A stretch of DNA of 64,000 nt from Granulicella sibirica (GTDB lineage: Bacteria; Acidobacteriota; Terriglobia; Terriglobales; Acidobacteriaceae). The stretch covers positions 124,001 to 188,000 of the forward strand of contig NZ_RDSM01000005.1 of assembly GCF_004115155.1 (NCBI RefSeq). Direction: 5' to 3'. Both the position numbers and the translations under genes were made by a program. Of the stretch, positions 1-64,000 are shown piece by piece; the stretch's first letter is position 1; every line of letters begins with the position of its first letter. A model generated the notes under the pieces. It had not been told where the DNA came from and did not search any database. It saw only the letters and a program-made list of their open reading frames with translations.

Positions 1-274
1 CGGTACTCCCAACGGCGACCACCTGCAGGTGAGGATAGAACGTTCGATTCTTCTGCAGGAGGGTATACCTGCCCTGAGGAACGAACGGCAGAACGGTCCC
101 GACAGGTTGAAGCCAAATGACGGCAGGAGTTGCGTCATGTCCTTTTGCCGCTGTGGGTGGGGTTAGACGGAGACTGATCTCGCCTACAGATTTCTCGCCC
201 AATGACTGCGAGCGGGCAAGCGAGGACGTTCCGATGACGCAGAGCAGAGTGGCGGCGTAAAGGGCTTTGATCAT
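1..274 (-). CDS. Exported cupredoxin-like protein, 3' end outside window
   Basis: Only the first 91 codons are present; the gene runs off the left edge. The ATG overlaps the stop of the porin gene upstream by one base (TAATG), so the two are probably translationally coupled. The product begins with a signal peptide (MIKALYAATLLCVIG, cleavage near SLARSQS), followed by a beta-rich stretch and the segment PHLQVVAVGS at the break. That pattern resembles exported plastocyanin-like or carboxypeptidase-regulatory-like proteins in which a metal-binding 'FPNxDPxFHN' segment follows directly, but here it would lie outside the window, so copper binding is not shown. It is the last gene of the response regulator, kinase, porin series. 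Confidence 0.6.
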   Translation of the reverse strand, partial: MIKALYAATLLCVIGTSSLARSQSLGEKSVGEISLRLTPPTAAKGHDATPAVIWLQPVGTVLPFVPQGRYTLLQKNRTFYPHLQVVAVGST

Positions 275-1779
275 TAGAAGCTGTATCCCGCTCCCAGACC
301 TACCACATTTGAGTTGGAGGGCGCGCCTGTTGTCGACCAGGTCGTCAGGTGGCGAAACTCAAGTGAAAAGAGCAGGTAAGCGCTTGGCGAATAAATGACG
401 TTGCCGGTCGCGGTGTGATTTCGAGCGAGATAGCTGTAGCCGTAGTTGATGGGGACGGGTGTACGAGACAATTCGTGGGCGAAGACGTTATCGATTCCAA
501 ACGCGCCGTTGAATTCCAGACGTTGACCGGCGCGCTTCTTGATCTGCGCCCAGCCACCAACGTCATCGAGTGGATGATAGTAATAGCCTCCACCTTTGTC
601 GGATTCAACGTACGTGAAGTCCTTGTACGCCCCGCCGCCGAGACCGCCAAGTCCGAGCGCGCGATAAGCGCTGCCTGTGAGTTCGAAACGATGGGGAAGC
701 TGGAGTTGCTCATCGAGAGTGGCGGCCCATGCGTTATAGCGTGTCCCGTTAGGCAGGAGATGCGGAGAGAAGTAACCGCCGACGCCGAAATGATTTCCAT
801 GCTGTTCCGCCGGAGACCCAGTCAGCGCGATTCTCGCCTCAACCCCAGGCCAACGGCTTTGCTCACTCAGCGATGTGTAGAGGCTCTCCTGAGTGTAAGC
901 CGATGTCGCCAGCGGAGGCATCAGGGTGTCCTGCGTGTCGATCAGGGCCGACTCAAATTTGATAAAGCGGTTCGGTCCCGCAGGGATGGTGTGACTCAGC
1001 TCGAGCTGCGGATTCCACTGCCAGAGATTGCCGGACCATGCAAGCGCGGGAACGGCGAGCGAGACGAGTGAGGAAGGAGAGTCCGGGCTGATCAGAGGCC
1101 GATCAAAAGCAAACGAGAGTTCGGTGTCATCCCAGAGGAGGCCCGCGTGTGCCGTGCGCAGACGAGGCACCGATGGATGACCGTAATAACCGCCTGCGTA
1201 GTTGCCGGCGCTGACTTGAGGGTTGCCGTAGAAGTCTATGTGAAGATCCGCGAAACTGGATGCGCCGAAGATGTGCGGGCCCGTCGCGTAGAAGCCAAGC
1301 ATGGTCTGCCGCATCGATGCGCCGGTCGAACCCGCGCCGGGCGAGGAGATGGTGGGCGTGTCGGGTGTGTCCACCCCGCCAGTATTGACGAACCCGTTGA
1401 AGAGAAGAAGGCCAGTCAGCTTCAGGGAATACTTCGACGCGCTTTCCACTTTCGACTGTTCGTGCGTGGCGATCTCCGCCTGCTGTATCTCCTGCTGTTC
1501 GCGCAGATCGTCTATCTTCTTCGCAGTCTCCGCGGCGGGCGCTGCCGTGGCGGAGTTCTGTGCGAGTTGGGCCTGCAGAGCGGCGAGCTGCTTTCGGAGC
1601 TCGGTCATCTGCCGCTGGGACTCCTCAAGTTGTGTCTGGGCTTGTGCCACGGCTTGCGAGAGTTGCTGCACCTGTTGGGTAAGTACAGCATTGTCCGCGC
1701 TTTGTGAACGCGCAGGTGTCGCTGACGCTGACGCGAGCGCTGCGAATGCCAGCAGGGTTCCGCTAGTGAACGAGCGCAT
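274..1779 (-). CDS. Porin-like outer-membrane beta-barrel with N-terminal coiled coil
   Basis: The 501-residue product has a signal peptide (MRSFTSGTLLAFAALASASA), then a Gln/Leu-rich coiled coil over about residues 30-105, then a long beta-rich region ending in GLGAGYSF with a terminal Phe, the usual outer-membrane insertion signature. This architecture resembles DcaP-like trimeric porins, in which the coil sits in the periplasm; the substrate is unknown. The reading frame is open 180 bases further upstream, but that extension lies inside the kinase gene and precedes the signal peptide, so the start at 1779 was chosen. It overlaps the kinase gene by 17 bases and is coupled to the cupredoxin-like gene downstream. 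Its place behind a two-component system suggests the sensor may control envelope permeability (inference). Confidence 0.75.
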   Translation of the reverse strand: MRSFTSGTLLAFAALASASATPARSQSADNAVLTQQVQQLSQAVAQAQTQLEESQRQMTELRKQLAALQAQLAQNSATAAPAAETAKKIDDLREQQEIQQAEIATHEQSKVESASKYSLKLTGLLLFNGFVNTGGVDTPDTPTISSPGAGSTGASMRQTMLGFYATGPHIFGASSFADLHIDFYGNPQVSAGNYAGGYYGHPSVPRLRTAHAGLLWDDTELSFAFDRPLISPDSPSSLVSLAVPALAWSGNLWQWNPQLELSHTIPAGPNRFIKFESALIDTQDTLMPPLATSAYTQESLYTSLSEQSRWPGVEARIALTGSPAEQHGNHFGVGGYFSPHLLPNGTRYNAWAATLDEQLQLPHRFELTGSAYRALGLGGLGGGAYKDFTYVESDKGGGYYYHPLDDVGGWAQIKKRAGQRLEFNGAFGIDNVFAHELSRTPVPINYGYSYLARNHTATGNVIYSPSAYLLFSLEFRHLTTWSTTGAPSNSNVVGLGAGYSF

Positions 1780-3592
1780 GTGAACCCTTCTGGTTTGCGT
1801 CTGCCGCACCAGGGCCGGCAGACGGCGAAATGAGCATACGAATTTCAAAGATCGTTTCGCCGGTAGAACTACTGACCAGAACGACCTCGCCACCATGCTC
1901 CTCCGCAATGCAGTTTGCCAGTGTGAGTCCAAGGCCTGTCCCTTTTTGCTTTCCCTCACTTACAAACGGGTCGAAAAGCCGCATGCGTATGGCTTCGGGA
2001 ACACCATTGCCGTTGTCCACGCAGCGGACAATAAAAAAGTCCCCGGAAAGACGAAGAGAAAGTTGAACGTGTGGAACTCTTTCCGCGATCAGTCCTGCCT
2101 GGCAGGCATTCAGCAGCAGGTTATATACCGCCCGTTCGACCTGCTTGCCATCGACTCTGGCGATGAGGTCCTCATGATGACAGAAGTCCTTCTCAAAGAT
2201 CGCGTGTTGTGAGTCTGGATGGGCTCGAACGAGCGACAGAGCATGTTCGAGAATCGGGACGACCTTCTCCTCGGCATAGCGCACGCTGGATCCGGTACGA
2301 CTGAAGATCAGCAGCGATTCGATCATATCGGCCGTGCCTAGAACGGCGCTGCGAATGTCCGCGAATATCTCTGCGCGTTCGTCCGGGGGAAGTGTATCCG
2401 AGGCGAGGAACTCGGCGTTGGCATATACGGCCGCCAGATAGTGGCGGAGGTCGTGCGAGACCGAGCTGGCCATGAGTCCAATCGTTGCGAGGCGCTCCGA
2501 TTCGAGGCGAGCCTGGTTGGCGCGTTGCGTCTCTTCCCGCATCCTGGCAAAGGCGGAGCTCAGATGACGGACCTCTCGGGTTCCGTAACGGGGAACACGA
2601 TAGGCTCCGTCACCAGCACCGAATGCGCGTACGCTGCGTGAAAGTTCTTCAAGTGGACGGGTGAGCACGCGGCCAAGGATGACCATGCAGATGGCCCCCA
2701 CGAGGACGGCGATCAAGCCCGCGCTCAGTACAATGCGGTCCGTGCGAGCGATCCACTTTTCGGTGGGTCGCACGGACTTGAGGACCACAAGCTGCAGGGG
2801 GGAACTGTCGACGGAGGAGAGAGTGTCGACGGCGGCCATGTAGCGGTCGCCCCCGAGGGCAAGGGGCGCGGGGGACAGGGAGGCACCGCTCAACGGGCCT
2901 AACTGCGCGATGAGGTTTTGCTGTGCGGAAGCGCTGAGCGTGCTGGTGACGACGCGTCCACCGCTCAGGAAAGCAGCTTCGGCGCCCGCAGGCGCGCTGA
3001 TCTGGCGAACAGAGCGTTCGATGGACATGCCGCTGATGACGTAACCAAGGATCGTCCCTGAGACATCGCTGCCAAAGTAGATCGGGCGAACGGAACACGC
3101 ATACAAGGTTTTGCCGTCGACGATGTTGCGCCTGGCTGGTTGAGCAACCAGTGTGCTGAGCGCACTGGGCAAATTCGTGCCCTTCTCCGGCACCTTGCTG
3201 TAGACGGAGATCACTCGCCCGTTTGGTGTAGTCAGAGCGAGCAGGTCCTCACCGCTGAGCTGCCAGTACTCGACTGCGCCATCCTGAATGGTGAGGTCGT
3301 CACCGCTGGTCATCAGCGCTTTGAGCGTGGGCAGGCTGGCAAGAAGGGAGTTCTCACGCTCGAGCGCGTCGAATCGATCCTGTTGCAGATCGCGGAAGGC
3401 AATGACGGAACGACGAAGATTGAGCGAGAGATCCGCTGTCGCCTGTGCGCGAAAGCGTTCACGGACAAGAACCACCAGGAGCGCCATGGTCACGACCATG
3501 ACAATCGCCATCGCCGTGATCAGGAGGACGTGCGTTCGAACGCCGTCCCTGCCGGGTTTAGGGATGGGGGACAAACTTATACCCCGCTCCAT
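1763..3592 (-). CDS. Membrane sensor histidine kinase
   Basis: The 609-residue protein has a transmembrane helix at about 22-44, a periplasmic sensor region of about 240 residues resembling a double Cache/CHASE4-type domain, a second transmembrane helix at about 287-308, a HAMP domain (about 309-360) and a HisKA dimerisation domain with the phospho-acceptor His380 in SVSHDLRHYL. The C-terminal HATPase_c domain shows an N-box (NLLLNACQAG) and G-boxes (VDNGNGVPE, KGTGLGL), so it should be catalytically competent. Its start overlaps the end of the response regulator gene by 35 bases, marking a cognate pair. The ligand cannot be told from sequence. An internal GTG near residue 18 is an alternative start that would shorten the cytoplasmic N-terminus. 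Confidence 0.92.
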   Translation of the reverse strand: MERGISLSPIPKPGRDGVRTHVLLITAMAIVMVVTMALLVVLVRERFRAQATADLSLNLRRSVIAFRDLQQDRFDALERENSLLASLPTLKALMTSGDDLTIQDGAVEYWQLSGEDLLALTTPNGRVISVYSKVPEKGTNLPSALSTLVAQPARRNIVDGKTLYACSVRPIYFGSDVSGTILGYVISGMSIERSVRQISAPAGAEAAFLSGGRVVTSTLSASAQQNLIAQLGPLSGASLSPAPLALGGDRYMAAVDTLSSVDSSPLQLVVLKSVRPTEKWIARTDRIVLSAGLIAVLVGAICMVILGRVLTRPLEELSRSVRAFGAGDGAYRVPRYGTREVRHLSSAFARMREETQRANQARLESERLATIGLMASSVSHDLRHYLAAVYANAEFLASDTLPPDERAEIFADIRSAVLGTADMIESLLIFSRTGSSVRYAEEKVVPILEHALSLVRAHPDSQHAIFEKDFCHHEDLIARVDGKQVERAVYNLLLNACQAGLIAERVPHVQLSLRLSGDFFIVRCVDNGNGVPEAIRMRLFDPFVSEGKQKGTGLGLTLANCIAEEHGGEVVLVSSSTGETIFEIRMLISPSAGPGAADANQKGSHALVH

Positions 3593-4301
3593 AGATCGTC
3601 AGCAGGTGCCGCGGATTGGCCGGCTCCGGTTCGAGTTTCTGACGGAGCTTCAGGATCTGATTGTCGACCGTACGCGTTGTGGGATACGAGTTGTAGCCCC
3701 ATACTTCGTTGAGCAGGACCTCACGCGAGAGTACGCGGTCGACATTATCCACGAAGAACTTCAACAGCTTGAACTCGTGGGCAGTCAGGACGACCGGCAC
3801 TCCGCTCCTGCGAGCGTTCATACTGCGGAAGTCGATCTCACAATTCGCAAAGCGGAAGACATCGAGGGCCGCAGGTTTGCGCTGACGCCGAAGCGTTCCC
3901 TGCATACGGGCGACTAGTTCGCGTGGGCTAAATGGCTTTGTCACGTAGTCTTCAGCGCCCAGTTCGAGCAGGAGGACCTTGTCGACAACCTCCGTAATCG
4001 CGCTGACGATGATCACGGGGGTCTCCGGAGCGATGCGCTTGAACATCTGGCACAACTCGCGACCAGAGATGCGCGGCAGGATCAGATCAAGAATGACGCC
4101 TGAGGGCCGCTCCGCGCGAAAGAGCTCAAGCGCGGTCTGGCCATCGCCAGCAACCAGCACGCGAAAGCGCTCCTGGGTAAAGGTGCGGGCAAGGACCTTC
4201 TGCATGCGCGGATCATCTTCGACGATGAGAATGGTACCGAGTGAATCGTCCGGAGAAACCGGAGGTATTTCCTCGCCGGGGATGGAGACTTCAGAAACCA
4301 T
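3558..4301 (-). CDS. OmpR/PhoB-family response regulator
   Basis: The 247-residue protein has a receiver domain at about 22-135 with acidic pocket EDD (28-30), phosphorylation site Asp72 in VILDLILP and conserved Lys122 in VTKPF. A winged-helix Trans_reg_C domain fills the C-terminal half, with the recognition region around TTRTVDNQILKLRQKLE and the wing YGAGYKFVP. It should bind DNA when phosphorylated by the kinase encoded immediately downstream. The first 21 residues are an unconserved Pro/Glu-rich extension. The 62-base gap from the upstream ligase-like gene is long enough for a promoter, so regulator, kinase, porin and cupredoxin-like gene could form a separate transcript. Confidence 0.95.
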   Translation of the reverse strand: MVSEVSIPGEEIPPVSPDDSLGTILIVEDDPRMQKVLARTFTQERFRVLVAGDGQTALELFRAERPSGVILDLILPRISGRELCQMFKRIAPETPVIIVSAITEVVDKVLLLELGAEDYVTKPFSPRELVARMQGTLRRQRKPAALDVFRFANCEIDFRSMNARRSGVPVVLTAHEFKLLKFFVDNVDRVLSREVLLNEVWGYNSYPTTRTVDNQILKLRQKLEPEPANPRHLLTIYGAGYKFVPHP

Positions 4302-4363
4302 ATTGGCAAGCCTTTCTTAAAGTTTGGCGAGCACGCGGTTAGCCATGAGCTTAGACGAAGTCC

Positions 4364-5599
4364 TCACCCTGTGACAATTCGCGCTTCGGATAATTGGAAC
4401 GAAGGTGAGACCGGGGTACGGGCGTCAAACTGCTCGTCCGTGCCTCGCATCAAGACGCTCCATAGGATTACAGCCCACATCGGCAAGGAAAGATCGAAGA
4501 CCTCCGTGTCGGTAAGGCCACGAATGAGAATGAAGAGGAGCAGCGCGGAGAGGAACGCCTTCATCGAAGGGTTGTTGAGTTTCCGGATCTGGCGATAGAA
4601 CGAACTATAAATTCCGACGAGGAGCCCAAGGCCTGCGACTCCGTAAGCATAAAACTGCTGCAGGATCTCGTTGTGGGCATGACGCGGTTCAAAGTCGCCA
4701 TTCATTGGAGGGATGACCTTCCACATGGAGTGGAAGCCATGCCCCGTCCACGGGAGATCGAGCGCTTCGTTAAGCACGTAAGCCCAGATCGAGAGGCGTC
4801 CGCTTAACGTGATCGACTGATTGCCGAGGTTCGAGTAGACGTCGATGTATGCGGACAGGAGGGGGGAGAAGAGCAGGAAGACCGCCACGACGAGCAGTGT
4901 GAGCGCCACCTTGGTGTTTCTGTGAAGAGAACGATCGCGCACAAGCAGCCAGGAGAGTGCGGCCAAACAGGCCAAGATACTCGTTTTACTGAGACTTCTT
5001 AGCAAGGTCATGGCAAGGAACGCAGCCGCAGGTTTATAGCGGCCCGCGCGCTCACGGATGAGAAACAACGTGAAGAACAGGGCAAAGGCGCATAGGAAAC
5101 CGATCTGGTTGGGTCCGAGCAGTTCTTCGTCCCCAAGGCGGAGGTCGGATTGTTCAGGAAGCAGCCAGGCAACCACAGCGACGCAACAGGCTCCTGCGAT
5201 GAAGCCCTGCATGATCGAAATGCCCTGCTGCCTGGGGGGTCCCTGGCGGAGGACAAGTGTGACCATGCATGCGTCGGCGACCATGGCACACCAGTAGACC
5301 AAGGCGGCTGATGGCGAGACTGCGACCGTCCACGACAGGCTGGTTCCCGTGAACGCGAGGAACAGCACCGCCCAGCGAATCGGACCCAATCGCAGCAGGT
5401 TGCGCGCCCCGGCATCATCTGTTCGGCCCATGGCGGCAAAAACAAGACAAAGGAAGTTTAATCCGAGCGTCAAGCCAATGCTCAACTGCGGGTCGAGGCC
5501 GAAGGCTCGAGTCCCGACTACGAGCACGATCATGCGAAAGCCGAGGAAGAATCCGATCGTCTTTGCAGTGCCCGACGCTGGTTGAGAAGTTTCAGCCAT
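4364..5599 (-). CDS. O-antigen ligase/polymerase-like membrane protein (Wzy_C family)
   Basis: The 411-residue polytopic membrane protein has about ten hydrophobic helices. The loop after residue 270 contains LSGRLSIW and then TGHGFHSMW, with a later HAHNEILQQFYAYG stretch; this arrangement (SGRxxxW, then G..., then HNxxL) is the signature of the O-antigen ligase/Wzy_C superfamily. Such enzymes join or polymerise undecaprenyl-linked glycans on the periplasmic face. It lies 4 bases after the cytochrome c gene, so it seems cotranscribed with two redox proteins, while the exopolysaccharide operon that probably supplies its substrate ends 1 kb upstream. It could be the polymerase missing from that operon (inference). 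Confidence 0.82.
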   Translation of the reverse strand: MAETSQPASGTAKTIGFFLGFRMIVLVVGTRAFGLDPQLSIGLTLGLNFLCLVFAAMGRTDDAGARNLLRLGPIRWAVLFLAFTGTSLSWTVAVSPSAALVYWCAMVADACMVTLVLRQGPPRQQGISIMQGFIAGACCVAVVAWLLPEQSDLRLGDEELLGPNQIGFLCAFALFFTLFLIRERAGRYKPAAAFLAMTLLRSLSKTSILACLAALSWLLVRDRSLHRNTKVALTLLVVAVFLLFSPLLSAYIDVYSNLGNQSITLSGRLSIWAYVLNEALDLPWTGHGFHSMWKVIPPMNGDFEPRHAHNEILQQFYAYGVAGLGLLVGIYSSFYRQIRKLNNPSMKAFLSALLLFILIRGLTDTEVFDLSLPMWAVILWSVLMRGTDEQFDARTPVSPSFQLSEARIVTG

Positions 5600-5603
5600 C
5601 GCG

Positions 5604-6068
5604 CTAGTGGTTGTACATTTCCGGGGTGCCGGCGGCGCCTGCGGGGGGAAGGTGACGGAGGTATACGACGATCGACCATTGCTCTTCGTCGCTCAGCATT
5701 CCCCTGGAGGCTGGCATTCCGGAGGGCCAGATCCCGTTATCGATAATCCATTTAAGCTGGCCGTCCGTGAACTGCTGAGCGTCGGGAGAGTTCAACAGCG
5801 GGACCGGCGGGGACATCCGATCGGCGAAGGGTACACCGGTATTCTGGCCATCGTACCCGTGACACGCTGCACAGTAGTGACTGAACGCATCTTTGCCATC
5901 GGCCCGCGTTGCGGAATTGTCCGGTATCGGATTCTTACCGTGCTTGTTGCCGATCGTCACGTGATGCTCCGTGGCTATTGCGATTTTGCTTTCGATCTTT
6001 CCAGGTGGCGTCGCCTTACATCCACAGAGGAGAAGCGAGCAGAAGGCGACGCAGGCCAGCGGACGCAT
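5604..6068 (-). CDS. Cytochrome c lipoprotein
   Basis: The 154-residue product starts with MRPLACVAFCSLLLCGCKA, an apparent lipoprotein signal with the lipobox near LLLCGC. One c-type heme site, CAACH, lies in the domain beginning FSHYCAACHGYDGQNTG. A likely distal Met is in SGMPASRGMLSDEEQW, and the domain closes with a typical aromatic helix (IVVYLRHLP). An upstream in-frame extension to 6134 runs into the cupredoxin gene and lacks a signal peptide, so 6068 is preferred; this leaves 2 bases between the genes. Paired with a CuA-type cupredoxin, it probably takes part in periplasmic electron transfer. Confidence 0.9.
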   Translation of the reverse strand: MRPLACVAFCSLLLCGCKATPPGKIESKIAIATEHHVTIGNKHGKNPIPDNSATRADGKDAFSHYCAACHGYDGQNTGVPFADRMSPPVPLLNSPDAQQFTDGQLKWIIDNGIWPSGMPASRGMLSDEEQWSIVVYLRHLPPAGAAGTPEMYNH

Positions 6069-6070
6069 GC

Positions 6071-6433
6071 TTAATCCACCACATGTACGGTGAGCGCCAT
6101 GCCGCCATGACCCGCGCCACAGAAGTTTGAGCAATGGCCGACGAAGTCTCCGGTTTGATCTGGTGTAAAGGTGGCTTCGGTGCTTTTCCCTTTATTGACC
6201 TTCACGTCCACACCCAGTTCGCGAATCCTGAGCCCATGGGTCACGTCGGTACTCGACAGTACCAGAGTCACCGGTTCGCCTTTTTTCACCGTAATGGTCG
6301 CGGGCGCGAAAGAGAACTTGGACGCTGTCACTTCAATGTGCTTGCCCCCCGGCTGAGCATGGACGAGCGGGTGCGCGCACAAGATGACCAGAAGCGCGAG
6401 AGAAGTGACCAGAGACGCTTTCGATTTCTTCAT
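6071..6433 (-). CDS. Exported CuA-type cupredoxin (COX2/NosZ-like domain)
   Basis: The 120-residue protein has a signal peptide (KASLVTSLALLVILCAHPLVHAQ) and a single cupredoxin domain. The C-terminal half carries a His in VTHGLRIRE and then CSNFCGAGHGGM, which gives the C-x3-C-x3-H-x2-M ligand pattern of the binuclear CuA site of cytochrome oxidase subunit II and nitrous oxide reductase. There is no transmembrane anchor or other oxidase domain, so it is a free periplasmic CuA-like protein, or possibly a copper carrier. The start at Met11 of the open frame begins the signal peptide; ten extra residues upstream are unlikely. It heads the redox pair, with 115 bases separating it from the exopolysaccharide operon upstream. 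Confidence 0.87.
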   Translation of the reverse strand: MKKSKASLVTSLALLVILCAHPLVHAQPGGKHIEVTASKFSFAPATITVKKGEPVTLVLSSTDVTHGLRIRELGVDVKVNKGKSTEATFTPDQTGDFVGHCSNFCGAGHGGMALTVHVVD

Positions 6434-6548
6434 TCCTAATCCTCGATGGCGGAAAAACCGCACTCAGTCATGTGTAACGGAGCGAGAAGGCGGTGTTGTC
6501 ATGCGTGGGCTATGAGATTGTCAGGAAATTGTCGTGAGCGGAGTTGCA

Positions 6549-7373
6549 TCACGAGCGGGTCTCGACCTGGCGCGTGGCACGGGCGGGGGCTTGCGGAAGC
6601 GGGGATGGCGCGGTCCGCCTGAGGGCCTGCAAGGTCATTCGATAGACGAAGGTACAGTTCGTGACAAGATAACGCCGCCAGAGCCGCCTGGGGTCTTGTA
6701 TAAGGCGATGGAGCCACTGCAGGCCTGCCCGCTTGATCCACGGAGCGCAATCGCGAAGGCGGCCGGTATGAAAGTCGAAGGCTGCACCGACCCCGATCAT
6801 CAGCCTCGCGTTCCAGCGGCGTGTGTAGCGTGCCATGCAGAGTTCCTGCTTGGGACAGCCGATCCCGACCCACACGATATCGGGCTTCAGCGTAGAGAGC
6901 AGGTCTTCCATGTAGCGTTCTTCGTCCAGGTTCAGGTCGCGAAAGGGCGGCGTATAGATTCCGACGATGCGAGCGGAGGGAAACCGTTGCAGCAGTCGTT
7001 CCCGCAACTCCTCCACCACACCCTGATCGCCGCCATAGAGGAAGTGGGTGACGCCGGCGAACTCCGGGCGCCGAAAGACTTCGATCGTAATGTCAGGGCC
7101 GGTGACGCGTTCCATGGCCGCGAATCCCTGGCTACGCCCCGCCCATGCGAGCGGCATTCCATCCGGCAGGACCAGGGCAGCCCCGTGATATGCGGCCAGC
7201 AGCTTCGGATTTCGCTGTGCTTCCACGATGCCATGCACCGCCGCCGCACAGATGTAGTGCGATCCGGGCGTGCTTAGCAACTCCTGAGTTCGTGCAAGTG
7301 CCGACTCCATATCCAAGGCATCTACGGGGATACCGAGCACATTGGCGACAGGACGGCTAGAGCTTGTTTTCAT
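6549..7373 (-). CDS. WecG/TagA/CpsF-family glycosyltransferase
   Basis: The 274-residue protein matches the WecG/TagA family (GT26), which transfers N-acetylmannosamine-type sugars to undecaprenyl-linked acceptors on the inner face of the inner membrane. Diagnostic parts are VLPDGMPLAWAGR near residue 80, LYGGDQGVVEELRERL in mid-protein, VWVGIGCPKQEL, and GVGAAFDFHTGRLRDCAPWI followed by a basic C-terminal membrane-association region. The start at 7373 has a clear ribosome-binding site (AGGAGA) seven bases upstream; the frame is open further but only in shadow of the neighbouring gene. It overlaps the GT4 gene by 17 bases and is the last gene of the exopolysaccharide operon. Confidence 0.92.
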   Translation of the reverse strand: MKTSSSRPVANVLGIPVDALDMESALARTQELLSTPGSHYICAAAVHGIVEAQRNPKLLAAYHGAALVLPDGMPLAWAGRSQGFAAMERVTGPDITIEVFRRPEFAGVTHFLYGGDQGVVEELRERLLQRFPSARIVGIYTPPFRDLNLDEERYMEDLLSTLKPDIVWVGIGCPKQELCMARYTRRWNARLMIGVGAAFDFHTGRLRDCAPWIKRAGLQWLHRLIQDPRRLWRRYLVTNCTFVYRMTLQALRRTAPSPLPQAPARATRQVETRS

Positions 7374-8523
7374 AAGGCTTCTCCTGGGCTGAAGCCCGCG
7401 GGACGGTGAAGTGCTGGAGGTGCAGAGTGGAATAGAGGCCGGAGTATTGCTGACCGATCCTTTCCAGACTGAAACGATCGAGGGGAGTCGGCGGAGGCGC
7501 TGGACTCGATGCGGCCTCGAGGATCGCATCCACGAGATTGGAGCCGGCGTCGCCATCAAGGGAGAAGTAGTGGCCGGAACGTGCGTCGATCTCTCGGAAA
7601 GCCGGAATGTCCGAGCAGACGAAACGGCAGCCTGCCTGAAGTGCTTCCGCGACGGGAAAGCCGAAGCCCTCGGTTTGCGATGGTGCGACGAGCATCTTTG
7701 CGTTGCGATAGCACCAGTGAAGCTCGGCATCCGATACGCCGGAGAGAAAGACGACTCTTGCCGCGAGTTCGAGATCACGGACCGTGCGCTCGATTGCCTC
7801 GGTCTCAGGGCCGGGTACGCCGATCACAACAAGCCGGGTTCCTTCTGCCAGCGACCCGCGTTGCACGAGCTGGTGGAAGGCGCGCAGGAGAAGGGTCACG
7901 TTCTTATTGCGGCGATGCTGCGCAACGCAAAGCAGAAATGGATAGCCTCGCCACTCCGGAAGGGGAGATCGGCCGGTGGCGGGTGGAAAGGCCTCCAGGC
8001 AGTTGTAAATGCGGATGGCCTTGTCGCTCGCCTTCGGTATATAGGTCTGAAGAAGGGCGAGCGTGCGGTCGGACACGGTTGTGATCGCGTCGGCACCCTG
8101 CAGGTAGATGCGGAGGATCGCACGATTGAAGACAGACTTGAAGCGGCCGAAGTTCTCCCGGATCTCCATCGGATACAGATCGTGCAAGGTCACGACAACG
8201 GGCCTGCAGATCAGCGACTTGAAAAAGGGAACCGGGCAGGTGAGGTGAACAATATCCGCCCCGCTTTCCCTCACCAGCCGCGGGAGTGCCGTGCAGTGCC
8301 AAAGGTTGCGTGCAGTACGGCCAGGCGTCATTTCGGCGACGTAGAGGGAAAGACGCGGAAAGGTGGAGATGCCTGAACCTTCGATGCTCTTGAGCTGCCA
8401 GGGAGCGACGACCAGATCAACATCATCGTGCCGCATCAACAGGCACTTCGCGAGGTTGATGGCATGACGATGAACGCCTGTCATCTGCGTCGGCGCACTC
8501 ACCGCGACGACAAGGACTCTCAT
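7357..8523 (-). CDS. GT4-family glycosyltransferase
   Basis: The 388-residue GT-B protein has a short beta strand and Gly-rich turn at the N-terminus (MRVLVVAVSAPTQMTGVHRH), acceptor-domain motifs such as VVTLHDLYPMEI, and a C-terminal nucleotide-sugar domain with VAQHRRNKNVTLLLRAF and the GT4 E-x7-E motif in PSQTEGFGFPVAEALQAG. It most likely adds a sugar to the growing lipid-linked repeat unit at the cytoplasmic membrane; donor and acceptor are not known. The ATG at 8523 overlaps the flippase stop as ATGA, which fixes the start; the 22 preceding open codons lie inside the flippase gene. Confidence 0.92.
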   Translation of the reverse strand: MRVLVVAVSAPTQMTGVHRHAINLAKCLLMRHDDVDLVVAPWQLKSIEGSGISTFPRLSLYVAEMTPGRTARNLWHCTALPRLVRESGADIVHLTCPVPFFKSLICRPVVVTLHDLYPMEIRENFGRFKSVFNRAILRIYLQGADAITTVSDRTLALLQTYIPKASDKAIRIYNCLEAFPPATGRSPLPEWRGYPFLLCVAQHRRNKNVTLLLRAFHQLVQRGSLAEGTRLVVIGVPGPETEAIERTVRDLELAARVVFLSGVSDAELHWCYRNAKMLVAPSQTEGFGFPVAEALQAGCRFVCSDIPAFREIDARSGHYFSLDGDAGSNLVDAILEAASSPAPPPTPLDRFSLERIGQQYSGLYSTLHLQHFTVPRASAQEKPYENKL

Positions 8524-9851
8524 AGGAATGCTCCTTCCGAGTGTGACTCCGCCGAGACTCGTACAGTGGCCATTGATCGCCGCGGCCAAATGACTCGCAG
8601 TACGGGAACGTACACGGCGAGGGCAACGGCTCCCGCGTACAGGCGGAACGTAGCCAGCCCGCTCATGCCGGAGCGGTGCAGGAGGCCAAGCATGACCGGG
8701 AACAACAGGAGACGCGACCCGAGAGACATGCCTGCGAGGATGCGAAACCTGCCCAGCGCCTGCAAGGTGTAGATCCCTGTTACGCTGACCGCCAGAAGCG
8801 CGGAACCGATGACGATGCGAGGAAACAGTTGAAGCGCGATTGGGGCTGCCGTGGAGCCAACCCAGCGCGGCAGAAGTCTTGTTCCAAGGTAGAGGGTAAG
8901 GACGACGCCAATGAAAACGATCAGTAGATTCGCACCGATGGCGCTAAGGATGTTGCGACGAAGATTGGTACTCTGATCGCTGCCCGCCATCCCCGAAAGG
9001 TAAGGCATGAGGAAGCTGAGGCTGGATCCGGTGAGTCCGAGGAGCGGCTGCGCAAGCTGGACGCATAGGACGTACGGCGCGACGGCCACGGCACCCAGGG
9101 TGGCTCCAAGCAGCAAGCGGTCGATACGGTCGGCGAGCACACCGCCCACCGTCTGGAACCACACATAAACCCCTTTGGATAGGAGCGCGGACATGGCTTC
9201 GTGGTCGAGCCTGGGAAGAATGGCCTGTGCGCCCAGGAGTCTGGTGACCTCGCGGCATTGCGCAAAAGTCGCGACAACAAGGATTGCCGCCGTGGCGGCG
9301 AGTATGGCAATCGGTCCATGCCCCCTGACCGTGAGGAGCGCCGCCATTCCAAGAGTCGCGAGGTGCGTGAGTGACGTGATGCGCACGCTGGCGCGAAAAT
9401 CCTGGAATCCACGTTGCGTGCTGACGGCTACAGCGTGAATGGAGCGCAGAACGACGCAGCCGGCGGCGATCCAGAGACAGATCATGCATTCGCGAATTGA
9501 GGAGGGGAGACCGGCCTCGATTCTAGAGGCCAGCCATGGAATCGCCACAAGTAACGCGAACGCGACCAGCGCACCGGTGATGAGATTGATCGCCATCATG
9601 CTCCGCACGGTTTGCCGCACGGCCTGGATGTCTTTCTTCTGGAGCAATTGTGAGACTCGCTGCAGGTTCGCGTCGGAGAACCCGCTTGCGATGATTCCCC
9701 CGCTGCTGATGACCGCGGCTGCGATCATCCATAGGCCGAACTCCGCGGCACCCAGCCGGCGAAGCGTGAACGGGCCAACGAACAGCATCACGACCGGGTA
9801 GGCTGCGTAGTCGACGACGCCGCACGCCGCATTGATGAAGTGACGCTTCAC
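8520..9851 (-). CDS. Polysaccharide flippase (Wzx-like, MOP superfamily)
   Basis: The 443-residue membrane protein has about twelve hydrophobic segments and no soluble domain. Its N-terminal pattern (AYPVVMLFVGPFTLRRLG, then GLWMIAAAVISSGGIIASGF) is typical of the polysaccharide-biosynthesis/oligosaccharide flippase families, which move undecaprenyl-linked repeat units across the inner membrane. It is flanked by ATGA overlaps on both sides (with the chain-length gene upstream and the GT4 gene downstream), so it is firmly within the exopolysaccharide operon. Confidence 0.86.
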   Translation of the reverse strand: MKRHFINAACGVVDYAAYPVVMLFVGPFTLRRLGAAEFGLWMIAAAVISSGGIIASGFSDANLQRVSQLLQKKDIQAVRQTVRSMMAINLITGALVAFALLVAIPWLASRIEAGLPSSIRECMICLWIAAGCVVLRSIHAVAVSTQRGFQDFRASVRITSLTHLATLGMAALLTVRGHGPIAILAATAAILVVATFAQCREVTRLLGAQAILPRLDHEAMSALLSKGVYVWFQTVGGVLADRIDRLLLGATLGAVAVAPYVLCVQLAQPLLGLTGSSLSFLMPYLSGMAGSDQSTNLRRNILSAIGANLLIVFIGVVLTLYLGTRLLPRWVGSTAAPIALQLFPRIVIGSALLAVSVTGIYTLQALGRFRILAGMSLGSRLLLFPVMLGLLHRSGMSGLATFRLYAGAVALAVYVPVLRVIWPRRSMATVRVSAESHSEGAFL

Positions 9852-11098
9852 GCCACGCCTCCTTTGCGTCGCAAGAGGGCGCGAGCGACTTCCAGTGCGA
9901 GTGCTTTGCGCGGGTCCCGGTTGTCGAGCCGATGCCAGCGATCCTGTGCGAACAACACCGCGATCACTGCGGCCATGGAGAAGAGGGCCAAGCCAAGCCC
10001 AAGCCAGAGCCGGGGAGGAAATGACTTCTTTTCGGGAATTCCCGGCGCGTCGACGACGCTGACGGAAGGGATGTCGTGAGCCTCAGCGATGCGAGCCATT
10101 TCGTATTGCCCGGTGAGTAGTTCGAAGACCGTTTCCTCAACGCGAACGCGACGATAGAGGTCAGCATAGGCGACTCCGAGACGGGGTAGTTGGCGCAGCG
10201 GCGGTGAGAACGCCGTGATGTCGCTTTGGGAGTCTGCTCCGGAGCTATCGGCATGCGGAGCGATCCCGGCCATGCGTTGAAGGTTGCCGCGCAACGACGC
10301 GATGCGTGCCTCGGTTTGCCGGACGCGCACGTTGCCGTCGCCGTAGATCTGCTTCAAGGCCTGGAGCGACGACTGCTCTGCGACCAACTCTCCCTCGGCA
10401 CGAGCGCCCGTATCGACCATGGCACGCGTCTGTTCCTTGATGTCGATCGTGCTGTTTTTGGTGGAGAAGTCGCTGAGCGCAATCTGTGCATGCTCAAGGT
10501 CGGTGTTGACTTCGGTGAGACGCTTTTCGATGAAGATCCGTTCCTGCCTGGCCTGGGAGGTGCTCGTGCGGTTCACGAGCTTGCTCAGCTCGTCAAGGTA
10601 GGCTTGCGCGAGATCCCGGGCGCGAACGGGATCGCCGTCTTCGACCGCGATGGTGATCATGCCGCTTTTCTTGTCATCGGCGACGGTAGTGTTATGCGCG
10701 AGCCTGCGTGCAGCGTCGCGGTTGTAGCGCACATGGTAGACATGGCGGAGGTCGAAGCGATCGATAAGAGCTCCCGACACGGTTCCCGAATGCAGAAGGC
10801 TTTCGAAGACTGCCGTGTTGGAACGCATGCCAAGAAAGCCGCTCGCGAGGCTCCCCAGCGCGCCGAGGCCGTTGGAATGGCCTGAGAGCGCGGCGAGCAT
10901 CAGTGCGCCAGAGCCGCTCTGATCGGGTGGCATGATTGCAGCGCTCGACGTGTACCGCTTTGGCGTGAGGAACGCGATGGTGAAGCCAAGAACGAGAGAA
11001 ATAGCACCTGCGCGCGCAAGCAGAGGACGCCGACGCCAGAGAAACCAGAGGCGCGTCGTCCATACAGAGCTCGGCGTCATCAGAGAAGCTGGTGTCAT
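9848..11098 (-). CDS. Wzz/GumC-like polysaccharide co-polymerase, no kinase domain
   Basis: The 416-residue protein has a membrane segment at about 28-46 (AISLVLGFTIAFLTPKRYTSSA, the usual Wzz start followed by its 'PxxYxAxA' region), a long periplasmic part with heptad-rich helices at about 170-260, and a second membrane segment at about 365-385 preceded by VVDAPGIPEKKSFPPR, the Pro-rich motif of chain-length determinants. There is no Walker-type tyrosine kinase domain at the C-terminus, so it is a PCP-1/PCP-2b-like form. It should control polymer length and link synthesis to the SLBB export protein encoded two genes upstream. It overlaps the Wzi-like gene by ATGA. Confidence 0.88.
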   Translation of the reverse strand: MTPASLMTPSSVWTTRLWFLWRRRPLLARAGAISLVLGFTIAFLTPKRYTSSAAIMPPDQSGSGALMLAALSGHSNGLGALGSLASGFLGMRSNTAVFESLLHSGTVSGALIDRFDLRHVYHVRYNRDAARRLAHNTTVADDKKSGMITIAVEDGDPVRARDLAQAYLDELSKLVNRTSTSQARQERIFIEKRLTEVNTDLEHAQIALSDFSTKNSTIDIKEQTRAMVDTGARAEGELVAEQSSLQALKQIYGDGNVRVRQTEARIASLRGNLQRMAGIAPHADSSGADSQSDITAFSPPLRQLPRLGVAYADLYRRVRVEETVFELLTGQYEMARIAEAHDIPSVSVVDAPGIPEKKSFPPRLWLGLGLALFSMAAVIAVLFAQDRWHRLDNRDPRKALALEVARALLRRKGGVA

Positions 11099-12774
11099 CG
11101 CGAGCCTCCGGAGGTACGGTATGTGAGTTGAACCGTAAAGGACGAGTTGAAGTGTGTGGTTGAGGAGAGCAGAGGGAAGTTCCAGCGCTCGACTTGCTCC
11201 TGGAGGCGAAGCGTAAGATCAGGCCGAACGGCCTTCTCGAAGTTCCATTGCAGATCCCTCAGTGTTCCGCCGCGCAGAAAGTCGCTTGCCACGTTCTGCG
11301 AACGGACGCTCATCTCGACGAAGGTGCGTGGAGAGGGATGCCACGTGAGCCATGTCTGCGTACCGTGGGCCTCGCGGCCTATCCAACTGCCCAGGAGTTG
11401 CCGGCTGTTGGTGTAGCCCGACAGGTAATGAACGTTGAAATAAAAAAAACCGCTGAATGCATTCGAACGATGCGGGGACAGCAGGCCTTCGATGCGCAGC
11501 GTCCAGTGTGAGTTGTGCGGGAAGGGGTGAAGTTCCAAACCAGGGAGCCATACGCTTTGCTTCGGGTAGTTCAAGGGGAATGGCTCGTCTTCAGCGAAGC
11601 TGTCGAGGTACACGGTGAGGACGTTTTGCAGTCCCGGTACTCTGTACCTTGTGTCGAAGGAGACGCGGCGGTCCCCAGGGTCCGCATTCTCCTCTCCGGT
11701 TCCAGTCGAGAAAAGACTCCGCAATAAGGTGCGGGTGGTGAAGGGCGCACCCTGACCAGCGAACAGCGTCGTACGCGCGACGCTGAACTCCCAGTTCGGG
11801 GTGGGTTGGAATGCTACCTTTTCGCCGTGGATGAAGGGTTGATCCGGAACAGAGACGCCCGGCGATCCGAACGTCTGGTGGTTCGTATGGACAAACTGTG
11901 TTCCGTTCAGGCGCCCGATGAATGCCTGGGCACGGATCGGTCCGAGGAACCGCAGCACACCGGGGAGAACAAATGGCTTCTCACGGTCATAGCGAAGCAT
12001 CAGGACAGGATCTGCATTGTTGGTGAAGAGGGAGCCGCCGTTTCTTCCGGGTCCCCAGAGAAGGGTCTGCCGTCCGAACGCGATTGTGTTTCCCGCGATG
12101 GCGAAGCTTAGGTACGCCTCGGGCAGACGTCCGCGAGTGAAGCCTGTTACGGGACCTTGTATGGCGGCTGGTGTGAAGTCAGCGGCAGAGATCTGTAACT
12201 GTGCAGCGGCCGATGGTTGTGGCGTCGGCGACGAGGTGGACTGCAGCTCTATACGCGCATACGCTGCGAAGTGGGAGAAGGTGCTCGAAGCCGCTACATT
12301 TGTGTAGGAGTTTTCGCCGCGCGCGAAGGGCCTTCCGTCATCATTCACGATAGTGGATGCGAAGTGATATCCGTCGTTGAGCGGCTCGCCGCCGATGCTT
12401 GTGCTGCGGGTGGAAAGAGCTTCAAGGCGTCCGGGTCTGGAACTTCCTTCGAGTTCCCTTGAGAACTCTCTCCGCAATGCGGCCAGGGTCGCATCGATAC
12501 CTGCATCGTCGCTTCGTGTCCGCGAAGCGCTCTCTGCTTCGAGCAGCATGGCCGCGCACCGACTGCGTGTCCATGGGCGAAGGGTAAAGAATGATGTGCG
12601 CAACAGACCTCGGGCGGCAAGCGTCTCCAGGGCGCTGTAGACCCAGCTCTGCGACGGCTCATAGATCGAGGCACGATCGCCTGGTAGCGTGGTGGCCGGC
12701 GCGACTTGTGCGGTTGCATGCATACAGAGACCGAGAACGATGAGAAGACGCCGGGACGTACAAGCACATTCCAT
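11095..12774 (-). CDS. Wzi-like outer-membrane capsule assembly protein
   Basis: The 559-residue protein has a signal peptide (RRLLIVLGLCMHATAQ) and a beta-rich body. Its early region, SQSWVYSALETLAARGLL, and later WGPGRNGGSLFTNNADP and the final VQLTYRT strand match the capsule assembly Wzi family, an 18-strand outer-membrane barrel that holds extracellular polysaccharide at the cell surface. It starts 6 bases after the SLBB gene and ends in an ATGA overlap with the chain-length gene. The exact role in this lineage is inferred from the family and operon. Confidence 0.85.
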   Translation of the reverse strand: MECACTSRRLLIVLGLCMHATAQVAPATTLPGDRASIYEPSQSWVYSALETLAARGLLRTSFFTLRPWTRSRCAAMLLEAESASRTRSDDAGIDATLAALRREFSRELEGSSRPGRLEALSTRSTSIGGEPLNDGYHFASTIVNDDGRPFARGENSYTNVAASSTFSHFAAYARIELQSTSSPTPQPSAAAQLQISAADFTPAAIQGPVTGFTRGRLPEAYLSFAIAGNTIAFGRQTLLWGPGRNGGSLFTNNADPVLMLRYDREKPFVLPGVLRFLGPIRAQAFIGRLNGTQFVHTNHQTFGSPGVSVPDQPFIHGEKVAFQPTPNWEFSVARTTLFAGQGAPFTTRTLLRSLFSTGTGEENADPGDRRVSFDTRYRVPGLQNVLTVYLDSFAEDEPFPLNYPKQSVWLPGLELHPFPHNSHWTLRIEGLLSPHRSNAFSGFFYFNVHYLSGYTNSRQLLGSWIGREAHGTQTWLTWHPSPRTFVEMSVRSQNVASDFLRGGTLRDLQWNFEKAVRPDLTLRLQEQVERWNFPLLSSTTHFNSSFTVQLTYRTSGGSR

Positions 12775-12780
12775 GGAAAG

Positions 12781-15759
12781 CTAGAGCGCAGCGACGGCTG
12801 CGGTGATTGCGATGGACGATGCAAGCTGCGCCGTGGCCAACAGATTGCGCCAAAGCAGCGAGTTGCCAAGGATCTTTTGTGGAACGACGACTACGTCGCC
12901 GGGATCGAGCTTGGTCGAGAGAACATTGGAGCCGAAGAAGCTTCCCGATCGGCGGCCAATTACCAGGCCGTTCGCGCGAATGATGAAGATCTCTTTTTGA
13001 TTGGCCGAAGTGTTCGCTCCGCCAGCGCGCGCAAGATACCAGGCCGCAGTCTTATCTGGCGTAAAGGTGAGGGCCGTTGGGTTATAGACCTGCCCTGAAA
13101 TAAGAACGAAACCTGGCCGCTTGGGAATCGTGAGCACATCGCCTCGACGCAATTCGATATCCGCAGGTGTGTTCGCCCAGGAATCGATATCGGCAGTGAT
13201 ATGGATGACAAGACGGCCGGTCGGCGGGTGGTTCTTGAGCTGATTGAGAACCTCATCCTGCTGCGCTTTGATTAGCTGCAGGCTATCCCCAGAACCACCT
13301 GCCGAGAGCGCGGGCGAGAGCCGAGCCGCGGCGCTCGTCGTCTCTATCTGGCGGACAAGCTCGTCGCGGCTCTTCTCTTCCAATTCCTTTACTTGGTCGC
13401 GCGCGAGGATGGCGCCTTCGGAGTACGCACTTTCGCGAAAGCCACCAGCCCGGCGTAACACGGTACTGAGGTGGTCGCCGTCGCGAAAGCCGTAGCTGCC
13501 AGGAAAGCGTACCTGACCATCGATCGTCACGGACTGACCAATATCGCCCCAACCAGTGATCTGGTGAACCGAGAGAGCATCTCCAGCCTTGAGGGCTACA
13601 TCGGCGTTGCGGTCCGTACCGGCGACCGCTGCGCCAATCTTGACGCTGACCAGGTTTTCGCTGATGCGGTCTTCACCTTCGACGGTATAACTCGTGAGGT
13701 CGGCAGTGGATTGCATAGCATCACGTTTGAAGCCGCCTGCCATGCGGACCAACCCCGCCGCGGTCATACCTATGGAGAGTGGATAGGTTCCCGGACGCAG
13801 AACCTCACCCTGAATGCTGACAGTCGGCGAATCTGCTTCATAGCGGCCTAAGATGCGAATCGTGTCGAAAGGCTCGAGAGCTAGATTGCTGTTGCCAATC
13901 ATCACGTCCGGAACGTTGAAGTCGATGGTTTCCGCGTGCAGATCTGGCGGTACGAGGCGGATGATTTCGCCGTGTGCCGCGGGCTCAGGGAGCATATCGC
14001 GGTTGCTACGCAGCACGTCGCTGAGCTTCATAGCATCGGAGAACGGGACACGGCCGGGACGTACCACGTGCCCTTGTAAGTAAATAACTTTCTGGCTGTA
14101 CGGTAGGATCGGCGAGACGCGAATGGCGTCCCCATCGCGAACTGCAAAGGTTTCGAGCGTTTGCTGGATCTTGCCGTCAGGAGAGCCGAGCGTAATGGTT
14201 TGGCGCTCATGATTGTCGGCGATGCGCTCGATGGTGATGTGGTCGAGGGCCGCAGTCGCCGTAGCGCCGCCAGCGTCTTCAAGAATCCCTGCGAGACTTG
14301 TCGTGCCTGGTAGAAGCTCATAGATCGCGGGCCGCCGCACTGCCCCTGAGATGCTGACCTGCGAGCCCGCAGGCGGAATGAGAAGCGTATCGCCGCTCTC
14401 GAAGTGGACCGAGGCGGAGTGCACGCCGTGTAACAGGAAGTCGTATAAGTCGATCGACTCAATAAGCCGACCACCACGCATGTGCCGAACGACACGCAGA
14501 GAGCCGGTTGCGGTGGGGCCGCCAGCCGCGATGAGTGCACTGATCGGAGTGGCGAGGGCGCCGATGTCGTAACCGCCTGGGCGTTGCACATCGCCCGCAA
14601 CATACACGCGTACCGAGTGAAGGCGCGATACCGTGATGGAGATATGGGCATCGCGGTACTGCGGTTTCAGCACGCCTTCGATCGCGGCGCTTGCCTGGCC
14701 TAGGGTCATGCCAGCGACCTGCATGCGGCCATTTTCCGGCAGGGGGATGGCCCCCTCGCGATCGATGGTGCGGCTTACCGTCTGGGATGTGGCACCCCAT
14801 ACGTTGATGCTGAGGTTGTCTCCCGGGCCGAGCACGTAGTCCGGACCAAGCGGCACATCCAACGGCGGCTCCGACCCAGCCAAGGTACGAGAGGTGCCGA
14901 GTGCATTCCTTCCCGTGAAGACGTTGGAGCCAAAGCGGCGAAGCGGCGTTGCGGACTCCGGCAACTGCTTGTAAAGGTCATGTAGCGAGCGAAGATTGTA
15001 GGGGGCGGGTCGATTCAAGACGTCGGGAGAGTTCCTCGGGCGGTCCTCTTTTGGCGTCGTATCCCGAGCCATATCGCGCGGCATCACGTAGGCACAGTTC
15101 GAGGCAAGAGCCTGCTCGGCACCCACGGTGTTGATTGCCGACGGCGGCATGAGAAACGTTGACGAGTTGATACAAGGTTGTGATGAGAGCGAACCAGGAG
15201 TCTGCGAGCCTTCTACCGGAGCCCGATTGCTGTCGAGACTATATCCACGCGCCAGCAGAAAGTCAGTGAGCGACGAGCGAAGCTGCTCGCTCGTCTGAAT
15301 CTGTTCGAAGAACTGCTGATCGGTGAAATCGTTCGCACTGACCGTCATACCTCGCTGGCTTAGGAATCCAGCGGCCTGCTCCTTCACCTGAGTAAGCAGG
15401 TCAGGGTTTCCCTGCAGAATGTCGATGAGATCCGATGATGAGAAGGATGTGTTGTTCGATATGGTCGGCACGGACATTGGCGCGGACATCGGCACGGAGA
15501 TGGGAGATGCGCCGACTGCATTGCGGGTGGACGAGAGGCTATCGTCCTCCGTGGAGTTGGCGCTCTGATCCGTCGCACTCAGGCTTTGCTGCCCGGGTGC
15601 GAAGGGGGTCTGCGACGAAAACAACGTGGCAGCCGCGTTTTGTGCCACGCCTGTCGCGGTGAAAGTTCCAGCGGTGAAGAGAAGGACGGCGATAGGGAGA
15701 AGCTTATGCATGATGGTGCGTCTGCTAACCGTAGTGGGGTTGGGTGCTTGCTGTGTCAT
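12781..15759 (-). CDS. SLBB-domain polysaccharide export protein (Wza-like, long form)
   Basis: The 992-residue product has a signal sequence (MHKLLPIAVLLFTAGTFTATG, residues 17-37), a Ser/Gln-rich low-complexity region to about 300, a Poly_export domain at about 305-385 (DYVLGPGDNLSINVWG is its hallmark), and then at least five or six SLBB-type repeats to about residue 910. It ends in a hydrophobic stretch. Ordinary Wza proteins are about 380 residues; this long multi-SLBB form is common in other phyla and should form the periplasm-spanning or outer-membrane exit channel. The ATG at 15759 overlaps the upstream stop (ATGA); an internal ATG at 15711 starts directly at the signal peptide and is also possible. 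Confidence 0.92.
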   Translation of the reverse strand: MTQQAPNPTTVSRRTIMHKLLPIAVLLFTAGTFTATGVAQNAAATLFSSQTPFAPGQQSLSATDQSANSTEDDSLSSTRNAVGASPISVPMSAPMSVPTISNNTSFSSSDLIDILQGNPDLLTQVKEQAAGFLSQRGMTVSANDFTDQQFFEQIQTSEQLRSSLTDFLLARGYSLDSNRAPVEGSQTPGSLSSQPCINSSTFLMPPSAINTVGAEQALASNCAYVMPRDMARDTTPKEDRPRNSPDVLNRPAPYNLRSLHDLYKQLPESATPLRRFGSNVFTGRNALGTSRTLAGSEPPLDVPLGPDYVLGPGDNLSINVWGATSQTVSRTIDREGAIPLPENGRMQVAGMTLGQASAAIEGVLKPQYRDAHISITVSRLHSVRVYVAGDVQRPGGYDIGALATPISALIAAGGPTATGSLRVVRHMRGGRLIESIDLYDFLLHGVHSASVHFESGDTLLIPPAGSQVSISGAVRRPAIYELLPGTTSLAGILEDAGGATATAALDHITIERIADNHERQTITLGSPDGKIQQTLETFAVRDGDAIRVSPILPYSQKVIYLQGHVVRPGRVPFSDAMKLSDVLRSNRDMLPEPAAHGEIIRLVPPDLHAETIDFNVPDVMIGNSNLALEPFDTIRILGRYEADSPTVSIQGEVLRPGTYPLSIGMTAAGLVRMAGGFKRDAMQSTADLTSYTVEGEDRISENLVSVKIGAAVAGTDRNADVALKAGDALSVHQITGWGDIGQSVTIDGQVRFPGSYGFRDGDHLSTVLRRAGGFRESAYSEGAILARDQVKELEEKSRDELVRQIETTSAAARLSPALSAGGSGDSLQLIKAQQDEVLNQLKNHPPTGRLVIHITADIDSWANTPADIELRRGDVLTIPKRPGFVLISGQVYNPTALTFTPDKTAAWYLARAGGANTSANQKEIFIIRANGLVIGRRSGSFFGSNVLSTKLDPGDVVVVPQKILGNSLLWRNLLATAQLASSIAITAAVAAL

Positions 15760-17039
15760 GCGTGGGTAAGCGAATTGTCATTGGTTTGTTGGTGCCGCGC
15801 TTCCACGCCCTTCCAGCGGGCACGTTCGAAAGCAAGCCGTGCGCCCTCAATCACATGGAAGCGGAGCCGGCGCAGCACGAAGAGCGATTGGCGCTTGTTC
15901 CGGCCCAGAGACTGTGCGAATGTTTCTCCGGGGACGGCCTGTTCAATCCTTGGCGGCAGACGTGTCGGCAGAACCTTCTGGCGCTTTGGTGCGGCTGCCC
16001 TCAGGCCGTGTGCCTCCAGCTCGTCCTGGAGAATCATCGAGAGTTTGCTGCCTCCCGCATTTCCGAGCGCTGCAGAGAGCCCAAAGCGGTCGATCCAGCG
16101 ATGCGCGAACTCCGGGAGACGTTCCGTCGTCCACGAGGTGAGTGCCTCCGGTGCGAAGGGACCCATGGCGCCTGTAAGCAGCGCGACCACGAAGCCCAGC
16201 GCAAACCTCGCGCCAGCGTCTTCTTCCGTCAGAACACGCAGACGTCCCCAGAAAGCGCGGTCATTCCATCGGTAAAGTATGTGCCGATATAACTCGACTC
16301 CGTGGGCCGCGCGCGCCCCCTCGCTTGCGAGATGTTTGTACAGGTGGAGCGCCTGCCCCAGGAAGAGGTCCTCAGGCGAAAGTACCGGCATGAGGATGCC
16401 CTGAAAGGGAAGGGACTCACGGCGGCGTAGGTGAGCCTGGCTTGCGGACGTGGTTGCTGCATGGAGTTCGACGGATCGCGAGCCCGTGTCCTGATAAAGC
16501 TGCTTGATGGAGGTGCGGGGAACCGGCTCGTCCTTGTACTCCCAGCTTCGTCCACTATGCCCGCGGAGATGGTAGCCGCGCTGCGCCACGATCGCTTGCG
16601 CAGACGCAAGGTCTGACGGCGCAACTAAAAAATCGATATCAAGTTGCGAGCGAAGCTCGAACGAAGGCACGGAGTGAGGCCAGAGCGAGAAGCCTTTGAG
16701 CAGCGCGCATTCCAGGCCATGGTTCTTGAAGCTCATCTGGATTGCCACGGCTTCGGCGGCCATGGCTTTCATCCGCATGGAGTTGTCTGTAACGTTTTGC
16801 TGGAGCCGCTCGAGGACCTCGAGAGGCAAGTGCTTCGCCAGCCCAAGATCCGGAAGGCGAACGAAAAAGTAGAGCGCCAGACCAGAGACGTCGAGCCAGT
16901 ACAGGAGACGTTTCCATTCCGGTGGCGAGAGATCGAGGAGTCTATCCAGTTCCGCCGGTGCATTCGTGAAGGACCGCAGTACGGCAAGCTGAACGGCTTG
17001 CCGACGAGAGATTCGCGAAGGTTTGTTGTCGCGTTGCAT
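15756..17039 (-). CDS. Nucleotidyltransferase-fold family protein (PF14907-like)
   Basis: The 427-residue protein has a nucleotidyltransferase-like core around LLKGFSLW and RSQLDIDFLV, where the DxD pair is the expected metal site, followed by a mostly helical C-terminal half. This matches the uncharacterised nucleotidyltransferase family often found in capsule and exopolysaccharide loci; the substrate is unknown. It is the first gene of the operon at 6549-17039, and its stop overlaps the SLBB start by ATGA. Its promoter should lie in the 161-base divergent spacer shared with the porin-like gene at 17201. Confidence 0.78.
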   Translation of the reverse strand: MQRDNKPSRISRRQAVQLAVLRSFTNAPAELDRLLDLSPPEWKRLLYWLDVSGLALYFFVRLPDLGLAKHLPLEVLERLQQNVTDNSMRMKAMAAEAVAIQMSFKNHGLECALLKGFSLWPHSVPSFELRSQLDIDFLVAPSDLASAQAIVAQRGYHLRGHSGRSWEYKDEPVPRTSIKQLYQDTGSRSVELHAATTSASQAHLRRRESLPFQGILMPVLSPEDLFLGQALHLYKHLASEGARAAHGVELYRHILYRWNDRAFWGRLRVLTEEDAGARFALGFVVALLTGAMGPFAPEALTSWTTERLPEFAHRWIDRFGLSAALGNAGGSKLSMILQDELEAHGLRAAAPKRQKVLPTRLPPRIEQAVPGETFAQSLGRNKRQSLFVLRRLRFHVIEGARLAFERARWKGVEARHQQTNDNSLTHA

Positions 17040-17200
17040 AGGAAGTACCCAACCCCAAGCTACGGACCATGGCGCAATCGCATGTCATCACCTTGTAACG
17101 CCATTGTCTCGATTTCCTGTCGTTGCCGATTGACAATGCTTTGACAAAGTTCCGACGGCTGAAAGACACCTTTCAGGGAGCCACCTTGTAGCTTCACGGT
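17040..17200. promoter_or_regulatory. Divergent promoter region with two TTGACA boxes and a hairpin
   Basis: This spacer separates the exopolysaccharide operon (minus) from the porin-like gene (plus). On the plus strand there are two TTGACA hexamers at 17130-17135 and 17141-17146, joined as TTGACAATGCTTTGACA. A perfect 7-base inverted repeat CTGAAAG/CTTTCAG with a 4-base loop lies at 17159-17176, about 25 bases before the ATG. No convincing -10 box was found at standard spacing, so the exact start site is open. The hairpin could be an operator or a 5' UTR element. Confidence 0.45.
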
Positions 17201-18259
17201 ATGTTTAGTCCCCGGGCGTTTCCTCCTTCTCATGGGTCGTCGGTGAAGTGGCTGGCCCCGCTTGTACTCTGTCTCGCTGCGCAGATCTCCACGGCGCAGA
17301 ACACTCCGCTGTTGTCAGGTGGCCTTGCATTCCAGACCACGACGAATGCGGGCCAGACGTCTTACCTTCCGTTGCTTGAACCGCTTGTCGCCGTACCACT
17401 CGGCGAGAAGTTCTTCTTCGAGTCGCGCGCAGCCATCCTCGAAGACTTCTTTCCTTCGAACGGCAAATATGATCACTCTCACTTCGCAGGCTTTACCTAC
17501 GCGCAGGTAGCCTTTCTGGCGTCACCGCGTCTCACCCTGGTTGCCGGGGATTACCTGCTCCCGTTCAACGTCTACAACGAGCGCCTCTCGCCGGTCTGGA
17601 TCAGTAACCTGCAAGATAGCCCTCTCATGAGCAGCATTGGTCTGATGTCCAGTGCCAGTGGCCTCGGAGGCATGGCGCGTGGAAAGGCTGTTCAGACTTC
17701 GAAGTACTCCATCGACTACGCTGCGTTCTTCTCCGCTCGGAGTGGTAACCAACAGTTCGGCGCGACTCGTGCCGCCGGCGGCCGCGTCAGCCTGTATGTT
17801 CCGGCACATCGGTTGGAAGCCGGCCTGAGCTACGACCGTTCGCTCCAGGGACCACAGCCGCAGCATGAGAATTTCTATGGAGCGCATGTGTGGTGGGAGC
17901 CAAAGGACATGGGGTTGCGCTTTCGTTCCGAGTTCGCCCGAGGCCATCATGCGCAAGGCTATTGGATCGAAGCGGACTACCGCACATGGGCGTTCGGAGG
18001 GCTTAATAGCTGGGTGGGTCGCATCGAACCGGTATTTCGTATGCAACAAACCTTTCGTCGCGACAACATTGTGAGCGATGGTGTGCCGCTGGTGAATACG
18101 CAGCGCGCGGACTTCGGGCTCAACTATAACCTGCCACACAATGTCCGGATACTCACAAGCTATTCCCGCCAGTTTTCTTCATCCGGCGACCACAACATCT
18201 GGGAAACCTCAATCGTCTATCGCTACCTGTTTCCAGCATGGAAGGAAAAATCGAAATGA
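17201..18259 (+). CDS. Porin-like outer-membrane beta-barrel protein
   Basis: The 352-residue protein has a signal peptide (VKWLAPLVLCLAAQISTAQ) and alternating hydrophobic strands suggesting a barrel (ESRAAILEDFF, TYAQVAFLASPRLTLVAGDY). The last clear strand, WETSIVYRYLF, ends in Phe, but it is followed by the charged tail PAWKEKSK, so the terminal Phe signature is not exactly at the C-terminus. No substrate can be assigned. It is followed by a small cytochrome c gene whose ATG overlaps its stop, which repeats the porin plus redox protein pairing seen at 1-1779. The ATG at 17201 has no strong Shine-Dalgarno sequence nearby. Confidence 0.68.
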   Translation: MFSPRAFPPSHGSSVKWLAPLVLCLAAQISTAQNTPLLSGGLAFQTTTNAGQTSYLPLLEPLVAVPLGEKFFFESRAAILEDFFPSNGKYDHSHFAGFTYAQVAFLASPRLTLVAGDYLLPFNVYNERLSPVWISNLQDSPLMSSIGLMSSASGLGGMARGKAVQTSKYSIDYAAFFSARSGNQQFGATRAAGGRVSLYVPAHRLEAGLSYDRSLQGPQPQHENFYGAHVWWEPKDMGLRFRSEFARGHHAQGYWIEADYRTWAFGGLNSWVGRIEPVFRMQQTFRRDNIVSDGVPLVNTQRADFGLNYNLPHNVRILTSYSRQFSSSGDHNIWETSIVYRYLFPAWKEKSK

Positions 18260-18564
18260 TCAGGAAACTCTGCAATACCATTCTGCTCTGCGCCGCAGCC
18301 ATTACCGTCTGCACAGGCGCGGCGAGAGCTCAGGCAAAGGTAGCAAAAGACCCGAAGCCCGCGGCGGAGGCAACCCCCGCAAAACCTCAGCCCGGGGATC
18401 AAACCGAAGGACAGCGCATCTTTGAGATGAACTGTTCCCGCTGCCATGCAACGCCGGAAGGGTTCTCTTCACGAATCTCAAACACGGTCGTTCGACATAT
18501 GCGTGTTCGCGCCGGCCTAAGCGCTCATGATGAGCAGGCCCTTCGGCGCTTCTTCAATCCTTAG
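18256..18564 (+). CDS. Very small exported cytochrome c
   Basis: The 102-residue product has a signal peptide (MIRKLCNTILLCAAAITVCTG), a Lys/Pro/Ala-rich linker and one heme site CSRCH. The distal ligand is probably the Met in VVRHMRVRAGL, and the chain ends 17 residues later (QALRRFFNP), so it is a minimal mono-heme domain of about 45 residues. The start at 18256 forms an ATGA overlap with the porin-like gene; a start at 18238 is open but precedes the signal peptide. Its end overlaps the convergent GDPD gene by 11 bases. It probably passes electrons for a periplasmic or outer-membrane process linked to the porin (inference). Confidence 0.82.
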   Translation: MIRKLCNTILLCAAAITVCTGAARAQAKVAKDPKPAAEATPAKPQPGDQTEGQRIFEMNCSRCHATPEGFSSRISNTVVRHMRVRAGLSAHDEQALRRFFNP

Positions 18565-20314
18565 GCGCATTCAGTATTTGAATCTTTTCCGCGGCCCATG
18601 CGGCCAGGTCTTTCTCCGGACCGGCCGCATGGGCTATTTTTTGCACGGCGAGAAGAGCATCCGCGTCACCATGCCAGGCGAGAATGCGGATTGCACGTAC
18701 TCTCGCGCTGGGTGTGTTCAGGGCATCACGCACGGTGGGGAGGACTCGGATATCTGCTTTCACCAGTGCCCATTCAGCACAGTTGGCCGAAGCCTGGTTC
18801 GTTGAGGAGAGCTGTTGCACGACGATCGTGGGATCGTCACCAATGCGATCCCAGAGTTGAAAACACCCGACGACGCTGTCTGTCTGGGCAAACTCATGGA
18901 CTGGCTGAAAGGCGACGTGGACAAGGGCGGAGGTTGCGTCTGCATCATGCAGACTGGAGAGCGCATGCAGCATAGCCATCTGTGCCCGAAACGAGGAAGT
19001 TGCTTCGCGAATCTGCTCCGGCGTGATGTTCTTCCGGCCGCCGGCGACATAGCCTTCCGCCAGGCTACGCTCTCGATCTATCTCTTTTTGAAGCTGCGCG
19101 GAGATCACCTTGGCGGCTCCGTTCGGACGGGTATGCGCCAGAGCCAAAGCCGCCGCGCCGCGAAGATTGACATCGCTGCTTTGAAAGAAGGGAAGGATAG
19201 CATCGATTGGAGCGTCTCCTTTCGTGCGCCCGAGAGCGCGAAGAGCCTCCAGTTGCACGCCGGGATCGGGGTCCGAGAGCATCGGAACCAGATCCGCGGC
19301 AGCGGACCCCAATTGGCCTAGAAGCCACGCGGCGTTCGCGCGTGCAGCAGCATTGTTCGCGCGTGCAGCAGATGTGAGTTGGCCGGACGTGAGTGCCGGC
19401 CTGGCGAGTAGAAGCGCGAGAGCGGCTGTGTGTGAGATACGGGGTGATGGATTGTCGAGCCAGCGGAGGAACCACGACTGGAGATCCGGATCTTGATAAC
19501 GCGAGAGCTTGAGAATCGCTTGCGATCGCGCCGCATCGTCTCCGGTTTGCGCCTGCTCCTTAAGTCTCCGTATCTTCGATTCCACGTCGCGTCCAACGGC
19601 GTCGGCTCCCAGCCTCGGAAAGTCAACGTTGATGGCGTCGACGCCTGCAGCCACGGCGGCCTTCATCCCGGCAAGATCCATTCCGTGACTGTTCGCGGAG
19701 AAGTTCGCGATGACGGATTTCCCCTGGCGTTGCTGCGAAGCAACTTCGGCTGCCGTCACGCCCGGCTGCACCCAGGCGGCACCATAGCCTGCGTCCGCAG
19801 CCGAAGGCAGCATGCGGCGTATGTCGTCCCACTCACCATTGAATAGAACATGATCAATCATTCCCTCGCGCTCAAGAATTCGCAGTACATCCGCGCCGAT
19901 GCCCTTGGTCTTGATGTCCAGGATGAGCCGGATGTCGAGGGAGCGGGCGAGGCGAAGTGCGTCGTCAAAGCGCGCCATACGCATGCCGGTAAAGCGCGGA
20001 GCCATCCATGCTCCGGCATCGAGGAGTTGCAGCTCGGCGAAGTTAGTCTGCTCCACGTCCCCGTGGCCATCGGTAAGCCGATCGAGCAGACCGTCGTGAT
20101 TGAGAACAATCTCCCCATCCAAGGTCCGGCGCAGATCGATCTCCACCACGTTGCAGCCTAGAAGGGCTGCCTGCTCAAGGCTTGCAAGCGTATTCTCAGG
20201 AGCGTCTTCGTTCGCGGTGCGATGGCAGTAGAGAAGTGGGCCATGCTGTATCGGTTGAGCCTGCCCCATCGCGACGGAGCAGGCTGAAAGAATGAACAAC
20301 GCACGTGCCTTCAT
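18554..20314 (-). CDS. Exported glycerophosphodiester phosphodiesterase with HEAT repeats
   Basis: The 586-residue protein has a signal peptide (MKARALFILSACSVAMGQAQ) and a GDPD TIM barrel at about 25-265. The catalytic set is present: His31-Arg32, Glu40-Asn41-Thr42, Glu58 and Asp60 in VVEIDLRR, and His73 in LNHDGLLDRL. The C-terminal half holds HEAT-like helical repeats (for example AAARANAAWLLGQLGSA, GVQLEALRALGRTKGDA), an uncommon addition that may bind a partner. It should hydrolyse glycerophosphodiesters to glycerol-3-phosphate and alcohol in the periplasm. The start at 20314 overlaps the MFS stop (ATGA) and begins the signal peptide, so the longer frame was rejected. Confidence 0.88.
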   Translation of the reverse strand: MKARALFILSACSVAMGQAQPIQHGPLLYCHRTANEDAPENTLASLEQAALLGCNVVEIDLRRTLDGEIVLNHDGLLDRLTDGHGDVEQTNFAELQLLDAGAWMAPRFTGMRMARFDDALRLARSLDIRLILDIKTKGIGADVLRILEREGMIDHVLFNGEWDDIRRMLPSAADAGYGAAWVQPGVTAAEVASQQRQGKSVIANFSANSHGMDLAGMKAAVAAGVDAINVDFPRLGADAVGRDVESKIRRLKEQAQTGDDAARSQAILKLSRYQDPDLQSWFLRWLDNPSPRISHTAALALLLARPALTSGQLTSAARANNAAARANAAWLLGQLGSAAADLVPMLSDPDPGVQLEALRALGRTKGDAPIDAILPFFQSSDVNLRGAAALALAHTRPNGAAKVISAQLQKEIDRERSLAEGYVAGGRKNITPEQIREATSSFRAQMAMLHALSSLHDADATSALVHVAFQPVHEFAQTDSVVGCFQLWDRIGDDPTIVVQQLSSTNQASANCAEWALVKADIRVLPTVRDALNTPSARVRAIRILAWHGDADALLAVQKIAHAAGPEKDLAAWAAEKIQILNAPKD

Positions 20315-21585
20315 GGATATTCCTGCCTCATGTATGGACTTACGAGACGAAACAAAGAGACGGCCACGATCACGCCGGCGCAAGCGATAACCCCAAGAGG
20401 AATGGCGTAGCCGAAGCGGGAAAACGAAGCACCGGCAAGCGTGACCGTGAGAGACGAAAGGAGGGCATTCAGAAACATCACCATGGCAGCAGCATGGCTA
20501 CGTTGTGCATCGTTCACTTCGCTCATGAGTAGGTTGTAGAGGGCCGGTGAGCACATCCAGTGCGCGGTCGAGAACAACAGGTAAAGAAGAATAGCGACGG
20601 GTCCGGAGTGGCTCAGGGCAAGCCCGCAAAGACAGGAAACGGCGACGAGCTGCATGGCGAGAATGCCGCGCAGAAGTCCGAGGGCTCGGATCACCGCGGG
20701 CGTCATTAGACCGAGGAAGAGCTGCAGGCACTGCCCGGGGGAGAAAACCAATCCAATTTTTTGCATTGGAACGAAGTTCTGCCGAACCAGATAGATATTC
20801 GCGAACGGCAGGAAAGCTCCCATGCATGCAGTCCAAAGCGCCATGCAAGGCAGAAAGCGCAGCAGGAACGGGGTCAACCGGAAGCCGGTGAGAATGCCTG
20901 CCTGTTCTTCGTCCGTTGTCTTGCCGGGCTGCAATCGCAGTCGTGCTGCAGGGATGATGGCCAAGACGCCGATGAGACATGAGGCTAGAAGGATCCAGCG
21001 ATGCATCACAAGTTCAGAACGCAGGATGGCAAAATGTGTCAGCCAACGTGGAAGATATCCTGTGACGGCACCGCCGATCGCGCTCGTCACGATGCTTGCG
21101 CAGAAGATGAGGCTGTACGCGGATGCCCGGTTTTGATCGTTCGTGAGGCGCGCCACGGCAGGCAGGTACGCGATGCCCCAGAGGCTCATGGAGGCGCCGG
21201 CAAGGAAACCGAGGACGATCTGTGGCGTCGTGCCCAGAAAGACGATGCGGGCCGCCCCCAGCAAAGAGGCAGTCAGAATGCATACCAAGAGTAGCGGCTT
21301 GACGCCGATCCGGCGTCCCAGTGCACCGGCGGGTAAGGTTGCGAGCGTGGACCCGAGAGTGAACGCTCCGTTGATCAAACCGATGGCCCGTTCTGTTGTA
21401 TGTGCGTCAAGCAGGAACAGGTTGAACAGAAAGAAGTAAATTGCAAAGCCCGCATCGAAGAAGAGAGCGACGCAGAAAAAGATCCAATACTCTTTCGCCA
21501 GGGCCTGCGATCGGAGCCACGCGAGCGGTCCGCGTAAATGTGCAGAGGTGGACGTGTCAGCGGGCTGCGATAAAGCGTTCGGCAT
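20311..21585 (-). CDS. MFS transporter
   Basis: The 424-residue protein has about twelve hydrophobic helices and the MFS loop signature after helix 2 (AGALGRRIGVKPLLL). It lacks an extra domain. The start at 21585 is supported by a strong AGGAGG six bases upstream; an ATG at 21630 in the same frame lies inside the preceding gene. It overlaps the HPr-kinase-like gene by 29 bases and the GDPD gene by ATGA. With a TonB-dependent receptor in the outer membrane and a GDPD, it may import a glycerophosphodiester-derived or other small substrate (inference). Confidence 0.88.
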   Translation of the reverse strand: MPNALSQPADTSTSAHLRGPLAWLRSQALAKEYWIFFCVALFFDAGFAIYFFLFNLFLLDAHTTERAIGLINGAFTLGSTLATLPAGALGRRIGVKPLLLVCILTASLLGAARIVFLGTTPQIVLGFLAGASMSLWGIAYLPAVARLTNDQNRASAYSLIFCASIVTSAIGGAVTGYLPRWLTHFAILRSELVMHRWILLASCLIGVLAIIPAARLRLQPGKTTDEEQAGILTGFRLTPFLLRFLPCMALWTACMGAFLPFANIYLVRQNFVPMQKIGLVFSPGQCLQLFLGLMTPAVIRALGLLRGILAMQLVAVSCLCGLALSHSGPVAILLYLLFSTAHWMCSPALYNLLMSEVNDAQRSHAAAMVMFLNALLSSLTVTLAGASFSRFGYAIPLGVIACAGVIVAVSLFRLVSPYMRQEYP

Positions 21586-22594
21586 TCTCGCCCTCCTCGG
21601 CGAGCCAGCGCAAGAGCCGGATCGCATCATCCAGCGTTTGGTAGCGCAGCTCGTACACAGGCGCGGTCAGCAGGCGATCGATAGCGCGGTATTGGATATC
21701 GAGCATGCGCGGTATGCCATAGAGAGTTGCCCCCATGGACTCCCGCGCTGCAACAGGCGATGAGCTCACCAGCGCGGCAGGGCCGTTGTGATTTCTGTTG
21801 AGGAAGATGACATAGTCCACATCTGCCGTCGGGGATGTCGTGACATCCTTCATCGTGTTTGTTGGCACCTCGACGGAGGGCTTTCCTGCGATTCGCGCGG
21901 TCAACTTGAGCGGGCTGATCTCAGGGAACAGCGATGCGGACTCTGGCCGAAGGCGCACCTGGTGGCAGTTGCCAGTGACTCGCCGGCTTGTCTCCTCATT
22001 CATGAGATAGGAAGCGTCGTCCGAGGTGTAGATCCAGCCCTGATGGGCGCATGCATAGGCGAGTGTCGACTTGCCTGCACCGGAGTCGCCACAAAGAAGG
22101 ATGCCCCGCGAATTCCATGAAACGCACGCTCCGTGAATTGGAGTGACATAGCGGGTACAGATACACGAATACGCCGCGGTGAGGAGATGCTGGCGCACAA
22201 AGAGGGGATAGCGTAGCGCAGCCTCCGTTATGTGCGTGCGCACCGTCGAGCGTTCCACGTCAACGACGCTGAAGTTATTCCCGTCGCATATGGTGGTAAC
22301 CAAAGGCATCAAGAGGTGATATGCCGGTGGAGGCGGGCACCGCGTTTCCGAGGACTCTTCCACGACAATGTCGCAACGGATTGGATCCTTGGGAAATCGT
22401 GCCGTAAATGGCCGCCACATCTCTTCCAGCATCTTGAGGACGGCTGCGGAGTTTGTGAAGACATCCACCGGGAAGCCGAACGGGAAGAAACGTTGCTTGA
22501 GGGTTGGTGGCGGTCCTTCGAGTGGATGACGAAGCCGCTCCTGCTGCCTTGTCAAATAGGTACGGGTTGCCGTCTCGGCCCGGAGAACTGGCAC
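21557..22594 (-). CDS. HPr kinase/phosphorylase-like P-loop protein
   Basis: The 345-residue protein has an unassigned N-terminal part and a C-terminal domain like HprK: IHGACVSW at about 153-160, a Walker A GDSGAGKST at 169-177, and TSDDASYL at about 190-197 in the position of the HprK acidic motif. No PTS genes are nearby, so phosphorylation of HPr itself is doubtful; similar stand-alone domains act on small molecules or peptides. It begins with GTG, preceded by GAGG at good spacing, just 2 bases after the receptor stop, so it is cotranscribed with the receptor, MFS transporter and GDPD. Confidence 0.75.
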   Translation of the reverse strand: MPVLRAETATRTYLTRQQERLRHPLEGPPPTLKQRFFPFGFPVDVFTNSAAVLKMLEEMWRPFTARFPKDPIRCDIVVEESSETRCPPPPAYHLLMPLVTTICDGNNFSVVDVERSTVRTHITEAALRYPLFVRQHLLTAAYSCICTRYVTPIHGACVSWNSRGILLCGDSGAGKSTLAYACAHQGWIYTSDDASYLMNEETSRRVTGNCHQVRLRPESASLFPEISPLKLTARIAGKPSVEVPTNTMKDVTTSPTADVDYVIFLNRNHNGPAALVSSSPVAARESMGATLYGIPRMLDIQYRAIDRLLTAPVYELRYQTLDDAIRLLRWLAEEGENAERFIAAR

Positions 22595-22596
22595 GC

Positions 22597-25500
22597 TTAG
22601 AACCTCAGCTTGGCTGCGAGTTGAATAATGCGAGGATGGGGTCCGCCCTGCTCGCCGAGGATCAGGCCGAAGCTTTGACTGGCGACAGCCGGCTGCAATG
22701 GGTTTCCATAACCAAGGTTGTTGTTCGGGTTGCCAAACTGGGGCGTATTGGTGAGGTTGAAGAATTCGCTGCGGAACGAGAGCTTTAGCTGCTCCCGCAA
22801 TGGAAAGATCCGCTCGACGGCAAAGTCGAGATTATGCTGGCCCGGGCCGCGAACGAGGCCCACGCCGCTATTGCCAAAATCCTCATCGGCGATGCTGGAG
22901 CTATTGGGCGCCTGCGGTGCTCGTTGAAACGCAGTCGCGTCGAGATAGCGGCCGCTCACGACCCGATCGAACAGAGAGCCCTTCGTGGACGGTGACGCGT
23001 GGGGGACCACCTGGGCGCGAACCTCGCCTCCCAGCAGCGAATAAACCGAACCGGCGTTGCCGTCGAAAACACTGAGTGCAGCGCCCGACTGAATGAGGGC
23101 GATTCCTGAGAACTGCCAATCGTTCGCGATATGCCGTAGAGCCGCGGGACCCGTGTGCACGTGTGGCGTGTTCCAGACTGCGTTGATCACAAGGCGCTGA
23201 GCTCGATCGTCGTTGGCCAGACCATAGGAGGACTGTCGCAGATGAAACTGATCGTTCGTGGGTAACTGCAGCTCGAAGGTATCCGTGCCACCTTCGCCAT
23301 TGACCTCGTCGAGGTTCTTCGACCAGGTATAGCTGACCTGAAATTCAAGCCCATGCGATAGACGCCGCAGGATGCTTGCTTCCAGCGCGTTGAAGTTGGC
23401 CTCGAAGACTGAGTCCGTGAGCAGCGATCCTGGGCTGAGGCCCTGGAAGGGCATCCGCAGAAATGCATTGTCACTGGTGTTGACGGTCTGCCCGTTCACC
23501 GGATTGCCCGGAGAGGCAAGCAATGCCTGATCGAACTCCAGCTGGCCCGAGCGGTGGTCCGAACGCGTCCCAACGTAGCCGACCTGCACCAGCGTGCTGC
23601 GCCCAGCCTCGTACTGGATGTTGAAGTTGTACTCAGCCGTGCGGCCATCTTTGATGTTCGGGTTGATTCCTTCGATGAACGGGAAGCCAAAGTTGACCAG
23701 AGGCTGGAAGATCGGGAATGAAGAAGCGGATGGAGTGAGCGGAACGAATGGGTTTTGCAGCGTGGCAGGCCCGTTGGGAGCACCGGAATTGAACTGAGAG
23801 ATCGCGAAGGGCAGTTGGCCCAACATCGCCTCGGGAAGGTTGCCGGAGTGCCGATCGTAATATAGGCCAGCCCCGCCGCGCACGACGATAACCGGCGTCT
23901 GAGTGGCCTGCCAGACGAAGCCGAAGCGAGGACTGACGTCTCCGTGCGGCGTCTTGTAGTAGCTGGAATAGGATGTGCGCGTGACGCCTGCGGGGACATC
24001 GCCAGGGAAGTTCGAAGCCACGCTAAAGCCGTTCAAGACGCCCGAGTCCGGAAGAACCCCCTGCAGCGCCTGGGTTGGGTCAAAGTTCGTCAGACGTCCG
24101 TGTACGTCGCTCGGGGCACCGAAGATTTCGTAGCGGAGTCCAACGTTCAAGGTTAGGCGAGGCGTTAGCTTGAAATCGTCCTGAGCGAAGGCCGCGAGAT
24201 CACGATAGCGTTCGTCCCGGCGAAAGATGCCTCCGCCAGAGATGCTCAGGGAGACGTTGCTGAGGCCAAGCGGACTGTTGTTTTGCGCCGCGCTTTGACC
24301 CAGTAGAAAGTCCGGCAGGGAAGCGATCATAAGATTGCCATCCACCTGCTGCGGTTGATCCTCGCTGACCTGGTGATACTTCACCTCGACACCGAATCGT
24401 GCGTTGTTGCGTCCTTTCGTGAGCGCCACGGTGTCCTGTCCGAGGAATGTGTCGGTGACAGACCATTCGCTCGGTGTGCCGCCGTCGCCAACGGTGAAAC
24501 CGCCGACGCTGATGGATGGCATGTTGGCTCCGGCCACCGCTGGCCCGGTGGGTGTGCCAATGCCGAGCGAAGTAGCGCTCAGCGGATTCTCCGCCGCGGC
24601 GAGTCCCTCGTAACGCGTATAACCGAAGCGCGCGATATTGGTCAGAGACGGGCTTGCGATGTGCGTGTCGGCCAGCGAAAAAAGCAGATTCTTGCTGGAC
24701 GCATCAGTGCCCCACCCGGGGACGTTGGCCCCATTGGGAGAGAAGGGAAGGGTGGTGGTCCCGTTGGCGTAGAAGAAGCGTTGCGAAAGGGTATTTCGGG
24801 CCGTAAGAGTCTCGTCGAGATTCGCGCTGTATTGATCTTCGTTGTAGTAGGCAGGCGGATGAAACGTGGAGGTTCCGACAGGAAGTTGATCCGATGCGTT
24901 GGGCCCGGTTGCGACCAGCGGAATCTGAGGTGCCGGCACGGCGAACTGCCCGTTCGGCAACTTCGCGTTCAGGAGTGCTAGGGCGACAGGCGAAATATTC
25001 GAGCCGTCGCATGTGACTTGGGTGCCCCCGGCGTTTGTCTGGTATCCGAGTGCGGCCTGGCCCTGGCCGTCCAGATGCGTCGCAGGGCAGAACTGCGCAC
25101 CGAGCGCGGTGGCAGAACGATCCGAAGTGAGCAGGGGAAGCGTGGCCGTGCGTGATGTCCCGAGCCCGTTCACCTGTCGCGTGCCTTGGTATGCGACAAA
25201 GAAAAAATCGCGGTCTCGCAGAAGCTTCCCACCCACGGCCGCCCCGAACTGATTCTGCTTCAGGTCTGCGCGAGGCTGGCCGTGAAGTTTGGAGAAGAAG
25301 TCGTTGGCGTTGAAGATGTTGTTGCGAACGAACTCCCACACGTCACCATGAAGCTGGTTGCCTCCGGTCCGGCTCACGATGTCGATATTGGCGCCTGAAC
25401 CACGACCATAGCCTGCATCGTAGTTTGCCGTCTGCACGCGAAACTCCTCGATGGAATCGGGTGCGGGAATGGCTGTGCCAGTCTCGTAGTTCTGGGCCCC

Positions 25501-26127
25501 GGCGGCAGAGTTTTCTAGTATGTTGTTCGCGTCGATCCCGTTGAACTGGATGTTGTTGGAGAGGGGGGTCGCTCCCTGGGCGGCGACGTTCTGTGTGCCG
25601 TTGCCAAGGGTGGTGACGGTCGGCAGATCGGCGATGACGCCTGGAGACAGCCCAAGAATCTGTGTGTAATTCCGTGAGGCAAGAGGGAGGGACGTGATCG
25701 CCTCACCGTCGACCAGGCCACCTATGGTGGAGCTTTCGATGTTCGCGACCGGACGCGTCGCCCGAACATCGATGGTGGTCTGGGCGCTCTGGAGGGAGAG
25801 GCGAATCACAACGGCTTGTGTCTCACTTACCGATACCCGAATCTCACGCGTAACGCTAGGCGCAAAGCCCGCAGCGGAAACGGAAATGGTGTAGGTGCCC
25901 GGTGATATCAGGGGCAAACGAAAGATGCCGAGGCTATTCGTTTCGACAGTCCGGACGACATCGGTTGCACCGTTGGTAACAACAATGCCGGCGTGCGCAA
26001 CTGCCCTGCCGGACGGGTCGGTAACCGCACCACTCATGCCGCCCGTTCCCGGTGTCTGTGCCGCCATCTCGAGGCTTGCGCTCAAAACGAGCGCAGCAAA
26101 TCGCATTCCTTGTGTGCACAATCTCAT
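22597..26127 (-). CDS. Oar-like TonB-dependent receptor with carboxypeptidase-regulatory-like domain
   Basis: The 1176-residue protein has a signal peptide (MRFAALVLSASLEMAAQ), an N-terminal Ig-like carboxypeptidase-regulatory domain at about 25-115 (GAVTDPSGRAVAHAGIVV is typical), a plug domain around GLVDGEAITSLPLASRNY, and a long barrel ending in AKLRF with a terminal Phe. Such receptors move large or scarce substrates over the outer membrane with TonB. The start at 26127 has a purine-rich GGGGCGAAAG upstream; a Met 21 bases later is also possible. It is the first gene of a four-gene operon with HprK-like, MFS and GDPD-HEAT products, which may define its substrate. Confidence 0.9.
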   Translation of the reverse strand: MRLCTQGMRFAALVLSASLEMAAQTPGTGGMSGAVTDPSGRAVAHAGIVVTNGATDVVRTVETNSLGIFRLPLISPGTYTISVSAAGFAPSVTREIRVSVSETQAVVIRLSLQSAQTTIDVRATRPVANIESSTIGGLVDGEAITSLPLASRNYTQILGLSPGVIADLPTVTTLGNGTQNVAAQGATPLSNNIQFNGIDANNILENSAAGAQNYETGTAIPAPDSIEEFRVQTANYDAGYGRGSGANIDIVSRTGGNQLHGDVWEFVRNNIFNANDFFSKLHGQPRADLKQNQFGAAVGGKLLRDRDFFFVAYQGTRQVNGLGTSRTATLPLLTSDRSATALGAQFCPATHLDGQGQAALGYQTNAGGTQVTCDGSNISPVALALLNAKLPNGQFAVPAPQIPLVATGPNASDQLPVGTSTFHPPAYYNEDQYSANLDETLTARNTLSQRFFYANGTTTLPFSPNGANVPGWGTDASSKNLLFSLADTHIASPSLTNIARFGYTRYEGLAAAENPLSATSLGIGTPTGPAVAGANMPSISVGGFTVGDGGTPSEWSVTDTFLGQDTVALTKGRNNARFGVEVKYHQVSEDQPQQVDGNLMIASLPDFLLGQSAAQNNSPLGLSNVSLSISGGGIFRRDERYRDLAAFAQDDFKLTPRLTLNVGLRYEIFGAPSDVHGRLTNFDPTQALQGVLPDSGVLNGFSVASNFPGDVPAGVTRTSYSSYYKTPHGDVSPRFGFVWQATQTPVIVVRGGAGLYYDRHSGNLPEAMLGQLPFAISQFNSGAPNGPATLQNPFVPLTPSASSFPIFQPLVNFGFPFIEGINPNIKDGRTAEYNFNIQYEAGRSTLVQVGYVGTRSDHRSGQLEFDQALLASPGNPVNGQTVNTSDNAFLRMPFQGLSPGSLLTDSVFEANFNALEASILRRLSHGLEFQVSYTWSKNLDEVNGEGGTDTFELQLPTNDQFHLRQSSYGLANDDRAQRLVINAVWNTPHVHTGPAALRHIANDWQFSGIALIQSGAALSVFDGNAGSVYSLLGGEVRAQVVPHASPSTKGSLFDRVVSGRYLDATAFQRAPQAPNSSSIADEDFGNSGVGLVRGPGQHNLDFAVERIFPLREQLKLSFRSEFFNLTNTPQFGNPNNNLGYGNPLQPAVASQSFGLILGEQGGPHPRIIQLAAKLRF

Positions 26128-26298
26128 TCGTCTTTCGCCCCGTGTAATTCCTAGTTGAGGCTGAGTATGCCGAATGGGTTGGTGAACAGTTGTTACTCCT
26201 TTGTCACCACATTGTTTTCTCTCTGCACAAGATTGCGAGAGCTTATAAATTCGTTTCACAATGCCGGTCTAGGTTCGCTCCCGCTCCAGCCCAGCGGG

Positions 26299-26471
26299 CT
26301 TTCCTTCTACAACTCCGATTACAACATGGTGGCAAAGCGCAGCTGTCCGGTGCATCGGTGGCCTTGCTGCTCCGGTACGCTGCCTCAGGTTGTGGCGGAT
26401 CTTGGGATCAACACGTACCTGCGGGAGCCGGGCGCGCCATCTGGGTCAATCTCTACCAGCCGTCTGAACTA
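26299..26471 (+). pseudogene. Remnant of a GH127-family glycosidase gene, frameshifted
   Basis: Within the 341-base spacer between the receptor and the AttH-like gene, the plus strand reads SFYNSDYNM, then WPCCSGTLPQVVADLGINTY, which is the Cys-containing core of GH127/DUF1680 beta-L-arabinofuranosidases. After about 26434 the match continues in another frame as IWVNLYQPSEL, the next conserved strand of that family. The fragment covers roughly 58 of some 600 or more residues, has a frameshift, and no start or stop of its own. It is a dead relic. The rest of the spacer shows no other gene. Confidence 0.65.
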
Positions 26472-27593
26472 TCTAGGGAGGACCGGCTGGCCTGCTTTTG
26501 CGTATCCTGTCATCTCCAGATATCCGACTCCGCTCAAGGGAGACTGACTGCGTTGGCCTCTTACGTCGATGGCTCCCTCCCAGTAGGAGGGTCCGAAGTT
26601 TCCCGTCAACTCCTGATCCTTGAGCGGCGTGGTCACATCAAGTTCCATATTCAAGCGCGGAATGGAGACGTGCCAATGAAGCGGGTAGCTTGCCTTGGTG
26701 GCCGGGCTTAGCCATTTGCTTTCTGAGTCTGAAACGGGGATCATTGCGAAGTCTTTGGCTGACAGGAAGAGTGACTTGCCGGTTGCGTCGATGTACGTGC
26801 CTGAGGAGTATGGATCGATAGTGCCGTCGGCGTGGCGCAGTCGGTAGAGCATGAGTTCCGTGCCTTCTTCGAGTTGAACGCTCAGCCAGTCCCAGCCGGT
26901 TTCGGCGGCTGCCATGGAGCCGGTGAAGAACTCGTGATCCATCCAGGAGGTTCCGCCTACCTGGTAAGCTTTGCCGTCTATATCGATGGAGCCCGAGGTC
27001 GTCAGGCGAGTCAGCGAAAAGTATTGGGATGCATGGCCCGCGCCTTCAGCCTTTTGGCTTACCCCGTTTGGGCCCTCGATCGTAGGCGGTTTTTTGGGTA
27101 TGAGCTTGAGCGCGATGCTGAACTTGCCGGCGATGCCGCGCAGGTCTTCCTCGTGCTCGGCGATGTGCGCCTGCCAATTACCGTTCCAGACGATCCCGGT
27201 CTGGCTGTCGACACCGGCGACGCCAGGGCCGGTGCGGTTGAGGCGCTCCTCGTTGTAGAAGTGCTGGCCGTTGATATCGCTGAGAGCAAGATGGGCCATC
27301 CAAACGTCGTGGACAAACCAGGGGTGACTGTTATCCGCGCGCGAAACGCCCTGGCGAAAGAAGGTCAGTTCATATCCAAAGCGACGGCCGTTGGAGGACT
27401 TTAGATGGCCGGTGTAATACCACCACTCCGTCTGGAAGTCTTCATGGTTGAAATAGTCTCGCGGGAACTCGTAGGTGTAGCCTGCCTGCGCGATCTTGTA
27501 GCTCTTTGCGGACTGGTTTGGGGCGGCACGGTCTTGCGAGGTGGCGCACACTGCGCCGAGGAGGAGCAGGAGTGCGATGCACTTATTCCTCAT
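26469..27593 (-). CDS. AttH/CrtC-like exported lipocalin-domain protein
   Basis: The 374-residue protein has a signal peptide (MRNKCIALLLLLGAVCATS) and two lipocalin-like halves. Conserved features of the AttH/hydroxyneurosporene synthase (CrtC) family are FQTEWWYYTGHL, GYELTFFRQG, and SWMDHEFF near the middle. The start at 27593 gives a clean signal peptide and overlaps the permease gene by 11 bases; the longer frame does not. The same gene order (ATPase, FtsX-like permease, AttH) occurs in AttEFGH systems, so this is probably the periplasmic partner of the ABC transporter, binding a lipid-like molecule. Confidence 0.85.
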   Translation of the reverse strand: MRNKCIALLLLLGAVCATSQDRAAPNQSAKSYKIAQAGYTYEFPRDYFNHEDFQTEWWYYTGHLKSSNGRRFGYELTFFRQGVSRADNSHPWFVHDVWMAHLALSDINGQHFYNEERLNRTGPGVAGVDSQTGIVWNGNWQAHIAEHEEDLRGIAGKFSIALKLIPKKPPTIEGPNGVSQKAEGAGHASQYFSLTRLTTSGSIDIDGKAYQVGGTSWMDHEFFTGSMAAAETGWDWLSVQLEEGTELMLYRLRHADGTIDPYSSGTYIDATGKSLFLSAKDFAMIPVSDSESKWLSPATKASYPLHWHVSIPRLNMELDVTTPLKDQELTGNFGPSYWEGAIDVRGQRSQSPLSGVGYLEMTGYAKAGQPVLPR

Positions 27594-30141
27594 GCACGAC
27601 CTCCATGGGATCGAGGCGAATGGCGATCCGGGCGGGGAAGAGGCCGGCGAGTACGGTAGCAATGTAGACGACGGTGAGCGAGCTGAGGAGAACTTCGACT
27701 GGCCAATGAAATTGGATCGTCCAGCCGAAAGACTGCTTATTGATCACGTAGATCAGCACAAGCGAAAGGACGTAGCCGAGCACGAGGCCGAGCACGTTGG
27801 CCAGGAGCCCAGTCAGGCCGGCTTCGACGAGGATCAGCTTACGAATCTGTGCGGAGGTGCCCCCGAGATAGCGAAGGACGCCGAACTCCCTGCGGCGGTC
27901 CATGACAATCGAGAGGAGTGCGCCGGCAATGCCGCCGATAGCCACGAGGATGGAAATCGCCTCGACAGCATAGGTAATGGCGAATGTCTGATCGAAGACG
28001 CGGATGGCTTCATGGCGTATTTCGCCATTCGAGAGCATCATGAGGCTCTTATTGGCAATGGCATTTCGAATCGCCGCACGTGTGCGCTCGAGGTCGGCCC
28101 CTGGTTCGAGATATACAGCTAGATTGGTTGGCTTCGTGTCGGGAAGATAACGGATCAGCGTGCTCCAATCGACCACGATGAAGCCTGCTTCGTGTCCGTA
28201 GTCGTAGAAGGTATCGATCACGCGGAAGGTGACTTGATGCTCCCCGATGGGGAGGGTGATGGAGTCGTCTGCCTTGACGTGGTGCTTGTTGGCGAAGGGT
28301 TCGCTGACGACTGCGTTGTTGCCTGAGGCAAGCTCTCGAATGACGTCGATGCTCGATCGGCCTGAAAGGAAGGTAAGATTTTGGCGAGGGATGCTTCGAC
28401 TCTGGCTGGCCCCGGCAAGCGACGCGGGCAGACCCTGATATTGAATCTCATAGGCACGCAGGCGGCTGACACTCTCCACGCCGGGAGTCGCTGCGATTCG
28501 GTCGGAGGTCTCGAGAGAGATGGTGGGATGCCGGTCGCCCCCCATGGCTCCGGCGGGAGCGAGATAGAGGTCGGCCGGAAGCTCGCTGTCCAGCCAGGTC
28601 AGTACGGTCTGGCGGAAGCTTCCAACCATGATGCCTACCGAGGTCATCATGGCGATGGCTGTGGCGAGAGCTGCTACAAGGACCGAGGTTCTGCGCAGCG
28701 AGCCGCCCAGGCTACGGGAGGCGATGAGGCCCTCAACTCCAAGCATGCGAAGGAGGCCGCCTGAGCCTAGGGATGTGGCGCTATGGACAAGCAGAGGAGA
28801 GATCAGGGCGGCTGCCGCGACAAAGAGCAACGCGGACAAGTAGCCGAACAAAGGCTTCCCGGCTATGGAGGGGAAGAGAGTTGCAAGTGCCCCCAGAATG
28901 GCGAGCGCCAGGGCGATTCCCGCATCATGCTTCCGTTCGACGCGCACTTCAAACTCGCGGCGGCCGCGGGCCATTGCTTCAATCGGCGGGACCATGCCGG
29001 CCTCTCGTGCGGGGGCGAAGGCGGATGCCAGAGCTACTCCGATACCGGCGACAAGGGCAAGCGCGACCGAGCCTGCGGAGATCTTCATCTGGCCTGGACT
29101 GCTGGAAACGTAGAGAGCGTTGACTGTGGTGGACAGCATGCCGACGGCTCCCGCGGCGAGTGCACGCCCGAGGGGCAGAGCTGCGAGGGAACCGGCTGTG
29201 CCGTAGAGCGCGGCTTCAAAGAGAAAGGCACCCATGACAGCTCCACGGCTTGCGCCCAGTGCGCGCATGGTGCCGATATCGGCGCGTCTGCGGACAACGG
29301 AGACGGAGACCGCGTTATAGATGAGAAAGGCTCCTACGAGGAGCGCGATGCCGCTGAGCATGGTGAGATTCCAGCGGAAGGCTGCGAGCATGTGCCGGTT
29401 GGCCGCGGTCTCTGTTCCCTGGGCATTGAGCAGGACGCCCGCTGGGAGAGCCTGCTGCAACTTGCTCTGCCATGCATCGAAATTAGCCGCGCTGGGAGTC
29501 TTGATCAGGATGCGATCGACTCGGCCTGACTTGCCGGTAGCAAGCTGCGCAGCTCCGATATCCATGAGAACTGCTTCTGTGCCCAGCTTGCTTCCGTCCG
29601 GCCCTGATTCTGGGATCAGGCCACGAACCGTGTACGCCTGAACGTGGTCGTTGATGAGCAACTGGACACGGTCACCTACGGCTTTGCCTAAGCCATGGGT
29701 TAGCCAGACTGCGTCAGGATCGTTGATGTATCGGAGTCCCTGGATCGCTGTGGCATCCTGAGCGATCGTGCCAACAAGGGTTCCGGCGTTGCTTGTCTCG
29801 GCGACAACGTCCACTCCGATCAAGGGAACAGTCTCGCCGGTCGAAACAAGCATCCCGTGATCCTCGATGCGTGGACTGATGGAGAGCGGGTAAGGCAGTC
29901 GTGCAACCTCTGCAACGACCGATTCGGGCAGGCCGCCCGCCGCGGTAATCTCAAAGTCATCCTTGCCTGCCAGAGTCTCCATCGACGAATGGAAGGACCC
30001 TGCTGCGGCGTCGCCTGCAAGGTTGATCGCAACTACGGCCGCGTCGCCAAGGGCTACAGCGAAAAAGATAATGAGGGCGCGACCAGGATGGCGGAAGACG
30101 GGCCGAACGATGAGGCGATAGAGGAGAGCGAAAAGACCCAT
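27583..30141 (-). CDS. FtsX/LolCE-like ABC transporter permease
   Basis: The 852-residue membrane protein has one N-terminal helix (ALIIFFAVALGDAAVVAI), a MacB-type periplasmic domain, then FtsX cores of about three helices around residues 255-385 and 740-845, with further helices in the middle (about 415-520). This double-FtsX layout is typical of AttG/LolCE-like exporters that move lipids or lipoproteins or transmit mechanical force rather than import solutes. It starts 1 base after the ATPase stop and ends inside the AttH-like gene. Substrate not determinable. Confidence 0.88.
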   Translation of the reverse strand: MGLFALLYRLIVRPVFRHPGRALIIFFAVALGDAAVVAINLAGDAAAGSFHSSMETLAGKDDFEITAAGGLPESVVAEVARLPYPLSISPRIEDHGMLVSTGETVPLIGVDVVAETSNAGTLVGTIAQDATAIQGLRYINDPDAVWLTHGLGKAVGDRVQLLINDHVQAYTVRGLIPESGPDGSKLGTEAVLMDIGAAQLATGKSGRVDRILIKTPSAANFDAWQSKLQQALPAGVLLNAQGTETAANRHMLAAFRWNLTMLSGIALLVGAFLIYNAVSVSVVRRRADIGTMRALGASRGAVMGAFLFEAALYGTAGSLAALPLGRALAAGAVGMLSTTVNALYVSSSPGQMKISAGSVALALVAGIGVALASAFAPAREAGMVPPIEAMARGRREFEVRVERKHDAGIALALAILGALATLFPSIAGKPLFGYLSALLFVAAAALISPLLVHSATSLGSGGLLRMLGVEGLIASRSLGGSLRRTSVLVAALATAIAMMTSVGIMVGSFRQTVLTWLDSELPADLYLAPAGAMGGDRHPTISLETSDRIAATPGVESVSRLRAYEIQYQGLPASLAGASQSRSIPRQNLTFLSGRSSIDVIRELASGNNAVVSEPFANKHHVKADDSITLPIGEHQVTFRVIDTFYDYGHEAGFIVVDWSTLIRYLPDTKPTNLAVYLEPGADLERTRAAIRNAIANKSLMMLSNGEIRHEAIRVFDQTFAITYAVEAISILVAIGGIAGALLSIVMDRRREFGVLRYLGGTSAQIRKLILVEAGLTGLLANVLGLVLGYVLSLVLIYVINKQSFGWTIQFHWPVEVLLSSLTVVYIATVLAGLFPARIAIRLDPMEVVHEE

Positions 30142-30142
30142 C

Positions 30143-30973
30143 TCACGGTCTCTCTTCTACGTTTTCGCCTTCAGACACAACACGACCGTCACGCATGTGC
30201 ACGATGGTGTCAGCCACCGATGAGGCCTCTGTGCTGTGCGTGGCCATGAGGACCGTGACCTGCTGTTGCGAGCAGATGCGCTGCAACAACTCGAGAATGA
30301 CATTGCCGGTCGAGGTGTCGAGATTGCCTGTAGGTTCATCGGCAAGAACGATACGTGGATCGTGAACCAAAGCCCGGGCGATGGCGACGCGTTGCATCTG
30401 TCCGCCGGAAAGCTGATGAATCATGCGGTGGGCGTAGTCGGCAAGGCCAACGTCGGAGAGCCGCGCCATCGCTTTGTGGTGAGCTTTCCTCTCGCCAGCC
30501 AGGAGGAGAGGAACCTCAACGTTTTCAAGAACGCTCAGTGTGTTCAGCAGTTGAAACGACTGAAAAACGAAGCCGATTTTCTCACGACGCAGCCTGGTGA
30601 GACCCGCCTCATCCAAGGTATCGGTCGCAATCCCATCCAGCCATACACGGCCCGAGGTGGGGAAGTCCAGAGCGCCCGCCAAGTGAAGAAGGGTGGACTT
30701 GCCACAGCCGCTGCGACCCATTAGCGCGACGAAACGACCCGATCCAATCTCAAGAGAAACATCGTCGAGGGCGCGGACAAGTTCGTCTGCATTGGTGTAT
30801 CGCTTACTCGCGTGCTCAAAAGCCAGGAGCGGTATAGGACTGGCTGGCGCTGCGACTGTATCGGATTTAGTTTTCAACAAAGCTCCGGGCTTGTCATCTC
30901 TTATGCCTTCATACTTATTGAACACCACAAGGGCGGCTAAAGCTGGCGGAGAATGGCTCCATTCTTCACCCAA
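30143..30973 (-). CDS. ABC transporter ATP-binding protein (LolD/AttE-like)
   Basis: The ATPase core has Walker A GRSGCGKST, Q-loop FVFQSFQLL, signature LSGGQMQRVAIAR, Walker B RIVLADEPTGNLD and H-loop ATHSTE, and belongs to the MacB/LolD subgroup. The start is unclear: no ATG precedes Walker A. The open frame begins with TTG at 30973 in poorly conserved sequence; a TTG at about 30877 with GGAG five bases upstream is the better candidate and would give a 244-residue protein of normal LolD length. It pairs with the permease directly downstream. Confidence 0.88.
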   Translation of the reverse strand: MGEEWSHSPPALAALVVFNKYEGIRDDKPGALLKTKSDTVAAPASPIPLLAFEHASKRYTNADELVRALDDVSLEIGSGRFVALMGRSGCGKSTLLHLAGALDFPTSGRVWLDGIATDTLDEAGLTRLRREKIGFVFQSFQLLNTLSVLENVEVPLLLAGERKAHHKAMARLSDVGLADYAHRMIHQLSGGQMQRVAIARALVHDPRIVLADEPTGNLDTSTGNVILELLQRICSQQQVTVLMATHSTEASSVADTIVHMRDGRVVSEGENVEERP

Positions 30974-31195
30974 TCAAACCAACGGTCCATCCTGGTTCTT
31001 CAGGTGCTTCCTAACGAAGCTTACAGTCTCCTCGTACGTCTCCGGTGCACCAGCAAGCGGTCTGGTTGATCGCATACTCAAATTCGCCGACACGCTTGTA
31101 AGCGTCAAGAGATATGCCACCTGCGTTCGCCGTGTTCAAAGCCTCCATATTCTCTCAGCTGGAGTAGCCATCGCCGAACCATCTGATGGCTTCTG
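30974..31195 (-). other. Decayed coding sequence, family not recognised
   Basis: On the minus strand two adjacent frames carry protein-like text broken by shifts and stops: ALNTANAGGISLDAYKRVGE at about 31080-31140, and ETYEETVSFVRKHLKNQD around 30985-31040 followed by a stop at about 30974. Neither has a start. It follows directly on the TIR remnant and may be part of the same broken gene or a second one. Confidence 0.3.
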
Positions 31196-31333
31196 CTAAC
31201 ACTCCTCGAACATGCGCCATAGGAGATGTTGTAGAACAGGCAAGCCCTCTGACGAACTGATCCATCGCGAGTCGTAATCGTCACCGGCGTAGCTAATGAA
31301 GATATCGTAGTCAAAGCCCGGGACGTAGGGCAT
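31196..31333 (-). pseudogene. Broken TIR-domain gene, 5' end only
   Basis: An AAAGGG ribosome-binding site eight bases before an ATG starts MPYVPGFDYDIFISYAGDDY, the classic first strand and BB-loop entry of bacterial TIR proteins. After the Trp at about residue 23 the frame gives non-TIR sequence and stops at codon 46. The next frame reads FVRGL just after the break, as expected for the TIR helix, so a frameshift is likely. The catalytic Glu region is absent. It lies 126 bases downstream of the dynamin/TIR cluster, so it may be a lost component or an older TIR gene. Confidence 0.7.
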
Positions 31334-31459
31334 CTATCTACCCTTTCGATCCGGCGTCATCGAAGCGCCGGGAGTAAGAATCTCAGGTAGCGAGCCTTTG
31401 GCCCTATGCCTGGAATCGGGGCCTGCTGAGAAGCATGCCGTCGAGGACTAAGTAGACGA

Positions 31460-33427
31460 TCAGATTGCATTGATCGAGCATTGCATATCCTGCAGGCGCT
31501 GCCGCATCGATAACATCTCGGTCGAGAAGCGGGTAAAGCGCTCCTGGTCGGCAAGGCGGGAGTTGGCACGGCGCTCGCGCGCGGAGTTGGCGAGGGCGAG
31601 CTGATGGTCGACTTCGGTAAGGGCAAGCAGGAACTGGTGGTCGAGGACTGCGTAGTAATGGGAGATCAGGATGTTGAGAGACGCGCGGTGAGCCGGGAGA
31701 CATCTCTGCCAATAAACCGCGGTAGCCTCACTGAAGGCGGTCCGGACCAGTCCTCTGAGATTGTTCAGGCGGAGCTGGTCGGTGACGGAGCGGGTAAAGT
31801 TGGGCCCATAGGGAGCTTGGGGGGTGATGCTGACATCGTCGGCCCAATCTATGGAAAACATCAGCGATTGCGTGAAAGCAGAACAGCGTTCAGCCTCTTC
31901 TTCATCGGGAAACAGGTTGGCAAAGATGATTTCCGTTTCGGGAGCTTCGAGTCCTGCGTCGAGGCCGAGCCTGCTGGCCATCGTTGGCGCGGGTGAAGGC
32001 GGCGCAGGGGCCAAAGAGGCTTCGAAACCAAGGGAGAGGTGAAGCATGACACGGTCGAAGATGCTGATGAAAAGAGACAAATTGGAGATGACCGGGGACA
32101 GTCCTTTACCAAGCGTGGATAAGAGCGATGAAGCAGCCGACTCAATAGCTTCATCGAACTCTGTCTTGAGGTGATCAGCGAGTGCGCGAAGATAAGACGA
32201 GAGCGCGGGGATTTCCAAGTGCTGTACGCCGAGGTTCAGCGAGGGGTACGTTTCCTCGGCGACGCGCTCAAACTCTCTAGGAAAAGCTGTGATCAGAGTA
32301 CGCAGCGTGATGGAGGCGTGGACGCGCTGCTCTTCAATGCGGGTGCGAGAATCGGCGATGAGCCACTGGAGGGATCGCAGGATGTGCGGCGCGTCGTCTT
32401 CGAAGGATTCGCCAATGGGCAATAAGGCGGCGTTGAGGCGGGAGTTGAGCTCCTGGGTGAGTTCCACGGCGAAGCCGTTTATACGCTCGGCAGCGAGACG
32501 GAGTGAGACAAGGCCGCTCTCTGAAGAGAGGAAGTCTTCAAGGGCGCTTTCAAAGACGGGCAGGCCGCTGCGTTGAAGAGCAGCTTCGTCTCCGTTCATT
32601 TTTGCCTGCAGGGCATCGTAGCCGGATACAGCGAAGACGCGCGTCTTGGCGGTGCGCAGGAAGTCTGCGCGGGCGTGCTCGTCGGGAAAGAGCGTCGCGA
32701 CGAAACGTGCGACCGTGTCTTCGATGCGAGAGGTGACCACGGCCAGGATGCGTTCCCGCTCGCCGGGCGTGCGGATCTTGTCGATGCCGGTGACGACGAA
32801 GAGGAAGCTGCGCAGGCCGTACTGGGTCATGGCCAATTCGAGGAAGGAAGCTTCGGTCTGAGAGAAGGGCGCGGTCGCCATGAGAACGAAGACTGCGGCG
32901 TCAACACGGGGCAGGAGGCGAAAAGTAACCTCGCTCATAGCGATCTCGTCGGAGAGGCCGGGAGTGTCGATGATGTCGATGTTTTGCTTGCAGAATGGAA
33001 TGGGGTAGTACACGTTGGCTTGCTCGACGGTGGCGGCCATGGCCTCCGCTTCGGGTGTGAGCTTGGTGACGTAATGTTCCAGGCGAGCGATGTCGATGGC
33101 CTGTTCCTCCGTGGCACCACGAAAGATGACGCTGGCGCTCGGTACGAGTCCATACGTGATGCGATTGATGGTGGCGGAGGCGGGCGCAATGTCAGCGGGG
33201 AGGATGTCCTTGCCAAGAAGGGCATTGATGAAGGTGCTCTTGCCGCGTTTGAACTCGCCGACCACGGCGATGATGAACTTATGCGTCGTGATGCGGTCGC
33301 GCATCTCTGCCGTGCGGGCAGCTAGGTCCGGCATGCCGATGGTGGCGGCAAGAGCCTGGAGGCGATCAAGGTCCGCGACGAGGGCGAACTCCGCTTGACG
33401 GTGGGTGAGAAGGGAAGGATGGCTCAT
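31460..33427 (-). CDS. Dynamin-like GTPase (third GTPase of the cluster)
   Basis: The 655-residue protein has an N-terminal helical lead and a dynamin-family G domain: P-loop GEFKRGKST at 57-65, G3 DTPG at 154-157, and G4 TGIDK at 213-217 (Thr replaces the usual Asn). The remainder is mostly helical, as in bacterial dynamin-like proteins, with a moderately hydrophobic stretch (LSPVISNLSLFISIFDRVML) around residues 440-460 that may touch membrane. The P-loop region is very close to that of the GTPase at 37883-40018, marking them as paralogues. It overlaps the preceding gene by ATGA and closes the operon. Confidence 0.88.
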   Translation of the reverse strand: MSHPSLLTHRQAEFALVADLDRLQALAATIGMPDLAARTAEMRDRITTHKFIIAVVGEFKRGKSTFINALLGKDILPADIAPASATINRITYGLVPSASVIFRGATEEQAIDIARLEHYVTKLTPEAEAMAATVEQANVYYPIPFCKQNIDIIDTPGLSDEIAMSEVTFRLLPRVDAAVFVLMATAPFSQTEASFLELAMTQYGLRSFLFVVTGIDKIRTPGERERILAVVTSRIEDTVARFVATLFPDEHARADFLRTAKTRVFAVSGYDALQAKMNGDEAALQRSGLPVFESALEDFLSSESGLVSLRLAAERINGFAVELTQELNSRLNAALLPIGESFEDDAPHILRSLQWLIADSRTRIEEQRVHASITLRTLITAFPREFERVAEETYPSLNLGVQHLEIPALSSYLRALADHLKTEFDEAIESAASSLLSTLGKGLSPVISNLSLFISIFDRVMLHLSLGFEASLAPAPPSPAPTMASRLGLDAGLEAPETEIIFANLFPDEEEAERCSAFTQSLMFSIDWADDVSITPQAPYGPNFTRSVTDQLRLNNLRGLVRTAFSEATAVYWQRCLPAHRASLNILISHYYAVLDHQFLLALTEVDHQLALANSARERRANSRLADQERFTRFSTEMLSMRQRLQDMQCSINAI

Positions 33428-34503
33428 TTAGCTTGGGAAAGCGCTTCGGCGCGCAGAGCTATGGCCTCGACCTCGAAGCGAATTGCGTCGTTCTGGAGGC
33501 CGCCGGATGCGATTATGCCGGAGGTCTCTGCGAGTAGGGTGTGCTGATCCGCAAACCAGGCGTCGATCTCGAGTTTGAAGACGGTATAGCGGCCGCTGAT
33601 AAAGTTGAACACATGTTGGACGGTGACTGCTCGTTGGATCTCCCAAGCTTCGTCGATGAGGGCGAAGGTGGCGGCAAGGGAGGCCTGCCGGAAGGCGTTG
33701 GAGCGATCGGCGCCGGGAGCTGCGGGTTTGCCCGGGACGTCTACGCGGAACTTGCGTAGAGCGGGAGCGATCGGGGCCTGGAGAATGGTGGTGAGCTCCA
33801 GGAGTAAAGGAAATGGAGGTTCCGTTTCGGCGGCGGGCTCAGAGTAGACACCTACTTGCTCGAGTAACTGCTCCTCCAGGCGAGTGGCGCGGTCGAGGAG
33901 CATGCCAGTCATCTCTCCGGTACTGGGTTTCTGCTGAACGGCGCGGACCAGTTCATCGCAGGTCAAGAAGAGCGCGAGAGATTTGCCAAGCTCTTCGAGG
34001 AGGGCAGGCAGTAGGCTCGCGTAGAGCTCGCGAGCGAGGGAGGCGGATGCGTTGCGGAATGCCTCCATCAGCTGACGATGGAGGCGTGAGGAGGGGTCCG
34101 GCGCAGGTGAGCTGAGGTCGGCCGGCGAGAGGCGGAAGTCCGCAATCGACCTTATGGCAGCACGCTGCCAGAGCAGAGGCAGAGATTCGATCTTCTGCCG
34201 GGCGGCCTCACAGGCTGCGGCCGCTGCACGATCGAAGTCCGCCATCTCGCGGCGGTTCATGAGCTCAAGCTGACGGAGGATGGAGGCGAAGCGCTGCCAG
34301 GATTCGGCTGACCCGTGGATGGGGGAAGGGGGTCGAGTCAGATATTTGCTGATGGAGAGACAGGCAGAGCGGATCTGGGCGGCCTGGGCATTCGGCTCGG
34401 CGTCCGAGGCGGCGTCGATCGCGGCGGCTAGGCTTTCCATCTGGAGCGAGTCTGCGAGCTCATGGAGACGGTCAAGGTACAGGCTGGCTTCGTAGAGACT
34501 CAT
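33424..34503 (-). CDS. Helical protein of unknown function in the dynamin/TIR operon
   Basis: The 359-residue protein is not recognised. It is predicted by eye to be nearly all helical, rich in Ala, Leu, Glu and Arg, without signal peptide, membrane segment, P-loop or metal motif. ATGA overlaps on both sides place it between the TIR-dynamin fusion and the third dynamin-like GTPase, so its dose is tied to theirs. A role as an adaptor or as the helical stalk partner of one of the GTPases is possible (inference from context only). Confidence 0.75.
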   Translation of the reverse strand: MSLYEASLYLDRLHELADSLQMESLAAAIDAASDAEPNAQAAQIRSACLSISKYLTRPPSPIHGSAESWQRFASILRQLELMNRREMADFDRAAAAACEAARQKIESLPLLWQRAAIRSIADFRLSPADLSSPAPDPSSRLHRQLMEAFRNASASLARELYASLLPALLEELGKSLALFLTCDELVRAVQQKPSTGEMTGMLLDRATRLEEQLLEQVGVYSEPAAETEPPFPLLLELTTILQAPIAPALRKFRVDVPGKPAAPGADRSNAFRQASLAATFALIDEAWEIQRAVTVQHVFNFISGRYTVFKLEIDAWFADQHTLLAETSGIIASGGLQNDAIRFEVEAIALRAEALSQAK

Positions 34504-36806
34504 GCTGCGGGATCCTTTGCCTCCGGCCAGAGGCGGTCCTGAAGAGCGGCAAGCCTGCCGCCCGCCTCTGCGACGAGAGTTGGGATGGATTGAAGAGTTT
34601 CACGCTGCCATGATGTGTCGTCTCTGGCCGTGAGCAGACGACCCTGGCGGAGGGCGTCGAGCGAAGTGTCAACACGTTCCTGCTGGCGGGCTTCAAGCTC
34701 CTGCGCGACGCGGTCGGCGATGCCAGCGTAGATCTCGTCCATCCTGGCGCGGAGAGAGCGGCGAAGCTCCGGGACGGCGTTCAGGAAACGCTGCTGAAAG
34801 AGGAGGGACTTCTCGCGCTCGCGGCTCTTGCTCTCAAACTGTCGCAAGAGACTGCCGGTGATGCCGAAAACTTGTATCTGCGTGAGATCGAAGAGCAAGC
34901 TGGAGACGTCCACTCGCTCCCAGAGGGAGTCGTCAACGGCGACGCCGGGCTCTGCAGTGTGGCTGACGCTGCTGGTTTCGTCGAAGGGCCTGCGCAGGGC
35001 CGGTCCGGTCGCTGCGTGGTCTCCGTCGAGGGAAAGCGGGCAGTTGGCTGCGCCGGCGAGTTCACTGAGGATCAGTGGCCGGTGAGCGTCTAGGCAGCGG
35101 TTGAGGGCCGTGCGGAGGCCGTCGGCCAGGAAGAAGGGGAAGTGGCGCTGGAGGTCGGACGAGCTGACCGTGGCGAGGCTACGGGCGCTTTGTTCGAGGC
35201 GGTTGATGAAGCCGTCGATCCAGCCCTGAGCCTCTGCGGCGAGGTCGAGAATGAAGCTGTGAACCCGTTGGGAGTGTTCTTTGAGCTCCGCGTGCAGGGG
35301 CGAGGCCGGGTCTTCGCAGACTGTAATAGCGGATTCGAGATGAGTCCTCTCCATCTCCATGGAGCGGGTGAGCTGGTCGGCGTGGCGAGACACTGTCTGG
35401 ATGAGCTTTGCGAGGCCGTCAGCGGCGCGGTCGAGCTGGACGAGCTCCCGGTCACGCAGGACGGACTCCTGCAGGTGGGCGCGGAGCTGGACGAAGCGGG
35501 CGGCGAGGGACTCCGCCCGCTCGGGCCGTGGACGTGGCTCGTTGTTCAGGCGAGCGAACTCATCAAAGGCGCTGACCCCGAGAACGGTGGCGTCGGGAAA
35601 GAGCTGGGCGACGCGGCGGTTGAGGTTGTTCATGATGCTGGAGACATCCTGCTCGTCGCGGAGCTTGTCCAGCATGTTGACCACGAAGGTCATCTTGCCG
35701 AAGTCCTGGGGGAGGACAGCGAGCTTGAGAAAGGCGCGCTCGGATTCCGGAAGGGGGTCGAGGGCGGAGAGGACGACGAGAACAGCGTCGGCGTGAAACA
35801 GGTACTCCTGAATCCGAGCTTCAAAGCGCTCGAGGGCATCGCCAGTGCCAGGAGTGTCGACGATACGGAAGCCGCGGAGCCAGTCGATGGGAACACGGAG
35901 GTCCAGGTGGGTGGGCTCGGCGGGGAGCCTTGCGAGGAGTGGGGCAAGATTTTCATGCTTGAGCTGGTCCGGGTTAAGGCCGAGGCGGCCGCCGCCTGGA
36001 AGGTGAGCTTCGATTCTGAGCTGAGGTCCGAAACGGATTTCGTTGATCGTGATGGTCTCCGGGGCGACATCCGAGGTGACAACCTCCTGCTGGAGGAGCC
36101 CGTTGATCAGCGTGGATTTGCCACGCTTAAATGGACCGATAACGGCGAGAGTGAACTCGCGGTTGAGGCGGTCGCAGATCTGCTCCTCATGGCGACGCCA
36201 GCGGTGGAGAGTATCGCGACCGAAGACGCGCTCCATCGACTGGCTCTGGATGGATTCGGAAAAGCGCTTGAGGAGTTCAAGGAACTCCTTCCGCTGTGCT
36301 TCAGGCTCGTAGTAAATGGTCCCCGAAGAAGGTGTTGGGGATGAGCTTTTTTCGCCGGGTGGCTGGCATGCGGCGAGTGCAGCAGCCCGAGAGGCAATTT
36401 CGGTGAGTTGCCCGAGGATCTGCGGCCCATCGCCGGCCCAGACAGGCTTCTTTTCGCCCACTGCCACTTGCAGCTTCCTGAGCCAGGGGACGCTCTGCCA
36501 GGCACAGCTTTTGGCGATGATGGGGAGGACCGTGAGTTGGTGGGCATCGCGGCGTTTGAAGATGGCCGGCAACTCGACGTCGAGGATGAACTTCGAGTTG
36601 AGGAAGTCTGCGGTGATGAGAAGAATGGCCATAGACGATCTGTCGATGTGGTCGAGGATCTCGGGTTGCCATTCTTCGCCGTGATGAAGGTGGTCGTCGA
36701 CCCAGAGCTCAAAGGAGTCGCCGCAAACCTTGAGCTGCGTGGCGAGCTCGTTCTTTTCCGCGATGTCCTTTCGGCTGTAGCTAAGAAAGACAAGAGGTTT
36801 GGTCAA
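34500..36806 (-). CDS. TIR domain fused to a dynamin-like GTPase
   Basis: The 768-residue protein begins with a TIR domain (about 1-140): strand A LVFLSYSRKD, then ELWVDDHLHHGEEW, and FLNSKFILDVELPAIF, whose Glu78 is at the position of the NADase glutamate. A linker leads to a dynamin-type G domain with P-loop GPFKRGKS at 224-231, G3 DTPG at 317-320 and G4 NMLDK at 377-381, followed by a helical stalk to the C-terminus. The start is TTG, preceded by AGAGG eight bases upstream; an ATG just before it meets a stop after three codons. Fusion of a putative NAD-cleaving or signalling domain to a membrane-remodelling GTPase suggests abortive defence triggered by GTPase state (inference). Confidence 0.88.
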   Translation of the reverse strand: MTKPLVFLSYSRKDIAEKNELATQLKVCGDSFELWVDDHLHHGEEWQPEILDHIDRSSMAILLITADFLNSKFILDVELPAIFKRRDAHQLTVLPIIAKSCAWQSVPWLRKLQVAVGEKKPVWAGDGPQILGQLTEIASRAAALAACQPPGEKSSSPTPSSGTIYYEPEAQRKEFLELLKRFSESIQSQSMERVFGRDTLHRWRRHEEQICDRLNREFTLAVIGPFKRGKSTLINGLLQQEVVTSDVAPETITINEIRFGPQLRIEAHLPGGGRLGLNPDQLKHENLAPLLARLPAEPTHLDLRVPIDWLRGFRIVDTPGTGDALERFEARIQEYLFHADAVLVVLSALDPLPESERAFLKLAVLPQDFGKMTFVVNMLDKLRDEQDVSSIMNNLNRRVAQLFPDATVLGVSAFDEFARLNNEPRPRPERAESLAARFVQLRAHLQESVLRDRELVQLDRAADGLAKLIQTVSRHADQLTRSMEMERTHLESAITVCEDPASPLHAELKEHSQRVHSFILDLAAEAQGWIDGFINRLEQSARSLATVSSSDLQRHFPFFLADGLRTALNRCLDAHRPLILSELAGAANCPLSLDGDHAATGPALRRPFDETSSVSHTAEPGVAVDDSLWERVDVSSLLFDLTQIQVFGITGSLLRQFESKSREREKSLLFQQRFLNAVPELRRSLRARMDEIYAGIADRVAQELEARQQERVDTSLDALRQGRLLTARDDTSWQRETLQSIPTLVAEAGGRLAALQDRLWPEAKDPAA

Positions 36807-36891
36807 GAGCTCATCCTCTCTGATCGTCTAAGGTGCTCTCTCTCAATCGTTCTGGGCAAGGGCTTGAAGCGGAAGTCTGCGCGTGTTGTCT

Positions 36892-37890
36892 TCAGTTGCC
36901 GAGCAGGCCGGCGGCGATGCTGTCGGTTTCAGCTTTCGACTTCAATTCGGAGGGCCTGCCAAGGTCCGGCCTCCACTGATAGAGGAGATCGCATTGCGTG
37001 AAGACCTTGAGGGCCTCAATGCGCTTCGGGAGGACGGGGTGGGTCGCGAACCACTCCAGGAAGCGAACAGGGGACTCGCGGGTCTGGTTGAGCTGGTCGG
37101 TGTAGGCATCGACGTTGATGCCGCGAAGCGATGCAGCTCCGCCGGTAGCAAGGCTGGCAAGAGCGGTCTGGGCGATCGGGAAGTCGCCGCAGCAGATGAG
37201 CCCGGCGCGGTCGCAGGTGACCTCAGCAGCTCGGCTCCAGGATAGGAAGAACATGCGCAGCGCACCAGCGACAACGCCAGTGACTAGCCTGGCCTGACCG
37301 AGGGTGGAGATGACGTCGTAGGCCACGCCAAGCCCGACCATCTTCTGGCAGATGAGGCGGGCGAGCGGATTGGTGAGATTCTGGACGGCGGTATTGTAGG
37401 CTCCATGCAGGTTGTGGACGTGGCCGCACTCGTGGCCAACGACGAAGAGGAGCTCGGGCTCGGTGAGCTTTTCAACGAGTTCGGACGAGAGAACAAGCAT
37501 CGGGGCGACGTCATCAGTGGCGATGGTGTAGGCGGAGAGCTCCGGTGAAGCCATGATGTAGATGCGGGGGATGCCGATGCCGAGGCGGCGGGCGCAGTTC
37601 TCGCCAATGGCATGGAGGTGGGGGAACTGGCGGGGGCCGACCGCCACCATTTCCATGGCGTGGATGTGTTTCTGGATGGGCTCCGTTGCGGCGGCAATCG
37701 AGCGCACGAACTGGCGAGCGGCGCCGATGGAGGCGATCTTCTGGCGGAGGGAGTAGTCAAGGCCATAGGCGTAGTCGGCGACACCTCCGGGACCAGTGTG
37801 GGCAGAAAGATTGCGGTCTCGTTCCCGGGCGAACGTGGCGAAATCCAGACTGACATCGAGAGTGGGATCGAGAGTCTGGAGCTTAGACAT
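36892..37890 (-). CDS. M48-family zinc metallopeptidase
   Basis: The 332-residue protein has the zinc motif HECGH at 153-157 in VVGHECGHVHN, with the likely third ligand Glu223 in AAEVTCDRAG, as in M48 peptidases (HtpX/Ste24/YcaL type). No signal peptide or clear multi-helix membrane region is seen, so it may be cytoplasmic, though a hydrophobic stretch at about 203-216 could contact membrane. Its ATG overlaps the end of the anchored dynamin gene by 8 bases; the longer open frame is only a shadow of that gene. An 85-base gap follows before the TIR-dynamin gene. In this setting it may activate or cleave a neighbour protein (inference). Confidence 0.85.
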   Translation of the reverse strand: MSKLQTLDPTLDVSLDFATFARERDRNLSAHTGPGGVADYAYGLDYSLRQKIASIGAARQFVRSIAAATEPIQKHIHAMEMVAVGPRQFPHLHAIGENCARRLGIGIPRIYIMASPELSAYTIATDDVAPMLVLSSELVEKLTEPELLFVVGHECGHVHNLHGAYNTAVQNLTNPLARLICQKMVGLGVAYDVISTLGQARLVTGVVAGALRMFFLSWSRAAEVTCDRAGLICCGDFPIAQTALASLATGGAASLRGINVDAYTDQLNQTRESPVRFLEWFATHPVLPKRIEALKVFTQCDLLYQWRPDLGRPSELKSKAETDSIAAGLLGN

Positions 37891-40018
37891 GGGTAATCTC
37901 GGCCAGTTGGTTGGAGAGCCGGAGAGCCTTGCTGCGGATAGCGATGACCTCATCACGAATCTCTTCGGATTCCTGGCGGCTGCGCTGGTCGAGAACCTCA
38001 TTGCGGGCGCGGTTGTCGCGGAGGCCGTCGAGGGTAGCCTGGGTCTGGTCGATGGAGCGGCTGAGCTCGCCAATGAGGCGGTCCTTGAGGGTCGCGAAAA
38101 GGTTCTCGTTATTTTCGTCAACAGAGTGGGAGAGGTTGCGGCTCCTGACCTCCTCGTCGATGCGCTGGAGGATCTCCTTGCGGTAGCGGGTCATGAAGCG
38201 CTCGGCGCGGTCCTCGCTGAAGGCCCAGCGCGCCATCTTGCCTCCGGTGAAGATCGAGATGAGCCCGAGGCCGATCATGATGGGAAGCGAGAGAGGAAGA
38301 CTGATCGCTCCGAGGAGGAGGCCGCCGACGAAAAAGGTTCCGACACTGGCGACTCCTCCGACAGCCGCGCCCTTAAAGCCGGCTTCGCGATAGCCTGACC
38401 ATATCCCCCCGAAGCCGGTGAAGACGGAGATGGCGGCGACGATGGCCTCATTGCCGCGCGTGGCCTGTTCGGATGGATCAAGCTGCACGGTGCCGAACTG
38501 CTGCTCGATGCCGCCGAGGGTCTCTCCAACGTTAACAGCGAAATCCTTAAGACGCTCGATCTCAACCTGGAAATCCCGTTCGATTTCGAGCTGAAGTGCT
38601 TCCGAGGAGCGAAGGACGCGCAGCTTAACGGCGCTGCTGATGCGCTTGTTCAGGTCTTCGGTGAAGGCGGGTAGCTTGTCCTTGGTGAGATCGTCTGAGG
38701 TCGGATGGGTTGCGTCGATGACCTCTCCAGCGGCCGCAGCGAGATCGTCGCCAAGGCGGGCGACCATGGGTAGCAGGCGCTGCTGCGTGCGGAATTTGGC
38801 ATTATCGATTTTACGGATCTCGGCATCACGGCGGCTACGAAGGCTTTCGAGTTCCGCGACGGCCTGTTCGTACTTGGCCTGAAACTCATGCTGAGCCATG
38901 CTGATGGCACCGAACTCGATATTCAATTTCTTGACGATCTCTTCACTCGTGGCGAGGATGCGATTCGCGATGACCTGGAGTTCTATGGTGCCGCGACCGT
39001 GAGTGAGGAACTTTTCAAGCGCGGACGTGAACTCGGAGAAGCGGCTCTCTTCCATCAGCTTCTTGTTATCGCTCTCTTGGGCCTCGAGTGCCAGGGCGGA
39101 GGAGAGCGGAAAGACAGTGGGGTTACCGATCTGCTGGCGATAGCGCTTGAAGTCTTCGCTCGCAGGGTCAAACTGCTCCCTGAGGCGCATGTCAACGGCA
39201 TCGGTGATGCGCTTTTCAATCACCTTGACAATTTTTTCGCGATCGCGCGGGGAGCGCAGGCGATCCATGGCGTTGACCACAAAGAGGACGCGGCCGAGAT
39301 CGTTGAGCAGCAAATGGCGGGTGAGGAACTCGCCTTCGTAGTGGTCGAAAGGAGCTTCTGGCATGATGACCAGTATGGCGGCGTCGACCTTGGGCAGGAC
39401 GGACATAGTCACGGCGGTCATTGTGTCGTCATCGTTCAGCCCCGGGGTGTCGATAATGTCGACATTGTTGCGGCAGTACTCGGTGGGGTAATGGACGATG
39501 GCTTCTTCCACCTGGGCGGCATTCGATTCGGACTGCGGGGTCAGCTTGGTAACGTATTCGGAAAGCTGGGTGATGTCGATTTCTTCGGTGCGAGCCTGTT
39601 CTCCGGGCTCGGCCTTGTAGTGGATGGTGACTGAGGGTCGAAGCGCGTAGGTGACGCGATTCAAGGTGGCGGAGCAGGGCTCTACGTCCGACGGCAGGAT
39701 ATTCTTGCCGAGCAACGCGTTGATGAAAGTGCTCTTGCCACGCTTGAATTCACCGACGACAGCGATGAGGAAGCGTTTGTTCTCGATGCGGCTGAGCACC
39801 TCGCGAGTAAGGTCCACGATCGAGGGATTAATCTTAGTTTTTACGGAGAGATCGATGATGCGTTTGAGGTCTGTGACGCAGCCGAGTTCGATACGCTTGT
39901 AGGACAGGAAATCATTGGGCGAACCGCCAGCCGGTGCAGATGAGTCGGGGTTATCTTCCTGGGACTGCGTCTGTGCGTGGATGGTCGATGACTCTTCAGC
40001 GATTCTCGAATCGGACAT
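37883..40018 (-). CDS. Membrane-anchored dynamin-like GTPase
   Basis: The 711-residue protein has a G domain with P-loop GEFKRGKST at 89-97, G3 DTPG at 190-193 and G4 NAMD at 249-252, then long helices (about 355-500) and a strongly hydrophobic Gly-rich hairpin at about 548-593, which should insert in the inner membrane, followed by a C-terminal helical arm. This is the architecture of bacterial dynamin-like proteins such as BDLP and LeoA. A strong GAAGGGGGG precedes the ATG. It is the first gene of the five-gene cluster, and the long upstream spacer likely holds the promoter. Confidence 0.9.
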   Translation of the reverse strand: MSDSRIAEESSTIHAQTQSQEDNPDSSAPAGGSPNDFLSYKRIELGCVTDLKRIIDLSVKTKINPSIVDLTREVLSRIENKRFLIAVVGEFKRGKSTFINALLGKNILPSDVEPCSATLNRVTYALRPSVTIHYKAEPGEQARTEEIDITQLSEYVTKLTPQSESNAAQVEEAIVHYPTEYCRNNVDIIDTPGLNDDDTMTAVTMSVLPKVDAAILVIMPEAPFDHYEGEFLTRHLLLNDLGRVLFVVNAMDRLRSPRDREKIVKVIEKRITDAVDMRLREQFDPASEDFKRYRQQIGNPTVFPLSSALALEAQESDNKKLMEESRFSEFTSALEKFLTHGRGTIELQVIANRILATSEEIVKKLNIEFGAISMAQHEFQAKYEQAVAELESLRSRRDAEIRKIDNAKFRTQQRLLPMVARLGDDLAAAAGEVIDATHPTSDDLTKDKLPAFTEDLNKRISSAVKLRVLRSSEALQLEIERDFQVEIERLKDFAVNVGETLGGIEQQFGTVQLDPSEQATRGNEAIVAAISVFTGFGGIWSGYREAGFKGAAVGGVASVGTFFVGGLLLGAISLPLSLPIMIGLGLISIFTGGKMARWAFSEDRAERFMTRYRKEILQRIDEEVRSRNLSHSVDENNENLFATLKDRLIGELSRSIDQTQATLDGLRDNRARNEVLDQRSRQESEEIRDEVIAIRSKALRLSNQLAEITHV

Positions 40019-40904
40019 TTTCCCCCCTTCGTAAACGGTGATATCTGCTTGGCCTCGGGTTGATAGATACTTCCTGCAAGAGCATGCAGTTTGAAATCGT
40101 GCTGAGTGAGGGCAAACCGAGCTACTTCAAGGAGTTTAGGAGCTAGATAGCCCGCCATGCTGCGTGAACTCGCCGTTCTGTCTGGCTGCAGTCTAAGAGG
40201 CGCGAGGGTGGCATCAGCATAGTGAATACTCTGTCGCCACGCCCAGCTATATAAGTCAGCGAGTTATCGATGCAAAACATAAGTTACCCGTAGAGCAATT
40301 AGTTTTGTAGCTGCGGATCGAAGCGTTGCAGCGTACAAGCCGACCTCACGACGGATCTCCATAGCCCGAAGTGAACGGAAAATGGCGCGAATGGCGCATG
40401 CAATTGGACAGCAGATATGATCGTGGACACAGAACCGTCATCTTGGGGCTGCGGGAACGAGCAAAAAGATACCGGAACACAGTCAGCAGGTCAATTCTTA
40501 TTTACAGGCAGCCGATCTGATCGGGCTATGAGCCTGGCGTGCTTTTCCGAGCGCTTGTCGAGCATGTAAATGGCTGGATAGGAGTTATGGAGAACTCGAG
40601 CGCGACAACCGCTTGTCAATACTAAAGGCCGGGACTTCTTGCATCTGATAATGCTGTCTCATGTCTGGTGGAACTGAGGCGCAAAAGCAATAACAATGTC
40701 GTAGCTCTGCAAGGCCAAGATGTCGCTGCCCCATCCAACAATAGCAACATGGATCTGTATGCCGAGACATCGGCTTGGGGACTCATCGCTCGGACTTGCA
40801 GCCGGAAATTCGATTGACAGCGTGGTCGAGTTCTATGAGAACGATGGCACGAAATTCTTTTCGCCGAGCCACCGATGGAAGCAATGCCCGACGGATGAAG
40901 TACC
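40019..40904. other. Long gene-poor spacer
   Basis: These 886 bases between divergent genes hold no gene I can support. The first part should include the promoter of the dynamin cluster. On the minus strand around 40500-40830 one frame is interrupted only once over about 110 codons (HVAIVGWGSDILALQSYDIV is its most protein-like part), which suggests decayed coding sequence of unknown origin. A/T content is higher around 40230-40320 than in flanking genes. Confidence 0.4.
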
Positions 40905-42554
40905 ATGTGGTCGATGATTCGAATGTCAGCACTTTTGGGACTAAAGTGCACCACACACGAGGCCGACAAGAAGCGACGATGCGTCATCCTGCCTCTACTC
41001 GTCCTCGCGTTCGCGATCCCCATGAGGAGCGCTCTCCTCGTTGGGCAGGCGCCCACAGCGATTCTGCTGACGGGTAAGGTGGTGGGCCTGGATGGCAAGC
41101 CGGCAGCAGGTGCCGAGGTGAAACTGCGTGAACAGGCAACGGACGACGTGACCGTTACTACGGACGCCTCCGGCTCGTTCGAACTGAAGTCGCCGCCGCA
41201 AACCCGCTATGTCCTGAGCGCGGATACCGTCGATCACCGGCATGGAGAGTTGGCAGTCGCAGAGTTGGCAGTCGCAGAGCCGAGAGAGGGTCTGCGAATC
41301 GTGGTGAAGACAGGTGCCGGGGCACAGGCCGCGATGGATTTTGCGGATAAGCCAAACTTCACCGTGGCGGGAATCACTGACTGGACGGCGGTCGGAGGGC
41401 ACGGCTCTGACGCGACGTTGCGTACGAGTGAAGAGATCGCCCGGCAGACGGCGGCGTTGAAGAACTCAGCGCCAGAGAGGGGTCCGGGCTCGAAGAGGGA
41501 AGAGGGCGCGAAGGAAGTTGCCCTGCGCGAGGCAGTCACCGCTCAGCCGGAGAGCTATGCTGCTAACCGGGCGTTGGGGGACTTTTATCTGCAGGCCACG
41601 CGGTATGCAGAAGCCTCCGGCTTTCTCGAAACAGCGTCCCGGCTTCACGGTGGATCGGCTCCGGATGAATATAACGCGGCCCTGGCGTGCCGGGGTGAGG
41701 GAGACTTTGCGAGGGCGCGGCAGCATGTGATGCGGGCGCTGGAGAAAGAGGATCGAGCGGCCTACCACGCACTGGCTGGGGATCTGGATGAGCGGTTGGG
41801 CGATCCGCTCGCTGCAGCGCGAGAGGACGAACGGGCAACCGCGCTTGAGCCAAGTGAGGCGAATTACTTTGCGTGGGGGTCGGAGCTTCTGGTGCATCGA
41901 GCGATCTGGCAGGCCGTGGAGGTATTTTCCAGGGGAGCTCAACTGCACCCGGAGTCGCAACGGCTGAAGATGGGACAAGGGGCAGCTTTATTCGGCGGCG
42001 CCAGATACGATGAGGCGGCCGAGCGGCTGTGCGAGGCTTCCGACCTCGATCCTGCGAACCGCGAGACGTACGTTTTTCTTGGGAAGGTGGGGCTTGCATC
42101 GCCTTCGCCCGCGGCTTGCGTGGGTAAAAAGCTGAAGCGATTTGTCAGCATGCGTCCCGAGGATGCGGATGCGAATTACTACGAGGCGATGATCCTTATA
42201 AAGGGCAGGGAACCCGGGGAGCAGGGGCGTGCGGCGGATCTGCTGCGAAAGGCGGTTGCGTTGAACCCGCAGTTCGCCGAGGGGTATCTGCAACTTGGAA
42301 TCCTGGCCCTCGCACGGCGAGACAATGCGGGTGCGCAGGCGGAGTTTGAGCGGGCGATCAAGGCCGATGCTTCATTGGCGGAGGCGCATTATCGGCTGGG
42401 AGTGTTATATGACCGCGCGGGTAATTCAGAGAGAGCAAGAGTTGAGTTTGCGCGGCATGAGGAACTGGTCAAGGACAAAGCAGAGGCGGTCGAGCGGGAA
42501 CGGCGCGAGGTAAAGCAGTTCCTTGTAACGTCCGGGGATACACATACGAAGTGA
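40905..42554 (+). CDS. TPR protein with carboxypeptidase-regulatory-like domain
   Basis: The 549-residue protein has a hydrophobic export signal at about 25-48 (CVILPLLVLAFAIPM), an Ig-like carboxypeptidase-regulatory domain at about 55-125 (LTGKVVGLDGKPAAGAEVKL) and at least eight TPR-type helical hairpins from about 200 to 530 (for example AEGYLQLGILALARRDNAGA). It probably acts as a periplasmic or surface scaffold. The start is uncertain: the ATG at 40905 has only a weak ribosome-binding site and gives an unusually long N-region; 40923 is an alternative. A perfect 15-base tandem duplication near 41247-41276 gives the repeated peptide ELAVA. It ends convergently, 2 bases from the ASPIC gene. 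Confidence 0.72.
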   Translation: MWSMIRMSALLGLKCTTHEADKKRRCVILPLLVLAFAIPMRSALLVGQAPTAILLTGKVVGLDGKPAAGAEVKLREQATDDVTVTTDASGSFELKSPPQTRYVLSADTVDHRHGELAVAELAVAEPREGLRIVVKTGAGAQAAMDFADKPNFTVAGITDWTAVGGHGSDATLRTSEEIARQTAALKNSAPERGPGSKREEGAKEVALREAVTAQPESYAANRALGDFYLQATRYAEASGFLETASRLHGGSAPDEYNAALACRGEGDFARARQHVMRALEKEDRAAYHALAGDLDERLGDPLAAAREDERATALEPSEANYFAWGSELLVHRAIWQAVEVFSRGAQLHPESQRLKMGQGAALFGGARYDEAAERLCEASDLDPANRETYVFLGKVGLASPSPAACVGKKLKRFVSMRPEDADANYYEAMILIKGREPGEQGRAADLLRKAVALNPQFAEGYLQLGILALARRDNAGAQAEFERAIKADASLAEAHYRLGVLYDRAGNSERARVEFARHEELVKDKAEAVERERREVKQFLVTSGDTHTK

Positions 42555-42556
42555 CG

Positions 42557-44341
42557 TTAGGCGGGCTTTCGCGGGCTGCCGGGAACCGTCGCGATGATGC
42601 CCTGGCCTTCGCGGATGGTGAGAATCTGATTGGCCTTGATGTGGGTGAACTTTTCTGATTTGCCGGTGGTGGGCCAGATGATTTCGATCGTATCGGCGAA
42701 GCCCGCCTGGCCGAGTCCAAAGTGAAGGCGGAGGTCGGACTGCGACATGACGCTGGTGCCGCTGTGGACCTCATCCATCTGCGTGTGTTTGCCGGTCGTC
42801 ACGCGGGCGCGGGCGCCAATCGCTGTGCGGTTGCAATGGGTGCCGATCAGTTTGAGCTTGATCCAGTTGCCGGACGCGACGCCGGTGTTTCGTAAGAGAG
42901 ATGGCACGTCGTTCATGTTAAGGATGAGAGCGTCCATGCCGCCGTCGTTGTCGTAGTCGCCGAACGCCGCGCCGCGGCTCGAGAAACGCTGGGCGATGCC
43001 CGGACCCATCTGGGCGGACACATCCTTGAAGCGTCCGTTTCCCAGGTTGCGGTAAACAAGGCGGGGGTTCTTGAAGGTTTGATTGAAGTGGTAGCTGTCT
43101 ATCTCCGGATAGACATGCCCGTTGACCTGCATGATGTCCTGCCAGCCGTCATTGTCGATATCGAGAAAGCCGCAGCCCCACGCGACGAACTGGTCGTTGA
43201 CGCTGGTCCCGGCGTCTGTAGTGAGGTCCGTGAATGAGGCTTTCCCGTCGTTGTGGTAAAGGTTGCTGGTGTCGTCGGCGAAGTTGGTCTTGAAGATGTC
43301 GAAGTTGCCGTCGCAGTCGTAGTCGCCGACGGCAACTCCCATGCCTGCCTGTTCGCGACCGCCCTCAGAGTAGGCGCAGCCCGCTGCGACGGCGATGTCG
43401 GTGAAGGTGCCATCGTGGTTGTTCCTGAAAAGGATACTTGGCTGTGAGTCGACAGCGATGTAGATATCGGGCCAGCCGTCGTTGTCGAAGTCATAGCTGA
43501 CGGCGGTGATGGAGTAGCGCGGACCCGGCTTGAGAATCCCGGACTTCTCCGAGACATCGGTAAAGGTTCCGTCCCCGTTGTTGCGATAGAGGAGGTTCGT
43601 GTCGGCGGGCAGGCCGCGCGGGCCGCACAGGATGGGAACACCCTTCCACTGGCAGAAGTGGGTGTCGGCGGCGGGGGGGATCTCGCTGGGGTCGAGTTTG
43701 AGGTAGTTGCAGACGAAGAGGTCGAGGTGGCCGTCGCGGTTGTAGTCGAGGAACGTGCAGCCAGCTCCCCAGCGGACGCGGTCCTGAAGAAGACCGGCTT
43801 GTTTGGTCACGTCGGTGAACGTGCCGTCTCCGTGATTGCGCATGAGGCGGTTCTGACCCCAGAAGCAGCAGAACAGGTCGTCGAGGCCATCGTTGTTGTA
43901 GTCGCCGACACAGACGCCGGTCTGCCAGCCGGTGATTCCGAGGCCGGATCCTTCCGTGATGTCGGTGAAGGTGCCATCGCGGTTGTTCTTGTAAAGGTGG
44001 GCGGTGGGGGCTTTGCCGGTTGGCCACTCGGTGCCGAGGCGGTTGCCGTTTGTGAGATAGATATCGAGCCAGCCGTCATGGTCGAAATCGTAGAAAGCAA
44101 GGCCGCTGCCCTTGGCTTCGATGATGGATCGCTTGTGATCAATGCCCCCCCAGACGTTAGGGATGGTGAGGCCTGCCTGCCTGGCTACGTCGACAAACTG
44201 GACTGGGGGTGTGGGGGCTTTGATGGTCTGGAGGAGGGCTGGGTCGGTCCAGCGGTGGAGCGGAGTGGCCAGGGCTTCGGTAAGCGTGTTCCCGAGGAGG
44301 AGGAGGGATGAACCAAGGAAGTGGCGGCGGGGGAGCAGCAT
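42557..44341 (-). CDS. CRTAC1-like FG-GAP/ASPIC-UnbV protein, Tat-exported
   Basis: The 594-residue protein has a twin-arginine type signal (LPRRHFLGSSLLLLG), then about six FG-GAP/VCBS repeats containing Ca-binding loops such as DFDHDGWLDIYL and DYNNDGLDDLF, and a C-terminal ASPIC/UnbV domain (NRTAIGARARV, HSGTSVMSQSDLRLHFGLG, IEIIWPTTGK). This is the CRTAC1 architecture: a surface or periplasmic beta-propeller. Function in Acidobacteria is not established; such genes often sit next to Oar-like receptors and TPR proteins, as here. Confidence 0.9.
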   Translation of the reverse strand: MLLPRRHFLGSSLLLLGNTLTEALATPLHRWTDPALLQTIKAPTPPVQFVDVARQAGLTIPNVWGGIDHKRSIIEAKGSGLAFYDFDHDGWLDIYLTNGNRLGTEWPTGKAPTAHLYKNNRDGTFTDITEGSGLGITGWQTGVCVGDYNNDGLDDLFCCFWGQNRLMRNHGDGTFTDVTKQAGLLQDRVRWGAGCTFLDYNRDGHLDLFVCNYLKLDPSEIPPAADTHFCQWKGVPILCGPRGLPADTNLLYRNNGDGTFTDVSEKSGILKPGPRYSITAVSYDFDNDGWPDIYIAVDSQPSILFRNNHDGTFTDIAVAAGCAYSEGGREQAGMGVAVGDYDCDGNFDIFKTNFADDTSNLYHNDGKASFTDLTTDAGTSVNDQFVAWGCGFLDIDNDGWQDIMQVNGHVYPEIDSYHFNQTFKNPRLVYRNLGNGRFKDVSAQMGPGIAQRFSSRGAAFGDYDNDGGMDALILNMNDVPSLLRNTGVASGNWIKLKLIGTHCNRTAIGARARVTTGKHTQMDEVHSGTSVMSQSDLRLHFGLGQAGFADTIEIIWPTTGKSEKFTHIKANQILTIREGQGIIATVPGSPRKPA

Positions 44342-44627
44342 ACGGGGCGATTATACGGCGGCGGCTGGCGGCTCCCGGACTGGTGCCTGTCGGTGACTAC
44401 CGGTATCGAAGCCAAAACAGACCACTTCCGGATACCACACCGCTGTCCAGCTCTTCCATACTTCGCCCCACGTTCTGCACCACAAAAACCTTCTGGTGAA
44501 ACATTGGGAAATTTCCATCGTCAACCCGTAACCCCTTTAGAACACGACGATTGCAGCAAGAAACATAATAGGTTACATTTCACACCAATTTTAAGGAAGA
44601 TATTCCACCACAGGTCAGACCAATGAA
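44342..44627. other. Spacer between two ASPIC-UnbV genes
   Basis: No gene is supported in these 286 bases. They separate the stop of the 1270-residue protein gene from the start of the CRTAC1-like gene and include an AT-richer stretch around 44560-44620. A promoter for the CRTAC1-like gene is expected here, but no clear -35/-10 pair stands out. Confidence 0.4.
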
Positions 44628-47600
44628 TCACTCGTCAAGGGTTTGCAGCGCCTTTTTGGCAGCTGAGCTCTGGGGGTTCAGTCGGAGCAGATCCTGAATG
44701 ACTTTGCGGGCTCTCGGCTTGTCGCCCTGGGTCAGGTAAAGGCTGCCCAGATTGAGGTAGGTCCCTTCGTATGCGGGGCTCAGCCTCATGCACGTGAGGA
44801 ACTGCTGCTCGCCCCTTGCGTTGTCGCCCTGGCGGACGTAGAGGACGCCGAGGTTGTTGAGGGCTTCGGGGTAGTCGGGCCGTAGAGCGATCGCTTTCTG
44901 GAGGTACTCCTCGGCTGCGGGGAACAGGGACTGTTGGGCGAAGAGCATGCCAAGGCTGTAGTCGGTCTCCGGATCGTCGGGTTGGAGGGCAAGGGCGCGG
45001 GTGAGGTAGGTCTGAGCTTCCGGGAAGTTGCGCTCGTGGCGGTAGAGGTTTCCAAGGTTAAGCAGGGCGGTGGGGTAGTTCGGGCGGAGCGCAAGGGACT
45101 TATTGAAGTTTTCGTGGGCTTCCTGGGTCTGGCCCTCCTGGGCGGCCATCATACCGAGGTTGTTCCAGGCCTCGGGGTAGTCGGGCTTCAGTACAAGGGT
45201 TTGCTTCAGGTGTTGCCGGGCGCTTGGGAAGTCGTTGCGGCGGAGGCTGAGGGTGCCAAGGTTGTAATGGGCTTCGGCGTCGTTGGGGCGGTCGGCGATG
45301 ACCTGCTGGAAGGAGGCGGCAGCCTGGTCCAGGTACCCGTGCTGAAACATGGCTACGCCGAAGGTGAAGTCGTTGCGGTGGAATGAGCCCTGATAGAGGG
45401 TGCCGGGAAAGGGAAGCGCAAGGGCTGTGCGTGCGGCGGTTGTTGTGGGAATCAGGCGGAGATCGGCGAGAAGGTCCTGCGGGTTGATTGGACCCTGGTA
45501 GATCCGGACGATCATGCTGTGGACATCCAGTAGAAAGGAGGTGGGAAGGGGCAGGTTGGTGCGGCGGTCGAAGAGGTAACGGAAGACGATGTTGTAGATG
45601 CCGCCGACCTCAGCCGTTGCCTTGAGCATGTGAAAGCGCATGTGCTGCTCTGGGGCAGGGTCGCCGAGGTTGAGGGCGAGGACGGTGAGCGTAGCTGGCG
45701 GGATGGTGTCGAGGGTGCGAAGCTCGGTTTGCCAGGTTGGATTGGCGGTGGACCAGAGGTGGAGCAGAACGGGACGACCGGCGAAGGTATCGAGGGAGGT
45801 CTGAATGCCTTGCTGGTTGGGCAGCGTGAATGCAGGTGCTTTGAGGGGATCGAGAAGCCAGGTTGCGATCGTGGTTGGGATCGTCTGACCCTCGACTGGC
45901 TGGCTCGGATGGGTGTAGGTCTCCGCGGTCGGGGCGAATGGAGTGACCCTGGGTGAGGGATCGGCTTCGACGATCTGGATGCGGGTGTTACGAGGAAGAT
46001 CGTGGAATTGCTGGCTCTCGCCGCTGGGCCAGCGGATGTTCGCATGGATGGGTTCGGTGCCGTTGCCCAGACCGAAGAACAGTTCCTTCGTGTGCTGGGA
46101 GAGGAAGCCGGAGCCAGCCTGGAGGGAGCGGGTCTGCACGAGGTCTCCGCAGTGGAGGGTGATCACGGTACCGATGGCGTCGCGGTTGGAGTGGGTGCCA
46201 CGAAGGCGGAAGGCGATGGCGTCGCCGAGGTGCTCCATATTGTTGTGAAGGATGCGGATCTGGGGTCCGTTGCGGTTCTTGAGGATGATTTCGAGGCGGC
46301 CATCGCCGTCGAGGTCGGAGAGGGCGAAGGAGCGGCCGTCTTCGAGGAAGTCCAGGCCGAGGGGGCCTGAGACTTCGGTGAAGGTGCCGTCGCCGTTGTT
46401 GGCGAGTGCTACGTTGCGTTCGTGACCGCTCCAGGAGCTGTCGGTGCGGATGAGTTCGTTCAGGGCATTCCAGCCGCGCTCGTAGGCGAGGGAAGGGCTG
46501 GCATCATCGGGAGATCTCCCTACCACCTGCCGCCAGAAGAAACTGTCGAGATCGCTGGTCGGAGCGGATGGTGTTTGGGGAGCGGTGATGTAGCCGTTGG
46601 TCACGTAGAGGTCGGCGTGACCGTCGCGGTCGAAGTCGAAAAAGTCCGATCCCCAGGCCCAGCGGCCCATCTCGACGCCAGCCTCTTCGCTGACGTTCGT
46701 GAAAGCGCCGTCAGGTTCGCTGCGATAGAGAGCATTCCCGCGCGCGTGTCGCTGGTAGAGTTCGCGGACGGCAGGCGTTGAGGAGGAGTGAAAGGGTTGC
46801 AGTTGGGAGACGCGCTGCCCTGCGGCGGACCACATGTTCGCCGCGTAGATCCCGGGACGGCCCGTGTTGGCGTAGTCGGCCCACGCGGCACTCATGCCCG
46901 CACCAACATCCTGCACATGGGCGGCGGCCGATACCGCCTCGAAGGTGCCGTTCCCCTTGTTGCGGTAGAGGTTGTTGCGACCGAAATCGTTCACGACATA
47001 CAGGTCGGGAGAGTTGCCCGCATTTTCCTGCCAGGCACAGGCAAAGCTGTACCGATCGTTCTCCCGGTTCAGGCCCGCGGCTTCGGTGCGGTCCGTGAAG
47101 GTCCCGTCGCCCTCGTTATGCATGAGGAAATTAGGTGGACCATTGCGAGCGTCGAAGTAAGGAGTTGGATAGTGGTACTGGTCAAGCCCCAGGTAGTAGC
47201 TGTAAAGGCAGAAATAGATATCGAGGCGGCCGTCGCGGTCGTAGTCAGAGACGGCAGCATGGGTAAAGGTACCCTGGGGAGGGTGCAGGAAGCGGAAGGC
47301 GTCCGGCTTGAGCCTGAAGGTTTCGTCACCCTGGTTGAGGAAGAGCAGAGGACCGCTGCCGCAGACTACGAGCAGATCCTGAAGGCCGATATTGCGGAAG
47401 TCGGCGAAGAGGGCACAGGCCGTATTGTCGAGCACGCCGACCCCGGCCTTTTCCGTCACGTCCTCAAACGTGCCGTCGCCACGGTTCCGGTACAGACGAT
47501 TCGGCAGTCCGGCTGGCTGTGAGACGTACAGGTCATCGAAGCCATCGTTGTTGTAGTCGCCCACTGCGACCCCGTTGTTTCCATACACGTCGATCCCGCT

Positions 47601-48440
47601 GGCTCCGTCCAGGACGGTGCGCCAGTAGTCCGAGCCGTTACGAAGCTGCTGCCCATAGGAAGCGTTTGCTCCAAGCGCATTGTGCGAGACGTCCACGAAC
47701 CCCCCGCCGCGAACGAGGGCTGCCGACTCTGTGGAAGCTTCGAGGCGCGTGGTGATCCATTTCGTTTCAGAGGCCGCAGTCTTTTGGTCAGACCAGATCA
47801 CACGCCAGGATCCAACGCGTTGTTCACGGCTACGGTCCTCTTTCTCTATGGTCAGGTTGTAGCGGATGGATGTTAGGAGCATGCGGGGATCACCGACGTG
47901 CTCTTCCAGTGAGGTGAGCTGAAACTCAACCTGCTGCAAATGGGTGCCCACCCCAATCCACTCACGGAGCGACGTTGCCAGTACATGCGCGCCCATTGTC
48001 TGCACGGGACCGAAAGAGCGCTTGAAGCAGGCTACGCCGTGTTTGTCACGAAGCTTTGTCTGGTTGACGAACGTAAGAGGCGATGCTTCAAGGCGGGGTG
48101 CAAAGTCCTTAACGATTGCCTGGAGGTCACCCGCTTGCATGCTTCGTCCCCAGACCGCGAGGATGGCTTCGATTTGAGCGGCGTATTCCTCGGTTGGGTA
48201 TGCATCAGAACCGGGCCTGACAAGGCGCAGGACATCTTCGAGTGGAGACCGAACAGGATACTGGGGAAGATAACGCACATCGCTGAACGGCTGCGGGCCA
48301 CCCTGATAAGAATCCATGTGCGGGGCACGTCCAGCCAAAGCCGAGAAGGCGGCAGGGCGTAACAGCAAAGGAGCCAAACCAAGCTGCTTGATGAGCGATC
48401 TGCGGTTCAGCCTGTAGATAGCGTCGTTTGTTCCTGCCAT
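44628..48440 (-). CDS. Tat-exported FG-GAP/ASPIC-UnbV protein with thioredoxin-like and TPR domains
   Basis: The 1270-residue mosaic protein starts with a Tat-type signal (LNRRSLIKQLGLAPLLL), then an N-terminal domain of about 180 residues, FG-GAP/VCBS repeats from about 270 to 740 (DYNNDGFDDLYV, DFDRDGHADLYV), an ASPIC/UnbV domain (about 770-840), a thioredoxin/redoxin-like fold (about 885-1020, beginning APAFTLPNQQG) and six or more TPRs to the end. The thioredoxin-like part has WSTANPTW where WxxWCxxC is expected, so both redox cysteines are missing and it cannot be a disulfide oxidoreductase. It is probably a large periplasmic or surface scaffold, divergently transcribed from an Oar-like receptor. 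Confidence 0.88.
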   Translation of the reverse strand: MAGTNDAIYRLNRRSLIKQLGLAPLLLRPAAFSALAGRAPHMDSYQGGPQPFSDVRYLPQYPVRSPLEDVLRLVRPGSDAYPTEEYAAQIEAILAVWGRSMQAGDLQAIVKDFAPRLEASPLTFVNQTKLRDKHGVACFKRSFGPVQTMGAHVLATSLREWIGVGTHLQQVEFQLTSLEEHVGDPRMLLTSIRYNLTIEKEDRSREQRVGSWRVIWSDQKTAASETKWITTRLEASTESAALVRGGGFVDVSHNALGANASYGQQLRNGSDYWRTVLDGASGIDVYGNNGVAVGDYNNDGFDDLYVSQPAGLPNRLYRNRGDGTFEDVTEKAGVGVLDNTACALFADFRNIGLQDLLVVCGSGPLLFLNQGDETFRLKPDAFRFLHPPQGTFTHAAVSDYDRDGRLDIYFCLYSYYLGLDQYHYPTPYFDARNGPPNFLMHNEGDGTFTDRTEAAGLNRENDRYSFACAWQENAGNSPDLYVVNDFGRNNLYRNKGNGTFEAVSAAAHVQDVGAGMSAAWADYANTGRPGIYAANMWSAAGQRVSQLQPFHSSSTPAVRELYQRHARGNALYRSEPDGAFTNVSEEAGVEMGRWAWGSDFFDFDRDGHADLYVTNGYITAPQTPSAPTSDLDSFFWRQVVGRSPDDASPSLAYERGWNALNELIRTDSSWSGHERNVALANNGDGTFTEVSGPLGLDFLEDGRSFALSDLDGDGRLEIILKNRNGPQIRILHNNMEHLGDAIAFRLRGTHSNRDAIGTVITLHCGDLVQTRSLQAGSGFLSQHTKELFFGLGNGTEPIHANIRWPSGESQQFHDLPRNTRIQIVEADPSPRVTPFAPTAETYTHPSQPVEGQTIPTTIATWLLDPLKAPAFTLPNQQGIQTSLDTFAGRPVLLHLWSTANPTWQTELRTLDTIPPATLTVLALNLGDPAPEQHMRFHMLKATAEVGGIYNIVFRYLFDRRTNLPLPTSFLLDVHSMIVRIYQGPINPQDLLADLRLIPTTTAARTALALPFPGTLYQGSFHRNDFTFGVAMFQHGYLDQAAASFQQVIADRPNDAEAHYNLGTLSLRRNDFPSARQHLKQTLVLKPDYPEAWNNLGMMAAQEGQTQEAHENFNKSLALRPNYPTALLNLGNLYRHERNFPEAQTYLTRALALQPDDPETDYSLGMLFAQQSLFPAAEEYLQKAIALRPDYPEALNNLGVLYVRQGDNARGEQQFLTCMRLSPAYEGTYLNLGSLYLTQGDKPRARKVIQDLLRLNPQSSAAKKALQTLDE

Positions 48441-48564
48441 GCTCTAACCTGACCCGACGATCTAGCCCTTTCGGTCCAGCCACCCACTATAAACAAAGGG
48501 CATTAGCCCTGCGACGATGCCACCGAAGCGCCAAGTTGGGTGTGCGGGATATTTTCCGAGCTAA

Positions 48565-48618
48565 ATACTTCATTTGACAATACTTCATTTGACAGAAAGC
48601 GGTCCTCGGTCCTACGCT
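48565..48618 (+). promoter_or_regulatory. Tandem duplicated -35 region upstream of the second Oar-like receptor
   Basis: A 15-base unit ATACTTCATTTGACA occurs twice in direct contact (48565-48579 and 48580-48594), each ending in a perfect TTGACA. From the second hexamer an 18-base spacer leads to TACGCT (48613-48618), a weak -10. The whole lies about 130 bases before the receptor ATG in the 305-base divergent spacer. The repeat may be a promoter duplication or a two-site operator. Confidence 0.5.
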
Positions 48619-48745
48619 AGGTTGCGCAAAAAGAGAAGAAGTTATCGGTAACCGAATGGATCGGTTTCTAGCCCCCGTTTCAAGACCGGATCGGGGCACC
48701 AGGATACCGGCGGCAGCACGGATGATTCACTTCGTGGAGGCAGGG

Positions 48746-51700
48746 ATGGCTATGATGCGAGCGAAGTTCAGGTGTTCAGGATGGGCAGCGTTGCTGCTTG
48801 TCACGGCAGTGTTTTTCAGCTTTTTCACGCCATCGGCCATTCACGCGCAGGTTGACCAGGGTTCCATTACGGGCGTCGTCCAGGATTCCACGGGTGCGGT
48901 TGTGCCTGGAGCGGCCGTGACGCTGAGAAACACCGATCAGGGGATTACGGTAGAGACCAAATCAACGTCGACCGGAGACTATACGTTTTCTCCAGTACGT
49001 ATCGGTAACTACACTGTGACCGTAGCGGCTCCTGGGTTTTCAACGACAACGCAGCAGGCCTTGACGGTTGCCGTGGGTCAACAGTTACAAGTAAATGTCA
49101 CACTACAGGTAGGCGCGACCGGAACGGAAGTGACGGTCTCGACTGCTCCGCCGCAATTACAGACCGATGAGTCTTCGGTTGGGCAGGTGATCGACGAGCA
49201 TACTACCGAGTCGCTTCCCCTGAATGGTCGCAACTTTACCTTTCTGGCGCAGTTGAGCGCCGGCGTCAACGTTTCGCAGAATGACACGCGTGGAAACGCT
49301 GCTTCCGGTGCGTTTACCGCGAACGGGCTGCAGTCAGCGCAAAACAACTATCTGCTGGACGGCATCGACAATAACTCCAATGCGGCGGACTTTCTCAATG
49401 GAACCAACTACGTGATTCTGCCGCCAGTCGATGCGATCTCGGAGTTCAAGGTGCAGACCGCGGACTTCAGTGCGGAACTTGGCCGATCAGCCGGCGCGGT
49501 GCTGAACGCCACCATCAAGAGCGGGACGAACCAGTTCCACGGCGCGGTGTGGGAGTTCTTTCGCAACGACAAGCTGGATGCTGCGGACTGGTTCGAGAAT
49601 AACAACGGGACAAAGAAGGGAAAGCTGCGGCAAAACCAATTTGGCGCATCGATAGGCGGCCCGATTCTCAAGAACAAGCTATTTTTCTTCGGAGACTATG
49701 AGGGGTTGCGGCGTGTTCAGGGAACTGTGTTGACCGGCACGGTGCCTACGCTTTCCGAGCGTAACAGTGGATTTACCAACCTTGGGGACCTCATCACAGG
49801 GCAGTCGGGTGCTCCGCGGACCGATACTCTCGGTCGGACCGTTCCGTTTGGGACCATCCTTGATCCGGCGACGACGCGAGCCACCACGGCCGGTGCGCTT
49901 GATCAGGCCTCCGGGAGAGCGGCGACTCAGACAGGGTTTGTTCGCGATCCGATCAACACGAATTGCGCTGCGAGCAGCAACAGTTTCGTGGGCTGCACGC
50001 TCAACCAGCTTCCCACCAGCCGCATCGACCCGAATGCAGTCAAACTGCTGAGCCTATACCCCACACCCACGACAGGTAACTTTACCTCCAACTACACCAA
50101 CAGCCCAGCGCTGTACGAGCATCGCAATGCGTTCGATACGCGCATTGACTACAACGTCAATTCGGCGAACCAGATCTTCGGGCGTGTCAGCTTCGTGGAC
50201 GATCCGAACTTTATCCCCAGTATCTTTGGTGGTGTCGCGGACGGTGGCGGGTTCCAGCAGGGAATCCAGACGGCTCGCTCCGAACAGGGAGTTGTTGCCT
50301 ATACCCACGTCTTTAGTGGCAGTATGGTCAACGTGGCTCGCGTCGGGGCGAACCACCTGCACACGACACGTACAGGCACCCTCGGCAGCACTTCGGGCAT
50401 CCCGGCGCAGTATGGCATTCAGGGTGTACCGCAAGGCAATTCGAACGGCGGTCTGCCCGCCATCATTATCTCGGGCCTCAACAATATCGGAAGCAGCGAC
50501 TATCTGCCCTCCGATGAGATCAGCCAGACGTATCAGTTTGTCAACGATTTCAGCAAGGTGATCGGCCGCAACAGCATCAAGGCTGGATTTGAGTATCAAG
50601 ACGTGCACTTCAATACACTGCAGCCACCTTTCGGACGTGGAGAGATATCGTTCTCCGGTAACTACGCCGGGCTCCCGGGCACGACAGGCGATCAGACTGG
50701 TCGCGCACAGTTACTGCTGACCCCAACGGCTGCAACGGTGCCCGGAGGGATCGGCTTCGTCGGCGGCTCGAACCAGGTGCAAGCATCCAGCATTGCCAAG
50801 ACGTACGACAAGCGTTCCTATTACGCCGGGTACCTCCAGGATGACATCAAGTTCACTCCAAAGCTGACGGTGAACATAGGCATGCGTTATGACTTCTTCG
50901 GGCCGATCAGCGAGACCAATGGCGCACAGGCAAACTTTATCCAGTACGGTGGCCCGCTGAATGCGCCAACGTTCCTTATCCCTGCTTCGGGCAAGACGCC
51001 TCGTGCTCTTAGCTCCACTGCGAACAACCCAAGCCTGAACGGGAATGGCTTCCTGGATCTCCTTGCGAAGGATGGGATCACCCTGCTCTCGACAGATGCG
51101 TACGGTCAGGGCGTCGGCAAGGTGTCGAAGAACAACTTCGCTCCTCGCTTTGGCTTTTCGTACGCTCCGAACAGCCGCCTGGCACTCCGGGCCGGCATCG
51201 GGTACTTCTTCAACTCGTTCGAGAATGCGGGATACGGACCAAATATCGGGCGCAACTATCCGTTCTCCTACAGCTACACCTTTACGGGCACTACGGACAG
51301 CGCACCCTTCGCGACGGGCGTCAATCCCTACGGCACATGCGCCTCAGCCGGTCCGGGAGGGAGCGCGACGCTCGAAGTGGGTCTGACCTGCGCCGCCTTT
51401 ACGCCGCTTGCCGTTCAGGGTACCGGAATCGGCCTGCAGGGTCTGCAGTTCAACTTCAAAACGCCGAATACGATCAGCTCGAACCTGAGTGTGCAGTACG
51501 GAATTACAAGAAATATGTCGGCCACGGTGGCGTATGTGTACACGCATGCGGCCAATCTGCAAGTGGGACCTGGGGATAATCGCCCCTCGCAAATTCTTCC
51601 TGCGAACCTTAGTCTCACGGGTAACAGGAACTTGCCGATAAGCGCGACCAATCCGAGCTATGTGCCGTTCCGCGACTTTGCCGTCGGAGGCAGTTACCAG

Positions 51701-52594
51701 GTGAATCAGGGTTCGAGCATCTACAACGGCCTGCAGACCAAGCTGGAGCAGCGGATGAGTAACGGAGCTTACTTCCTGCTGACCTACACCTGGTCGAAGA
51801 CGCTGACGGATGCCAACGATCTGTTGAACGGTGGCAGCCTCGGAGGATACCGCGCACCGTATATCCCAGGTGGCGGTACCGCATTTGACTGGGGTCCCGC
51901 CGCGTTTGACATTCGCAACGTCCTCCACTTTAGCGGCGGGTATGAACTTCCGCTCGGCAAGGGGAAGAAGTTTCTGGCGAACTCCAGGCTGAAGAATGCC
52001 GTCTTTGGCGGATACAGCCTGAACTACCTCGTGACATTGCAGGGTGGCCAGCCAATTACCATCTCATGTCCAAGCGGTACCACCACGGGCACCGGCTGCA
52101 TCTCGCTGCTTACTCCTGGACAGGATCAAAAGCGCGGCATCCAGTTGAGGACAGTTACCAGCGGGGCAACTTCCTCCATAAAGCCTTTCTTCTTCAACAA
52201 CCCGGCAGCATTTCAACAGCCATGCCTGATAGGTGGCACCGCCGCAAACCCTGTGCCGATCGTCAATTCGCCGGCTGGCTGCGTTCCGCTCACCGGACTC
52301 GCCGCACTCGGCGGAAAGCCCGGAACTGCTCCCGGGCCCGGCTTCCACCGTCTGGACTTCTCACTCTTCAAAGACTTTGCCTTTACGGAGCGCTACCGTC
52401 TGCAGTTCCGCACGGAGTTCTTCAACATCCTCAACCACCCCAACTTCAGTGCTCCGGGCTTCGGCGGCAACGGGGTCACGGCCATCGGGAACTCGCTCAA
52501 CTTCAACAGCTCTACCTTTGGGCAGATCGGATCAACCCGCGATGCACCGTACGATCCGCGGCAGATCCAGTTCGCTCTGAAGTTGTACTACTAG
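48746..52594 (+). CDS. Oar-like TonB-dependent receptor with carboxypeptidase-regulatory-like domain
   Basis: The 1282-residue protein has a long signal peptide (AALLLVTAVFFSFFTPSAIHAQ), a carboxypeptidase-regulatory domain (ITGVVQDSTGAVVPGAAVTL) at about 45-125, a plug domain (QVIDEHTTESLPLNGRNF) and a barrel ending in IQFALKLYY, an aromatic C-terminus. The start at 48746 has GGAGG five bases upstream; the open frame begins 90 bases earlier in unlikely sequence. It is followed by a phosphatase-superfamily gene and an unknown gene in the same direction, which may act with it. Confidence 0.9.
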   Translation: MAMMRAKFRCSGWAALLLVTAVFFSFFTPSAIHAQVDQGSITGVVQDSTGAVVPGAAVTLRNTDQGITVETKSTSTGDYTFSPVRIGNYTVTVAAPGFSTTTQQALTVAVGQQLQVNVTLQVGATGTEVTVSTAPPQLQTDESSVGQVIDEHTTESLPLNGRNFTFLAQLSAGVNVSQNDTRGNAASGAFTANGLQSAQNNYLLDGIDNNSNAADFLNGTNYVILPPVDAISEFKVQTADFSAELGRSAGAVLNATIKSGTNQFHGAVWEFFRNDKLDAADWFENNNGTKKGKLRQNQFGASIGGPILKNKLFFFGDYEGLRRVQGTVLTGTVPTLSERNSGFTNLGDLITGQSGAPRTDTLGRTVPFGTILDPATTRATTAGALDQASGRAATQTGFVRDPINTNCAASSNSFVGCTLNQLPTSRIDPNAVKLLSLYPTPTTGNFTSNYTNSPALYEHRNAFDTRIDYNVNSANQIFGRVSFVDDPNFIPSIFGGVADGGGFQQGIQTARSEQGVVAYTHVFSGSMVNVARVGANHLHTTRTGTLGSTSGIPAQYGIQGVPQGNSNGGLPAIIISGLNNIGSSDYLPSDEISQTYQFVNDFSKVIGRNSIKAGFEYQDVHFNTLQPPFGRGEISFSGNYAGLPGTTGDQTGRAQLLLTPTAATVPGGIGFVGGSNQVQASSIAKTYDKRSYYAGYLQDDIKFTPKLTVNIGMRYDFFGPISETNGAQANFIQYGGPLNAPTFLIPASGKTPRALSSTANNPSLNGNGFLDLLAKDGITLLSTDAYGQGVGKVSKNNFAPRFGFSYAPNSRLALRAGIGYFFNSFENAGYGPNIGRNYPFSYSYTFTGTTDSAPFATGVNPYGTCASAGPGGSATLEVGLTCAAFTPLAVQGTGIGLQGLQFNFKTPNTISSNLSVQYGITRNMSATVAYVYTHAANLQVGPGDNRPSQILPANLSLTGNRNLPISATNPSYVPFRDFAVGGSYQVNQGSSIYNGLQTKLEQRMSNGAYFLLTYTWSKTLTDANDLLNGGSLGGYRAPYIPGGGTAFDWGPAAFDIRNVLHFSGGYELPLGKGKKFLANSRLKNAVFGGYSLNYLVTLQGGQPITISCPSGTTTGTGCISLLTPGQDQKRGIQLRTVTSGATSSIKPFFFNNPAAFQQPCLIGGTAANPVPIVNSPAGCVPLTGLAALGGKPGTAPGPGFHRLDFSLFKDFAFTERYRLQFRTEFFNILNHPNFSAPGFGGNGVTAIGNSLNFNSSTFGQIGSTRDAPYDPRQIQFALKLYY

Positions 52595-52669
52595 AATCAA
52601 CGAAGTGGAGGAACGTGGAAGCTCCCTTGCGGGGACGTCCGCTTTCTCGTTTTATAGAAGAGGCGGGCC

Positions 52670-53860
52670 ATGTATTACCCCTTTCAATCAAGCCACGCGG
52701 CATCTCCTGCCGAGATTGCCGCCACGCTCTCGCGCAGCAGGCGGGAGTTTCTGCGCGATGCCTCGGGGTTGCTGCTGGGGTCTGCATTGGCGGGTGGAAG
52801 CCCTTTTCTGCGTGGGCAGTCGGTAGCGAAGAAACGTAAGGTCATCGTGATCACCTTTGGCGGTGGCGCTCGCGACCAGGAGACGTTTGCACCTGAGGGT
52901 CAGCGGAACATTCCCCATATGCTCCGGGAACTGGCACCACAGTCCACCTTTTTTACCCATGTGATGAATAAGGGAATTCTTGGGCATTACGTAGCGACAG
53001 CGAGCCTGGCTACAGGTGTGTACGAGACGCTGAACAACTTTTCTTCGGTACCACCCGAACATCCAACGGTCTTCGAGTACTTTCGCAAGGATCTGAAGAG
53101 GCCCATGTCGAATGCGTGGGTGGTGGCCCCAAGCAATGGTTTTAGCCGCATCGGCGAGAGTGAAGCGCGGGGATACGGCCCCGGGATGGGGGCTCAGGTT
53201 ATTCTCCCGAAGCACCTGCTCCAGGCCGCTTCGTCAGGCAGTGGCCTGGGAGATCTAGGCCATCTTCTACGGGACAACTACGAGTCTCCGCTTTATACGC
53301 CGCACCTCGCGGGCAGCGATGCCGACGGCGACGTAGAGCGTCACCAGCTGGATTCGATCCTGAAGCTTTCGCTTGATGACTTTTTGACGCATGCGCGGAC
53401 GGCCGCCAGTCCTGATGAGCTTTCGGTTTACATTGTGCGGCAGCTAATGCGGAAACAGTCGCCGAGCATGCTGTGGCTCACGCTTCATGATGTGGATATC
53501 GCGCACTCCGGAGCCTACTCGCTCTATGTGGATGCCATTCGCCGGACGGATCGGCTGTGCGGCGAGGTGTGGCAGGCGGTACAGGCAGATCCGGAGTACG
53601 CAGGAAATACCACGATGTTTATCCTTCCCGATTTCGGCCGCGATGCAGATATGGAGGCGGGGGGAAATGGCTTTCAGCATCACCGTACCGGTGATACCGC
53701 ATCGCGCACCACATGGATGATGGTGCTGGGCGCGGGCGTGCGTCAGGGAGTGGTTTACGATCGTCCGATTGAGTCCATCGATCTGGTTCCGACGCTTGGA
53801 TCCATCATGGGGTTCTCCCCCACGCTGTCGCATGGTAAGCCGATCACGGAGCTGTTATAA
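52670..53860 (+). CDS. Tat-exported alkaline-phosphatase-superfamily protein
   Basis: The 396-residue protein has a twin-arginine signal (SRREFLRDASGLLLG). The core begins KKRKVIVITFGGGARDQETF, and late in the chain come TMFILPDFGRDAD, a cluster of His (FQHHRTGD) and SIDLVPTLGSIMGF, the usual order of alkaline phosphatase/sulfatase/DUF1501-like folds. The nucleophile is not obvious: Gly and Ala stand where Ser/Thr might be expected after ITFGGG, so catalytic activity is uncertain. GAGG lies seven bases before the ATG. It is 75 bases after the Oar-like receptor and 3 bases before the next gene. Confidence 0.72.
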   Translation: MYYPFQSSHAASPAEIAATLSRSRREFLRDASGLLLGSALAGGSPFLRGQSVAKKRKVIVITFGGGARDQETFAPEGQRNIPHMLRELAPQSTFFTHVMNKGILGHYVATASLATGVYETLNNFSSVPPEHPTVFEYFRKDLKRPMSNAWVVAPSNGFSRIGESEARGYGPGMGAQVILPKHLLQAASSGSGLGDLGHLLRDNYESPLYTPHLAGSDADGDVERHQLDSILKLSLDDFLTHARTAASPDELSVYIVRQLMRKQSPSMLWLTLHDVDIAHSGAYSLYVDAIRRTDRLCGEVWQAVQADPEYAGNTTMFILPDFGRDADMEAGGNGFQHHRTGDTASRTTWMMVLGAGVRQGVVYDRPIESIDLVPTLGSIMGFSPTLSHGKPITELL

Positions 53861-53863
53861 GCC

Positions 53864-55063
53864 ATGCTGCCCGCAACCCTTACCACATCGCAATTCGCGA
53901 ATTACCCGTCCCTGGCCCGTGCGCTTGCGTCGGCACACCTTGTTCTGCTGCGGCAACTGCCACTCGCGTTTCTACCAAGCCTGCTCCGGGAACTCATTGA
54001 ATATGACTACAAATTCCCGGTAGAACGCACAAGGATCGATCGGGAGTTGAACTATCTCGAGTCGCTCTCTGCCGTAGATCTGGCGAGGTGTTTTGCTGCT
54101 TTCTCACAGATCAAACTTAGTGAAGATCAGACTTCCTTCGCCTGGTGCGAACGTCCTCTGGACTTTACCGAGTTGCTCTCTGCTTATTTGTGGCGAACGC
54201 ATCAGATGAGTGCGTTCCATGATGCGGCAATCGCATATGGGAATCGTTTGCAAACAGCGGTCGTATCACCAGCTCTTCCAACCTCTCGCCTGGGCATTGC
54301 CGTCATCGGGCAGGGAGCCTCGCCGCACCAGCCAGACTTGTTTCAGAACCTTCGTCAGCATGGGACTTTATTCACCAATATCGACCCTTCAGTCGGTCTG
54401 TCGGGCCTGGTGGCTGCCGTCGAGGCGCGTGCGCAGCAGCATCCTGTTCCTTACGCGCACTGGTACGTCGACGGAGGACTTCCGCTCGAGCATAGTGGAG
54501 CGGTAACCGGAGTGGCCTATGGAAAGCTGGCAGATACGCGGACGCTGTTGTTCAAGTACATCCAAAAGCAGGTGAACAGGCCCGGCATGGGTCCGGAAGA
54601 GCTTCGGGATAGCCTGGCGCGTCTGTCCCCAGCTGCATTAGGGCTGAAAGACGATTCGATAGTGGATCGATTCCAGATCAAGGTGCTGACTGAAGGTTCC
54701 GGTACGCAGATTTTCAGCACGACCTTTGCACAGTGGACCGCACGCGAAGTACTCCGGCGAGCTGAGCCGCTGACCCTTCTGGTGCGGTTTGCGCCACGGC
54801 AGCGCCAGCGGCCTATGAACGAGCTGCTGGCGGGCGATGAGAGTACACCGCAGCTTGATCCGGAGGGTTCACTGATCGATGGCGACATGGCCGCTTACTA
54901 TCAGTGGATCAACCAGCAGCGCCTTCCCGAAGCAGATCGCTCCTCGTTTCTCGTGTGGTTCGAAGGGCAGCGACAGGCGCTTGCTGTTAGCCCAACCTTA
55001 CCGAAAGGAAAGCAGTCCCGCACACCGCTTGGCGTTGCGGCGCTGCTTTCCCTCGTCACATGA
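53864..55063 (+). CDS. Conserved-looking protein of unknown function
   Basis: The 399-residue protein is not recognised. It has no signal peptide or membrane helix; the N-terminal third is helical (ALASAHLVLLRQLPLAFLPS), a middle part with GIAVIGQGASPHQPDLF resembles a nucleotide-binding or Rossmann-like start without a P-loop, and WYVDGGLPLEH precedes a further mixed region. It starts 3 bases after the phosphatase-superfamily gene, so the two are surely translated from one message, but the partner is predicted to be exported and this one cytoplasmic. Confidence 0.65.
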   Translation: MLPATLTTSQFANYPSLARALASAHLVLLRQLPLAFLPSLLRELIEYDYKFPVERTRIDRELNYLESLSAVDLARCFAAFSQIKLSEDQTSFAWCERPLDFTELLSAYLWRTHQMSAFHDAAIAYGNRLQTAVVSPALPTSRLGIAVIGQGASPHQPDLFQNLRQHGTLFTNIDPSVGLSGLVAAVEARAQQHPVPYAHWYVDGGLPLEHSGAVTGVAYGKLADTRTLLFKYIQKQVNRPGMGPEELRDSLARLSPAALGLKDDSIVDRFQIKVLTEGSGTQIFSTTFAQWTAREVLRRAEPLTLLVRFAPRQRQRPMNELLAGDESTPQLDPEGSLIDGDMAAYYQWINQQRLPEADRSSFLVWFEGQRQALAVSPTLPKGKQSRTPLGVAALLSLVT

Positions 55064-55064
55064 T

Positions 55065-55223
55065 CTAGTGAGTCGCTTCGATGCGAAGGAGGCGAACCCC
55101 GTGAGCGGGAACGGGCTCGGTGTCTTTCTCACTGTTCACGGCAATGGGCTTATGGTTCTAGAAATCGCTCACGGTGATCTTCGGGCCGGAAAAGCCCGCG
55201 GGTAGGCTGCTCCAGGAGAGATG
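55065..55223 (-). pseudogene. C-terminal remnant of a GH27-like alpha-galactosidase, with nonsense codon
   Basis: Read on the minus strand, this fragment gives SWSSLPAGFSGPKITVSDF, a TAG, then NHKPIAV and finally VPAHGVRLLRI before a stop at 55065-55067. The last block is the typical end of GH27-type alpha-galactosidases, and the TAG falls where DLW would be expected, so a Trp codon has probably mutated. It points away from a second fragment of the same family that begins at its 5' edge. Confidence 0.6.
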
Positions 55224-55415
55224 ACCGATGTCTGGACCTGGGGAACTCGCGTGGGCGGCAACGTCTGGCGCACCACCGGTGACATCCGCGACACCTGGGA
55301 TTGCATGGATAAGATTGGCTTCAGCCAAGTCGCCATCTCTTCCTACACTCGACCCGGCCACTGGAACTACCCCGACATGCTCGAGATCGGAAACGGCGGC
55401 ATGAACGCCGACGAG
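55221..55415 (+). pseudogene. Internal fragment of a GH27 alpha-galactosidase gene
   Basis: About 65 codons encode VWTWGTRVGGNVWRTTGDI and later PGHWNYPDMLEIGNGGMNAD, which correspond to the conserved centre of GH27 enzymes (GGNxWRTTGDI, GHWNDPDMLxVGNGG). The catalytic N-terminal barrel and the rest are absent, and the frame goes on into unrelated sequence to a stop at 55481. In the normal enzyme a few hundred residues follow before the C-terminal piece seen on the other strand, so an inversion plus deletion is implied. Confidence 0.72.
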
Positions 55416-55530
55416 CGCTTGCCTCCCCAGCAAGAACATCATCCACAGTGCCAAGGTAGCCTCATATTTTGCACGCGCTGAGGAATTTGAGATTATCACA
55501 CCCGGCTACACCGTCGATATGAGCAAGTAG

Positions 55531-55938
55531 TATCTGGAACTCAAGCCGTGGCCCGAAGTCGCCGCTATGGTCCGGACGCTTCGTGAGCGAGGTACTCGAC
55601 TGGCCATTCTTTCCAACACGACCGCCGCAATGATGCACGCCTGCGTGAAAGCCTCCGGTCTGGAATCGGCGTTTGACTTTCAGCTCAGCACCGATCACGT
55701 GAAGGCGTTCAAGCCCGATCCTTCCGCTTACCAAATGAGCCTCGATGCATTTCATCTTCGGAAGAAAGAGATCGCGTTCGCGGCATTCGGCGGGTGGGAT
55801 GCGGTGGGTGCGAAGGCTTTTGGCCACCCAACCTATTGGGTAAACAGGTTCAACATGCCATCCGAAGAACTCGGTCTATTTGCCGATTTCACTTCTCAGA
55901 ATCTGTCCTCTTTGCCATCCTTCCTGAAATCTACATAA
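55531..55938 (+). pseudogene. Haloacid dehalogenase type II gene, 5' truncated
   Basis: The reading frame gives ELKPWPEVAAMVRTLRERG, then LAILSNTT (HAD motif II), KAFKPDPSAY (motif III Lys) and FGGWDAVGAKAFGHPTYWVNR (motif IV), all typical for type II 2-haloacid dehalogenases. The first 90 or so residues, with the nucleophilic Asp of motif I, are missing, and a TAG stands in frame just upstream of the fragment. An ATG at 55567 opens a 123-codon frame, but any product would lack the catalytic Asp. Confidence 0.72.
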
Positions 55939-56079
55939 GTGATCCGCAAGTTCGACCAAACCCGCGCGGTATGCCATGGGGCAAAGACCGACAAAGCCTC
56001 CAAAAACCTGGAGCAACGCACTTCCGATATTGGGTTATGTCCGGAGCGAGTGGTGCCATCGGCCGTCAGCCTGAGTATT

Positions 56080-56931
56080 TCATTTGCTGGAACGGAGAGA
56101 GTAGTCGAGCCTTGCAGCAAGGGCAGGGAACTCGGCCGTCGGTCCCCTCCACCTGAGCTCCTCAATAGAGTCGAAGAGTGGAATATCTGTTCTAAGTGTG
56201 GCCAGGTCACGGAACAGGAAAGCCAAATCTCGTTGCTCCTCGAAGGTTCGAATCAGGGTTCCGGAATTCGCTACGTGAACTGTCCAGGTTCGCAGGTCAT
56301 TTGGGATTGCCTCAAGCTTTCCGTAATGTGACAGTACGGACGCAGTCGACTTCGCCCCCCAGCCCTTGAGGCCTGGATAGCCGTCTGCCGGGTCTCCGAC
56401 CAAAGCCAGAAAATCAGGGATGGATTCCGGAAGAACTCCAAATTTTGCGACAACGCCTGCCTCGTCGCGTATCAATCCCTTCCGCCGGTCCAGTTGAACG
56501 ACTCGCGTTCCCCGCACGCATTGACCAAGATCCTTGTCAGGGGTGCAGATGACGACTCGGGTCACTACAGGGTCTTCGGCTGCTTTGAGAGCACCGGCAG
56601 CAAGGGCATCATCGGCTTCGAACTCCACCATCGGCCAGACCACCACTCCGAGTGATCGCAGCGCTTCTTCCAAAAGAGGAAACTGCGAAAGCAGATCAGG
56701 TTCGATACCTGCTCCGGTCTTGTATCCAGGCCACATATCATTGCGAAAGGACTCGATGACGTGGTCTGTTGCCACAGCGATGTGCGTCGCTCCATTCTCG
56801 ATCATCTTTAGAATTGAGGCGAGCACACCTCGTACGGCTGCGACTTCCCGGCCTTCTCTATCGAATGCGGAAGGAAGTGCATAGTAGTGCCGGAACAGCT
56901 CGTACGTACCGTCAACAAGGTAGACTTCCAG
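56080..56931 (-). CDS. 5'-3' exonuclease (PolI N-terminal/FEN-like), probable CTG start
   Basis: The protein shows PIN/FEN features: FEADDALAA (acidic pair), TPDKDLGQCV, and an H3TH region ALVGDPADGYPGLKGWGAKS, as in the 5'-3' exonuclease domain of DNA polymerase I. The first ATG in frame, at 56826, would omit the metal-binding Asp. The sequence just upstream, VYLVDGTYELFRHYYALPS, is the true N-terminal strand of this family. No ATG, GTG or TTG precedes it before a stop; a CTG at 56929-56931 with AGGAG seven bases upstream fits and gives 283 residues. Stand-alone exonucleases of this sort act in repair and primer removal. A polymerase domain is absent. Confidence 0.82.
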   Translation of the reverse strand: MEVYLVDGTYELFRHYYALPSAFDREGREVAAVRGVLASILKMIENGATHIAVATDHVIESFRNDMWPGYKTGAGIEPDLLSQFPLLEEALRSLGVVVWPMVEFEADDALAAGALKAAEDPVVTRVVICTPDKDLGQCVRGTRVVQLDRRKGLIRDEAGVVAKFGVLPESIPDFLALVGDPADGYPGLKGWGAKSTASVLSHYGKLEAIPNDLRTWTVHVANSGTLIRTFEEQRDLAFLFRDLATLRTDIPLFDSIEELRWRGPTAEFPALAARLDYSLRSSK

Positions 56932-57129
56932 AGATTTGCTCCTGGATCGACTATAGAACTTGTCTCGCTGTTCTGGCTGATTCTTCCTGGCGTTGACTTT
57001 CCCGCTGCGGCGCTTTCACGGTCGCATGAGACCGACCGGGGACTGGGAATTGTCCGTGCTGTTGACGTAGGCTCAATCCATGCCAAGAAAGACAGATTCC
57101 GCTGCAAAGAGTTCTCTAGCCGGAGAACG

Positions 57130-57384
57130 TTGAAAGGCTCGGGAGACAGATCAAGCAGTTTTTTATGGCTTGCCATCATGCTCGTTGTCCTGATTATCCT
57201 CGTCTCCGTGGCGTGGCTGTACTGGTTGCAGTCGGGATCCGGAGCGAAGCGAGGCACATTCAGCGAAGCTGCCCAAAGCACTCTGCACCTGAAGCCGGGA
57301 CAGCAGAAGCCCAGCGCAGGAAAGCCTGAGATTGCACCCGAGAGGTCCATTCCACGGGTTGTGCCTTCCGTCGCCGTTCCATGA
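57130..57384 (+). CDS. Small single-pass membrane protein, unknown
   Basis: A TTG at 57130 with GGAG four bases before it opens 84 codons. The product has one strong membrane helix (FLWLAIMLVVLIILVSVAWLYWL, given here only in part as residues 10-32) and a Lys/Pro/Ser-rich tail. The start overlaps the stop of a 17-codon frame starting with ATG just upstream (MPRKTDSAAKSSLAGER), which might be a leader or show a frameshift in one longer gene. It is divergent from the exonuclease gene. No family recognised. Confidence 0.42.
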   Translation: MKGSGDRSSSFLWLAIMLVVLIILVSVAWLYWLQSGSGAKRGTFSEAAQSTLHLKPGQQKPSAGKPEIAPERSIPRVVPSVAVP

Positions 57385-57788
57385 ATCTGGCCTCGGCCAG
57401 ACAACGAGCTAGATCCCGGTCTTCCGTTGAAACACGACGCGGCACGGCCCGAATGAGTTATTTCCTATCTGCCATGTCTCTTTGCTCCAATGGAGGTCGA
57501 GACATCATTCTGTGACATCGCGGGCGGCTCTGCTGTGTGCAAAAGCTACACTTTCCCCCGAGAGAACGAGGCCTGCGAAGTTGCATAGCGGTACAACTAT
57601 AGTGGGCTATTTTCTTGCCGCCATCGTCTGCCCGAAGTTATCGTGCCCGGTGACCAGCTCGAGCGCATACACGCGGGTTCTTTCGCCCCAGCTTCGATTC
57701 GAGGTCTGGCCTCGCGCCCTTTGGAGCAGCCTGACCCATAGATTGGCCTGCGCCTTTCGGCCCCTGTAGAGTTAGCGCAAGAAAGCCG
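57385..57788. other. Gene-free spacer
   Basis: These 404 bases between the small membrane protein and the end of the M28 peptidase gene hold no gene I can support. On the minus strand a short stretch near 57622-57700 reads RVYALELVTGHDNFGQTMA before a stop; it looks protein-like but has no start and no family I can name, so it may be another relic. Confidence 0.35.
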
Positions 57789-59426
57789 TTAGAAGCCCTT
57801 TGCCTTGGGATCGGGCGCGGGCGTCGGGATGCGTGGCAGCATCTCGGGGCGGGTGGCTGCGTTGTAGGCAAACCAGGCTTCGATCATGCTGCCCTGCATC
57901 ACGTCACCCTTCTGCACACGGTCGTAGAGGTCCATGTTGCTGTGGTGGGTTCGGGTACCGTACTCCAGCGGGTCTTGCATGAAACCAACGCCATTCAAGC
58001 CGATCCACGAGAACGACGTGGAGTCAGTACCGCCGGGCGTAAGCGTTGGGCCTGCGGTGACGCCGGTGACCGTTGTGATCTGCAGGTCCTTGATCGGTGC
58101 GATCCATGAGCGGAAGATAGCCGCCAACTGATCGTTACCCAGCGCTGACACTCCGCGGAAGCGGCCGCTCCCGCTGTCGTCGTTGAAGTAGACGTCCAGC
58201 TTGTCGTACTCCGGCGTCTTGACCATGGTGGTGCGCGGCGCGAAGTGCTTTTGCACATAGGCCAGCGAGCCGTACAGTCCTTCTTCCTCACCGCCCCACA
58301 GCGCCACGCGGACGGTGCGTGCCATGGGCTTCTTCGTGGTAGCGAGAATGCGCATGGCCTCCATCGCGACCGAGGATCCGGTGCCGTTGTCCGTAGCACC
58401 GGTGCCGCCCTGCCAGCTATCGAAGTGCCCGCCCACCATCACGACTTCCTCCGGCTTCGTGGTGCCGGGGATCTCGCCGATGACGTTGAAGCCGTTCTGG
58501 TCGTCCATCTGGTACTCCACCTGGATGTCGAAGGTTAACTTCGGCGTTTCGCCGTGGTCGAGCAGGCGCACCACGCGGTTGTATTGCTCCGGCGTGATCG
58601 CGACCATGGGCGGCCCGACCGGGTCGTTTGGATTCTGCGATCCACCGTAAGAGCCGAAGACCGTACCGCCGTCACCGTTGTAGCCCGGCGTTACGGCCAC
58701 CAGCACACCCTCCTCCTTGAAGAAGGCGTTGATCTTGTTGCGCAGCACCATGCCACTGCCCGCGGCGGTGGAGAAGGTGGAAGGGGTGATGTCGCCGGGA
58801 CGCGGGGCCACTACTCCAGCACGCCCGCCAAAGCCGGTGTGCGAAGGATCCTGCGTCTGCGCGCGTGCGTCGATCTCCGCGTCGGTCAGCCGGTGCGCTT
58901 CCGCATCCGTATGCATCTCGAGCGTTCGCGGATCGAAGAAGAGCACCACCTTGCCCTTCAGCTTGCCCTTGTACTTCGCGAAGTCTGCCTCCGTGTGCAG
59001 CGGGGCGAAGACAGCGTCCGCGGTGACGGGGCCGTTGGTGCCGGGCGTCCACGCTAGCGGGAAGCCTATCAGTGCAGCGTATGCCGGATTCTCCAGGGCG
59101 CCGTAGAACTTCTTGATCTGCCACCCATAGCCGAAGGGCCCCCAGCTCTCGAGGTGTACGTTCTGTAGACCCCATGCCTTCATTTGCTTCATCGCCCAGT
59201 CGGCCGCGGCGCGGTGGTTGCGGCTGTTGTTCACGCGAGGGCCATAGACCTCACTCAGGTAGTAGAGGTTCTCCATCACCTGCGAGTTCTGGAACGCCTG
59301 GGTCTTAATGGCATTCAGGGTAGCCAGATCGACCTTGTCGCCGTCGTCCTGCGCATGTGCGGCTGTTCCGAATGCCAATACAGCCGCGCATGCGACCGAC
59401 AAAAGCTTGATGGGCGAACGAGTCAC
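57789..59426 (-). CDS. Exported M28-family zinc peptidase with PA domain
   Basis: The 545-residue protein starts with GTG, preceded by GGGAG at seven bases, and a signal peptide (RSPIKLLSVACAAVLAFGTAAHAQ). An N-terminal helical part (YYLSEVYGPRVNNSRNH) leads into a PA-like insert, followed by the M28 catalytic region: VMVGGHFDSWQGGTGATDNG supplies His and the bridging Asp, WGGEEEGLYGS the catalytic Glu pair, and THHSNMDLYDRV the last His. It should be a periplasmic aminopeptidase or carboxypeptidase of the Q/PSMA-like type. It follows the third Oar-like receptor gene in the same direction after 107 bases. Confidence 0.92.
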   Translation of the reverse strand: MTRSPIKLLSVACAAVLAFGTAAHAQDDGDKVDLATLNAIKTQAFQNSQVMENLYYLSEVYGPRVNNSRNHRAAADWAMKQMKAWGLQNVHLESWGPFGYGWQIKKFYGALENPAYAALIGFPLAWTPGTNGPVTADAVFAPLHTEADFAKYKGKLKGKVVLFFDPRTLEMHTDAEAHRLTDAEIDARAQTQDPSHTGFGGRAGVVAPRPGDITPSTFSTAAGSGMVLRNKINAFFKEEGVLVAVTPGYNGDGGTVFGSYGGSQNPNDPVGPPMVAITPEQYNRVVRLLDHGETPKLTFDIQVEYQMDDQNGFNVIGEIPGTTKPEEVVMVGGHFDSWQGGTGATDNGTGSSVAMEAMRILATTKKPMARTVRVALWGGEEEGLYGSLAYVQKHFAPRTTMVKTPEYDKLDVYFNDDSGSGRFRGVSALGNDQLAAIFRSWIAPIKDLQITTVTGVTAGPTLTPGGTDSTSFSWIGLNGVGFMQDPLEYGTRTHHSNMDLYDRVQKGDVMQGSMIEAWFAYNAATRPEMLPRIPTPAPDPKAKGF

Positions 59427-59533
59427 TGAATTACTCCCAGTCAAAGGTGGCTTTGGGCGAAAGAGAAGGCCCGATGCACCCTGCAATGAAAGCAGAATAC
59501 ACCGGGCTCGCTTCGTGTGGGCAGTTTGCAGCG

Positions 59534-62500
59534 TTAGAAGCTGACCTTGAAAGCGAACTGAATGTTGCGCGGCTCGCCCGCTCCCAGACCGGGGGCAGAG
59601 GAGGAGTTACGTGTTGCGGACAAGACACCGAAGGCCGAAGACGTCAGCGTGCCGCTGGGGTTGGCAAAGTTCGCCTGGTTTGCGATGTTGAAGATCTCAG
59701 CACGAAGTTCTGTGTTGATATGCTCCGTAATCGGTGTGCGTTTGAAGAACGACAGGTCGACGTCACCGAAGCCTGGTCCCTGGACGCTATCGCGTCGCTC
59801 GTTCCCGAAGGTGCCGCTGGACGGCGCGGACCATGCCGCCTTGTTCAGGTACGAGTACGAACGCGAGGTGGCGGTCGACGTGGTGACGCGAGATACATAT
59901 GGAATCACGCCGCCGTTGCGGTTCGGACGATCACGGCTTGCCTCACCCGATCCACTGGTGTTGGTTCCGACGAGGATGTTGATTGGCGTCCCACCTGCGA
60001 ACGAGTAGAGAGCGTTCACCTGGTAGCCCTGCGTGAGACGAGGAGCGCGGCTGGTAAAGTGCGGAAGAGCGTAGCTGGCGAAGCCAGACACATTGTTGCG
60101 AACGTCAAAGGTCGACAGACCCCAGTCCTGGCGAAGGTTCAGGGTGTTCATGGGAGTGGTGGCACTCGAGGAATCATCCAGAGACTTCGACCATGTGTAG
60201 TACAGCGTAGCCGAGACACCATGCCACTGAGCCTGCTTCAGCGAGAACTGCAGGGAGTTGTAATTTGATGTTGCGCCACTGTTCACCTGGTTGATGGCGG
60301 TCAGGTAAGGATACTGTGATGCATAAGGACGAACCCGGGCTGCTGCGGTTGTTGTCACGGGGATCTGGTTGAGATCCGCAACATACGCCAGACGGCGTCC
60401 GACACTGCCGACGTAGGCAACGGTCACGAGCATGTTCTTCGCGAACTGCTGCTCGATGTTCAGGTTGTAGTTCTGCATGTAGGCAGCGCGGTAGTTGGGA
60501 TTGATGGCAAGGATCCCGAGGGATGTAGTGGGTTGACCGTTCGCACCGAAGCTCACGCCGGCCGGGAAGGACGAGGTGCCAAGGGTGTACGTGCTGCTGG
60601 ATACGTTGATGGCTGCATTGGCGTCTCCAGGAGAGCCGAAAATACCGGCACTTGCGCCATTTCCGACACTGTTATAAACGAACTGGCCCACCGTCGGCTG
60701 ATCGAAGAACCACCCGAAGTTACCGCGGACGACCGTTGCAGGGGAATCCCGGAACGGCGTGAAGGCGAAGCCCACACGCGGTGCGACGTTGCCCGTGTTC
60801 CTCGCGTACAGCGGAGCCTTGAAATAGCCGCGCTGTGGGGTGAAGTTGTAGATCGAGTTACGATCGTCATTCACCACACCGGGGTAACTCCAACGCGCGC
60901 CATAGTTCAATGTCAGGCGCTTGTTGACCTCGAAGTTGTCTGCGGCATAGGCATCGAACGTGTTGACGATATACACGCGCTGCGGATTATTACGCAGAAT
61001 CTGTGCGCCGGCCGTTACGCTCGTCTGCCCAATCAGGAAGTCAGCAACCTGCTTGCCAGTGGAGCAGTTCGCTCCTGTAGCAGAGGCGTTGCCGGTGTCG
61101 AGACCCGCCGCCGCGCAGTCCGCGTTGGTCCAGCCCCCGCGGGTACCATCAAACGTGAACGTCCCACGGCCATTGACGAAGTAAGCCACGTTGAGGTTCG
61201 CACGACGATACTCGCCACCAAACTTGAGGTCATGGTGGCCCAGCGTGTAGTGCATCTGGTCGGTCACGTGACCGGTAACATCCTGACGACCCAGTGGGGC
61301 GGTTGCGCCTGTGTAATCAAACGAACCGATCGCGAACTTCGGTGCGCCGTGCGCCAACTGGCCCGTCAGGCCAAGCGGCAGGCCGTTGCCCTGCACGTCG
61401 AAGCTCTGGTTCCGGTCGTTGAAGACCTGCAGGAAGGACGAGGCGGCAAAGGTGACCTGATTCAAGAATTTGTTGCTGAAGGTGCTGGTCTGGACGATTG
61501 AGACATTGTGAATGTGCATCGGCGCGGTTTCAAAGTAGTCCGCGAAGTGCGAACCCACATCTGCCGATTGAGCCCCTGTTGTACCGAGATAGCGCACCGA
61601 GATCGTGTACTTATCGCTGAAATTGTGATCCAGCTTAATGATGCCGTTATAACTGTTGTAGGTATTGACGCCGTTGGACTGGTACTGGTTCAGGTAACCG
61701 GTCGTTGCGCGGCTGACTGCCGGGAACAGCAGGGCGTACATGTTCGTGGAAACGGTATTGACTGCCGAGCCATGATTAGCCAGCATTAGTTTTCCGGCGT
61801 TGATCCACGTGTCGTTCAGAACCGTGTCGGCAAGGCTGTTGTTTGCCTGGGCGATCTGCACTTCGCCAGCGAGAAAGAAGAACGTCTTGTCCTTGAAGAT
61901 GGGCCCGCCCAAGGTAAATCCACCCTGGTGGTTACGAATTTCTGGAATTCGGCTGCCCTTGGCTACCGACGGGCTGAGCCATGCGAAGAGTTCGTTACGG
62001 TCATAGTAGAAGACGTCACCGTGGAAGTGGTTGGTTCCGCCCTTGATGACCATGTTGCTGTTCGCACCGCCATTTCGGCCCGTATCCGCCTCGCCTGCCG
62101 CTTGCAGGGAGAACTGATCGATTGCCTCGATCGGGATAAGGCCTCCGGCTATCCCTGCGATACCGCCCTGGTTCGAAGCAACTGCATTCGACCACGGGTC
62201 ATTGTTGTCCGCTCCGTCGATTTGGAAGTTCACGCCGGCAGTACGCGAGCCGTTCACTGTGTTGCTGTAGGGGCTAACGCCAGGGGCTAGCTTGATCATC
62301 TGGGTGAAGTTACGGCCGTTCAGAGGGATTTCCTGCACAGACTTGGAGTCGACAACGGCGACCAGCGAGCTAGTAGTGGTATCGACTGTGACCCCAGCAG
62401 CCTCGACGTTCACAACGGTCGACTCGGAACCAACCGAGAGCGAAATCTGCTGATGGTTCACCTTGGAAACTTCGATAGCAATGTTGTCGAGGCTCTTCGC

Positions 62501-62773
62501 GGAGAAACCGGGCGCAACGACCAAAAGCTTGTACGTGCCCACGGATAGCTCGGGAAAGCTAAAGTCACCCGAGCCATTTGTTTTGCCGGCTAATACCTCG
62601 TTCGTGGATGGGTTGGTCAACTGGACTGTTGCATTCGGGATCGCGCTGGCCGAAGCGTCCAAAATTGTTCCGGTAAGCGATCCGCGGAAGGTTTGAGCCC
62701 CAGCGATCGTAGATCCGATCAGAACCGCCGTTGCGGCAAGTGAAAAACGTGTTGGTCTCGAAAGAAAGCTCAT
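59534..62773 (-). CDS. Oar-like TonB-dependent receptor with carboxypeptidase-regulatory-like domain
   Basis: The 1079-residue protein has a signal peptide (FSLAATAVLIGSTIAGAQ), a carboxypeptidase-regulatory domain (LTGTILDASASAIPNATVQL) at about 30-115, a plug (ALVAVVDSKSVQEIPLNGRN-like segment, residues about 135-155) and a barrel ending in IQFAFKVSF with terminal Phe. A GAGGAG four bases before the ATG at 62773 decides the start over the GTG further out. Its neighbour downstream is an exported M28 peptidase, so peptide or protein-derived substrates are possible (inference). Confidence 0.9.
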   Translation of the reverse strand: MSFLSRPTRFSLAATAVLIGSTIAGAQTFRGSLTGTILDASASAIPNATVQLTNPSTNEVLAGKTNGSGDFSFPELSVGTYKLLVVAPGFSAKSLDNIAIEVSKVNHQQISLSVGSESTVVNVEAAGVTVDTTTSSLVAVVDSKSVQEIPLNGRNFTQMIKLAPGVSPYSNTVNGSRTAGVNFQIDGADNNDPWSNAVASNQGGIAGIAGGLIPIEAIDQFSLQAAGEADTGRNGGANSNMVIKGGTNHFHGDVFYYDRNELFAWLSPSVAKGSRIPEIRNHQGGFTLGGPIFKDKTFFFLAGEVQIAQANNSLADTVLNDTWINAGKLMLANHGSAVNTVSTNMYALLFPAVSRATTGYLNQYQSNGVNTYNSYNGIIKLDHNFSDKYTISVRYLGTTGAQSADVGSHFADYFETAPMHIHNVSIVQTSTFSNKFLNQVTFAASSFLQVFNDRNQSFDVQGNGLPLGLTGQLAHGAPKFAIGSFDYTGATAPLGRQDVTGHVTDQMHYTLGHHDLKFGGEYRRANLNVAYFVNGRGTFTFDGTRGGWTNADCAAAGLDTGNASATGANCSTGKQVADFLIGQTSVTAGAQILRNNPQRVYIVNTFDAYAADNFEVNKRLTLNYGARWSYPGVVNDDRNSIYNFTPQRGYFKAPLYARNTGNVAPRVGFAFTPFRDSPATVVRGNFGWFFDQPTVGQFVYNSVGNGASAGIFGSPGDANAAINVSSSTYTLGTSSFPAGVSFGANGQPTTSLGILAINPNYRAAYMQNYNLNIEQQFAKNMLVTVAYVGSVGRRLAYVADLNQIPVTTTAAARVRPYASQYPYLTAINQVNSGATSNYNSLQFSLKQAQWHGVSATLYYTWSKSLDDSSSATTPMNTLNLRQDWGLSTFDVRNNVSGFASYALPHFTSRAPRLTQGYQVNALYSFAGGTPINILVGTNTSGSGEASRDRPNRNGGVIPYVSRVTTSTATSRSYSYLNKAAWSAPSSGTFGNERRDSVQGPGFGDVDLSFFKRTPITEHINTELRAEIFNIANQANFANPSGTLTSSAFGVLSATRNSSSAPGLGAGEPRNIQFAFKVSF

Positions 62774-62904
62774 GCTGCTCCTCGCTGCCTTTCCGGATGC
62801 AAAGATGCCACCGCAATTGCGGTACACCACGACCCTGACGCGTTTAGTAGCGCGTAAGGTCCTGCCTCAAGACGGCAAAACTTCAAAGTTGTTGTAATGC
62901 TTGA

Positions 62905-62933
62905 ACTGTACCGCATTGCGCTAATCGGAACAA
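62905..62933 (-). promoter_or_regulatory. Candidate promoter of the third Oar-like receptor
   Basis: On the minus strand TTGTTC is followed after exactly 17 bases by TACAGT, a fair -35/-10 match, about 130 bases before the receptor start. The 270 bases between the receptor and the insertion sequence hold no other gene. Confidence 0.35.
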
Positions 62934-63008
62934 TGGCATTTGATGGGTTCGGGGAACGTCTGATAATGAGGATTACGTATAGCCGAGGTGTAGGAGCAAA
63001 GCAATAAT

Positions 63009-64000
63009 GTCGTAAGTGGGGGTGCGGACGAAAAGTTGGACTTGTTTATGCTGCAAGTCCTAGTTTCTCCCGATATTCGAGAGGGCTGAGTGAGCCAAGT
63101 GAGATCTTGATCCGCTTTTCGTTATACCAGCGGATATAAGCGTCAACTTCCTTGATGAATTGCTCGATGCTCGTAGTCTTCCAGTTCCGAGAGTAGAAGA
63201 ACTCCGTTTTTAGTCGCCCGAAGAAGCCTTCGCAGGCTGCGTTATCGGGGGTACAGCCTTTACGCGACATCGAGCGGACGAGGCCTGCATCGCTTATGCG
63301 TGTCAGCCACCCAGGCCAGCGATAATGAGCACCGCGATCGGAGTGGATCACAGGTCGGCTGTCACGATTGGCCATCGTCTCGATGGCAGCATCCAGCATG
63401 GTGTTCACGAACTCGGCGTCTGGACGCATGCCGATCGACCAGCTGATCACCAACCCATCAAAGCAGTCGATGATCGGCGATAGATATACCCTGCCGGCTG
63501 AGATCTGGAACTCGGTGATGTCGGTGAGCCACTTCTCATTCGGGGCTGCGGCCCGAAAGTCGCGGTTGATGAGGTTCTCTGGAGCAGGGCTGATTTCTCC
63601 CAGGTAAGATCCGTAGCGACGGCGTCTCGCAGTGGAAACTGCCAGACCTTCCTGTTTCATCAGACGCCGCAAGACTTTCTCTGAGAGAGAAATATTCCGT
63701 CTAACCAGGGCCGCTCGCATCCGGCGATAGCCGTAACAGGAGTGATTCCCTTTGAATATCTCGGTAATGACATCACGCAGGCCGGCATACTTCTCCGCGA
63801 CTTGTAGTCGTGCCCGGTGATAAAAGTAGGAACTGCGGGCGAGTCCCAGGGCACCGAAGAGTTGCGACAGCGGGTAAGTTTGTCTCAGGGCATCAACCAA
63901 CAACGTCTTTTCCCGGTTGGTCAGCAGATGCAGGTCGATGCCCAGATCTTTTTTTAGTAATTCATTGGCTTTCTTCAAGAGGTCGTATTCCAGCTGCAAC
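63009..64000 (-). mobile_element. IS3-family insertion sequence (IS150-like), cut by window edge
   Basis: The element contains a DDE transposase gene and ends near 63009-63017, where the sequence GTGGGGGTGCGGACGAAAAG is followed by TTGGAC; a terminal TG...GTTGGAC is usual in the IS150 subgroup. The other end, the first ORF and the target duplication lie outside the window, so exact borders and completeness cannot be told. It lies about 240 bases upstream of the Oar-like receptor gene, in the same orientation. Confidence 0.72.
63046..64000 (-). CDS. IS3-family transposase (OrfB part), 5' end outside window
   Basis: The reading frame is open to the window edge and ends at 63046. It holds the leucine-rich LEYDLLKKANELLKKDLGID near the OrfA/OrfB junction, an HTH_21-like part (GNHSCYGYRRMRAAL), and an rve integrase core with the catalytic triad in LTDITEF, VIHSDRGAHY and EGFFGRLKTE (D, D, E). 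IS3 transposases are made by a -1 frameshift between two ORFs; the upstream ORF is not in view. Nothing in the visible part is broken, so it may still be active. Confidence 0.92.
   Translation of the reverse strand, partial: LQLEYDLLKKANELLKKDLGIDLHLLTNREKTLLVDALRQTYPLSQLFGALGLARSSYFYHRARLQVAEKYAGLRDVITEIFKGNHSCYGYRRMRAALVRRNISLSEKVLRRLMKQEGLAVSTARRRRYGSYLGEISPAPENLINRDFRAAAPNEKWLTDITEFQISAGRVYLSPIIDCFDGLVISWSIGMRPDAEFVNTMLDAAIETMANRDSRPVIHSDRGAHYRWPGWLTRISDAGLVRSMSRKGCTPDNAACEGFFGRLKTEFFYSRNWKTTSIEQFIKEVDAYIRWYNEKRIKISLGSLSPLEYREKLGLAA

Follow-up and report, generated by a model that had tools for sequence, protein, structure and literature searches.

A candidate membrane-associated immune operon in Granulicella sibirica built on a dynamin-M48 peptidase-dynamin core with exchangeable effector domains

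We propose, with a probability of roughly 0.6, that a five-gene operon of Granulicella sibirica encodes a membrane-associated device with several dynamins that serves immunity or abortive infection, a function suggested by its domains and by related loci in other genomes. The operon lies in a 64,000-nucleotide stretch of DNA (the window), where all five genes occupy the minus strand from 31460 to 40018 in the order A (dynamin), B (M48 peptidase), C (TIR-dynamin), D (helical), and E (dynamin), with their motifs intact (Table 1). Sequence comparison gives good support to A, B, and C as a single evolutionary unit whose effector can be swapped, and the operon as a whole resembles a plug-in device for immunity or cell suicide.

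Table 1. Positions of the five genes and of their principal features in the window.
Feature	Position	Strand	Description
Gene A	37883..40018	-	711 aa; membrane-type bacterial dynamin; heads the operon
P-loop of A, GEFKRGKS, residues 89-96	39731..39754	-	
Hydrophobic paddle-like segment of A, residues 550-596	38231..38371	-	Hydropathy scan
Gene B	36892..37890	-	332 aa; predicted zinc peptidase of the M48 family; no membrane segment
HECGH zinc/catalytic motif of B, residues 153-157	37420..37434	-	Kept in 21/80 related loci
Presumed third zinc-ligand Glu of B, within AEVTCD	37222..37224	-	
Gene C	34500..36806	-	768 aa; TTG start; TIR-dynamin fusion
TIR domain of C, residues 1-146	36369..36806	-	Putative exchangeable effector
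Glu78 of C, putative NADase catalytic residue	36573..36575	-	Aligns with Glu of MEL in flax L6 TIR
G domain of C, residues 220-377	35676..36149	-	Pfam and motif alignment
Gene D	33424..34503	-	359 aa; all-helical; probable headless dynamin trunk
Part of D matching A-type dynamin trunk, residues 76-172	33988..34278	-	Weak A-trunk HMM match
Gene E	31460..33427	-	655 aa; third dynamin

The 8-base overlap of A and B, the 85-base gap between B and C, and the ATGA overlaps at the C/D and D/E junctions make the genes look like one coupled operon. Promoter and terminator scans of the operon gave no score above shuffles, an Rfam scan gave no match, and the repeats located there, taken as raw finds, were one palindrome and two pairs of short direct repeats. 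GC3 of the five genes (0.717-0.784) falls inside the range of eight neighbours (0.603-0.808), and B, C, and D have a GC content (0.624-0.631) a little above that of the same neighbours (0.563-0.617). Each of A, C, and E carries the G-domain motifs G1, G3, and G4 and belongs to the dynamin superfamily, and Pfam Dynamin_N matched all three (A, 1e-28 over residues 85-250; C, 6.6e-15; E, 7.3e-27).

The top solved relative of A is BDLP (2j68, E 4.6e-31), and A scored 26.1 bits with the PF21808 helical domain, just below the 28.3-bit Pfam cut-off. Hydropathy of A reaches a maximum of 2.09 over 19 residues, and the same scan of B, C, D, and E revealed no segment above 1.5. Hydrophobic segments exist in C of some relatives (L006, L010, L014), so the arrangement with A at the membrane and C away from it is not general.

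C, whose start site is the same in its nearest relatives, joins a TIR domain (TIR_2, 2.1e-13) to its dynamin part. In the AlphaFold2 model of C (mean pLDDT 71.1), helices spanning residues 428-759 form the long trunk of a dynamin after the G domain, resembling mitofusin, IniA, and BDLP; as modelled, C is a mitofusin/Fzo1/IniA/BDLP-like dynamin bearing a plant-type TIR. We know of no TIR in the solved bacterial dynamins Cj-DLP1/2, IniA, SynDLP, and BDLP. Glu78 occupies the TIR catalytic position and is conserved in 16 of 17 aligned rows, window included; the sole row without it is P0014, whose TIR is of a different kind. A catalytic Glu within a TIR fold fits a TIR NADase, with NAD activity putative.

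B is predicted to be an M48 peptidase by its HEXXH motif and downstream Glu, the latter, within AEVTCD, being what we take to be the third zinc ligand from its role in the M48 family. Peptidase_M48 matched at 1.7e-24 in Pfam, where the query began at 37887, one codon short, as it did in the PADLOC, NCBIfam, and gene-order searches. A sequence search found no solved structure related to B. HtpX was considered and rejected, with a best score of 46.3 of 245 bits (NCBIfam HtpX) and no membrane segment by hydropathy (maximum 1.41). The initial annotation had described a five-gene cluster with three dynamin-type G domains, a TIR fused to a dynamin with Glu78, and a zinc peptidase with HECGH, and all of these descriptions are confirmed here.

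Its remaining member, D, had been called an unrecognised helical protein. D is indeed all-helical and gave no match in Pfam, PADLOC, or NCBIfam, and a homologue search returned only D itself among 8000 scored candidates. It does not seem to be an unrelated protein, however: an A-trunk HMM matched D weakly (E 0.011), as it did an ORF at the same place in L006 (E 0.033), and D scored 10.6 bits against the A-trunk profile compared with at most 3.1 in 1000 shuffles. Scores against the C and E profiles fell among shuffles, and hhalign of D alone with the A, C, and E profiles gave nothing significant. A G domain was sought in D and neither a P-loop nor a Pfam match was found; the structure model has a pLDDT of 43.7. 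D probably represents a dynamin trunk that lacks the GTPase head, on a weak link at E of about 0.01.

With C as bait, the order A-B-C was recovered in 79 of 80 kept loci from other genomes, the same number having an A-type homologue upstream of C; the 80th locus starts at B. A search for C in other sampled genomes of its phylum found none. Homologues of A, B, and C occur together in several phyla, contrary to the possibility that they would never be found together. The earlier view of the five proteins as one set holds in this co-occurrence and gives way in its extent, as gene order identifies A-B-C as the conserved unit and E and D as additions. E-type dynamins are found on contigs of equal size to those of 7 of 18 TIR-bearing C rows (window included), and 27 of 119 E-list rows (one of the 120 rows being left out) match the contig size of some C-list row where 0.5 would be expected, co-location being judged here from equal-sized contigs and not from DNA. 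Chance clustering of unrelated genes deserves next to no credence: it is already contradicted by the 79 loci, by this excess of shared contig sizes, and by the ATGA coupling, and the rarity of the five-gene form is all that speaks for it.

Recognised effectors on 120 listed relatives of C were TIR in 18 (window included), CHAT in 15, EAD7 in six, and a kinase in two. Most of the list (79/120) carries no recognised effector, an observation that counts against an immune device. In the 80 kept loci no TIR was found on C, and L007 alone has CHAT. On a tree of the core with bare rows left out, TIR and kinase fall in two places each and CHAT and EAD7 in one each; with "none" as a state there are nine changes (TIR 4, CHAT 2, kinase 2, EAD7 1), which include some losses or incomplete rows. 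P0014 shares 76-87% identity with P0003/4/5/11 in the core and only 21-25% in the TIR, the mark of a recent TIR exchange. A caspase-dynamin fusion (P0200) was also encountered, on a contig equal in size to that of another E-list dynamin. In four fusions compared with PADLOC defence effectors, the fused domain matched ThsB TIR (66 bits), chat (63 bits), caspase (70 bits), and the PD-T4-6 kinase (326 bits). These comparisons identify C as an effector socket on a dynamin core, and the swapping of effector domains on such a core, typical of immune systems, supports the immune reading.

The catalytic residues of B are preserved in 21 of the 80 loci, all 21 retaining His, Glu, His, and the downstream Glu, and the other 59 have a dead B. 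All 59 are Bacillota; the 58 that were sorted include 33 Ruminococcus, 10 Oscillospiraceae, and 2 Hominimerdicola. They keep A-B-C with a C of at most 627 aa, too short for an added domain. A third dynamin lies nearby in 19 of the 21 catalytic-B loci versus none of the 59 dead-B loci, 36 of which include 3 kb on both sides, and by this survey it is seen only beside cores with a catalytically intact peptidase. Its absence may rest on a single event, since the dead-B loci are all from Bacillota.

With their dead B, short C, and no third dynamin seen, the Bacillota loci suggest that the core may also do housekeeping, which they suit and which tells against an immune device. In one alternative, A-B-C would remodel or repair the inner membrane in envelope stress, with TIR, CHAT, kinase, and EAD7 as regulators and not death effectors. 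We consider this unlikely, although the retention of A-B-C with dead B and bare-length C in the 59 loci speaks for it, as do zinc-ribbon neighbours in Bacillota and a CD225 protein near the core in L010 (and, under the Pfam cut-off, in L011). Papers on DynA and Cj-DLP, which deal with membrane surveillance and tethering, point the same way (PMC8844932; PMC6104087). Against it stand several effector types on one core that resemble known defence effectors, the recent TIR exchange in P0014, and a distribution that is patchy outside the Bacillota clade.

Within the window, genes for a transporter and a lipocalin lie near the operon, and inspection by eye adds genes of the TonB and ASPIC/UnbV types. 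For the related loci, 84 ORFs of 110-900 aa at locus positions 3500-17500 were drawn from 20 loci (L004-L022, L082), and 83 were scanned, the one left out overlapping a core gene. PADLOC matched 51 families, of which, among 25 listed, one had two members and 24 had one; strong single matches included an endonuclease effector (3.2e-58) and mad3 (2.1e-56). Pfam matched 146 families, the commonest being a zinc ribbon with 12 members. Enrichment in defence islands, put forward initially as a check, is so far unsupported, as the PADLOC matches are scattered, some of them strong, and are raw counts. Plasmid records held one match to C, to the TIR part alone; phage records held one, an unannotated "Bacteriophage sp." 29% identical to C across half of that protein; and viral contigs searched for C held none. 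The scattered neighbours and these sparse mobile-element matches weigh against an immune device. At the flanks, the left permease had no match in 30 other genomes of the genus, and the right gene was matched in 11 of the 30. The closest right-flank match (G1051) sits on a contig of 4.4 kb that lacks the left side, so no empty site is demonstrable.

CHAT, caspase, and TIR domains are also employed in death systems. Their presence on dynamins, together with the unsupported defence-island enrichment among the 83 neighbours, is consistent with programmed cell death, inter-bacterial or stress-triggered, in place of phage defence, the assembly killing upon a competitor's toxin or membrane attack. 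Nothing specific contradicts this reading, which shares the mechanism up to NAD loss and differs in the trigger alone; we regard it as improbable, more so than membrane maintenance.

By the features tested in its sequences, the operon is not Eleos, DynA, or Thoeris. Thoeris is defined by a ThsA-type partner, SIR2 or SLOG, and Pfam matched neither in the five proteins. C resembles Thoeris in having a TIR with a catalytic Glu and a ThsB-type match over residues 5-185 (66 bits), and is unlike it in that this TIR is a domain fused to a dynamin. Eleos, the LeoA/LeoBC dynamin defence, is placed with "Dynamins" (PMC11811056). It likewise has dynamin-like GTPases in an operon, and PADLOC LeoA matches A, C, and E (98, 75, and 55 bits). 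Unlike Eleos, the present operon has three dynamins, an M48 peptidase, a fused TIR, and a headless protein; A, C, and E reach only 13-18 of the 325 bits of the NCBIfam LeoA cut-off; and none of the five proteins has LeoBC as its best PADLOC match, LeoA being better for A, C, and E.

DynA of B. subtilis is described as a bacterial dynamin able to delay phage lysis, with anti-phage and membrane surveillance roles (PMC8844932). The operon shares with it the dynamin family and a plausible membrane role. DynA is, in contrast, two dynamins fused in one protein (PMC6104087), described without TIR or peptidase. The word "peptidase" is absent from PMC6104087, which also covers Cj-DLP. Identity with DynA was rejected, at 55.5, 50.7, and 71.5 bits against the 1600-bit NCBIfam equivalog cut-off. 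Kaur et al. 2020 treat GTPase-centred conflict systems, with DO-GTPase/GAP1, that also tie a GTPase switch to variable effectors; the DO-GTPases are described as a different TRAFAC family, and the text nowhere uses the word "dynamin" (PMC7159879).

Under the preferred immune reading, paddle-bearing A would sit on the inner membrane and assemble upon membrane disturbance or a change in GTP turnover. C, without a paddle here, would be recruited to the lattice of A, where crowding could bring the TIRs together to hydrolyse or cyclise NAD with Glu78, halting the infected cell. B might dock on the A/C assembly, as its retention even when catalytically dead suggests, and active B could cut a dynamin-type partner, likeliest E or D, as a licence or a brake. 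D, a putative GTPase-less trunk, may cap or space the lattice and set the threshold. A bolder proposal, to which we give somewhat less than even odds, is a new class of immune signalosome. Its sensor of membrane state would be a dynamin-M48-dynamin core in place of a STAND or cyclase protein, and this core would activate an interchangeable death domain (TIR, CHAT, caspase, kinase, or EAD7-recruited), with the peptidase cutting a dynamin-type partner as licence and D capping the lattice.

Bacterial dynamins are already known in phage defence, and the question raised here is how a membrane GTPase would be coupled to cell death. Here the coupling may be legible in the genes, with one kind of dynamin carrying different death domains in different species, and it is therefore testable by effector swaps on one core. 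That B is retained in a dead form as well, and that it is tied to the third dynamin, offers a concrete substrate hypothesis, and D would make an unusual regulator if it is a dynamin trunk lacking the GTPase. A TIR on a mitofusin-like fold would be a bacterial counterpart of innate immunity linked to membranes.

Five genes make up the operon on the minus strand (table). The initial annotation had named Glu78 as the putative catalytic residue of the TIR domain in C and HECGH as the zinc motif of B; both assignments were borne out, alongside Pfam scores and motifs. Some of the surrounding genes appeared by eye to be of TonB type and ASPIC/UnbV type; together with an Acidobacteriota MAG (P0017) found among the TIR-bearing C relatives, they suggest Acidobacteriota as the phylum. 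The genome has an assembly size of 6.14 Mb. The permease on the left flank is private to this genome within the genus (1 of 31), which places the operon in a variable region. The short reading frame beyond E had no Pfam match and is possibly the remnant of a second TIR gene. A further TIR gene of the same genome (G000:C1:5527-6069) matched the TIR part of A1 at an E-value of 1.9e-28.

Table. The operon, its products and the adjoining reading frame, in window positions
Feature	Coordinates	Strand	Description
Operon	40018 to 31460	minus	five genes, ends overlapping or almost abutting
A		minus	dynamin; paddle-like hydrophobic segment, residues 550-596
B		minus	M48 zinc peptidase, no membrane segment
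C		minus	N-terminal TIR domain, then dynamin
D		minus	all-helical protein
E		minus	third dynamin
Short ORF	31196-31333	minus	45 codons, directly 3' of E; TIR-like N-terminus MPYVPGFDYDIFISYAGDD (motif by eye)

An alignment of 17 TIR-bearing C relatives, the window's included, served as bait against the GTDB species genomes and yielded at least 496 confirmed relatives, of which the best 80 were kept and all inspected. A and B lay upstream of C in 79 of these 80 loci; the sole exception, L041, sits on a 3.1 kb contig that starts at B. As labelled, the 80 comprise 71 Bacillota, 6 Cyanobacteriota, 2 Pseudomonadota and 1 Actinomycetota, counts that hold for this sample and not for the world, as the patterns favoured Bacillota. 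One record is labelled Klebsiella pneumoniae but comes from a metagenome bin, and that name is probably wrong. A TIR domain on C was absent from all of the best 80, and one (L007) carried a CHAT domain there. In L011, a SLATT/SLOG-like protein (12243-13973; under the Pfam cut-offs) is encoded shortly downstream of the core.

The domain fused to C varies. Among the 120 relatives listed of 759, 18 bore TIR (the window and an Acidobacteriota MAG, P0017, included), 15 CHAT, 6 EAD7 and 2 a protein kinase, and in 79 none was recognised; ten proteins were rescanned, the others typed from precomputed domains, and P0098 was counted as EAD7 though under the Pfam cut-off. A quick tree was built from 118 cores and seven loci; considering effector-bearing proteins only, TIR and kinase each occurred in two places, CHAT and EAD7 in one each. 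With the bare proteins as a state of their own, nine changes were required; some of these may reflect loss or gene truncation, and we infer about six gains if the bare state is ancestral. P0014 shares 75.7-86.9% identity with four neighbours in the core but 21.5-25.2% in the TIR domain, so its TIR was swapped recently. A caspase domain is present in P0200, a dynamin from the E search. In PADLOC, the fused domains of the four tested proteins matched defence effectors. A constant core with exchange of toxic domains is a usual mark of conflict systems.

Several fusions deserve description. The kinases of P0062 and P0069 are joined to C-type dynamins, and that of P0062 matched PD-T4-6 at 326 bits. 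In P0032, also a C-type dynamin, EAD7 occupies residues 170-231, inside the G domain and not at an end. The C-type dynamin P0098 (1083 aa) has an N-terminal stretch of about 430 residues in which no Pfam family was found at 0.001, possibly an unknown effector.

In metagenomes, linkage was read from equal lengths of the longest contigs of two proteins, not from DNA. By this measure, 27 of the 119 typed proteins from the E search matched a C relative; jittered lengths gave a mean of 0.5 and a maximum of 5 over 2000 trials. E-type links were found for 7 of the 18 TIR-bearing C proteins (window included), 1 of 2 kinase, 1 of 15 CHAT and 2 of 6 EAD7 forms. The 12,102-base contig also carries an A-type protein, P0166, which the tree places closest to A.

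The His, Glu, His and Glu of B were intact in 21 of the best 80 loci; the remaining 59 lack the intact set, although all of them still encode B. Of the 21 loci with catalytic B, 19 have a third dynamin close to the core, and the other two, L006 and L041, are cut short by the ends of their contigs. No third dynamin was seen in the 59. Flanks of at least 3 kb were available upstream of A in 39 of the 59, downstream of C in 48 and on both sides in 36, so the absence is firm for these 36. Since every one of the 59 belongs to Bacillota, as labelled chiefly to Ruminococcus and other Oscillospiraceae, the absence may reflect a single loss. These loci (L023-L040, L042-L081 and L083) retain the dead B between A and C and are a predicted pseudo-peptidase lineage. 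The pattern suggests that B binds in all these loci and also cuts where a third dynamin is present.

Of the 19 third dynamins, 17 are encoded upstream and two, those of L004 and L014, downstream. Twelve Bacillota loci have an active B; in 10 of them a Cys-motif test placed a small zinc-ribbon ORF between the third dynamin and A, and Pfam confirmed all six scanned. In L010 (4115-11647), a Firmicutes MAG, a dynamin, a DUF2752 protein and a zinc-ribbon CD225 (IFITM-like) protein precede the core, an interferon-induced-type membrane domain and a dynamin thus sharing one gene row. On a quick tree with long branches, E tentatively falls in an E-type clade adjoining the A proteins of the window, an Acidobacteriota MAG and two Pseudomonadota loci, and the third dynamins from Bacillota, with most of the cyanobacterial ones, are placed, equally tentatively, elsewhere.

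D gave no non-self match among 8000 scored candidates and none in three family libraries. Against 3565 ORFs, its best non-self match was the A-type dynamin of L014 (E 0.0034), then a 270-aa ORF of the proteobacterial locus L006 (0.049), then further A-type dynamins. That ORF starts right at C's stop codon, in the position that D has in the window, and its own best non-self match in the set was D (0.09). The A-type dynamin profile scored D at 10.6 bits and the L006 ORF at 10.4, 1000 shuffles of D reaching 3.1; with the C and E profiles, D scored like its shuffles. A search with the trunk of the A-type dynamins only gave E-values of 0.011 and 0.033, respectively, with overlapping profile parts, and ranked these two top among ORFs without a P-loop, fragments and variants of real dynamins aside. 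Profile comparison of D alone was not significant, and its predicted model was poor. On balance, these scores somewhat favour D being a headless dynamin.

Full-length C was absent from 395 other genomes sampled in the phylum, where the remaining matches were the TIR or dynamin part alone, and from 398 in the class, an overlapping sample. C-type matches at 1e-60 numbered 0 of 291 in the phylum of a cyanobacterial centre genome, 1 of 376 for a proteobacterial centre (the known L014 genome) and 1 of 397 for a Firmicutes centre, centres left out; in all these counts just two or three candidates were scored per genome. The module therefore appears to be uncommon and patchily distributed, although the bait scan found it more densely in Oscillospiraceae. 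Among phage records, MT836781.1 (8.8 kb, unannotated, titled 'Bacteriophage sp.' and derived from human faecal samples) encodes a C-like dynamin at 4310-5497, with 29% identity to C across 51% of C; the record may be a bacterial contig.

Among the papers listed by full-text searches, judged by title and abstract start and including few subscription papers or preprints, no description was found of a dynamin-M48-dynamin operon or a bacterial TIR-dynamin; this is no proof of novelty (papers covered include PMC11237479, PMC7159879, PMC6104087, PMC11811056 and PMC12926258). Support from the data extends to the component list, the core and the exchange of effectors only, and the steps of the mechanism are a proposal. 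Its nearest experimental parallel is DynA, which forms clusters at the membrane upon phage infection and delays lysis (PMC8844932). In the proposed scheme, A would anchor to the membrane and C would enter the lattice; the TIR domains, once clustered, would use up NAD, and B with D and E would set the trigger.
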